A stretch of 33,213 nt of DNA, taken from positions 1-33,213 of IMG/VR virus record IMGVR_UViG_3300033993_003275. One strand, written 5' to 3'. This document shows, piece after piece, positions 1 through 33,213 of this stretch. Both the position numbers and the translations under genes were made by a program. Under the pieces are notes generated by a model. It was given only the letters and a program-made list of their open reading frames with translations, was not told the DNA's origin and did not search any database. Position 1 is the first letter of the stretch, and each line of letters opens with the position of its first letter. This stretch comes from a virus.

Positions 1-555
1 CAGGGCCTCGAGGTCGACGGCGAGATGCGCGGCGGCGCCGAGCACTCGTTCGGCGGTCCGCCCGGCTGCGTGCCCGTGCGCGTCGTCGACGTGTCCGACG
101 CCGAGGCCGACGCCATGACCCTCGCGGACAACGCCCGCGGCCTGCAGGGCACCGACAGCGCCGAGGCGATCGTCGCGATGGCGGCGCAGTTCGGCCGCGA
201 CGCCGCCGTGATGAGCGACATGGGCTTCGGCGGCGAGGCGCTGGATGCGCTCGTGAAGGCCGCGGGCGACGCGGTGCTGGCGTCGGGGCCGCAGGCTCCT
301 CGCGACGGCATCAAAGCGGGCGACGCTTCGGCAGAGTGGGAGGGGATGCCGGACTACGAGTCGCAGGATCACAAGTCGCACCGTCACATCGTCGTGCACT
401 TCGCAAGCGACGAGGACTTTGACGAATTCGCGCGACTCATTGGAGCGACGTTTCCGGGCGGCTCCAAGTCAACGTGGTTTCCTCCTCGCACGGAGGCAGG
501 CGAAGAGCGCGAGGTCGGATGCTTCTCTGACCGTGCGTACGTTGAGGCGGACTGA
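1..555 (+). CDS. ParB/sulfiredoxin-fold domain protein, 5' truncated
   Basis: The frame is open from base 1, so the N-terminus lies outside the window. What remains (about 184 residues) begins within a ParB-N-like fold, with the run VPVRVVDVSDAEADAMTLAD followed by NARG. This resembles the part of phage ParB-like proteins after their catalytic GxRR box. The C-terminal third (around HRHIVVHFASDEDFDEFARL, then STWFPP) matches a tail I recall from phage ParB-like proteins encoded next to terminase. A role in DNA binding or nicking near packaging is family knowledge, not shown here. The stop lies one base before the glycosyltransferase start, so the two are probably co-translated. Codons from about 330 onward are less GC-rich at third positions than downstream structural genes. 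Confidence 0.65.
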   Translation, partial: QGLEVDGEMRGGAEHSFGGPPGCVPVRVVDVSDAEADAMTLADNARGLQGTDSAEAIVAMAAQFGRDAAVMSDMGFGGEALDALVKAAGDAVLASGPQAPRDGIKAGDASAEWEGMPDYESQDHKSHRHIVVHFASDEDFDEFARLIGATFPGGSKSTWFPPRTEAGEEREVGCFSDRAYVEAD

Positions 556-556
556 A

Positions 557-1432
557 ATGCTTCCGCGCTTCCCGCTGTATGTGCCCACGAAGGGGCGATG
601 GACGAAGCGGCTCACATCGAACGCACTCACCGAGCAGGGCGTACCGCACTACCTCGTAGTTGAGCCGCAGGAGGTCGAGCAGTACGAGCGCGCCTCGCGC
701 GGGTCTCTCGCGACGGTGCTTCCGCTCGACATGGCCTACAAGTCCCGGTACGAGCTCTGCGACGACCTCGGCCTGACGAAGAGCACCGGCCCCGGTCCAG
801 CGCGCAACTTCATCTGGGATCACTCCATCGCCAACGGCCACGCGTGGCACTGGGTGATGGACGACAACATTTATCGGTTCGATCGACTCCACACCAACAA
901 GAAGATCGCCTGCCGCACTCCGGCGTTCTGGCGCGCGCAAGAAGACTTCGTTTTGCGCTACGCGAACGTCTCGATGGCGGGACCGAACTACTTCATGTTC
1001 GTTGATTGCCGCAGCAAGAGGTCGCCGTTCGTCACGAATACGCGCATCTACTCATGCAATCTCATCCGCAACGACGTGCCGTTCCGATGGCGCGGGCGGT
1101 ACAACGAAGACACGATCCTCTCGCTCGATATGCTCAAAGCGGGTTGGTGCACGGTTCAGTTCAACGCTTTTCTTCAGTGGAAGGTGGCGACGCAAACCCT
1201 TGGAGGCGGCAACACGGCCGAGTTCTATGCGAAGGAAGGCACCGCTCCGAAGAGCGAGATGCTCAAGGCAGTGCACCCCGACGTGACGCGCCTCGTGTGG
1301 AAGTTCAACCGCCACCACCACCACGTCGACTACAAGCGATTCAAGCAACCGCTGCTGCGCAAGCCTGACGCCGTGATGGAGTCACCGACCGCCGCCGCGA
1401 TGCGTCTCGTCACGCGTGAGAAGCGCGCCTGA
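557..1432 (+). CDS. TET-associated glycosyltransferase-like protein (TAGT family)
   Basis: This 291-residue protein starts with LPRFPLYVPTKGRW, continues with VPHYLVVEPQEVEQY, then GPARNFIWDHSIANGHAWHW and an acidic MDDNIYRF motif at about residues 101-108. That series matches the phage TET-associated glycosyltransferases, GT-A-like enzymes proposed or shown to add sugars to 5-hydroxymethylated pyrimidines in phage DNA. The DDN is the likely metal/nucleotide-sugar site; a second acidic segment (YNEDT) lies near residue 200. The start at 557 is one base after the upstream stop, and the gene ends in TGATG shared with the terminase small subunit. No TET/JBP dioxygenase is in the window, so its substrate is unknown. 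Third positions hold more A/T than in neighbouring genes, which suggests separate acquisition. Confidence 0.72.
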   Translation: MLPRFPLYVPTKGRWTKRLTSNALTEQGVPHYLVVEPQEVEQYERASRGSLATVLPLDMAYKSRYELCDDLGLTKSTGPGPARNFIWDHSIANGHAWHWVMDDNIYRFDRLHTNKKIACRTPAFWRAQEDFVLRYANVSMAGPNYFMFVDCRSKRSPFVTNTRIYSCNLIRNDVPFRWRGRYNEDTILSLDMLKAGWCTVQFNAFLQWKVATQTLGGGNTAEFYAKEGTAPKSEMLKAVHPDVTRLVWKFNRHHHHVDYKRFKQPLLRKPDAVMESPTAAAMRLVTREKRA

Positions 1433-1875
1433 TGGGTCGCGCGCACGCCATCACGCGCGAGAAGCGCGACCGGCTGCTGAACGCCCTGCGCGCGGGCGCG
1501 CTCTACCGCGACGCCGCGGAGAGCGCGGGCATCCCCTGGCGCACATGGATGGACTGGTCGAAGAGCGTGCGCGAGGGGGCGTGCACGAACGACGACGTGC
1601 GCGAGCTCGTCGAGCGGGCGCGCGAGGCGTACGCCGCCGCCAACGTCGGCCTTGCGGCGACCGTCTCGAAGGCGGCGCAGAAAGACTGGCGCGCCGCCGC
1701 GTGGCAGCTCGACCACCGCCGCGGCGACCCGAAGGCGCGGCACGACGCGCGGCGCGCGCGGTGGGAGGCTGACATTGCCAAGGCCGAGGCCGACAAGGCC
1801 GCTGCGGGGCAGCAGACGCCGACCGTCGTGATCGAGCTGCCCGCGTCGCTGGTGCGCCCGCGCGAGGCGACGTGA
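1432..1875 (+). CDS. Terminase small subunit-like protein
   Basis: This is a 147-residue basic protein. Its N-terminal helix-turn-helix segment (TREKRDRLLNALRAGALYRD, then AAESAGIPWRTWMDW at residues 8-42) is typical of DNA-recognition subunits of phage terminase. A charged helical stretch, rich in Ala, Arg and Glu, forms the middle, and a short hydrophobic tail (PTVVIELPASL) may contact the large subunit. The A of the upstream TGA is the A of its ATG, and it ends in a GTGA overlap with the large subunit. Position and HTH support the call; the family is very divergent, so the assignment rests partly on context. Confidence 0.72.
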   Translation: MGRAHAITREKRDRLLNALRAGALYRDAAESAGIPWRTWMDWSKSVREGACTNDDVRELVERAREAYAAANVGLAATVSKAAQKDWRAAAWQLDHRRGDPKARHDARRARWEADIAKAEADKAAAGQQTPTVVIELPASLVRPREAT

Positions 1876-3200
1876 TCGCCGCCGCGCAGCCGCTCGACCG
1901 CGTGGTGGTCACCTACGCCCCGCACGAACGGCAGCAGGCCATCCACGACGCGCCTGAGGCCGAGGTGTGGGCCGCGTGCGGCTACGGCACCGGCAAGACA
2001 ACGCTGGCCGTTTGGGAGGCGTTCTCGCTCGCGACGCAGACGCACCCCGGCTTCGCTGGCATCGTCGCCGCGCCGACGTTCCCGCTGTTGTTCCAGAGCT
2101 GGTTCACGGAGTGGGAGCGCAACATCCCGCGCGCCTGCTGGCGGTTCAGCCGCGACCCTTTGTTCGGCGCGTACCTCGCGATCCCGACGCCTGCTGGCGA
2201 GTCGCGCATCTGGCTGCGCTCGACCGTCGCGACCGAGAGCCTCGAGGGGATGAACGCGGCGTGGCTGGTGTTCGACGAGGCGACGCGCGAGCGGTCGCAC
2301 GACCCCATCCGCGTGCTCGCGGCGCGTCTGCGTCGAGGACATCCGGGGCGCCAGCGTCGGCAGCTCGTGATCGGCCCGCCGCAGACGCGGGGCCATTGGA
2401 CGGCGTTGGACTTCGGGACCGGCCCCGGCGAGGGACGCACCGGCGACGCGCTGTCGTGGACCGACGGCAGGCGCCGCGTCGTGCGCGCGCGCACCCGTGA
2501 CAACCCGCACCTGCCGTCGGACTTCGAGGCGTCGCTCCGCTCGCGCCCCGGCGCCACGAAGGCTTGGTGCCGCCAGTGGCTTGATGCCGAGTTCGGCAGC
2601 GTCGAGGGGCAGGTGTACGAGAGCTTCTCGCGCGACGTGCACGTACGCCGCGCGGGCGACCTCGCGGGGCGCAGTTGGGCTGACGTGATCGTCGCTGTTG
2701 ACTGGGGCTGGACGCACCCCGGCGTCGCGCTGGTGCTCGCCACCGACGGAGCGGACCTCTACGTCATCCACGAGGAAGTCCACCGAGGGAAGGTCGTCGC
2801 GGCGACCTCCGACGGGTGGCTCCCGATCATCGCGGACCTGTGCAGGCGCTACCGCGCGACGCGGGTGTTCTGCGACCCGTCGCAGCCGGGACACATCGAG
2901 AGCGTCGGGCGCTACCTGCGCGGCGCCGCGCGCACCTACGAGGCGCGCAACGACGTGGGCGAGGGCCTGAGGCGCGTCAGCGCCCTGCTTGAGTGGACCG
3001 TCGAGCGCGTGCAGAGCGGCCCTGTGCTCGGGCGCAGCGCGCTGTGGATCTCAGACGCCTGCGCGCATACGATCGGGGAGTTCGAGTCGTACTCGCGGCG
3101 GCGCGGCCGCGACGGCGCCTTCACCGAGGACGTCGACAAGATCAACGACGACGCGATGGACGCGCTGAGATACGGCGTGATGGAGCTGCACCGTGGATGA
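1872..3200 (+). CDS. terL: Terminase large subunit
   Basis: This 442-residue protein is the ATP-driven DNA packaging motor and nuclease. The Walker A loop GYGTGKT is at residues 37-43 and the Walker B WLVFDE ends at residue 136. The RNase H-like nuclease domain starts with VIVAVDWGW (Asp at 277), includes a second acidic box FCDPSQPG (around 335), and ends with DKINDDAMDALRYG, the usual last acidic cluster. Length is normal for the family. The GTG start overlaps the small-subunit stop by four bases, and the end overlaps the portal start. The protein acts at the prohead portal vertex. Confidence 0.95.
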   Translation: MIAAAQPLDRVVVTYAPHERQQAIHDAPEAEVWAACGYGTGKTTLAVWEAFSLATQTHPGFAGIVAAPTFPLLFQSWFTEWERNIPRACWRFSRDPLFGAYLAIPTPAGESRIWLRSTVATESLEGMNAAWLVFDEATRERSHDPIRVLAARLRRGHPGRQRRQLVIGPPQTRGHWTALDFGTGPGEGRTGDALSWTDGRRRVVRARTRDNPHLPSDFEASLRSRPGATKAWCRQWLDAEFGSVEGQVYESFSRDVHVRRAGDLAGRSWADVIVAVDWGWTHPGVALVLATDGADLYVIHEEVHRGKVVAATSDGWLPIIADLCRRYRATRVFCDPSQPGHIESVGRYLRGAARTYEARNDVGEGLRRVSALLEWTVERVQSGPVLGRSALWISDACAHTIGEFESYSRRRGRDGAFTEDVDKINDDAMDALRYGVMELHRG

Positions 3201-4725
3201 CCGACACACGTTCGACGAGGCCCGTGGCTGGCACGCGTTCCTGAGCGACGCCTATCGAGGCGGATGGCACTGGGAGCACCCGAGCTCACCGACGCTCGGC
3301 ACCGCGCGGCTCTACGGCTACGAGCTGCGCCGCACCGAGAGCGGTCGAGAGGTCGCCGTCGAGGTACCGCGCGGCACGGAGCGCACGTACCTCGTCCCGT
3401 GGCAGGGCGAGCAGCCCGCCGACTTCCGACGCCGTCGGCATCTCGCGTTCTACGCGAACCTGACGGAGCCGGTGGTCGACGCCTACGCCGACGCGGTTGC
3501 GCCTGGCGTGTCGCGCGACCTGAGCGACCTCGGCCCCTACGTGCAGGATCTCGACGGCGAGGGATGCCGGTGGCCCGAGCACGTCAGCAACGTCGCGAGG
3601 CAGATCGCGGTGCACGGCGCCTGCGCCGTCGTGATCGAGCCGCCGCGCCGCAACGCGGCGACGACGCGCGAGGAAGAGATCGCCGCGAAGGTCAGCGTTC
3701 GCGCGCGGGTCATCCCGCCGACCGCGTGGGCGTGGGCGCGCTACGACGACGACGGGCTCGCGGAGTTCGCGTACGCCGACGACGCCGTGGTCGACGAGAC
3801 GCGCCAGACGCAGGTGGTTACGATCTGGCGCTACACGCGCGAGGGCTGGGAGCGTCACGTCGCCAGCCTCGGCACGTCGCAGGGCGTCGGCGAGGCTGTG
3901 CTCGGCCAGCCGGTGTCCAGCGGTCCCAACGCCGTCCCCGGCAAGGTTCCCGTCGTGTTCGCGGCGCACCGTCGCGACCCGCTCTCGCGCGTGCCCTCGG
4001 GCCGCTCCCTCGCGGCGACACCGGCGGCGATCGGGCGACAGGTGTACCAGTTGCTCTCGCAGGTCGAGGACACGCAGCGTCGGGCGCCGCCGTTCCTGTC
4101 GGTGCCGACGACGGCGCGCGGTGGCATCGAGCCCGAGGTTGACCTGCGCGTCGGCCCCGGCACCGCGCTCCCTGCGCCCGAGGGCGCGGGCTCGCCGCAG
4201 TGGGTGACGTTCCCGCCGGACAGCCTCACCGACCTGCGCACGCACTGCCTGTTCCTCATCGCGCTCGCCTACCGGACCGCTGGCCTCGAAGTTCAGGCCG
4301 ACCAGAGCGCGCAGACGCAGAGCGGCGAGGCGCTGCGTGTGAGGTCGCGGGACTTCGAGGCGCGGGCTCGGCAGTTCGCGCAGGATCTCGAAGCGTACGA
4401 GCGCAAGGCGCTGTCGCTGGTGGCCGACCTGCTCGGCGTCGACCTCGACCGCATCACCGTGACGCTGACCTACCCGAAGCGTTTCGTGGCCGACGACCCC
4501 GCCGAGGCGCTTGCGAAGGCGACGCTGCTGCTGACGCAGGTCGGCGACCGCATCGGCGCGACGGGCACGGTGCTCGCGATCCGGCAGGCGATCAGTGCCG
4601 CGCTCGCGCTCGATGACGAGACGCTCGCGAAGGTCGTCGCGCAGATCGAGACCGAGTACGCAGAGTCCGAGCAGGAGCGCGAGGGCAGGCCCTCGCAGCC
4701 GCCGCCGCCGCCAGCCGAGGAGTGA
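3193..4725 (+). CDS. Portal protein
   Basis: This 510-residue protein lies directly after terL, the normal portal position and size. The N-terminal part has FRRRRHLAFYANLTEPVVDA, typical of portal families of the DUF4055 kind. The C-terminal half has DQSAQTQSGEALRVRSRDFE and a long helical segment up to DLDRITVTLTYPKRF, the stem/crown arrangement of phage portals. It would form the dodecameric channel through which DNA is packed. The GTG start lies inside the last codons of terL. The tail ends in a proline-rich segment after Glu/Gln/Arg-rich helices. Confidence 0.85.
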   Translation: MDDRHTFDEARGWHAFLSDAYRGGWHWEHPSSPTLGTARLYGYELRRTESGREVAVEVPRGTERTYLVPWQGEQPADFRRRRHLAFYANLTEPVVDAYADAVAPGVSRDLSDLGPYVQDLDGEGCRWPEHVSNVARQIAVHGACAVVIEPPRRNAATTREEEIAAKVSVRARVIPPTAWAWARYDDDGLAEFAYADDAVVDETRQTQVVTIWRYTREGWERHVASLGTSQGVGEAVLGQPVSSGPNAVPGKVPVVFAAHRRDPLSRVPSGRSLAATPAAIGRQVYQLLSQVEDTQRRAPPFLSVPTTARGGIEPEVDLRVGPGTALPAPEGAGSPQWVTFPPDSLTDLRTHCLFLIALAYRTAGLEVQADQSAQTQSGEALRVRSRDFEARARQFAQDLEAYERKALSLVADLLGVDLDRITVTLTYPKRFVADDPAEALAKATLLLTQVGDRIGATGTVLAIRQAISAALALDDETLAKVVAQIETEYAESEQEREGRPSQPPPPPAEE

Positions 4726-4728
4726 TCC

Positions 4729-5187
4729 ATGGCCGTCGTCCCGATCAGAGGTCTCACTCGTCTCCGCGAGATCGACAAGGCCGCGGCGCTCGCCATGGCC
4801 GCGATCGGGCGCGTCCCTGGCGCAGCCATCGTCCTCCCCAACGACGCGCTGCAGAAGCTCCGGTGGCTTGAGCGCGGAGGCCGGGACTTCCGCGAGGTCA
4901 CCAACGTCATGAAGGCCGAGGTCAACGACGCCTTCGTCGACGCCCTCCGCAAGGTCGCTGCGGGCAAGGCGCCGGTCAGCGCGCCGTGGAAGGCCGCAGC
5001 CGAGGCGTACCGCGACAGGCTCGCGACGCGCCTCGCGACGAGCGGTGGCGACGTGCGGAGTCGCTTGCGCAAGCTCAAGCCCTCGACCATCCGCCGCAAG
5101 GGCCACAGCCGCATCGGCGTCGACAGCGGCCTGCTGCTGAAGCAGGTCTCGACAGCAGCGACGCGAGTGACGAGAGAGAACGCATGA
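4729..5187 (+). CDS. Head-morphogenesis-like protein
   Basis: This is a 152-residue basic, largely helical protein. The C-terminal box LKPSTIRRKGHSRIGVDSGL, followed by LLLK, resembles phage virion-morphogenesis or HK97 gp10-like neck proteins, which carry a PLxxxTIxRKG...IDTGxLL signature. Placement between portal and capsid fits a minor head or assembly protein. The ATG is three bases after the portal stop. The gene ends in an ATGA overlap with the next small gene. The exact role is inferred from this motif and position only. Confidence 0.55.
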   Translation: MAVVPIRGLTRLREIDKAAALAMAAIGRVPGAAIVLPNDALQKLRWLERGGRDFREVTNVMKAEVNDAFVDALRKVAAGKAPVSAPWKAAAEAYRDRLATRLATSGGDVRSRLRKLKPSTIRRKGHSRIGVDSGLLLKQVSTAATRVTRENA

Positions 5188-5435
5188 CCCCAACATGGCT
5201 CCGCACCCATGACGACGCGCTCGACCTCCTGCGCTACGCCGTGCCCGGCGCAGTGATCGAGCTCGCGCCGACGCGCGCTGGCGGTGATGGCGCGCGCGCG
5301 TACCAAATCACGCTCGTCGGAGCGCGCGTGCGCGTCTCGGGCGGCGACGTGTACCACCTGCCCTGCCTAGCCGCGCCGATCGCTCGTCGAGCGCGCGAAA
5401 TCGCAGACGGCCTGCGGGATGCGGCGCGACAGTGA
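5184..5435 (+). CDS. Small hypothetical protein of the head module
   Basis: This 83-residue protein has no domain I recognise. It reads as a compact alpha/beta protein: an N-terminal helix (TWLRTHDDALDLLRYAVPGA), beta strands (YQITLVGARVRVSGGDVYHL) and a C-terminal helix (ARREIADGL-like). The ATG overlaps the preceding stop as ATGA and the stop overlaps the next GTG as GTGA, so it is embedded in the head operon. High GC at third positions and the two overlaps support real coding. Confidence 0.6.
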   Translation: MTPTWLRTHDDALDLLRYAVPGAVIELAPTRAGGDGARAYQITLVGARVRVSGGDVYHLPCLAAPIARRAREIADGLRDAARQ

Positions 5436-6019
5436 TTGCGCTTGACACCAGCGGCGTGAGAGACTCGACGGGCATGGACCCCGTGACGACCCCTCCCGCG
5501 CCTGCGCCCGCGCCCGCACCAGCTGTCGTGGTGCCGACTCCGACCCCCGCCGTGGTCGTGCCAGCGCCGCCGCCTGCGCCCGCCGTCGTCGTGCCGCCTG
5601 TCGTCGCACCGCCTCCGGTCGTCGAGCCGCACAAGGCCCCGCCTGCGCCCGCGCACGACGGCCACGACGTGATGCGCCGCGCCCTTGTGCGGAGCGAGGT
5701 GGTGCGGGTCGCCGAGAAGGTCGGAGCGATCGACTCCGACACCGTGCTTGCCCTCGTCGCCGATCAATTTACTGTCGCCGACGATGGGCGCGTGGTGGTG
5801 TCGCGCGACCCGCGGCAGACCATCGAGGACCACCTCCGCAGCTACCTCGCGAGCAAGCCCTTCCTGCTCAAGCCGCTCGCGCCCGCTGGTGGCTCGCCCG
5901 CGTCGGCGGTCGTCGTGCCGCCGACTGCGCCCGCGCCTGTCGACCTGTCGACCTCGGCTGGTCTGACCGACCTTGCACGCAAGACCGCGGTCGCCCTCGG
6001 GCTGCGCCGGGCTGGGTGA
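5432..6019 (+). CDS. Proline-rich scaffold-like protein
   Basis: The 195-residue protein has three parts. A low-complexity N-terminal region of Pro/Ala/Val repeats (PAPAPAPAVVVPTPTPAVVV and similar) covers about residues 20-70. A folded segment VVRVAEKVGAIDSDTVLALV, then a strand and a helix ending in YLASKPFLLKP, covers about 85-150. A further Pro-rich linker and a C-terminal helix TDLARKTAVALGLRR end the protein. The middle part resembles capsid scaffolds, which often carry a residues-then-KPYLL ending, and the gene sits just before the capsid gene. The GTG at 5432 overlaps the upstream stop; an ATG at 5474 is an alternative start. Confidence 0.5.
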   Translation: MIALDTSGVRDSTGMDPVTTPPAPAPAPAPAVVVPTPTPAVVVPAPPPAPAVVVPPVVAPPPVVEPHKAPPAPAHDGHDVMRRALVRSEVVRVAEKVGAIDSDTVLALVADQFTVADDGRVVVSRDPRQTIEDHLRSYLASKPFLLKPLAPAGGSPASAVVVPPTAPAPVDLSTSAGLTDLARKTAVALGLRRAG

Positions 6020-6022
6020 GCG

Positions 6023-6412
6023 ATGCCAGTGCCCGACCGCTATCGCGGCATCAACTTCGCGCCGCCGCAAGGCGTCGTCGAAGCGCTGCGTCGTGGTCTG
6101 GCGCTGCATGAGCAGGGCTACTCGGGCGACGGCCTCCAGCCTGCGACGGTCGCGTGGGCCACGCGCATGGCAAGCGGCGACGACGTGACCTTCGAGAAGG
6201 CACGCACCATGAACGCGTGGTTCGCTCGCCACGACAACCCAGTGGAGCGGCGCGCGCGCGAGCGCGACAAGCAGTCGCCTGCCTACGTCGCGTGGCTGCT
6301 CTGGGGCGGCGACGCTGGCATGGCATGGGCAGCCAAGCTCGTCCGTCAGATGGACGCCGCCGACAACGAAGACCTCACCGCTCGCGCTAGGGCGAGCAGG
6401 AGCAACGGCTAG
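6023..6412 (+). CDS. Conserved phage head-region protein of unknown function
   Basis: This 129-residue protein has INFAPPQGVVEALRRGLALH, a central ATRMASGDDVTFEKARTMNAW helix pair, and the C-terminal box YVAWLLWGGDAGMAWAAKLV followed by RQMDAAD. This combination recurs in phage head clusters, often fused to or beside prohead protease or Mu gpF-like proteins, but I know no established activity. The start is four bases after the scaffold-like gene. The 47-base gap downstream leads to the capsid gene. Confidence 0.6.
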   Translation: MPVPDRYRGINFAPPQGVVEALRRGLALHEQGYSGDGLQPATVAWATRMASGDDVTFEKARTMNAWFARHDNPVERRARERDKQSPAYVAWLLWGGDAGMAWAAKLVRQMDAADNEDLTARARASRSNG

Positions 6413-6459
6413 ACCCGGCCCCGCCGCGCGCTCTGGCCCTCGCGTGAAAGACACGCATC

Positions 6460-7395
6460 ATGTCCCAGACGAACGCCCTCCTCGCGGGCATCGCAGTGCG
6501 AGAGAACGTCAGCCCCGGCATCCCCGTCGACCTCGTGTCGCGGCCGACCGACCTGTACAACCTGCTCCTCCAGAACGGCCTCGTCGTGCCCTCGAACGGC
6601 GCGCAGCCGTTCGAGTGGAACGTGCAGTACAGCAGCACGGACAACGCCGAGATCTTCGTGGAGAACCAGGCGATCGGCAGCACCAACCGCCGCAACCTCG
6701 CGCGCGCCGTGCTGTCGCCCTTCTACCTCCGCGCGGTGGCCAGCGTGACGGGTCACGTCCTCGATCAGGTGGCGCGCGGCGGCACCTTCGAGGATCTGCT
6801 CCAGGCCGAGATCGCCAACGCGACGAAGGATCTCTACAGCCTGCTGGAGTCCACGCTGCTCGGCTCGACGCAGGATCGCGGCATCGCGTCGATCGTCGAC
6901 AGCGGCGACACCTACGCGGGCCTCGCTCCCGGCTCCTACTCGACGTGGGCGGCGTACGAGCAGGGCATCGGCGGCGCGCTCAGCGCGGCGGTCATGCACG
7001 ACACCTACGAGGCGCTGACCACGGTGCCCTACAACGCGACGCCGAGCGTGATCCTCTGCGCCGCCAACCAGATCACCAACTACGTCTCGATCATGGGCGC
7101 GAGCTCGTCCTACTCGCGGATGAACCTGCCGCTCTCTGGCCCGGTCGACCTCGGGCTCCTCCGGTCGGCGCCGACCTACAACGGCATCCCGCTGATCAAC
7201 ATCCGCCGGATGACGACGACCGAGATGTACTGGCTCGACCTCTCGTCGGGCGTGCAGCTCGTGATGCACCGCGACCTGAAGGTGGAGAACCTCGCGAAGG
7301 TCAACGACAACCAGGAAGTCGTCGCGTCGATGGCGTGCGCACTCAAGGTCGCCAACCGCCGCAAGCACGGCAAGCTCACCGGCATTACGGCCTGA
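6460..7395 (+). CDS. Major capsid protein
   Basis: This 311-residue protein is consistent with an HK97-fold major capsid protein in length, position and pattern. It has an N-terminal arm with ENVSPGIPVDLVSRPTDLYN, an E-loop-like strand (FEWNVQYSSTDNAEIFVENQ), a long spine helix region (TFEDLLQAEIANATKDLYSL), and a C-terminal P-domain (YNGIPLINIRRMTTTEMYWL, then GVQLVMHRDLKVENLAKVND). No protease-cleavage delta domain is visible at the N-terminus, so a separate scaffold is likely. The region before the ATG (GTGAAAGACACGCATC) lacks a strong Shine-Dalgarno sequence, which is odd for the most abundant virion protein. Confidence 0.8.
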   Translation: MSQTNALLAGIAVRENVSPGIPVDLVSRPTDLYNLLLQNGLVVPSNGAQPFEWNVQYSSTDNAEIFVENQAIGSTNRRNLARAVLSPFYLRAVASVTGHVLDQVARGGTFEDLLQAEIANATKDLYSLLESTLLGSTQDRGIASIVDSGDTYAGLAPGSYSTWAAYEQGIGGALSAAVMHDTYEALTTVPYNATPSVILCAANQITNYVSIMGASSSYSRMNLPLSGPVDLGLLRSAPTYNGIPLINIRRMTTTEMYWLDLSSGVQLVMHRDLKVENLAKVNDNQEVVASMACALKVANRRKHGKLTGITA

Positions 7396-7410
7396 TAGGA
7401 GGACACGACC

Positions 7411-7752
7411 ATGGGCGCATTCACGTCTGTCACTCAGCTCTCCAACGAGTTCGGCGTTCACGAGCGCCGCGCTGTCGTCACCGCCGTCGGCCCTGCGTCC
7501 TACGACGCGGGCGGCTCGGTGATCAACCTGTCGTCCCTCGCGGGCGGTGGCTTCACCAAGGTCTACGGGGTCAAGCTCATCGGCCAGCCGACCGCTGCCG
7601 ACGACAAGTACCAGCCGACCTTCATCACCGCGGCGTCCTACGCGGCCGCCACGGGCAAGCTGAAGGTGCGTGACATCAGCGCCGCGAGCGACGCCGAGGC
7701 GAGCGGTGACCTCTCTGCCGTGACCTTCGTCCTCGAAGTCACGGGCGTCTGA
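7411..7752 (+). CDS. Capsid decoration-like or minor head protein
   Basis: This 113-residue protein is Gly/Ala/Ser/Val-rich and reads as mostly beta (RRAVVTAVGPASYDAGGSVI, FTKVYGVKLIG, AVTFVLEVTGV). It follows the capsid gene after 15 bases with a clear ribosome-binding site (TAGGAGGACACGACCATG). Small beta proteins directly after the capsid gene are often decoration or cement proteins, but no specific motif proves this. Confidence 0.5.
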   Translation: MGAFTSVTQLSNEFGVHERRAVVTAVGPASYDAGGSVINLSSLAGGGFTKVYGVKLIGQPTAADDKYQPTFITAASYAAATGKLKVRDISAASDAEASGDLSAVTFVLEVTGV

Positions 7753-7774
7753 CCAACCAAGGAGCCTCTCAATC

Positions 7775-8425
7775 GTGATCGTCCTCCCTCTCGCCTTCGA
7801 CCGCTGGGCCACCGTCGAGCACCTCGGGGATCAGTCGCGCCGCGCGTACGTGGCCGACGAACTCCGACGACTCGATCGCGATGGCGTGCCCCTCCTCACG
7901 GTGGCACTCGCGCAGACCGACGATGCAGTCCGCCACCTCGCGGTGACGATGCTGCGCGACAACGCCGACGGCGAGGGGAAGACGATCTACGACCACGGAC
8001 GGCAATGGATGCTCGCGCTCGTCGAGGGCGAGAACCCGCCCGACCGCGACGCGCAGGGGCGGTTGATGCCACCGGAGCTCAAGGGCAAGGTGCTGCGGAC
8101 CAAGGTCGGCAACCTCGGCGGCAACGTGCCCGCCACTGCGGACAAGCACGAACTCTCGCGATGGAACGCCGAGGCTCGCCAGGCGCGCGAGCGAAGCCGC
8201 GGCGACCTGTATCGCTACGTCGACATCACCCGCAAGGCGTCGCCGTTTGCGATCGAGGACGCCATCAAGGTGCTGTCAATGTGGGGCGTCGGCGTCGCTC
8301 CGAAGCAGTACCGTCGCGCCTCGACTCCCGATCGGCGCGGCGTGGTCGAGGAGTCCAACGGCCAGTGCCAGTGGCTCGTCGAGGAGCACACGCCGAAGTC
8401 CACCAGCTCGCGCAAGGTCGCCTGA
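7775..8425 (+). CDS. Hypothetical head/neck-module protein
   Basis: The 216-residue protein starts at a GTG with AAGGAG eleven bases upstream. It has a hydrophobic N-terminal strand (IVLPLAFDRW) and charged helices. A central segment (KGKVLRTKVGNLGGNVPATA) and a C-terminal region (SPFAIEDAIKVLSMWGVGVA, then PKQYRR) complete it. I recognise no family. Its position between capsid and connector genes and its coupled stop/start (TGATG) with the next gene suggest a role in head completion. Confidence 0.55.
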   Translation: MIVLPLAFDRWATVEHLGDQSRRAYVADELRRLDRDGVPLLTVALAQTDDAVRHLAVTMLRDNADGEGKTIYDHGRQWMLALVEGENPPDRDAQGRLMPPELKGKVLRTKVGNLGGNVPATADKHELSRWNAEARQARERSRGDLYRYVDITRKASPFAIEDAIKVLSMWGVGVAPKQYRRASTPDRRGVVEESNGQCQWLVEEHTPKSTSSRKVA

Positions 8426-9279
8426 TGCGCTGGGTCCAGTACAACGGCAGCGGCAGCATCACCTTCGACCTGCCGTCGCGCCCGAGCGGGGCTGGCACCG
8501 CAACCGTGCGCTCGATGGGCGGCGCGGCGCAGGCGACTCCGACTCCGACGCTCGATGGTGTCAACACCACGCTGTCGAGCGCCGCCGCGGCTGGCAGCAC
8601 GTCTCTCGCCGTGACGAGCGCCACGGGCATCGTCGCTGGACGACGCTACCTCGTCGGCGGCGCGGAGAGCGCGGGCGGGGAGTCGGTGTTGGTGGCTGCG
8701 GTGTCTGGACTCGCCGTGTCGCTGGCGCGTCCGCTGGCTCGCGCCAAAGCCTCGGGAGCGGCCTTCCAAGGCACCCGCATCACCGTCGCCGTGTCGAGCG
8801 CCTGCACCGCGGAGATCGTCAGGCAGAGCCGCGTGGAGTGGGTCGACCCCGACACGGGCGAGCTGATCGCGATCCCCTTCGACGTGACCCGCTACGCGCC
8901 GCGCTCGCACCTCACGGAGTCGCTGCTGCTCGACCTCGACGCCAGCCTGCGAAAGCGCCTGCCCTCGGGCGCGTGGGTGCCCGCGCTGATCGAGCGCGCG
9001 TGGGAGATGCTGCTGGACGACCTCGGGACGAAGGAGCGCCACCCCGGCGGATACGCTGGCGTGGTCGAGCTCACGACCGCGCACGCCTACCGCGTGCGCG
9101 CGCTGGTCGCTGAGACCGACACGACCGCCGAGGGCGTGCTCTACCGCGACGACATGCGCGAGCGGTTCCGGCAGGAGCTCGACCTCGCGCTCGCCAGCGT
9201 CGCCTACGACACCAACCAAGATGGCAACGCCGAGGTGGGCAAGGCCCTCTGGCGCGGCGTGCCTCTGTTGAGGTCGTAG
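8425..9279 (+). CDS. Head-tail connector-like hypothetical protein
   Basis: This 284-residue protein begins with a beta-rich Ser/Ala/Thr/Gly region (FDLPSRPSGAGTATVRSMGG and LDGVNTTLSSAAAAGSTSLA, residues 10-75), resembling the variable strands of other virion proteins here. The C-terminal 150 residues are helical (SHLTESLLLDLDASLRKRLP, WVPALIERAWEMLLDDLGTK, FRQELDLALASVAYDTNQDG). The helical part resembles phage adaptor/connector proteins that bind the portal. The ATG shares bases with the upstream TGA. The call rests on position and helix layout. Confidence 0.5.
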   Translation: MRWVQYNGSGSITFDLPSRPSGAGTATVRSMGGAAQATPTPTLDGVNTTLSSAAAAGSTSLAVTSATGIVAGRRYLVGGAESAGGESVLVAAVSGLAVSLARPLARAKASGAAFQGTRITVAVSSACTAEIVRQSRVEWVDPDTGELIAIPFDVTRYAPRSHLTESLLLDLDASLRKRLPSGAWVPALIERAWEMLLDDLGTKERHPGGYAGVVELTTAHAYRVRALVAETDTTAEGVLYRDDMRERFRQELDLALASVAYDTNQDGNAEVGKALWRGVPLLRS

Positions 9280-9281
9280 CC

Positions 9282-9818
9282 ATGGCGTACTTCTCCGCCC
9301 ACCGCACGCTGGCGCTGTCGCTGCTCACCACCGCTGCCGGTGAGGCTGGGCACACCATCACCGCTGGACACTTCCGGCTGCCGTCGGGGCCGCTTGAGAC
9401 GTGCGAGCCCGACGCTGTCGAGCGTGCGGTTGAGGTGCAGATCCTGTCGTCGGCGCCGCTCGGCGGCTACCAGAACCACCTCGACGGTCGCGACCTGCGC
9501 GTGAGCCCTCTCGTCGTCCGTGTTGGCTACCGCTTCGAGCCCGAGGGGTCGCTCGACGCAGGCGTAGACGCAGCGCGCCTGGGCGGTGCCGACCGCGGGT
9601 CCATCGAAGACCGCGCCAGCGAGGACGCCGCGCTGATCCTCGGCTCGGTGTCGTGGCAGCCGTCGTGGGCGGGGCTCGACCCGCACGTCATTGACGTTGC
9701 GCCCGCCGAGGACGGATGGTCTGTGGAGTTCCTCGAGGACCGCGCCGTGTTGTCGGTCCCGTTCAGCATGACCACGAGGGCCACCTTCCCCGGAGCGTAC
9801 GGCCCCGTCACCACATGA
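9282..9818 (+). CDS. Tail-terminator-like neck protein
   Basis: This 178-residue alpha/beta protein lies immediately before the tail tube gene, the usual place of the tail terminator/tail completion gene. It contains VEVQILSSAPLGGYQNHLDG, LVVRVGYRF and a C-terminal beta region ending RAVLSVPFSMTTRATFP, compatible with the short alpha/beta fold of tail terminators. No decisive motif is visible. The start is two bases after the preceding stop. Confidence 0.45.
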   Translation: MAYFSAHRTLALSLLTTAAGEAGHTITAGHFRLPSGPLETCEPDAVERAVEVQILSSAPLGGYQNHLDGRDLRVSPLVVRVGYRFEPEGSLDAGVDAARLGGADRGSIEDRASEDAALILGSVSWQPSWAGLDPHVIDVAPAEDGWSVEFLEDRAVLSVPFSMTTRATFPGAYGPVTT

Positions 9819-9825
9819 GATCACC

Positions 9826-11088
9826 GTGAGCACCACCCCGATCGATCACGTCGCGTTCGAGCATCTTGGCGCCGTCTACTTCACCGAGGAGTCTGTGTTC
9901 GGCACCACCGGCGCGCAGCTGCGCCGCGCGGCGCCTGTCGGCGACTCCGTCGAGACCACCGCGACGCAGGTGCTCGTCGACGCGATGAAGCTCTCCCCCG
10001 TGCCCTACGACGCCGTGACGCCCATGGCGGGCGACAAGGGCGGAACGGTGAACTTCTCCTACTATCTGCAGCCCCCTGCCACGCTGCTCGACGAGACGGG
10101 CACGCTGCCGACGGACGTGACGATGCCGGGGCGCATCCCGCTGCGCGTCGTGTTCGGCGGCGAGTCGATCCCCGACGTGGGCACGCAGGCCGCGACGCCG
10201 ACGAGCGCGACCGAGTTCACGGTCGACAGCGGCGACGGCGCGGACTTCCCGGCGGGGCAGATCATCGCCGTCGCCAACGCCAGCAACGGCCTCGAGGTCG
10301 CGCAGGTGCGGTCGCGCTCGACCGACACGCTGACCGTCTACCCCGCGCTCTCAGGCACCCCGGCGAGCAACGCCGACGTGGTGCAGATGGTCTGCTACTA
10401 CCCGACGCGCACCAACTCGCGCTCGATGTCGGTGTCGGCGTCGTCGCGCGACACGTCGAGGCAGTACACCTTCAACGGGCTCAACGGGTCATGCGCGCTG
10501 CGCTTCGAGCGCAACGCCCTCGCCCTCGCCCAGTTCACGCTCAACGCCGCGACCTTCACCGGCCCCTCGTCGCAGGGCCTGTCGGTCGCGCGGTCGGAAG
10601 ACCCTGCTGGCTCGCCGCTCGCGGTGCGCAACGCGATCGTGTGGCTCCAGCCCGTCGCGACGACGACCCGCGTGGACACCGCGATCGACACCGTGGCGAT
10701 GGAGCTGAACTTCGGCAACATCCACCTGACCAGCCTCACCGGCACGCTCGAAGGCAAGCGCGCGGTCGCTCGCGGCGAGGGGCTAGTGCAGGCGTTCGCG
10801 AAGATCACGCTGGAGATGCCCGACAACGCCGACGTGTTCACGTGGTTCGACGCGGGCACTGAGTTGCACTTCTCCCTGATCGTCCGCGCGGGCGCCGCCG
10901 CCTCGCGACGCCACGTCGTCGTGATGGCCCCGCAGTGCGTGATCGAGTCGATCCCCGAGCGGTTCAAGGGCGAGGGGAACCTCACGAAGCTCCGCGTGGT
11001 GCTGCGCACCAAGATCAACGAGCAGTGCTCCGGCACGCTCGACAACGAAGAGCTCGCGCAGGCGCCGTTTGTGCTCGCGCTGGGCTGA
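9826..11088 (+). CDS. Major tail (tube) protein
   Basis: This is a 420-residue beta-rich protein in front of the chaperone frameshift pair, the canonical major tail protein position. It opens with FEHLGAVYFTEESVFGTTG, typical of tail tube proteins that describe a permissive N-terminal loop. A Ser/Thr/Ala/Asp-rich insertion at about residues 120-185 (TPTSATEFTVDSGDGADFPA, then VRSRSTDTLTVYPAL) looks like an extra surface domain and explains the large size. Beta strands continue to ITLEMPDNADVFTWFDAG. It starts with GTG at 9826, eight bases after the previous stop. Confidence 0.72.
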   Translation: MSTTPIDHVAFEHLGAVYFTEESVFGTTGAQLRRAAPVGDSVETTATQVLVDAMKLSPVPYDAVTPMAGDKGGTVNFSYYLQPPATLLDETGTLPTDVTMPGRIPLRVVFGGESIPDVGTQAATPTSATEFTVDSGDGADFPAGQIIAVANASNGLEVAQVRSRSTDTLTVYPALSGTPASNADVVQMVCYYPTRTNSRSMSVSASSRDTSRQYTFNGLNGSCALRFERNALALAQFTLNAATFTGPSSQGLSVARSEDPAGSPLAVRNAIVWLQPVATTTRVDTAIDTVAMELNFGNIHLTSLTGTLEGKRAVARGEGLVQAFAKITLEMPDNADVFTWFDAGTELHFSLIVRAGAAASRRHVVVMAPQCVIESIPERFKGEGNLTKLRVVLRTKINEQCSGTLDNEELAQAPFVLALG

Positions 11089-11097
11089 CAGGAGAGC

Positions 11098-11625
11098 ATG
11101 GACCCGACGAGCAAGACCCTCCGCGTGGTGCGTCTCAACCCGAGCGACCCTGACCCTGCGCTCGACGTGGCGGTGATGAGTCGTCCGGTCGACGGCGACT
11201 CTCTCAGCCGCGCCGCGCGCTACCTCGTCACGCGCGACGAGTCGCTGCTGGTGTTCCGCGAGGCGATGGCGCCTACGTGGTTCCACCTGCGGCGGCTGTC
11301 CGCGGCGTGGATGGTCGACGTGCTCGACGGGCTGTTCTCGGCGCCCGCGCAGCGGATGCTCGCGTTCCGCGCGGCCTGCCACGCGGTCGAGGGAGACGAG
11401 ATGCTCACGGTCGCGCAGCCTGGCTCGAAGGGGGCGCGGTTCGTGGCGACCGAGGCGCATCACGGCGTCGGCCTCGCCCCCGAGGAGTGGGTGCAGGAGA
11501 TCGCCGACCGGTTCGGGCTGGAGACCGTGCAGGAGATGGGTCGCGTCGCAATCGACCTGTCGCGTCTGCCGAAGGCCGCCCGAGGCCCTTTCGGCTACTG
11601 GGCTGGGTCGGTAGCGTCGCCCTGA
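11098..11625 (+). CDS. Tail assembly chaperone, short form (G)
   Basis: This 175-residue helical protein sits between tail tube and tape measure genes and is the unshifted product of a G/GT pair. It contains FREAMAPTWFHLRRLSAAWM and ARYLVTRDESLLVF. Near its end the codons GGC CCT TTC hold the -1 slippery heptamer CCCTTTC (11586-11592); without slipping, translation stops at TGA 11623-11625. In siphoviruses such proteins bind and solubilise the tape measure until the tube forms. The ATG follows GGAGAGC closely. Confidence 0.75.
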   Translation: MDPTSKTLRVVRLNPSDPDPALDVAVMSRPVDGDSLSRAARYLVTRDESLLVFREAMAPTWFHLRRLSAAWMVDVLDGLFSAPAQRMLAFRAACHAVEGDEMLTVAQPGSKGARFVATEAHHGVGLAPEEWVQEIADRFGLETVQEMGRVAIDLSRLPKAARGPFGYWAGSVASP

Positions 11626-12062
11626 CCGAAGCGCTCGGCGACGCGGCCTGTGGCTGCGACCTAGCCGAGCGCGCTGCGTCCGAGACAGACCCGCGCGGCG
11701 CCGCGGTGCTCGCCAGCGACGCCGCAGCGTGCCGCGCGGAGTGGCGCTGCCCGCTCGCCGGTGGGCGCATCGATCCGAGCGCGCTGCCCGAGACGCACCG
11801 CGCAGCGATCGATCGGGCGTCGAGGCTCTGCCATGCCGAGGCAGGTGAGATCCGCACCTGTCCGGGGTACTATCCCCGCCGTCCGGAGGCCCACCGAGCG
11901 GTGACGCACCTCCGGTGGCTCCGCGCGGGCGCGCTGCACCTCAGGTGTCCGCACCCCACCGGGGCCGAGGTCGAAGCTCTCGACCTCGTACAGGACTCTC
12001 TGGCCTCCCGCGAACGGGACGAGCTGGAGCGAGCGAAACGCAAGGGCAACGACCGTGGCTGA
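11098..12062 (+). CDS. Tail assembly chaperone, frameshifted long form (GT)
   Basis: This is the predicted product of a -1 shift at 11586-11592: residues 1-165 are read in the first frame, then reading resumes from 11592 in the -1 frame (RLLGWVGSVALTEALGD) to TGA at 12060-12062, about 321 residues in all. The T extension has no good independent start near its beginning, is cysteine-rich (AACGCDLAER, RLCHAEAGEIRTC, HLRCPHP) and ends with charged helices. Its end overlaps the tape measure GTG. Four or more cysteines and a histidine suggest a small metal-binding region, which is unusual for T domains. The shift is predicted, not shown. Confidence 0.72.
11586..11592 (+). promoter_or_regulatory. 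-1 programmed frameshift slippery site CCCTTTC
   Basis: The heptamer reads C CCT TTC in the G frame, an X-XXY-YYZ pattern. Both tRNAs can re-pair after slipping (Pro CCT to CCC, Phe TTC to TTT). The -1 frame then stays open for 156 codons. A short complementary pair, GCTAC (11594-11598) and GTAGC (11611-11615), follows at once and may add a small hairpin. Confidence 0.75.
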
Positions 12063-14328
12063 CGACGCACTCGACGAGCTCTCCAAAGAAGCGCGCGCAG
12101 TCGCCAACTCGCTCAAGCAGATGGGCGACGCGGCGAAGGGCGCTCAGGCGCCGCTGGCTGGCGTCGGCGAGAGCGCCGAGGACGCCTCGCGGTCGACGCA
12201 GGTGCTGACGCACGCTCTCGGCGAACTCGCGGCGGATGGCCTCAACAACGCGATCGATGCTGCGCTTCGTTTCGGTCCTGCGCTGGTCGAGGCCGCCGCG
12301 GGGTCGGAGCGCCACCAGATGGCGCTGCAGCAGCTCGGCGCGGCGTACGGGGTGGTGCAGCAGGCCACCAACGGAGTCGTGTCCGCGGAGCAGGCCGCAG
12401 CCGTGCAGCAGCGCGCTCTGCAGTCTGGCCTCAGGCTGTCGGCGCAGGAACTCGCAGCGGTCACGGCGCGGGCGCGTGACTTCGCGCGGTCGACCGGCAC
12501 CGATATCAACCAAGCCCTCGAGCAGCTGACCGACCAGCTGATCAACCCCGGCGAAGAGCTCTCCAAGTTCGGCATCCGGCTGCAGCAGGGGATGGAGGCG
12601 GGCGACCAGCTTCGCGAGGCGCTGCGACAGCTCTCCGAGCAGGCGGGGCAGACCGGCGTCGCGCAAGCCTCGCTGTCTGAGTCGATGGAGATGGCAACGC
12701 GCGCGCAGCGCGAGGCCACTGACGCGCTCGCCGGATTTATCGCGCAACGGCTCGAACTCGCAGACTTCTTCACTCAGTTCTCGGGCTGGCTCACGCAGGC
12801 GACGACGGACGCCAACAGCTTCAACGCCATGATCGAGGCTGCGGTCGGCACGCTGACCGAGATGATCGGTCTCCGATCGACGGCCATGGCGCCGCAAGCG
12901 CAGAGCGCGTCGGGGCAGTTCACCACCGAGGCTGGCGCGATCGCGGCGCGACTGCGCGCGCGAGGGTTCAACCTCGGCGGTGTCGAGCTCGGGCGTCTCG
13001 GCGTGCAAGGCACTCCTGAGCAGCGCGCCCGCATCCTCGAAGCTCTGCAGCGGGCAGAGCGCGGCGCGCTCGAAGGCGGCGCGCAGGAGACGCTCGGGTT
13101 CGCCGGTGGTCGCGGTGTGACGCGACAGCAGGCCCTCCAACAGCAACTGCGCGGGCTGACGGCAGAGATCGAGCAGACCTTCGCGGAGCAGGAGCGGATC
13201 AGGATCGAGGCCGAGCGGGCGACCGAGAGGGCACGCCGCGCCGAGATCAACCGGCGCAACCGTGTCAGCGGCGGCGGCGGCGGCGGCGGCGCTGCCAGAG
13301 CGGCTGCTGTCGAGATGCCCACGGTGTTCTCCCCCGAGGTAGAGGCGCTCTTCGTCGAGGCCGAGCGGGCAGGGCGTCAGCGACCGCTCGAAGAGCTGAT
13401 GGCGCAGGCCGATCAGCAGGCGGCGGCGCAGCGGCGCGCCGTCGAGGAGTTCCGCGCGCAGTCTCGCGAGGCGATCGGCGCTCGCGCGGGAGGACTCGAC
13501 CTGACAGCCCGAGGGCAGGCTGCGGAGCGTGCGCTCATCGAGGCCCGCGGTGGCACCGTCGGACGCGCGACGCTCACGACGCAGCTCCGCGAGCGGCAGC
13601 AGGCGTTGCAGGGACTCCTCGAAGAGAATCGGCAGATGACCGACGCGCAGACGGCGGCGGGCGCCTCGGCGCGCGAGCTGAACGACCTGCTCACGCAGCG
13701 CATCGGCATCCAGACCTCTCTGGCGGAGACCACCCGCGCGCTCACCGAAGAGCAGTACCGGCTCAGCGAAAGCCAACAGTTCGTGCTGGAGAAGTCCACC
13801 GAGGTCGCTGGCGTGCTCGGCGGCACGCTGGTCGACGCGGCCTTCGCAGCGCAGGACGCGCAGGCCAACGCGGGCGCGACCTTCGCCCAGGTGGTCGAGG
13901 ATCAGACGCGCTCTTTCCTGCGGTCGCTCGCACGGCAGTCGGTCGTGTCGGCGTTGCAGGAGACTGCCAAGGGGGTCGGCGCGCTCGCCATGGGCAACGT
14001 CCCCGGCGCCGTCGGGCACTTCAAGTCCGCTGGCCTCCACGCCGCTACAGCGGCCGCTGCGGGCATCGGAGCGGCTGCCATGGGGCCACAGACCTCCGCG
14101 ACGCCTGCGGCCGCTGGCGGGGCTGCTGGCGCGGGCACGACGACCGCGGCTCGGGCAGACGACCGGCAGACCGGCGGTGGCGGCGGTCCGCTGACGCTGG
14201 TGGTCAACGTGAGCGGCGCCGCGTTCACTGACGCCGGGGTGCAGCAGGCTGTAGGCTCTGCCCTGCGCGAGGCCGTCGGCACTGGCGCGATCCGGCGAGA
14301 GCACCTCGTCGGCCTGTTCGGAGGATGA
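12055..14328 (+). CDS. Tape measure protein
   Basis: The 757-residue, Ala/Gln/Glu/Arg-rich, mostly coiled-coil protein is the longest tail-core gene after the chaperones, which identifies it as the tail length ruler. N-terminal helices (DELSKEARAVANSLKQMGDA) lead to amphipathic and hydrophobic stretches. Long charged helices follow (RIRIEAERATERARRAEINR), then a polyglycine hinge (around residue 402) and more helices. A small, Gly-rich C-terminal domain ends with TLVVNVSGAAFTDAGVQQAV and REHLVGLFGG. No peptidase motif is seen. The GTG overlaps the end of the GT frame and the end overlaps the next ATG (ATGA). Confidence 0.88.
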   Translation: MADDALDELSKEARAVANSLKQMGDAAKGAQAPLAGVGESAEDASRSTQVLTHALGELAADGLNNAIDAALRFGPALVEAAAGSERHQMALQQLGAAYGVVQQATNGVVSAEQAAAVQQRALQSGLRLSAQELAAVTARARDFARSTGTDINQALEQLTDQLINPGEELSKFGIRLQQGMEAGDQLREALRQLSEQAGQTGVAQASLSESMEMATRAQREATDALAGFIAQRLELADFFTQFSGWLTQATTDANSFNAMIEAAVGTLTEMIGLRSTAMAPQAQSASGQFTTEAGAIAARLRARGFNLGGVELGRLGVQGTPEQRARILEALQRAERGALEGGAQETLGFAGGRGVTRQQALQQQLRGLTAEIEQTFAEQERIRIEAERATERARRAEINRRNRVSGGGGGGGAARAAAVEMPTVFSPEVEALFVEAERAGRQRPLEELMAQADQQAAAQRRAVEEFRAQSREAIGARAGGLDLTARGQAAERALIEARGGTVGRATLTTQLRERQQALQGLLEENRQMTDAQTAAGASARELNDLLTQRIGIQTSLAETTRALTEEQYRLSESQQFVLEKSTEVAGVLGGTLVDAAFAAQDAQANAGATFAQVVEDQTRSFLRSLARQSVVSALQETAKGVGALAMGNVPGAVGHFKSAGLHAATAAAAGIGAAAMGPQTSATPAAAGGAAGAGTTTAARADDRQTGGGGGPLTLVVNVSGAAFTDAGVQQAVGSALREAVGTGAIRREHLVGLFGG

Positions 14329-15197
14329 CCATGGCTGAGTCGCTCGGATACCTGCTCGCGCAGTCGTTCCGCATCACGTCGACGCAGACGATCACGACCA
14401 CCGACGACCGCGGCGGGCCGACCAACCGCACCGTGGCTGCGGCGTGGTACCGCACGCGCCTCGCCAACGGCACGGGGTCCGCGCACAACGACCCAGTGGA
14501 GTTCCTCGCGGCCGTCACGGCGGCGCTCGGCTCGCTCAACTGGCTGCTCACCATCGCGCCTGCGACGGGAAAGGTTCAGTTCACGTACCTCGGCGCGACC
14601 TCGGGCTCCATCGACCTCTCGGGCTCGCCGACGCTGCGGGCGCTGCTGGGGATGACAGGCAACGTCCCGTCGACCGCGACCGGCACGACGTACACCGCGC
14701 CGCACCAGCCGACGCACTGCGTCTTCGCGGCCTTCGTCGACCCCGACTCGGGCTGGGTCGACCAGCCGCAGCGGTACGCGGCGTCGTCGATGCCCGACGG
14801 CACCGTCTACGGGTGGCACGACGGGCGCGCCACGTTGCGTCGGCAGGGCGCCTTCAAGCTGCTGCCGAAGGACGCTGGCTTCGTCACGTCGCTGTCGTCG
14901 ACCTCGACGCAGGCCTACCCGGTCTCGTCGCGGTGGCTCTCGCCGTCGACCGGCGAGCCAGCGCAGGCGCCGCCGTGGTCCGCGCTCGACACCGTGGTCA
15001 CCGCGCACACGCTCGAGTGCGGCGTGACGTGGGGCGACCTGCAGGGCGTTCTGAGCGGCAGTGTGACAGCCTATGACAAGGTCTACCTCACGCCCGAGAT
15101 GGCGTCGGCTGCGCGCGTGACGCTGTCGATCCCCGGCTACGACGCGCGGCGCGATGTGTCGTTCGAGCTCTCCTACGCGGGAGCGGGGACGCTGTGA
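14325..15197 (+). CDS. Distal-tail-like minor tail protein
   Basis: This 290-residue beta-rich protein directly follows the tape measure, where siphoviruses encode the distal tail protein. It has ITTTDDRGGPTNRTVAAAWY, a repeated LTIAPATGKVQFTYLGATSG strand pattern and a C-terminal VTLSIPGYDARRDVSFELSY. It starts with ATGACCATG, so either ATG (14325 or 14331) may be used; the first overlaps the tape measure stop. It ends as GTGA into the next gene. Function is assigned by position and beta content. Confidence 0.5.
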   Translation: MTMAESLGYLLAQSFRITSTQTITTTDDRGGPTNRTVAAAWYRTRLANGTGSAHNDPVEFLAAVTAALGSLNWLLTIAPATGKVQFTYLGATSGSIDLSGSPTLRALLGMTGNVPSTATGTTYTAPHQPTHCVFAAFVDPDSGWVDQPQRYAASSMPDGTVYGWHDGRATLRRQGAFKLLPKDAGFVTSLSSTSTQAYPVSSRWLSPSTGEPAQAPPWSALDTVVTAHTLECGVTWGDLQGVLSGSVTAYDKVYLTPEMASAARVTLSIPGYDARRDVSFELSYAGAGTL

Positions 15198-17770
15198 GCG
15201 GCTGGGCACTGACCATCACGGGCGTTCCGCACGTCTTCACGACGCACGATCAGGGGACTCTGACGAGCTCGTCGCCGCTCTGGTGGGCGGGCGAGACCGG
15301 CGTGGTCTACGCCAACGGGTGGCTGTCGCCGCCGCGCGGCACCATCAGCGAGCGCGCGAAGCCCCTTGAGGGCGAGCTTGAGGTGTCGCCGTTGTCGTTC
15401 GAGCTGCACGACGCCGCGACGACGGCAGGCGGCTCACCGCTCCTGACCAGCCTCGCGGGGCGTGACGCGGCGCTACTGACCTCGACGCCGCTGGCCTCGA
15501 CGATCACCGCAAGCGCGACCTCGATCACCGTCGGCAACGGGGCGCTGTTCACCGCGCCATGTTTCGCCTGGCTCAACACGGAGTGCGTGCGGGTCACCGC
15601 GGTCGCTGGCAACGTCCTGACGGTCACGCGAGGGCGCCTCGGCACGAAGGCGATCGCGCACACGGTCGACGCGGCGACGGGGTACTTCCCGGAGCTCTAC
15701 GCGAGCGTGCCGTGGACGACGCGGCGCAAGGTCAACCTCTGGCGCGTCGAGGGCACTACCGCGACGCTCTACTGGTCGGGCTACGCGGTGCGGGCGCCTG
15801 CGCTCGCGGCAGAGGGCGCGCGCTACGCCATGGCCTGCGACCCGCTCTGGCAGGTGCAGGCGAGCAACGGCATCGGCGGCAACACTGGTTCGACGCGCCT
15901 CGCTGGCTACAACAGCGGCAACGTCAACGAGAGCAACACCGGCGGGCAGCAGTTGTTCGTCTCTCGCACGACGCTCAGTGGCGGCACCGATCCTGCGACC
16001 GGGACGCGAGTCAACGTCCGAACCTGCGGGTCTTATCGCACGCTCGAACTGCTGTTCCGGCAGCACGCCGACCTTGCCTCGTCGCTCACCAACACCGCTG
16101 GTCAACGAGTCGTCTACCACTACACGCGCACAGCCGATGGCATCGCCATCAATGCCGACTCCACGCAGCCGTTCAGGATCGAGGCTGCGTGGTCGCAGAC
16201 GGCAGGGATCACGCAGGATGCTCGCGCCAACGGCACGCGCCACGCGGTCACTGCGCGACTCAGCGAGGTGCCTCAGGGCGGCGTAACTCTCGTGTCGACC
16301 GCCGCAGGCAACGTCTCCTATCTCGTGTCGTCTCTCGCCTCGCTGCCGACGACGTGGACCGAGACGACGACGACCGAGGCGTCTCTGACGACGGCCGAGC
16401 AGCCGGCGCTTCGGCTCCATCTGGACGAGTCGTGGTCGGCGTTGCTGACGCGCGTCACCACCGCGGACACGGCAGCACTAGGCCCGCACATCTCTGGCTC
16501 TGCGATCGTGTGGGCGCCGCGCAAGGCCGGTGCTCAGGTGCCTCAGCCGCGCACGGGGACCGTGCCGCACACATGGGTGCTGCTCGGCTCGCCGGTGCTC
16601 AAGGTCTGCTACCGGGTGCGCACTGATCACTGGCTGCTCGGGCTGAAGAACAGCGTCCTCGGGCTCTGCGAGGACGCGCGCGCCGAGGATTGGGACTGGT
16701 CGAGCGTCTACGCCTCGGGCACCTCAGGACCGGCGCTGCGCGCGACGGCGGGCCTGCGCACGGCGCGAGAGTGGCTCTTCGACGGCGACCGCACCCTCGG
16801 GTCCGTCGTGACCGAGTGCAGCTTGCTGCACGGGTGCACGCCGGTCACGCGCTCGGGGCGCCTTGCGATTCACGCCTGGGGCTGGCCCGCGGCGGGCGCG
16901 GCGCCGGTGGTGACGCTCACGTCCACTGATCTCATCGGCCTGCCGACGTGGTCGCGCTGGGCCGACGGCATCGTCAACCGACTCAAAATCAAGGGCGAGG
17001 CCCTCAACGTCGAGGCGACGCTGCAACAGAGTCGTGCGCGCTACGGGCCGGGGCGCACGATCACTGTCGAGCTCGCCGGAATCGAAGACCAGAGCCTGCC
17101 TGTCGACGACCCCTATGCCTTCGCGCGCGAGGTCGTCGGGCGCCTCGAGCTCTGGTCCGAGCCGCTGGCCGTCGCGACGCTGACGCTCAAGGCGTCGCTT
17201 TGGGACACGGTAGAGCTAGGGTCGTTGATCAAGGTTACGGAGTGGATGCTCCCTAACGGCTCGGGCGGGCGCGGATTGACCTCGAAGATCGGCATCGTCT
17301 ACGCGCGGACGCTCGACCTTGAACGCGCGCAAATGAAGGTCGAGGCGTTGCTCTTCCCGCGCGAGTCGTACCCCTACGCACCGTGCGGCAAGGCCGACTC
17401 GGTTGTCTCGTCGACGGTGCTGCAACTCGCCAGCGGCTACGTGACCGGCGCGTACACCTACTCTGGCGGGGTGGACGCGAGTACGTTCACCGCGGGCGAC
17501 GTGGTCGATCTGATCGAGCGCGACACGACGACGCTGTGGACCGAGCAACTGACGGTGCAGTCGGTCGACACCGGCACCAACCGGCTGACGTTCACGTCGG
17601 CCATGTCGGCGACCGCGCAGTCGAAGATCGCTGCGGGTTGGGTCGACGTGCGCTTCGCTCAATACTGGACGCTTACGGCTACGCAAAAGAGCAACTGGAT
17701 GTTCGTCGGCGATGACACGACGCTGGTGATCGACTCGACCTCCGACGCCGCCCGCCCGATCGCGCCCTAG
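15194..17770 (+). CDS. Large tail-tip (baseplate hub-like) protein
   Basis: The 858-residue protein is the largest in the tip region. It begins with a beta domain (MSGWALTITGVPHVFTTHDQ), includes a Thr/Ser-rich module (STITASATSITVGNGALFTA), and a long central domain with WSGYAVRAPALAAEGARYAM. A C-terminal half follows with GIVNRLKIKGEALNVEATLQ and LEVGSLIKV-like strands (LWDTVELGSLIKVTEWMLP), ending in another short beta module. The succession and size fit a tail hub or tip protein that attaches fibres. No lytic or protease motif was seen. Confidence 0.5.
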   Translation: MSGWALTITGVPHVFTTHDQGTLTSSSPLWWAGETGVVYANGWLSPPRGTISERAKPLEGELEVSPLSFELHDAATTAGGSPLLTSLAGRDAALLTSTPLASTITASATSITVGNGALFTAPCFAWLNTECVRVTAVAGNVLTVTRGRLGTKAIAHTVDAATGYFPELYASVPWTTRRKVNLWRVEGTTATLYWSGYAVRAPALAAEGARYAMACDPLWQVQASNGIGGNTGSTRLAGYNSGNVNESNTGGQQLFVSRTTLSGGTDPATGTRVNVRTCGSYRTLELLFRQHADLASSLTNTAGQRVVYHYTRTADGIAINADSTQPFRIEAAWSQTAGITQDARANGTRHAVTARLSEVPQGGVTLVSTAAGNVSYLVSSLASLPTTWTETTTTEASLTTAEQPALRLHLDESWSALLTRVTTADTAALGPHISGSAIVWAPRKAGAQVPQPRTGTVPHTWVLLGSPVLKVCYRVRTDHWLLGLKNSVLGLCEDARAEDWDWSSVYASGTSGPALRATAGLRTAREWLFDGDRTLGSVVTECSLLHGCTPVTRSGRLAIHAWGWPAAGAAPVVTLTSTDLIGLPTWSRWADGIVNRLKIKGEALNVEATLQQSRARYGPGRTITVELAGIEDQSLPVDDPYAFAREVVGRLELWSEPLAVATLTLKASLWDTVELGSLIKVTEWMLPNGSGGRGLTSKIGIVYARTLDLERAQMKVEALLFPRESYPYAPCGKADSVVSSTVLQLASGYVTGAYTYSGGVDASTFTAGDVVDLIERDTTTLWTEQLTVQSVDTGTNRLTFTSAMSATAQSKIAAGWVDVRFAQYWTLTATQKSNWMFVGDDTTLVIDSTSDAARPIAP

Positions 17771-17778
17771 GAGACGAG

Positions 17779-18486
17779 ATGCCCATCGGACAACGAGTCG
17801 TCACGCGCTACATCAAGCACCCGGCGGCAGGGTCGGGCTACCTCGCCGATGGAGACCCGCTCGACGCGGGCAGCGCGCACATCGTCCACAGCAACCTCTC
17901 GCACCTGAGCGAGCGCAACATCCGCCTCGTGGCGCACGCGCTCGGCCCCGGCGAGGTCGACTGGCAGGGCGCGTGGTCTGGCGTGATCGACGAGACCCAG
18001 AACGGGGTGAGTGCCGACACCTACGAGCTGATCCCGTGGTACCGCGATCGCACCGCGAAGGCGTTTGGCCCCCTCGCACTATCGATGGCGCGCGTTCAGA
18101 CGGCGCCCGCGGGGCTGGTCCCGCGGAAGGTCCGCGTCGTCGTGCAGGGCACGAAGAGCACGCAGAGCGGGACCACGCTCTACGTCTACGCTGCGCTGAC
18201 CGCGACGTGCGACACGCCGATCCGATCGCTGCGCTACGCCACGGCCACGGCGTCGAAGGCCGCTGGGGGCAGCGACACGCTCTGTGTGTTCGACCTCCTG
18301 CTGACGCCAGAGCTGGTGCGCCCGACGCAGGAGTGGCCCTGCCGCGAGGCGTCGTCGGGCCTCGGGGCGACCGCAGCGATCACTCCCGCGTGGGTGTGGG
18401 TCGGCTGGCGCTCGACCACGACGGCAGCGCCGAGCGGCGATCCGGACACGATCGAGTCCATCAGCGTCTTCGAGGTCTGGGAGTAG
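17779..18486 (+). CDS. Tail-region hypothetical protein
   Basis: This 235-residue protein reads as beta-rich. It contains LVAHALGPGEVDWQGAWSGV, YVYAALTATCDTPIRSLRYA and ending strands IESISVFEVWE. I recognise no family. It has a purine-rich site GGAGACGAG just before its ATG and lies between the hub-like and fibre-like genes, so a tail-tip accessory or fibre-attachment role is likely from context alone. Confidence 0.5.
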   Translation: MPIGQRVVTRYIKHPAAGSGYLADGDPLDAGSAHIVHSNLSHLSERNIRLVAHALGPGEVDWQGAWSGVIDETQNGVSADTYELIPWYRDRTAKAFGPLALSMARVQTAPAGLVPRKVRVVVQGTKSTQSGTTLYVYAALTATCDTPIRSLRYATATASKAAGGSDTLCVFDLLLTPELVRPTQEWPCREASSGLGATAAITPAWVWVGWRSTTTAAPSGDPDTIESISVFEVWE

Positions 18487-18488
18487 CC

Positions 18489-19637
18489 ATGCCGACACCC
18501 GTCACACAGGCGCCGAGCGCGTTCAGTCTCGATGCCGTCCGCACCGGCGAGCCCGTCAGCGTCGGCACCGTCGCGCGCCTGGCGGAAGAAACTGCGTTCC
18601 TCAACGGCCACAACCTCGTCAAAACCGGCGAGGCTGACGCGCCGCTGCGTCAGACCGGCGCGGGGCGCGTATCGCTCACCGGGCTCGCGTACACGCTGCG
18701 CGTGCCGTACACGCGGTCGAGCGGCGCGCGAGTAGTTCGCATCGCGGTCGAGATCCACGAGAGCAGTGAGATCCTCGACTCACAGGCGATCACCGTGACG
18801 CTGCCGACGGGTGCGACGTGGCTCGATGCCGGTGGGCTCGATGGCACCGCCACGTTCTTCAACCCTCCCGTCGGACGCACGACGCCCATGGAGATCGTGG
18901 GTTTCGCGAACGTCAGCGGCGTCACGGCGTCGCTGACGCAGGAGATCGCGGTCGCGACGACGCCCACCTCGAAGGGGTCTGGAGTGCGGCGCGTGACGGT
19001 TCACGAGTGTCCGCTGTCGTCGCTCGCGGTGTCGTCGTCGGAGCCCGGCTGGGACGCAGCCGCGACGCGCTCGGGGCGCCCGGTGATCGACGGCGGCTCA
19101 GCGTCTCCGCGCGGGATGCAGCGGCTGTTCCACCTGCTCGATCAGGCGCGGTCGGCGTGGCGCCAGCACTGGTGTCTGTCGGGCGTCGAGAGCGCCAACG
19201 CGACCACGTCGAACACTCAGACGCCGCACTGGCACCGGCAGAGCGCGACCGAGGGCGAGATCGACTGGCTGCTCAACGCCGCTGTCAACGACCCCAACTG
19301 GTACCTGCAGGTCCGCGACCTTTACGCTGGCACGGCCAGCGCGTGGAAGTTGCGCGTGCGCTACCGCACGTCAAGCGCAGTCGACTGCGAGCTCAAGCTG
19401 TACCATCAGGGCGGGTCGCTCGGCTCCAACACGTTCACTGGCGTCGGCACCGAGGGCAGCACCGCGGTCACTCTGACAGCCACCTCGGGCGCGTGGGCGT
19501 GGACGACGGCTGTCTCGGTGTCGCTCCCGCGCGACGGCACGAACGGGCTGGTGCGGCTGCGTTTGACGGCGAAGGGGCCGGGGTCTGGCGAGCTCTTATC
19601 GATCGCCTGCGTTGACCTGCGAGAGGACGAGGCGTAG
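18489..19637 (+). CDS. Tail-associated structural protein
   Basis: This is a 382-residue protein starting at ATG 18489, two bases after the previous stop. The N-terminal 55 residues include TVARLAEETAFLNGHNLVKT, a helix typical of virion-attachment segments. The rest is beta-rich with Thr/Ser-rich repeats (FTGVGTEGSTAVTLTATSGA, SVSLPRDGTNGLVRLRLTAK), as in carbohydrate-binding or fibre domains. It may be a fibre or tip decoration. A short gap of 65 bases with no other signal than a GGAG ribosome-binding site follows. Confidence 0.5.
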   Translation: MPTPVTQAPSAFSLDAVRTGEPVSVGTVARLAEETAFLNGHNLVKTGEADAPLRQTGAGRVSLTGLAYTLRVPYTRSSGARVVRIAVEIHESSEILDSQAITVTLPTGATWLDAGGLDGTATFFNPPVGRTTPMEIVGFANVSGVTASLTQEIAVATTPTSKGSGVRRVTVHECPLSSLAVSSSEPGWDAAATRSGRPVIDGGSASPRGMQRLFHLLDQARSAWRQHWCLSGVESANATTSNTQTPHWHRQSATEGEIDWLLNAAVNDPNWYLQVRDLYAGTASAWKLRVRYRTSSAVDCELKLYHQGGSLGSNTFTGVGTEGSTAVTLTATSGAWAWTTAVSVSLPRDGTNGLVRLRLTAKGPGSGELLSIACVDLREDEA

Positions 19638-19702
19638 CGTCGGCGGGTCGGCGCCCAGCGGCCCTTGGCTGTGCTCGCGGCGCCAGTAGCTGGAGTCAGC
19701 CA

Positions 19703-20104
19703 GTGGCCGAGAAATCACGTCCCGTAGTCCTCGCGACGACCGTCGCGCTCACCGGCTCGATCGCCGTCGTCGGCAACACGTTCGACACGCGCGACAACGA
19801 GTACATTTCGCTCGTCATCAACTGGGCGAAGGACGCGGCGGAAACGCTGCTCACCGTCGAGGTGCAGGGCACGCTCGACGGGACGACGTGGGCGTCGATC
19901 CCGGTGGTGATCGACGGCTCGGCCACGATCGCCTCGGGCGTGGCAACGGCGGCGCTCGGCGAGCTGCGCTACTCGCGCGACGTGACGGGCGCGTTCCACA
20001 TCCCGCTTGAGCTCAACGGCATCCGCACCCTGCGCGTGCGGGCGTTTAGCGCGTCGGCTGGCGCGCGCGGCACGCTGTCGATCACGGCGGTCGGCGCGTC
20101 GTGA
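19703..20104 (+). CDS. Small beta-rich tail protein
   Basis: The 133-residue protein reads as an all-beta domain (VVLATTVALTGSIAVVGNTF, TLLTVEVQGTLDGTTWASIP, LNGIRTLRVRAFSASAGARG). This strand pattern resembles small phage tail or discoidin-like beta-sandwich domains, but no binding residues can be named. The start is GTG with GGAG eight bases upstream (CTGGAGTCAGCCAGTG). It ends as GTGA into the following fibre-like gene. Confidence 0.5.
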   Translation: MAEKSRPVVLATTVALTGSIAVVGNTFDTRDNEYISLVINWAKDAAETLLTVEVQGTLDGTTWASIPVVIDGSATIASGVATAALGELRYSRDVTGAFHIPLELNGIRTLRVRAFSASAGARGTLSITAVGAS

Positions 20105-20994
20105 GCATCAACTCCTCGACGCCGGGGATCCTCGGCGGCGGCGGTGGCGGCGGCGACGTGCCGGGCACGCGCACCATCACCGCAGGCACGGGCCTCACCG
20201 GCGGTGGCGACCTGAGCGCCGACCGCACGCTCACGGTTGATTTCGGCACGACTTCGGGCAAGGTCGCGCAGGGCAACGACTCGCGCATCGTCGGCGCGGT
20301 GCAGACCTCGCGCACCATCGCAACGCTCGACCTCTCTGCCGACATCAGCGTCGCCTCGCTCAACACGGCGCTGGGGATCACCGGCACCTCGACGGCGGGC
20401 ACGCGCCTCGCGGCACCGGACACGGGCTGGACGGATCAGCAGACCAACGGGACGATCAGCCGAAGCTCGTCAGTCCACACGTTCAGCAACAGCGCCAACA
20501 GCTTCGTCCGCGAGCGGCGGTTGACGATCTCGACTGCGGAGTGTCCCGCGGTCGAGTTCATCGGGCGCTTCGACGTGACGAGCGGCGCACCCGCGACCGA
20601 CTGGTATTCCGCGCTTTCCCTCGGCAGCAACGGCGACAGCTACGGCTACCTTGTGCAGGTCGATCGTCTCGGGAGCGTGGGGCTCTATCAAGCGCACGGC
20701 AGCGGATACAGCCTCGTGGCGACCTCCGGCGCGATCAGCGTGACGGCGGGCAACTGGCTGCGCATCATCGTGACGCCGAGCTACGCTTCGGCATCGTGGG
20801 GCGCTGACACCGGCGGCTCGACCCCGCCGACGACGTGGACGACAACGTCCACTGTCGCGACCACGCTGACCTCGCTCTCTGGCGGCTACCTCACGCACCT
20901 CAGCGTGCGCGCAGGGCGCGCCAACGTCGGCAGCGGAACGTTCACGACGCGGTGGCGCGACCTGCAGTACCGCATCCTCGGAGTGGCACCATGA
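20101..20994 (+). CDS. Tail-fibre-like protein
   Basis: This 297-residue protein has an N-terminal anchor MSINSSTPGILGGGGGGG and then TITAGTGLTGGGDLSADRTL, a signature common in tail fibres and collar spikes. A variable beta-rich C-terminal domain follows (YSALSLGSNGDSYGYLVQVD and RIIVTPSYASASWGADTGG), likely the receptor-facing portion. Its first 16 residues are nearly identical to those of the protein at 21197. GTG overlaps the preceding stop, and its end shares ATGA with the next gene. Confidence 0.65.
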   Translation: MSINSSTPGILGGGGGGGDVPGTRTITAGTGLTGGGDLSADRTLTVDFGTTSGKVAQGNDSRIVGAVQTSRTIATLDLSADISVASLNTALGITGTSTAGTRLAAPDTGWTDQQTNGTISRSSSVHTFSNSANSFVRERRLTISTAECPAVEFIGRFDVTSGAPATDWYSALSLGSNGDSYGYLVQVDRLGSVGLYQAHGSGYSLVATSGAISVTAGNWLRIIVTPSYASASWGADTGGSTPPTTWTTTSTVATTLTSLSGGYLTHLSVRAGRANVGSGTFTTRWRDLQYRILGVAP

Positions 20995-21200
20995 CGATCC
21001 TCGGCACACAGGTCCGCTACTACTCAATCGCGGAGCCGACGACGCCGCGCGTGGCGATCGTCACCGAGACCAGCGACGAGAACCTCGACCTCCCCGTCGA
21101 CACCGTCGCGCTCTGCGTGCTCAACCCCTCATACGTGACGATCGTCTCGCGCGCCGAGCGGAGCGACGTGCCCGCGCCGGGATGCTGGGTGATGCCATGA
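20991..21200 (+). CDS. Small tail-fibre-region protein
   Basis: This 69-residue protein starts at ATG 20991 within the ATGA overlap and ends in the ATGA overlap with the next fibre-like gene. It reads as beta-rich (TQVRYYSIAEPTTPRVAIVT, VDTVALCVLNPSYVTIVSRA). I recognise no family. Sitting between two fibre paralogs with both junctions overlapping suggests a fibre accessory or assembly role. Confidence 0.55.
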   Translation: MTILGTQVRYYSIAEPTTPRVAIVTETSDENLDLPVDTVALCVLNPSYVTIVSRAERSDVPAPGCWVMP

Positions 21201-21946
21201 GCATCAACACCTCATCCCCCGGCATTCTCGGCGGCGGCGGCGGCGCGCCCACTGGCGATCAGGTGTGGGAGGGCCTCGGTGACGCGCTCGCCGACGACCC
21301 GACGCGCATCACCGAGCTCAACGCTACGCTCGCGCTCACTCTCATGGAACAGGTGACGCTCACCGCATGGACGGAGGGCACGGCAACCGGCGGCGCTTCC
21401 GTCTCGCAGGGCACGTCTCCCTCGCGGCTGTCTTTCGCCGTGCCAGCAAGCGCCGCCGGGGCGCAGTCGGTGACGCGCACGGACCTCCTGCCGGGAGCGT
21501 CGCAGTGGGACGTGGCGGTGCGAGTGCAGGTGCTCACCGGCGACGGCAGCGCGCAGACGCGCGTGCGCCTCGTCGCGGGCGTCGGCGCGAGCGACAACGT
21601 GACGCTTGAGATCGACACCAACGGGAGCGCGATCAGCTACCGCGTCGCGTCCGCGTCGCCGACGGACATCAGCACGACCACGGGGCCGACCTCGGGGCAG
21701 CGCACCGGCGGGCAGTTGTGGCTGCGCATCCGTGGCAGCGACGCTGGCTACCGCACGCTCTGGGGCGTCGGGAGCGCGGGCGCTCTGCCGACCTCGTGGA
21801 CGGTGGCGCAGTCGCGGTCGAGCGACGCCGCGTCGGCGGTGACGTGGGGCACGCACTGCCAGGTGCTCGTCGGCACGCTCGACACGTCGGTTTCGAGCGG
21901 GCTCACGGTCGACGTGCTCGACGTGCAGGCGGCGAGGTCGCTGTGA
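21197..21946 (+). CDS. Second tail-fibre-like protein
   Basis: This 249-residue protein starts at ATG 21197 with MSINTSSPGILGGGGG, matching the N-terminus of the protein at 20101, so both probably attach to the same tip site. The rest differs: a helix (DQVWEGLGDALADDPTRITE) and a beta-rich C-terminal domain with DVAVRVQVLTGDGSAQTRVR, SYRVASASPTDISTTT and LWLRIRGSDAGYRTLWGV, a concanavalin-like pattern. It may be a receptor-binding or tip protein. GTGA links it to the receiver-domain gene. Confidence 0.58.
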   Translation: MSINTSSPGILGGGGGAPTGDQVWEGLGDALADDPTRITELNATLALTLMEQVTLTAWTEGTATGGASVSQGTSPSRLSFAVPASAAGAQSVTRTDLLPGASQWDVAVRVQVLTGDGSAQTRVRLVAGVGASDNVTLEIDTNGSAISYRVASASPTDISTTTGPTSGQRTGGQLWLRIRGSDAGYRTLWGVGSAGALPTSWTVAQSRSSDAASAVTWGTHCQVLVGTLDTSVSSGLTVDVLDVQAARSL

Positions 21947-22623
21947 GGCTCCTCGTCATCGAAGACCAGCCCGCGCTGCTGACGATGGTCTCGTCGCTGC
22001 TGCGCGAGGCGGGCCACGACGTCCGAGAGGCATCGACCGTCGCTGCGGCGCTCTCCGCGCTCGACGAGTCGCTCCCCGAGGCGGTGGTGCTCGACCTCGT
22101 CCTCGACGCGCCGTCGGCGGCTCTGCGCGAGCGCCTGCGCGCCGCGAAGCTCCCCGCGCTGCTGGTGTCGGGCGCGCCCGAAGCGGACGCCCGCAACGCC
22201 GCGATCGCCCACGGGTGGGATCTCGTGACCAAGCCCTTCGAGCCCGAGGATCTGCTCGCGCGCGTCGAGCGACTCGCGTCGACGCCACACCGGAGACCGA
22301 CGATGCCGCCGCCCTCCCCGCTCTCCCTGCCCGCTCTGCCGACGGTCGAGCCGCCGACGACGGCGCACGACCCGTGGCGCGACCGCATCCGTGTCCTCGC
22401 AGACCGCGCGATCTACGCGGGCGCCCTCGCAGCGATCGTCTACCTCGCGAAGATCAAGAGCCTCGACGTGGGCACCACCGCGGCGATCCTGCTCGTCGCC
22501 GGTGTGCGCCCTCACAACCTCTTCGAAGCACTGCGCGGCGGCGGCGGCGGCGGCGCGCGCGGCGCGATGGTGCTCCCGCTGCTGCTCGAAAACCTCCGGA
22601 GTGGATCATGGCTCGCGCGCTGA
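21943..22623 (+). CDS. Response-regulator receiver domain fused to a holin-like membrane region
   Basis: This 226-residue protein has a complete receiver domain: acidic pair E7-D8 (LLVIEDQ), phospho-acceptor D51 after VVL, switch residue S76 (LLVSG) and K97 (VTKPFEPEDLL). A proline-rich linker follows (MPPPSPLSLPALP, from residue 121), then a helix and two short hydrophobic segments (AIYAGALAAIVYLAKI about 156-171 and GTTAAILLVAGV about 177-188). A Gly-rich tail and LPLLLENLRS end it. Receiver domains are phosphorylated by histidine kinases; here one is tied to a holin-sized membrane part at the head of the lysis cassette. GTG overlaps the fibre stop. A second in-frame start is described separately. 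Confidence 0.75.
   Translation: MRLLVIEDQPALLTMVSSLLREAGHDVREASTVAAALSALDESLPEAVVLDLVLDAPSAALRERLRAAKLPALLVSGAPEADARNAAIAHGWDLVTKPFEPEDLLARVERLASTPHRRPTMPPPSPLSLPALPTVEPPTTAHDPWRDRIRVLADRAIYAGALAAIVYLAKIKSLDVGTTAAILLVAGVRPHNLFEALRGGGGGGARGAMVLPLLLENLRSGSWLAR
22303..22623 (+). CDS. Possible internal-start product: holin-like part alone
   Basis: The ATG at 22303 is in frame with the receiver-domain ORF at its residue 121. It is preceded by CGGAGACCGACG, so GGAGA lies six bases upstream, a good Shine-Dalgarno spacing. The product of 106 residues would hold only the Pro-rich start, one helix, two short hydrophobic segments and the Gly-rich tail. Dual starts are common in holin/antiholin genes, where the longer form inhibits. 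That role is inference; membrane insertion is plausible but the hydrophobic segments are short. Confidence 0.45.
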   Translation: MPPPSPLSLPALPTVEPPTTAHDPWRDRIRVLADRAIYAGALAAIVYLAKIKSLDVGTTAAILLVAGVRPHNLFEALRGGGGGGARGAMVLPLLLENLRSGSWLAR

Positions 22624-22796
22624 CTCTCGTCGCTCTGTCTCTCTCGCTGGCAGGCTGCGGCTCGACCGCCCTGCAGCTCGCCCTCAAGGCCCTTGAGGTC
22701 GCCATCACGACCGCCCAGGAGGTGCACGCGCACCACCTCGACGGCGGCGTCTGCGAGACGCCCGTGCGCGTCGTCGACGCGGGGGTCGTGGAGTGA
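22608..22796 (+). CDS. Small lipoprotein, possible outer-membrane spanin
   Basis: The 62-residue protein starts with a signal peptide and lipobox: MARALTLVALSLSLAGCGS, with cysteine at residue 17 in LAGC. After acylation a short chain of about 45 residues (ALQLALKALEVAITTAQEVH) would be exposed. Small lipoproteins next to holin and endolysin genes are often o-spanins that join inner and outer membranes at lysis. CGGAG lies eight bases before its ATG. It overlaps the end of the receiver-holin gene and ends as GTGA. A separate inner-membrane spanin partner is not certain. Confidence 0.62.
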   Translation: MARALTLVALSLSLAGCGSTALQLALKALEVAITTAQEVHAHHLDGGVCETPVRVVDAGVVE

Positions 22797-22945
22797 CGCA
22801 GCGCGAGGCTCTCCTCGAGGTCGAGGTCGCAGAGCTCCGCGCGGAGGTCGAGCGGCTGCGGGCGCAGCTCGAGCAGATCGCGCAGTGGGTCGCCCAAGAG
22901 CAAGAGCGCGCCGCGCGGCGCAGGGAGAGCATGACGTGGATCTGA
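22793..22945 (+). CDS. Small coiled-coil protein in the lysis cassette
   Basis: This short 50-residue ORF starts at GTG 22793 (GTGA overlap with the lipoprotein) and ends at TGA 22943-22945, overlapping the amidase start. It is one heptad-rich helix: EALLEVEVAELRAEVERLRA, then QLEQIAQWVAQEQER and a basic tail. No membrane segment is seen. It could pair with the lipoprotein or with the membrane protein at 23637 in a spanin-like bridge; that is inference. Its support is the coupled junctions on both sides and the clean coiled-coil pattern. Confidence 0.55.
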   Translation: MTQREALLEVEVAELRAEVERLRAQLEQIAQWVAQEQERAARRRESMTWI

Positions 22946-23640
22946 TCATCGATGGGCGTCGGCACTCGGTGCCGTGGACCGACGGCGCGACGTGGCAGGA
23001 CGGCGATCCGCGCGTCATGCCAGTGACCGATGGCGTGCGGCGCGCGGCGTCGAAGGTCCGCGCGATCTGCCTGCACACCACCCGCGGCGTCGACGGCGCG
23101 AAGATCCGCGACGGCGGGCGCCCGAGCACTCGCGCTGAGGCGCTCGCGCGGTATCAGGCGACGACCGACCGCGAGGTCAGCTGGCACCTCACGATCGACT
23201 CCGATGGGACGGTGCTGCAGCAGGCCGACCTCGGGACGTGGATGGCGTGGCACGCGGGGCACGCGAACGGATGGACCGTGGGCATCGAGCTGGTGCAGCA
23301 CCCCGACTCGCCCGACCTCTGGCGCGCGCAGCTCGACGCTCTCGTCGTGGTCTGCGCGGCGATCTCGGACGCACTGGCGATCCCTCGGCGGGTGCTCGTC
23401 GACGCCACCGGCGCCCCGCTCCTGCGCCCCGTGCGGGCGCTGCTGAGCGAGGCCGCTCGCGGCACCGGCGGCGCCCTGCTCGGCGGGCGGGGCGAGCGGT
23501 GGGGCGGCGTCGTCGGGCACTGTCAGCTCGTCCCGGCGTCGGTGCGCGGCCCCGGCGACCCCGGCCGGGCGCCGTTCGACGCGCTCCTGCAGGCGGGCTG
23601 GATGGGCGTGGCGCTTGGCCCGGACGGCCTGCTGCCGTGA
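22936..23640 (+). CDS. N-acetylmuramoyl-L-alanine amidase (endolysin)
   Basis: The 234-residue protein is a zinc amidase of the Amidase_2 (PGRP-like) family, which cuts the bond between MurNAc and L-Ala in peptidoglycan. Visible signs: AICLHTTRG (H47), SWHLTIDSDGTVLQQADLGT, WHAGHANGWTVGIELVQ (H106/H109, N111), and VVGHCQLVP (H195) followed by GDPG (D208). H47, H195 and D208 are the probable zinc ligands by family comparison. No signal peptide or binding domain is present, so release would depend on the holin. The GTG start is preceded by GGGAGA. Confidence 0.85.
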   Translation: MDLIIDGRRHSVPWTDGATWQDGDPRVMPVTDGVRRAASKVRAICLHTTRGVDGAKIRDGGRPSTRAEALARYQATTDREVSWHLTIDSDGTVLQQADLGTWMAWHAGHANGWTVGIELVQHPDSPDLWRAQLDALVVVCAAISDALAIPRRVLVDATGAPLLRPVRALLSEAARGTGGALLGGRGERWGGVVGHCQLVPASVRGPGDPGRAPFDALLQAGWMGVALGPDGLLP

Positions 23641-24104
23641 GTCGGGCTGAGGTCGCGTTCTTCCTCTCGCTGGTCATGGTCGGGGTCGCGATCGTGCGGT
23701 GGGTGTCCGTCGCGCGTCGACCGACCGCACCGGCGCCGGGCCCTGCCGACCGCGACGAGCCGCAGTGCCGTGCCCGCGGGTGCTCCTCCCCGGCGACCCG
23801 CGCCCTGCCCGAGCTGCGCCCGTGGAGGCCCCTCGCGGGCCTCCTGCCCCGGTGGGAGCCCGAGACGGATCCGGAGGGCGACCCCGCCCTCTGCAGGGCC
23901 CACCACGGGGCGCTTGAGGCCGCTCTCGCGGCGCGCGCGGCGGATGAGCGCGCAGCGACGGAGACGCACTTGGCGACGCGCCACCGCGATCTCGTCGCCT
24001 GGGCGAGCGGTCAGCTCTGCCGGGACCACGGGATCGCGCCCCCGGCCGCGCGTCCAGCCCCCCGGCCGACGGCCGAGACTGAGCCCGCGCCGCCCGTCGA
24101 GTGA
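23637..24104 (+). CDS. Membrane-anchored Cys/His-rich protein of the lysis region
   Basis: This 155-residue protein has one N-terminal membrane helix (AEVAFFLSLVMVGVAIVRWV, residues 4-23). A Pro-rich linker follows, then CRARGC (C44, C49) and LCRAHH (C86, H89, H90), which could form a small treble-clef-like metal site. A helix (ALEAALAARAADERAATETH), C128 and a Pro-rich tail complete it. The topology would suit an inner-membrane spanin or a regulator of lysis, but the metal-site pattern is not typical of spanins. GTGA overlaps on both ends. Confidence 0.55.
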   Translation: MSRAEVAFFLSLVMVGVAIVRWVSVARRPTAPAPGPADRDEPQCRARGCSSPATRALPELRPWRPLAGLLPRWEPETDPEGDPALCRAHHGALEAALAARAADERAATETHLATRHRDLVAWASGQLCRDHGIAPPAARPAPRPTAETEPAPPVE

Positions 24105-24463
24105 GGTGGTCGGCGCCGGTCCTGCGGGCGCTGCTCGGGCTCTCGCGGGCGCCCGCGCAGGCGACGGTTGACGAGCTCGTCGACGCCGCGCGCGACGCGC
24201 ACGTCCCGGCCGCTCTGGTGCTGGCGGTCTGTCAGGTCGAGAGCGGCCTCGGCACTCGCGGGGCGATCCTCTGCGGCTGCGGGGTCGACCGCTCAGTGCG
24301 GGCGCAGGCGCGGTGCGCGGCGGCGACGCTCGCGCACGGGCGGCGGCTGTGTGGCGGGTGGGCTGGATCGCTGCGGCGGTACCGCTACGGCGGGTGCCCG
24401 GCAGCCGACCCCAGGCGCTACGTCCTGCGGGTCGGCGTCTACGGGCGGCGGATGGGGCTCTAG
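24101..24463 (+). CDS. Lytic-transglycosylase-like protein
   Basis: The 120-residue protein contains AAREAH-like helix and VPAALVLAVCQVESGLGTRG, a motif of SLT/goose-lysozyme-type transglycosylases with catalytic Glu at residue 47. Later RRYRYGGCP (about 92-100) resembles the family's AYN-G box and YVLRVGVYGRRM the end helix. It is short for a full SLT domain (usually about 130-150), and six cysteines suggest disulfides or metal. If active it cleaves the glycan strand at lysis or DNA entry. Its TAG stop shares CTAG with the stop of the opposite-strand gene at 24460. Confidence 0.65.
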   Translation: MRWSAPVLRALLGLSRAPAQATVDELVDAARDAHVPAALVLAVCQVESGLGTRGAILCGCGVDRSVRAQARCAAATLAHGRRLCGGWAGSLRRYRYGGCPAADPRRYVLRVGVYGRRMGL

Positions 24464-24663
24464 CAGGCGCGGCGCGCGACGGCGCGGGCCGTCTCCCAGA
24501 GGTCGTCGTCATCGACGGAGCGGCCCGTCGAGTCGAGCACGTCGACCACCTCGAGGTGGGCGGCGACGTACGGCGAGACGAGGCCGCCCTCGGCGGGCAC
24601 CACCTCGCAGTGGGCGATGTAGTCGCGGTCGTCGTGATCGAAAGCGATGTCGTGGGTCGTCAT
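24460..24663 (-). CDS. Small acidic protein, early region
   Basis: The 67-residue acidic protein (MTTHDIAFDHDDRDYIAHCE) has three short strands and a C-terminal helix (DDDLWETARAVARRAC). I recognise no family. The leader GGAGATAGACGACC before its ATG is a variant of the repeated leader in this region. It is the last gene of the unit driven from 25460-25488. Its stop overlaps the stop of the convergent transglycosylase gene. Confidence 0.6.
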   Translation of the reverse strand: MTTHDIAFDHDDRDYIAHCEVVPAEGGLVSPYVAAHLEVVDVLDSTGRSVDDDDLWETARAVARRAC

Positions 24664-24688
24664 GGTCGTCTATCTCCTCAACGCCGCA

Positions 24689-24715
24689 AGCCCCGCCGGT
24701 CACCCGGTCGGGGCT
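24689..24715 (-). other. Stem-loop between early genes
   Basis: AGCCCCG/CGGGGCT plus inner CCGG/CCGG form an 11-bp stem with one bulge. On the transcribed strand the loop is GUGA, a GNRA tetraloop. It lies between the 24748 stop and the 24663 start. No U-run follows, so it is more likely an mRNA processing, stability or attenuation element than a terminator. Confidence 0.65.
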
Positions 24716-24747
24716 GTTGCGTCCGGCGGCTGCCGGTGTCGCGAGGC

Positions 24748-25413
24748 TCAGAACTCCATGATCGTCGCGGCGATCTCAGCCGCGCGCTGCTCTGCAAGGA
24801 ACTCTTCGTAGCTTGCGTTGATCTCGCGCACCATCGCGAGGCACTCGTTGATCGTCGCGATGCGCTCAGCGGCCGTCCGCCCCTTGGATCCGTAGGGAGA
24901 CGCGGCGTCGTGCGCGCGAGAGTGCGCCTTGTTGATCAGCCCCGCGGCGAGGTACGGAGGCCAGGTGTAGAGGTCGAGGCCCATGACGCGCCACTCCTCG
25001 CGACGCGACGAGAAGTCCGCGTGCACCGCACCCTCCTTCCACTCGGCGTCGAGGGTCGCCATCACCGGGGCGATCGCGCGCTTCGCCTCGGCGTTGGCGC
25101 GGTTCGCGGCGCGCCACTCGGCGAGCTCACCGGCGGCGACCCGCTTGGCAGCCTCAGCGACGATCTTCTTCGTGACCCTCGCGAGAACAGTACCCCGGCC
25201 GGTGCAGTCATAGCAGCGAGTGTCGCCGTAGGAGTTGCGGCTGTAGTGCCCGCCGCCGCCGCAGCGGCCGCAGGTCTGAATGTACCCCAGGGCGGCGAGG
25301 CACCGCTCGACGCGGCCCTTCGCATCGCGCTCATCGCGCACGCCCTTGCAGTCGAGGGCGAGAGCGTAGTCCATCCAAGTGGCTTCGGTCTTCGTGGCGG
25401 CGGCGGTCGTCAT
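24748..25413 (-). CDS. Protein with DnaJ-like zinc-finger motifs
   Basis: The 221-residue protein carries two CxxCxGxG motifs, CGRCGGGG and CYDCTGRG, about 20 residues apart (about residues 48-75). They resemble half of the DnaJ cysteine-rich domain and would bind one zinc. The helix-rich rest (KIVAEAAKRVAAGELAEWRA, RTAAERIATINECLAMVREI) is not recognised. The start at 25413 is chosen because the repeated leader GGAGAGACGACC directly precedes it, and the promoter at 25460-25488 lies about 45 bases upstream. Phage homologs of this type are common in early regions of GC-rich phages, function unknown. Confidence 0.7.
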   Translation of the reverse strand: MTTAAATKTEATWMDYALALDCKGVRDERDAKGRVERCLAALGYIQTCGRCGGGGHYSRNSYGDTRCYDCTGRGTVLARVTKKIVAEAAKRVAAGELAEWRAANRANAEAKRAIAPVMATLDAEWKEGAVHADFSSRREEWRVMGLDLYTWPPYLAAGLINKAHSRAHDAASPYGSKGRTAAERIATINECLAMVREINASYEEFLAEQRAAEIAATIMEF

Positions 25414-25427
25414 GGTCGTCTCTCCGG
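25409..25427 (-). repeat. Repeated ribosome-binding leader, copy A
   Basis: On the + strand this reads GTCATGGTCGTCTCTCCGG, that is CCGGAGAGACGACCATGAC on the coding strand. It spans the ATG and the Shine-Dalgarno GGAGAG. The identical 19-mer occurs at 27021-27039, and related variants precede the genes starting at 24663 and 26402. Confidence 0.8.
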
Positions 25428-25459
25428 TGGCGTCGGGCTCCATCGCCCTGACAAAAGAG

Positions 25460-25488
25460 ACTCTAACCGGGGTGCCTAGCGGCGTCAA
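25460..25488 (-). promoter_or_regulatory. Early promoter P1 (leftward)
   Basis: On the minus strand a -35 TTGACG (25483-25488) and a -10 TAGAGT (25460-25465) are separated by 17 bases. The expected start is about 40 bases before the 25413 gene. The -35 overlaps the right arm of the operator palindrome at 25481-25506. It aligns base for base with P2 over the -35 and upstream. Confidence 0.75.
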
Positions 25489-25506
25489 CGAGAATTAGCA
25501 GACGCC
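25481..25506. promoter_or_regulatory. Operator-like palindrome, copy 1
   Basis: GGCGTC and GACGCC arms are separated by 14 bases. The same arms at the same spacing occur at 27095-27120. On the minus strand one arm covers the P1 -35 box. The adjoining bases GTGACGATT (25507-25515) are also shared. A dimeric regulator could occlude or recruit polymerase here. Confidence 0.65.
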
Positions 25507-25516
25507 GTGACGATTG

Positions 25517-25541
25517 CAGAAAACCGCTAGATATCTAGGCG
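25517..25541 (-). repeat. 25-bp element, copy 1 (inverted relative to copy 2)
   Basis: Read on the minus strand it starts CGCCTAGATATCTAGCGG and continues with TTTTCTG. It matches the element at 27138-27162 at 21 of 25 positions but in the opposite orientation. It contains a perfect 12-bp palindrome CTAGATATCTAG and includes the TAG stop of the 25535 gene. It sits directly upstream of the P1 operator. Confidence 0.7.
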
Positions 25542-25894
25542 TATCCGCGCGACTTCAGCCACCGCGCGCGGTGCTCCGCGCGGGCTGCGGCTTTCGCGGC
25601 CTTGGCGGTCGCGCTGGCGACTGCGGCGGCGCGCGCCTGCTCGGCGGTCGGAGGCGGCGGGAGGGGCGCTCCGGGGCGCCATCCGGGGCGCGGCTCGGGC
25701 AGCTCGTGGCCGTGAGCGACGAGCCACCGGCGCCACCGCTGCGTCGTCCCGCGGGGGACGCGCAGAGCCTCGTCGGCGGCGGCGAGAGAGGGCGCCGCGC
25801 GGATCGCGTCGACCACGACGACCTCCCAGGCGAGCGGGCCGATGGGCAGCTCCGCGAGGCGCGAGACGAGGCCGGTGCAGGGGTGGCGCTTCAC
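25535..25894 (-). CDS. Putative HTH DNA-binding protein
   Basis: The 119-residue basic protein has an HTH-like segment DAIRAAPSLAAADEALRVPR, then GTTQRWRRWLVAHG (about residues 29-62), like the Fis/homeodomain-type motifs of phage regulators. An Ala/Arg/Lys-rich C-terminal helix (AARAEHRARWLKSRGYA) follows a Pro-rich linker. The GTG at 25894 is chosen because it forms GTGA with the upstream stop; a GTG at 25927 would also be in frame. It is a candidate for the factor that binds the paired operators, purely by neighbourhood. Confidence 0.6.
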   Translation of the reverse strand: MKRHPCTGLVSRLAELPIGPLAWEVVVVDAIRAAPSLAAADEALRVPRGTTQRWRRWLVAHGHELPEPRPGWRPGAPLPPPPTAEQARAAAVASATAKAAKAAARAEHRARWLKSRGYA

Positions 25895-26070
25895 GGCTGC
25901 CTCGGGGGCTGGATGAGCTGCGCGCACCGCGCGAGGAGCGCCTTCGACTCCTCGAGGATGGCGCGCGCCTGCGCCACTCGTTCGTCGAGGGCTTTGACGG
26001 TCACGTCGAGGCGGGCCTTGAGGTTGAGCATGGCCTGATAGCAGGCCGTCGCGTGGTCATCGGGGGTCAT
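25891..26070 (-). CDS. Small helical protein, early region
   Basis: The 59-residue protein is a single long helix or helical hairpin (AMLNLKARLDVTVKALDERV, then AQARAILEESKALLARCAQL) and may form a coiled coil. The ATG at 26070 follows GGAGACACAGAC, a variant of the local leader. It is translationally coupled to the HTH-like gene. I recognise no family. Confidence 0.55.
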   Translation of the reverse strand: MTPDDHATACYQAMLNLKARLDVTVKALDERVAQARAILEESKALLARCAQLIQPPRQP

Positions 26071-26100
26071 GTCTGTGTCTCCTCCGCGGCGCGTCGTGCG

Positions 26101-26136
26101 CCGTCCGCGAGGCTCCCGCAGGAGCGCCGCGGACGG
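26101..26136 (-). other. Strong stem-loop between early genes
   Basis: CCGTCCGCG (26101-26109) pairs with CGCGGACGG (26128-26136). After a 2x2 internal loop, GCTCC pairs with GGAGC around a four-base loop. On the transcribed strand that loop is UGCG, a UNCG-type tetraloop. It lies between the genes ending at 26157 and starting at 26070, with no U-run after it. Confidence 0.7.
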
Positions 26137-26156
26137 GGCGCGAGGCCCCTGAGCGG

Positions 26157-26402
26157 TCAGGCCGAGAGGTGCTCCTCCGCGGCGCGGAGGATCGCGTCGC
26201 GGTAGAGGCGCATCGCGCGGAGCGCGACCGCCTCCGTGCACCCGTAGTCGTGAATGATGGTCGGCAGTTCCCACTCGCAGGAGCGGACCCCCGAGTGGTT
26301 CTCAACGTCATTCACGACCTTGCGGGCGAGGTCGGCGGGCGAGTCCGCGGTGGCGATGTCGGCAGCGGCCATGGAGCGGGCGATGGTCTTGGCGGTGGTC
26401 AT
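26157..26402 (-). CDS. Small hypothetical protein, early region
   Basis: This 81-residue, mainly helical protein contains SPADLARKVVNDVENHSGVR, CEWELPTIIHDYGCTEAVAL and RAMRLYRDAILRAAEEHLSA. I know no function. The start at 26402 is set by the leader AGGAGAGACCGACC. It lies between two stem-loop regions in the P2 unit. Its gene order with the 179-residue protein suggests joint early expression. Confidence 0.6.
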   Translation of the reverse strand: MTTAKTIARSMAAADIATADSPADLARKVVNDVENHSGVRSCEWELPTIIHDYGCTEAVALRAMRLYRDAILRAAEEHLSA

Positions 26403-26425
26403 GGTCGGTCTCTCCTGTGGGTGAT

Positions 26426-26473
26426 CTGACGGCCTCGTCAGGCGCCGCGTCACGGCGCGACCCCTTGCGGGGT
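26426..26473 (-). other. Three tandem stem-loops between early genes
   Basis: Three hairpins follow each other with at most one base between them: CTGACG/CGTCAG (26426-26441), GCGCCG/CGGCGC (26442-26458) and ACCCC/GGGGT (26460-26473). They fill the gap between the stop at 26486 and the start at 26402. On the transcribed minus strand no U-run follows. The repeated use suggests RNA-level control. Confidence 0.7.
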
Positions 26474-26485
26474 TTCGGCCTCGGG

Positions 26486-27025
26486 TCACCAGCTGAAGCT
26501 GTCGAAGGCCCGGTTTACCGCCGCGCGCACCTCGGCGCTGATGGACTCGCCGCTGCGGCGGGTGCCGCCGCTCCATGAGGTCGTCACCTCGCGCACCTCG
26601 GCGCCGTCGAACTCGGCCCGCAGGCGCTTGACGATGTGCTGCGCGCATCGCTCAACGGTCTCGTCGTCGCAGAGGCCCTGCGAGTCGATGCTGTCGCGGG
26701 AGGTGCTGACGTAGATGTCGGCGCCCGCGTACTCCGGCGCGTAGATCTCCCACAGCTTCGACCAGTCGGGCTCGACGCCGAGGAGCTCAGCGTGCTCCGA
26801 GATGAGGTCGCTGTCGCCGGGGAGCCAGTCGGCGGGCGACCACTCCTCGTCGGAGCCGAGCTGCTCCATCGCGGCCTCGCGGCACTCGACAGCGAGGCAG
26901 CGGAGGTAGATCTCCGCGAACTGCTCCGCAGTCGTGTCGGCGTAGCAGGCCGCGTGCGCGGCCTCGCGGGCGTCGGTGTCGAGCAGGTGGGCGATGGAGT
27001 CGAGGTGGGTCTGCGTGATGGTCAT
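26486..27025 (-). CDS. Acidic early protein of unknown function
   Basis: This 179-residue protein is strongly acidic in its first two thirds (GSDEEWSPADWLPGDSDLIS, VEPDWSKLWEIYAPEYAGAD). It then has a more mixed C-terminal part (VKRLRAEFDGAEVREVTTSW) ending NRAFDSFSW. I recognise no family. As the first gene after promoter P2 it is probably expressed early. A DNA-mimic or inhibitor role is possible from the charge alone. The start is set by the leader GGAGAGACGACC directly before the ATG. Confidence 0.65.
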   Translation of the reverse strand: MTITQTHLDSIAHLLDTDAREAAHAACYADTTAEQFAEIYLRCLAVECREAAMEQLGSDEEWSPADWLPGDSDLISEHAELLGVEPDWSKLWEIYAPEYAGADIYVSTSRDSIDSQGLCDDETVERCAQHIVKRLRAEFDGAEVREVTTSWSGGTRRSGESISAEVRAAVNRAFDSFSW

Positions 27026-27039
27026 GGTCGTCTCTCCGG
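27021..27039 (-). repeat. Repeated ribosome-binding leader, copy B
   Basis: This is identical over 19 bases to 25409-25427 (GTCATGGTCGTCTCTCCGG on the + strand). It spans the start codon of the 27025 gene and its Shine-Dalgarno GGAGAG. Confidence 0.8.
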
Positions 27040-27073
27040 TTCGTCGCGAGGTCCGTCCCCGTCGACGAAGGGA

Positions 27074-27102
27074 AAGCTAAACCGAGACCCGCGCGGCGTC
27101 AA
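27074..27102 (-). promoter_or_regulatory. Early promoter P2 (leftward)
   Basis: On the minus strand TTGACG (27097-27102) is followed after 17 bases by TAGCTT (27074-27079), a weaker -10 than that of P1. It would drive the four genes from 27025 to 25535. The -35 overlaps the operator palindrome exactly as in P1. Confidence 0.68.
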
Positions 27103-27120
27103 CGAATAATCGTCGACGCC
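27095..27120. promoter_or_regulatory. Operator-like palindrome, copy 2
   Basis: GGCGTC-N14-GACGCC has the same arms and spacing as at 25481-25506, again followed by GTGACGATT (27121-27129). The spacers differ at several positions while the arms are identical, which suggests selection on the arms. Confidence 0.65.
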
Positions 27121-27137
27121 GTGACGATTCTTCGAAA

Positions 27138-27162
27138 CGCCTAGAATTCCAGCGGTTTTCAG
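27138..27162 (+). repeat. 25-bp element, copy 2 (inverted relative to copy 1)
   Basis: On the + strand it starts CGCCTAGAATTCCAGCGG and continues TTTTCAG. It matches copy 1 at 21 of 25 positions but lies the other way round relative to the promoter. Its end includes the TGA stop of the cysH-like gene (27159-27161). The copies lie 1.6 kb apart and bracket the P2 gene set. Confidence 0.7.
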
Positions 27163-28064
27163 GCGTGCATTCGCGCGTCGGGCATCCACGACAGCAGCGT
27201 GCGGTAGAGCGACGGGTAGTACCGTCGCAGCCACGCGACCTGCCCGTCCTGCGTGTGCCCTGCAGGCAGCCACCAGGCGACGCGGATGCGCGAGGGATCG
27301 TCGCGGTGCATGAGCCCGACGCAGCGGTAGACCGGCAGCAGCTCGACGTCGTAGCGCGCGGCATAGCCGTAGACATCGATGCCGCGGAACTCCGCGACGG
27401 GGTAGCAGCGCCAGTGGCCGCTTCCCTTGTGCCAGCGCGTGAGCCCGCTGTTCGGGCCTTCCTCGCCCGCTTCGCGACGACGCCACGCCTCGCGAATCGC
27501 CCATCCCGCAACGCGATCGCGATTCTTCGACTCCTCGCGCCGCAGGCCGAGGAACGCGAGCGGACGCGTGGCGTTGTCGCGCTCCATCAGCGGGTAGAAC
27601 GTCTGCTCCGACAGCCCCGCGGCGCGCGTGTGCGCGTCGTCGTGGCACATGATCTCGCCGCGCGCAGCGGCGTCAGCGATGAACTGTCGCGCGCTGATGG
27701 TCGGCACGATGAGGTGTTGCGCGATGCCGAGCCGAGCCGCGCGAGCGGCGGCGTACTCGTGCTCGCCGGGGTAGTCGAGATCGTCCTGCTGAGTGACCGC
27801 GACGACGTGGCGACAGCCTGCGAGCTCAGCGATGAGGTGCAACATCACCGTCGAGTCCTTCCCGCTGGATGCGCTCGCGCCAGGCGGTGCGGTGCGGCCG
27901 GGCACGGGATGGCGCGCGACCCACTCGCAGGCCTCGATCACCGCGACGCGGGCGCGCTCGACCTTGCGCGCGAAGGCCTGCGTCCGTGCGTGCTCGCGAG
28001 CGGCGCGCATCCACGCGTCCCACACCTCGCGGTCGTCGTCGGTCAGGATCGGCTCGGGCTGCAT
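27159..28064 (-). CDS. cysH: CysH-like PP-loop (PAPS reductase family) enzyme
   Basis: The 301-residue protein has the PP-loop SASSGKDST (residues 64-72), which binds ATP pyrophosphate. It then has HVVAVTQQDDLDYPGEHEYA and FLGLRREESKNRDR, the family's second conserved box. A C-terminal region follows with HWRCYPVAEFRGIDVYGYAA and PVYRCVGLMHRDD. PAPS-reductase-family enzymes include sulfonucleotide reductases, DndC of DNA phosphorothioation, and the ancillary CysH-like protein of type IV-B CRISPR loci. The classical ECGLH ending is not present, so plain sulfate reduction is doubtful. ATG is preceded by GGAGG and overlaps the GNAT gene by 22 bases. It is the last gene of the csf operon. Substrate unknown. 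Confidence 0.82.
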   Translation of the reverse strand: MQPEPILTDDDREVWDAWMRAAREHARTQAFARKVERARVAVIEACEWVARHPVPGRTAPPGASASSGKDSTVMLHLIAELAGCRHVVAVTQQDDLDYPGEHEYAAARAARLGIAQHLIVPTISARQFIADAAARGEIMCHDDAHTRAAGLSEQTFYPLMERDNATRPLAFLGLRREESKNRDRVAGWAIREAWRRREAGEEGPNSGLTRWHKGSGHWRCYPVAEFRGIDVYGYAARYDVELLPVYRCVGLMHRDDPSRIRVAWWLPAGHTQDGQVAWLRRYYPSLYRTLLSWMPDARMHA

Positions 28065-28423
28065 GGCTCTCGCCTCCAGTAGTAACCTTTTGGGCCGCGA
28101 CGCCACGGCGCGAATCCAGCGCGCCGATACGCCGCAGCGCTGGCGGTGTTTACGTCGGAGATGAACGCCACGCACACGCGGTCGCGATATGGCTCCCACG
28201 CGTCGCGCAGAAGGCCGAGACCTCGGTACGCAGGCGCGACCCACACGGGGGAAAGTCGCCATCCGAGCTTGCTCGCGTGCGGCGTGACGAAGCCTGCGAC
28301 GGTGCCGTCGCACACCAGCGGTACACGCAACGCGTCGGGCTTCACGAAGCCCTTGATCGCGGGATGACGGTTCGCCTCGCGCAGCATCTCTGGCGGGATC
28401 ACCAGCGGTTCTTGCGCAGCCAT
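28043..28423 (-). CDS. GNAT-family acetyltransferase-like protein
   Basis: This 126-residue protein has the acetyl-CoA loop VWVAPAYRGLGL (residues 60-71, with the RGLG turn) and the later helix NTASAAAYRRAGF (92-104), both classical GNAT features. Before them lie substrate-side strands (LRVPLVCDGTVAGFVTPHAS). The gene overlaps the methyltransferase by 25 bases upstream and cysH by 22 downstream, with GGAGG ahead of its ATG. In phages some GNAT-like enzymes modify DNA bases (for example Mom) while others acylate small molecules or proteins. Which applies here cannot be read from the sequence. Confidence 0.78.
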   Translation of the reverse strand: MAAQEPLVIPPEMLREANRHPAIKGFVKPDALRVPLVCDGTVAGFVTPHASKLGWRLSPVWVAPAYRGLGLLRDAWEPYRDRVCVAFISDVNTASAAAYRRAGFAPWRRGPKGYYWRREPCSPSRS

Positions 28424-29016
28424 TTGACTGTGACCTCCGCGCGCTTGGGATTGAGCTCGACACCGCGGAAGATCATCCCCGCCGCGACCGCGGCGCGAGC
28501 GGTGAAGCCCTTACCGCAGCACGGGTCGAGCACGACACGGCGGAAGTCACCGACCTCGGCGACGCAGGCGCGCGGGAGTTCGCGCGCGTTGAGCGAGCTC
28601 GGGTCGAAGTCCGCGCGCAGCGGTGCGCCCGCGTAGAGCAGCGCGTTAGGCAGGAGCCTCGCGCCGCTGCGGTACTGCACCGTCCAGCGGCGCGAGACGA
28701 CGATGCCGACGCGCTCGAGCGCCGCCGCAAACTCGTCCGCCCACTGAAGACCCATCTCGACGAAGACCGGCGCGCCCGGCTTCGTGGCATCGGCGACGGC
28801 CCGCGTCCACGCGGCGACGAACGCGTCCCACGACGGGCGCGTCGCGTCGCCAGCGTGGGTGCGCCAGTAGCGCAGATTGCCCTCGCCCCACGGGGGGTCG
28901 GAATAGACGACGTCCGCGAGGTCGCCTGCCATGCACTGCGCGACCGCGCCGAGCATCACGTCACCGACCACCACGCGGTGTGGCTCCACGTCGTGCGTCA
29001 CCCCGCCAGCAGACAT
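28399..29016 (-). CDS. DNA amino-methyltransferase, beta class (N6-adenine or N4-cytosine)
   Basis: The 205-residue enzyme has the catalytic motif IV, VVYSDPPWGEGNLRYW, with DPPW at residues 40-43. The AdoMet-binding motif I comes late, VVLDPCCGKGFTARAA (D164) plus GVELNP (185-190). Catalytic-first order marks the beta class of N6A/N4C methyltransferases. It is small and lacks a clear large target-recognition domain. ATG 29016 is chosen because GGGAGGAACT precedes it, not the longer frame upstream, which is a shadow of csf3. It overlaps csf3 by 19 bases. It may protect phage DNA or make a substrate for further modification. Confidence 0.85.
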   Translation of the reverse strand: MSAGGVTHDVEPHRVVVGDVMLGAVAQCMAGDLADVVYSDPPWGEGNLRYWRTHAGDATRPSWDAFVAAWTRAVADATKPGAPVFVEMGLQWADEFAAALERVGIVVSRRWTVQYRSGARLLPNALLYAGAPLRADFDPSSLNARELPRACVAEVGDFRRVVLDPCCGKGFTARAAVAAGMIFRGVELNPKRAEVTVKWLRKNRW

Positions 29017-29678
29017 AGTTCCTCCCGGTCGCGCTCGAAGTAGGGGTAGGTCACGCAGCCGTAACCCTCGTGCGCCTGCGCGGCCTCGGCGTCCATCGCG
29101 TCGTGCGGGAGGTTGCGCGTCGGGCGACCGTCGCGGATCACGGGGAAGCCCTCGCCCCACGACGCGCAGGGCTCGACCGTCCACCGGCCGATGCGCCCGA
29201 GGCCGACGCCGCGGCGCTTGCCGAGGTGCGTGACCCACGCGAGGCGCGCGCGCACCTCGTCAGCGTCACCGACCGCGTACCAGGTGATCACGTCACCCTT
29301 GAGATGCGCGGTCTCAAGGGGGATGCGGAAGCTCTTGCACGGGCCTCCCTGCAGCGACAGCGTGCCGAGGCGCTGCTTGCCTTCGGCGGCGCCGACCATC
29401 TGCGCCTCGTTGAGCGGGAAGCGGCGGTTGACGTAGCGCCCGCGCTCCCACTGCTCGACCTCGGCGAGCGCGAACGACGCGAGGTAGTAGCGCCCGCAGG
29501 AGCTCCGCGCGAGCACGCCGTCGAGGCTCACCGGCGGCACCGGCAGGCGCGGGTCCGCGGGCTCGCGGGCCTCGACGTAGACGGCCTGCACGAAGGCCAG
29601 CAGACCGTCGAGCGCAGGCGGGCGCAGAGGGTTGGCGATCGCCGTCTCCAGCGTCGCGGTGACGCGCAGCGGGATCAC
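28998..29678 (-). CDS. csf3: Csf3, Cas5-like subunit of a type IV CRISPR complex
   Basis: The 226-residue protein has VPPVSLDGVLARSS (residues 47-60), a form of the csf3 N-terminal box, and QGGPCKSFRIPLETAHLKGD. It also has a glycine-rich loop HLGKRRGVGLGRIGRWTVEP (about 151-170) of RAMP folds. In type IV complexes Csf3 binds the 5' handle of the guide next to Csf1. GTG overlaps the csf2 stop (GTGA) without its own ribosome-binding site, so it is translationally coupled. Charged and Cys-containing C-terminal residues follow. Confidence 0.8.
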   Translation of the reverse strand: MIPLRVTATLETAIANPLRPPALDGLLAFVQAVYVEAREPADPRLPVPPVSLDGVLARSSCGRYYLASFALAEVEQWERGRYVNRRFPLNEAQMVGAAEGKQRLGTLSLQGGPCKSFRIPLETAHLKGDVITWYAVGDADEVRARLAWVTHLGKRRGVGLGRIGRWTVEPCASWGEGFPVIRDGRPTRNLPHDAMDAEAAQAHEGYGCVTYPYFERDREELCLLAG

Positions 29679-30721
29679 GCGTTGACCGTCCGCAGGTACT
29701 CGGTGATCTTCGCCGCGCGCTCGGTGAGGTGGCCGACGAAGGCGTCGCCGACCTTGCCACCGGCGGGCGCGAGCGCGCTCTCCGCGGAGTCGCCGACGCG
29801 AGCGAGACCGATGCTCTGCGGCTCCGACAGCGACAGGCCCTTGCGCACGGTGCGGCGCGCGTCGACCACGCGGAGCTTGCCGTGCCCGACGCTGTGTCCG
29901 CCGCCCACGACCATGTGCTGCGCGAGGTAGCAGAGGCTCGCGTAGAACGCGTCCATCACGAGCGGCTCGAAGAGGTCGACCTCGACGCGCCAGAAGAACA
30001 GCGAGCCCTGCACGAGCCGCTCGAAACGGCGCGGCATCATCGTGCTCTTCGCGGCGTCCTTCGCGCCCGCGTCGCCCTCACGGGACGCGCGCTCCGACGC
30101 CTCGAGGCGCCGCTCGATCTTGTCGCTGTCGCCGCTCTCGAGGAGTCGGCGAAGGTCGGGGCGCAGCGACGGGTCCATGCGGACGCGCTGCACTTCCTCG
30201 ACGCTCTCGCGGTAGGTCGCCTCGTGGGCGCGCCCGTGCGCCGCAACGAGCTCGACCGCCCAGGGCGGCAGGAAGCGGGCGCTCTCTGCGCACACCAGCG
30301 TCGCGTCGTCCACCGACAGCGTGCCGGGGATCGTGCGGTTCTCCGCGCAGCCGCCGAGGAACGCGAGCTGCGGGACCATCTCGACCATGCGGCGGTATTC
30401 GCCCATCCGCACCGAGCCCGCGTCTCCGCTGCCGGTGACCATGCCGCCCGCGAACAGCAGGCGCAGCGCGGCTTCGGAGAGCTGCGGGCCCTGCTCGCCG
30501 TTGATCGCGTGCACGAGGATCCACGCCGACGCGGCGCGCAGCCCGTGGCGCATGGCGTCGCCCGAGAGCATGGGCACGCGAGCGATCGATCCGTCGAGCT
30601 GACGCACGTTGCGGGTCGCGATGATCGCGCTGTTGCCGAAGCTCTCCGAGAGGTGCTTGATGGGCTGCTCGGCCTCGAGGACGAGTTCGATGATGTGCTT
30701 CTCGATGATGCGTGCGCTCAC
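29675..30721 (-). CDS. csf2: Csf2, Cas7-like backbone subunit
   Basis: The 348-residue protein matches the type IV Cas7 pattern: IELVLEAEQPIKHLSESFGN, IIATRNVRQLDGSIARVPML, then SGDAMRHGLRAASAWILVH, the conserved SGD...R segment of Csf2. A charged helical insertion (about residues 165-225, RRLLESGDSDKIERRLEASE) is probably the thumb or lid. The C-terminal Gly-rich loop is VVGGGHSVGHGKLRVVDAR. Cas7 subunits polymerise along the guide RNA. GTG start has AGGAG eight bases upstream and overlaps cas11 by four bases. Confidence 0.85.
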   Translation of the reverse strand: MSARIIEKHIIELVLEAEQPIKHLSESFGNSAIIATRNVRQLDGSIARVPMLSGDAMRHGLRAASAWILVHAINGEQGPQLSEAALRLLFAGGMVTGSGDAGSVRMGEYRRMVEMVPQLAFLGGCAENRTIPGTLSVDDATLVCAESARFLPPWAVELVAAHGRAHEATYRESVEEVQRVRMDPSLRPDLRRLLESGDSDKIERRLEASERASREGDAGAKDAAKSTMMPRRFERLVQGSLFFWRVEVDLFEPLVMDAFYASLCYLAQHMVVGGGHSVGHGKLRVVDARRTVRKGLSLSEPQSIGLARVGDSAESALAPAGGKVGDAFVGHLTERAAKITEYLRTVNA

Positions 30722-31101
30722 TGTGATTTCTCCTGTTCCGCAAGGCGTTCTGCGCGGCGCTCTTCGGCGAGGCGCCGCGCCTTCGCGATCATGTACGCGT
30801 ACTCACGCTCGACGAGGGCGAGCCACCGCGCGGCGCCGAACCGCCGGGCCTCCTCCGTCAGTGCCTCCATCGCCCCAGAGAGAGAGCTGGATGGTGCTGA
30901 CAGGCGCAGGTCGCGCGACAGCTTCGTCACCCACTCCTCCGGGCCCGCGCTCGTCCGCGTCGCTGCGCGGAGCCGGCTCTCGATCTGATCCCAGTGCGAC
31001 AGCGGGTTCGCTCCGGTCGCGAGGAACGACCGGCGCAGCTCCATCACCACGTCCACCGTCAGATCCGTCAGGTGTTCCTTCTGTGCTTCGTTTGGCTCCA
31101 T
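30718..31101 (-). CDS. cas11: Cas11-like small subunit
   Basis: The 127-residue all-helical protein (KEHLTDLTVDVVMELRRSFL, EEWVTKLSRDLRLSA, REYAYMIAKARRLAEERRAE) fits a Cas11 small subunit, which lines the belly of type I, III and IV-B effectors. It has the expected size and position between csf1 and csf2. AAGGGACGCG precedes its ATG. Third-codon positions are strongly GC in this frame and not in the overlapping csf1 frame, so this frame is the main coding one over 30803-31101. Assignment depends on position and fold pattern since Cas11 sequences are very divergent. Confidence 0.68.
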   Translation of the reverse strand: MEPNEAQKEHLTDLTVDVVMELRRSFLATGANPLSHWDQIESRLRAATRTSAGPEEWVTKLSRDLRLSAPSSSLSGAMEALTEEARRFGAARWLALVEREYAYMIAKARRLAEERRAERLAEQEKSQ

Positions 31102-31903
31102 CGCGTCCCTTCTTCTTCGGCTTCGCGGCCTTCGCCGCTTCCTTCTCGCGCGCCTTCTTCGCCGCGCGCTCCTCGGCCTCGCGCGCCATGCGGGCCTCCA
31201 CCGCAGCCTCGTCGCGCTGCGCGAGGAACACGACGAGGCCGAACCACCCGCTGCCGCGGAGGTGACCGTGGGCGCGCTCGAACGCGCGGACCTCGGCCTC
31301 GCAGCGCGAGAGGGCGCCGCGGTACTGCCCGCGCTCGACCTCCTCCTTCGTCGCGCCCGCGGTGAGCAGCGCCGCGAGCTCGTCGACGATGCGCCAGCCC
31401 GCGGCGTCGCGCGGGAGTTCGATCAACTCCTCGTCGAAGAGCGCGAGCGCGCGGCCGGGGCCGTTGAGCGGGACGTACGGCACGACGTGCTTCTGGCCGC
31501 TGTTCGCGAGCGCCGCGAACCATGGGCCTCGGTGCGGTCGACGGAGCCACGCGAGCACCGCAGGCTTGTCGCCCTTGCTCTTGATCACGAGGGGCTCGCC
31601 CTCGGCGTAGAGCACGCTGTAGTTCCGCCAGTTGCCGGTGAGGCCGGGGACCGGCGTGAGTCGCGCCATCACCCAGAGGCAGGGCTCGCAGATCGCCTGG
31701 CCGCGCGGGTAGCGCACGCGCGACTGGCCCGTGTACGACGCGCTGTCCCAGTCGGCGACGGCGCACCCGCGCCCGTCCGTGGTGCCCGAGCAGACCCAGC
31801 AGCGAGACCAGTCGCCCTCGCGCTCGACGGGCAGCGCGGAGGCCTTGTGGCTCTCGGGCGACCCGCAGGCGCGCCAGAGCAGACGAGACGGCGACTCACG
31901 CAT
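30803..31903 (-). CDS. csf1: Csf1, Cas8-like large subunit of type IV CRISPR
   Basis: From the ATG at 31903 (GGAGG six bases upstream) the ORF gives 366 residues. The zinc finger is visible as CWVC (35-38) and CEPC (72-75) with C47 between. Then NWRNYSVLYAEGEPLVIKSK and a NSGQKHVVPYVPLNGPG box follow, as expected for type IV Csf1. Helical charged sequence (RMAREAEERAAKKAREKEAA) leads to residue 267. From 31101 on, 99 residues overlap the cas11 frame and are Gly/Asp/Pro-rich with A/T-rich third positions. This tail may be read-through; the functional end may be near 31100. Csf1 recognises the guide handle and probably the protospacer flank. Confidence 0.82.
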   Translation of the reverse strand: MRESPSRLLWRACGSPESHKASALPVEREGDWSRCWVCSGTTDGRGCAVADWDSASYTGQSRVRYPRGQAICEPCLWVMARLTPVPGLTGNWRNYSVLYAEGEPLVIKSKGDKPAVLAWLRRPHRGPWFAALANSGQKHVVPYVPLNGPGRALALFDEELIELPRDAAGWRIVDELAALLTAGATKEEVERGQYRGALSRCEAEVRAFERAHGHLRGSGWFGLVVFLAQRDEAAVEARMAREAEERAAKKAREKEAAKAAKPKKKGRDGAKRSTEGTPDGSDGGRGDGAAPVVPRDRSEPAVALGSDREPAPRSDADERGPGGVGDEAVARPAPVSTIQLSLWGDGGTDGGGPAVRRRAVARPRRA

Positions 31904-33035
31904 CACAGACCTCCACGCGCACGCGGCCGAGCCCGTACGCGACGCGACCGCCGAGACCGGCGTGGCGCGCGAGCGAGAGCGCCCACGCTGCGGGCGCGTT
32001 GCACTCCACCTCGACGCGACCAATCCAGCCCGCGACGTGGCCGACGTGGCCACCGAGCTCGACGCGCTCGGCGACGGTCGAGCAGTGCACCGCGGAGACG
32101 TGCAGCGTGCCGGTCGTGAGCCCGAGACGCTGCAGCAGATCGCCCGCGCAGCGCGTGATGGTGTCGACCGTGGGCGCCGTCACCGGGCGCGTGCGACCCG
32201 CGATCATGTGCGAGACCGGCGTGACCGCATCGATCACGACGCGGTGCTTCCCGCGGGCGACGGGCGCAGGCGCGCGCAGCCGCACCACCGGGCCGATGCG
32301 GAGGTCGACCTCGACGGCGCCCAGGCGCGCGCGCTCGACGTGCCCCGCGAGGCGCTCGGCGTCGTCGCGACGGAAGAGCACCACGCCCCACCCGCAGCGA
32401 CCGGAGGCGCCGGTCGGCAGCGCGAGCGCCCAGCGCGCGACCTGAGCGTGGTCGACCGCGATCAGGCGCGAGACGAGCCCGTGCACGAGCCTCGCGGGCG
32501 TGCGAGGGGCGATCCCGTCGAGGGCGAGGCCCCACGCGACGTGCTCCGGCTGGACGCCCGTGGCGGCTCCCCAGGGGGCGCGGGAGGGCTTCGGCGCGGG
32601 CGCCACGGCGCGGCGCCCTCGAGCCTCCGCGGGCAGGCCTACGAGCGCGCGCCAGCCCTCGACGTGCCCGCGGCCGCGCAGCTCCTCGAGCGCGGGGACC
32701 GTCGCAGGGTCGACGCCCGCTCGGCGCAGCGCGCGGACGGCGTAGCGCCAACTCGCGTGACGCTGGTGGAAGCGGGCGCTGCGGCGAGCGTCGCCGATGG
32801 CGCGCGCGGGCGCCGCGTACTTCGCGCGGCGGGCGCAGGCGGGGCCGCAGTAGCGGTGCGAGGGGCAGCGCGGGAGCATCCCGGCGCCGCAGACCGCGCA
32901 GCGCGCGAGGCTCTCGCCGCCGGGGATCGGCGCGGGCGTGTCAGCGATGAGGGTGCGGGGAGGTGCGTGGCCGTCCACGCACCGGACTATGGCAGGTCTC
33001 GGAGTAGAGATCAAATCCCCAGTGGGGGGCGCCAC
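31896..33035 (-). CDS. cas6: Zinc-finger-Cas6-like (Csf5-like) protein
   Basis: The 379-residue ORF has an N-terminal zinc-ribbon-like motif: CAVC (46-49), RCPSHRYCGPACARR (C57, H60, C63, C67). A basic helical region follows, then a Cas6-like RAMP part: VARGKHRVVIDAVTPVSHMI around 265-285 and the C-terminal AGLGGRVAYGLGRVRVEV (about 359-376), the glycine loop of Cas6/Csf5. Such enzymes cut the CRISPR precursor into guides. The GTG at 33035 overlaps the upstream frame; no Shine-Dalgarno is seen there, so the true start is uncertain, but the zinc motif lies in the same frame. Its end overlaps csf1 by eight bases. Catalytic residues cannot be fixed by eye. Confidence 0.7.
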   Translation of the reverse strand: MAPPTGDLISTPRPAIVRCVDGHAPPRTLIADTPAPIPGGESLARCAVCGAGMLPRCPSHRYCGPACARRAKYAAPARAIGDARRSARFHQRHASWRYAVRALRRAGVDPATVPALEELRGRGHVEGWRALVGLPAEARGRRAVAPAPKPSRAPWGAATGVQPEHVAWGLALDGIAPRTPARLVHGLVSRLIAVDHAQVARWALALPTGASGRCGWGVVLFRRDDAERLAGHVERARLGAVEVDLRIGPVVRLRAPAPVARGKHRVVIDAVTPVSHMIAGRTRPVTAPTVDTITRCAGDLLQRLGLTTGTLHVSAVHCSTVAERVELGGHVGHVAGWIGRVEVECNAPAAWALSLARHAGLGGRVAYGLGRVRVEVCDA

Positions 33036-33213
33036 TCTAGCAGGTCGAGCTGGCGCGGGCGCGCCTTGCGCGCGACGCCCTTGAACCGATGCGCGCGTGC
33101 CGCGACCTCCGCGGCCACGAGCTCGCCGTCGTCGGCCTCCACGAACACGATGGTGCCCTTGCTCGCGGCGCTCGCGTGCACGGACGCGATGATGCGCGCC
33201 AGGCCTTCGTCGG
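33011..33213 (-). CDS. C-terminal fragment of an unidentified protein with a clamp-binding-like tail
   Basis: The frame enters the window at 33213 and ends at TGA 33011-33013; 67 complete codons before the stop are visible. It reads GLARIIASVHASAASKGTIV, then FVEADDGELVAAEVAARAHR and a basic linker to RPRQLDLLEWRPPLGI. The QLDLLEW piece resembles the beta-clamp-binding consensus QL(S/D)LF found at the end of polymerases, nucleases and some helicases or phage replication proteins. The rest gives no family; an alpha/beta toprim-like strand is conceivable. It is the first visible gene of the operon and overlaps the Cas6-like ORF by 25 bases. Confidence 0.6.
   Translation of the reverse strand, partial: DEGLARIIASVHASAASKGTIVFVEADDGELVAAEVAARAHRFKGVARKARPRQLDLLEWRPPLGI

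Follow-up and report, generated by a model that had tools for sequence, protein, structure and literature searches.

Two leftward promoters of a soil phage share a putative palindromic operator next to a type IV CRISPR-Cas operon

Two promoters of nearly the same build, P1 and P2, lie 1,614 bp apart on the minus strand of a soil phage, and at both of them a long palindrome overlaps the -35 box. This twin layout is real and is that of an ordinary phage regulatory module, of the kind in which phage promoters share operators. On balance, we favour the reading that the module is a duplicated (or kept-alike) promoter-operator read by a homodimer, which would repress two operons of small genes together.

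The window analysed here is the whole of the IMG/VR virus record IMGVR_UViG_3300033993_003275, a linear sequence of 33,213 bp with a G+C content of about 71% that is probably a fragment; its source is a tailed phage. Rightward genes, including those for the terminase, portal, major head protein and endolysin, run from before position 419 to 24463; the leftward genes extend from the right end to 24460. Read from right to left, the leftward genes encode a Cas6-like protein, a product in the place of Csf1 without assignment, Cas11, Csf2, Csf3, a DNA methyltransferase, a GNAT protein and a CysH-like protein, and are followed by six small genes. At the other end of the record, before the terminase gene, 419-1432 (plus strand) has a PHROG match to beta-glucosyl-HMC-alpha-glucosyltransferase (E 5e-45), a hint that the phage DNA is modified. 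P2 precedes four of the small genes (27025 down to 25535, minus strand): three without a known family, encoding 179 aa (26486-27025), 81 aa (26157-26402) and 59 aa (25891-26070), and a fourth that starts with GTG and encodes 119 aa (25535-25894), a weak candidate for a helix-turn-helix protein, modelled with a long helix at its C-terminus. P1 precedes the other two (25413 down to 24460, minus strand), which encode a 221-aa protein with a CxxCxGxG-type zinc-finger-like motif and matches to PHROG families of unknown function (24748-25413), and an acidic 67-aa protein of no known family (24460-24663).

The original prediction had described two leftward modules of the same layout, and every element was found at the minus-strand position claimed for it: AATCGTCA, then a palindrome whose right arm overlaps the -35 box TTGACG, 17 bp of spacer and a -10 box of the form TAnnnT. 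At P1 the minus strand reads AATCGTCA CGGCGTCTGCTAATTCTCGTTGACGCCG CTAGGCACCCCGGT TAGAGT, with the conserved flank at 25508-25515, the operator O1 at 25480-25507, the -35 box at 25483-25488 and the -10 box at 25460-25465; the predicted start is near 25453. At P2 it reads AATCGTCA CGGCGTCGACGATTATTCGTTGACGCCG CGCGGGTCTCGGTT TAGCTT, with the flank at 27122-27129 (about -55 to -62), the operator O2 at 27094-27121, the -35 box at 27097-27102, overlapping the right operator arm, and the -10 box at 27074-27079; here a start near 27067 is predicted from position. Hexamers of sigma-70 type, 16-18 bp apart and upstream of a gene start, are thus present at both. The two -35 boxes agree with the consensus at 5/6 positions, while the -10 box of P2 is poor (3/6). 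P1 was the sole promoter-like site called in a promoter scan of 18000-33213 on both strands. Furthermore, the pattern TTGnnn-N16-18-TAnnnT occurs in two of the five gaps of the six-gene block, and these are exactly the two operator gaps; RNA structure is present in the three gaps without promoter-like boxes and is strong in two of the three. Within the small-gene block, strong G+C hairpins lie in the gaps 24664-24747 and 26071-26156 (minus strand; z -3.7 and -3.3), with no Rfam match. Each predicted start is about 40 nt ahead of a ribosome site and ATG, and the likeness extends to the leader, as the 20-nt ribosome-binding/start stretch of the first P1 gene (25409-25428, minus strand) is identical to that of the first P2 gene (GGAGAGACGACCATGAC, 27021-27040, minus strand).

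The palindrome had been put forward as GGCGTC-N14-GACGCC, with identical arms and spacing at both promoters and with spacers that differ. The arms and the spacing are indeed the same at P1 and P2. The spacers are not identical, but they agree at 8 of 14 positions, and since the TCGTT within them is common to both sites, it appears to be part of a longer half-site. From its sequence we would therefore refine the operator to 28 bp, consisting of two 12-bp half-sites, CGGCGTCaaCGA and TCGTTGACGCCG, around 4 bp. The right half-site TCGTTGACGCCG is the same in O1 and O2 (12/12); the reverse complement of the left half-site matches it at 11/12 positions in O2 and at 9/12 in O1. O2 is the only 12-4-12 dyad in the window with 11/12 symmetric positions, and O1 is clearly less symmetric. 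Scored against a 24-position consensus, O2 reaches 23 and O1 21, and no other 28-mer of the window exceeds 17; the consensus was built from O1 and O2 themselves, so that this gap is partly built in, while the symmetry of O2 is not. In both promoters the centre of the operator falls at about -40.5 relative to the predicted start, with the -35 box inside the right half-site. As expected of a dimeric operator, the same symmetric site occurs at more than one promoter and is absent from coding sequence, both exact sites being located in gaps.

A scan of the whole record for GGCGTC-N14-GACGCC returned two matches, at P1 and P2 only, rather than many random ones. In 200 dinucleotide shuffles of the 33.2-kb record, the mean number of exact matches was 0.03 and two were never obtained. 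Loose versions of the palindrome, with two mismatches, are not enriched (14 against 16 by chance), and perfect 7-bp dyads with N14, of which the window holds 14, are not rare in such G+C-rich DNA. Hence, the dyad alone is weak evidence, and it is the repetition at two equivalent places that carries weight. Ungapped alignment of the P1 and P2 gaps gives identities of 30/36 and 41/56, compared with maxima of 27 and 35 in 2,000 gap shuffles, and the pair ranks first among the 36-bp direct repeats across the window. For a length of 56 bp, the best direct repeat in the window is found within the late genes, at 20093-20148 and 21189-21244 (plus strand; 42/56, 1,096 bp apart). The identity between the P1 and P2 gaps is concentrated in the operator, with unbroken runs of 15 bp and 13 bp, and in the ribosome site; the stretch between them is near random.

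We base a mechanism on this anatomy, on its non-randomness, on the order of promoter, ribosome site and gene, and on the finding of no other copy in the record. A promoter-operator module would have been duplicated, or kept alike, ahead of two leftward small-gene operons, and a homodimeric DNA-binding protein would read its 28-bp palindrome. The bound dimer would cover TTGACG and thereby keep a sigma-70-type RNA polymerase off P1 and P2 at once, so that the six small genes would be on or off together, with a timing in infection that we likewise infer. The operator position near -40.5 fits repression or activation alike; we weigh repression above activation because the -35 boxes are near consensus and the spacer is ideal. 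Counted against repression are the flank AATCGTCA, which lies outside the palindrome and goes beyond what a simple dimer site explains, the weaker symmetry of O1, and a centre near -41, where class II activators classically bind. The original prediction had also spoken of one early regulon of six genes under a single regulator. Its outline stands, with two modules and one shared operator placed to drive four plus two small leftward genes; these are probably switched by one DNA-binding protein and may be expressed early.

If the regulator were the 119-aa protein, whose gene is the last of the P2 operon, autoregulation would follow as well. The protein is a possible regulator, judging from a weak candidate helix-turn-helix. 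Its Pfam HTH_23 match (E=0.11) is below the cut-off; its single-sequence model (pLDDT 72, pTM 0.40) shows a trihelical part resembling a helix-turn-helix, together with the long helix at the C-terminus. In structure searches, Foldseek returned nothing below E=2.6 and VIA gave a best Z of 3.7, and many of the rows were winged-helix or LysR DNA-binding domains, all below the useful threshold. A PylC-like Pfam match of the same protein (E 0.003, below the cut-off) was set aside as chance. Since the record is a fragment, sequence outside the 33.2 kb may hold further operators or the gene of the regulator.

In temperate phages, such as lambda with its OL and OR regions, paired early promoters share repressor operators. 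The likeness to the present case is that several promoters of one phage have a shared palindromic operator over promoter elements, with one dimer controlling all of them. In contrast to lambda, P1 and P2 point the same way, each has a single operator, the repressor gene is a candidate only, and the 12-bp half-sites and the arm sequence differ. The L5-type stoperators of cluster A mycobacteriophages are also phage operators repeated upstream of genes of one direction; they comprise more than 20 asymmetric 13-mers that are bound by a monomer and directed along transcription (PMC9283540). The present sites, only two in number, long and palindromic, do not belong to such a system.

A different use of the same palindrome, which we hold to be distinctly less likely than repression, is as an activator site: a dimer at about -41 would touch the polymerase at the -35 box and switch both operons on, in the class II manner. 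Class II sites lie near -41.5 over the -35 box, and the centres of O1 and O2, reckoned from the predicted starts, agree with this. The poor -10 box of P2 points in the same direction, and a precedent is provided by gp6, a small protein of phage GIL01, whose palindromic binding site, with its centre at -43.5, overlaps the -35 element (PMC6182141). However, two -35 boxes at 5/6 with a 17-bp spacer do not require activator dependence, and P1 scores as a promoter by itself. The GIL01 promoter concerned, P3, is a late promoter that is activated by gp6 and also has LexA sites (PMC6182141). Its likeness to P1 and P2 is a palindrome that overlaps the -35 element with a centre near -41 to -44; the present sites differ from it in sequence and length, and their activating role is putative.

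It is improbable, in our estimation, that the two sites simply go back to a recently duplicated gene start with no regulator involved, their identity being due to descent and the palindrome incidental. Such an origin would account for a similarity that runs over the leader and the ribosome site, including the identical 20-nt start stretch. Descent by itself, however, would not focus identity on a symmetric element covering the -35 box, as is seen in the 15-bp and 13-bp runs of the operator, with near-random sequence between operator and ribosome site.

Just upstream of the small genes, 27159-33035 (minus strand) is a phage-borne type IV CRISPR-Cas operon, with genes for the CysH-like protein (27159-28064), Csf3 (28998-29678), Csf2 (29675-30721) and Cas11 (30718-31101), and a Cas6-like C-terminal domain encoded at 31896-33035 (Pfam E 0.01, PADLOC E 0.002), all on the minus strand. 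A GNAT-like acetyltransferase and a DNA methyltransferase are encoded between Csf3 and the CysH-like gene (28043-29016, minus strand). Csf3, Csf2, Cas11 and the CysH-like protein make up the IV-B set, yet the Cas6-like domain is present; IV-B has been described as having no crRNA-processing enzyme (PMC8175902). No CRISPR array caught attention in the window during analyses aimed at other features.

P2 lies directly after this operon on the same strand, which brings in the least probable of the alternatives, namely that the sites act not as DNA operators but as RNA hairpins in read-through transcripts (a terminator, a processing site, or a solitary CRISPR-repeat-like unit for the Cas6-like or type IV proteins). 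The predicted folds are strong at P2 (-22.5 kcal/mol, z -6.7) and at P1 (-14.5 kcal/mol, z -4.5), the 8-nt flank is conserved, and solitary repeat units are known in phages (PMC10651486). We nevertheless regard this as very unlikely: both sites lie ahead of the starts predicted for the genes that follow them, the inner stem pairs differ, without compensation in P1, neither site has an Rfam family match, and the order of -35 box, -10 box, ribosome site and ATG at both is left unexplained. The operator as a terminator was rejected, as no U-tract follows the sites. We give very little credence to a dual role, in which the units of AATCGTCA plus stem-loop would act as DNA operators of the small genes downstream and also as RNA elements, cut out by the phage Cas6-like protein and loaded by the Csf complex of type IV. 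If it were true, the RNA of cysH-associated type IV systems, so far unexplained, could come from such units.

The flanks of the modules contain further symmetric elements. In P2, AATCGTCA also forms a second, overlapping dyad, AATCGTC-N8-GACGATT, which is absent from P1, and the 15-mer AATCGTCACGGCGTC was found only at the P2 flank and at 25501-25515. A second palindrome, A+T-rich and imperfect (GAAACGCCTAGAATTCCAGCGGTTTTC), occupies 27134-27160, just past the stop of the CysH-like gene, and its counterpart in the other orientation (GAAAACCGCTAGATATCTAGGCGTATC; core CTAGATATCTAG) occupies 25519-25545, at the end of the gene 25535-25894. With one member upstream of each module, they form an inverted pair that is 85% alike, and none of 2,000 shuffles was as good. 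Their RNA folding is only moderate; they may be weak (bidirectional) terminators or a second kind of protein site.

Searches of IMG/VR, the GenBank phages and the GTDB genomes brought up no relative with this region. Neither CACGGCGTC-N12-TTGACGCCG in IMG/VR nor TCACGGCGTC-N9-TCGTTGACGCCG in 84,980 prokaryote genomes (GTDB) gave a match. The looser CGGCGTC-N12-TTGACGCCG gave 61 loci, which we take to be chance matches because none had a T-A-3N-T -10 box at 16-18 bp and none encoded a relative of the gene block. Protein relatives of the small genes, Csf2 and the CysH-like protein were absent from IMG/VR, and the phage records had no DNA match and no Csf2 match. A terminase search returned 11 close relatives in IMG/VR (97-100% identity) and none in GTDB genomes, and the endolysin gene added one more; where readable, these correspond to the left part or to sequence ahead of the terminase, and none reaches the operator region. 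One-mismatch palindrome matches in these relatives were discarded, the rest of the site being unlike the operator. A literature search on the palindrome returned nothing useful.

The P2 transcript, the longer of the two, appears to cut itself by a hammerhead ribozyme, as read from its sequence. A type II hammerhead is predicted between the first and second P2 genes (26424-26480, minus strand), with GUC cleavage predicted between 26459 and 26458. Rfam Hammerhead_II matches over its full length (1-66) at 24.5 bits, which is below the gathering score of 37; that score is a curated annotation threshold and not a structural feature of the ribozyme, and a match below it goes unmarked by standard annotation. 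The core is complete (GAAA, the GUC cleavage triplet and CUGACGA), with stems of 4, 5 and 6 pairs in the layout GGCC-GAAA-CCCC GCAA GGGG-UC-GCGCCG UGACG CGGCGC-CUGACGA-GGCC, in which stems I and III are closed by loops and stem II is open. As read from the sequence, UGAC of loop I can pair with GUCA of the tail after stem II; a loop I/tail pseudoknot of four or more pairs has been described for type II hammerheads (PMC3088659). A descriptor of the architecture matched the record once, at this place, and had no match in any of 150 shuffles. The whole core, the three stems, the pseudoknot and the intergenic place in a phage operon are all as in the type II hammerheads of bacteria and phages (PMC3088659), from which 26424-26480 differs in scoring below the Rfam gathering cut-off. 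We assign it to a known kind, previously unmarked here, and it would contribute to the working of the P2 unit: if active, it would cut the P2 mRNA between genes 1 and 2.

Taken together, our results link six anonymous small phage genes into what would be one regulated set, and the 28-bp site offers an exact probe for isolating the regulator. More interesting than the promoters themselves is what surrounds them, namely the type IV CRISPR-Cas operon and the hammerhead. With the former alongside and an apparent hammerhead in its longer transcript, the region offers a compact system in which to test layered control of accessory phage genes.
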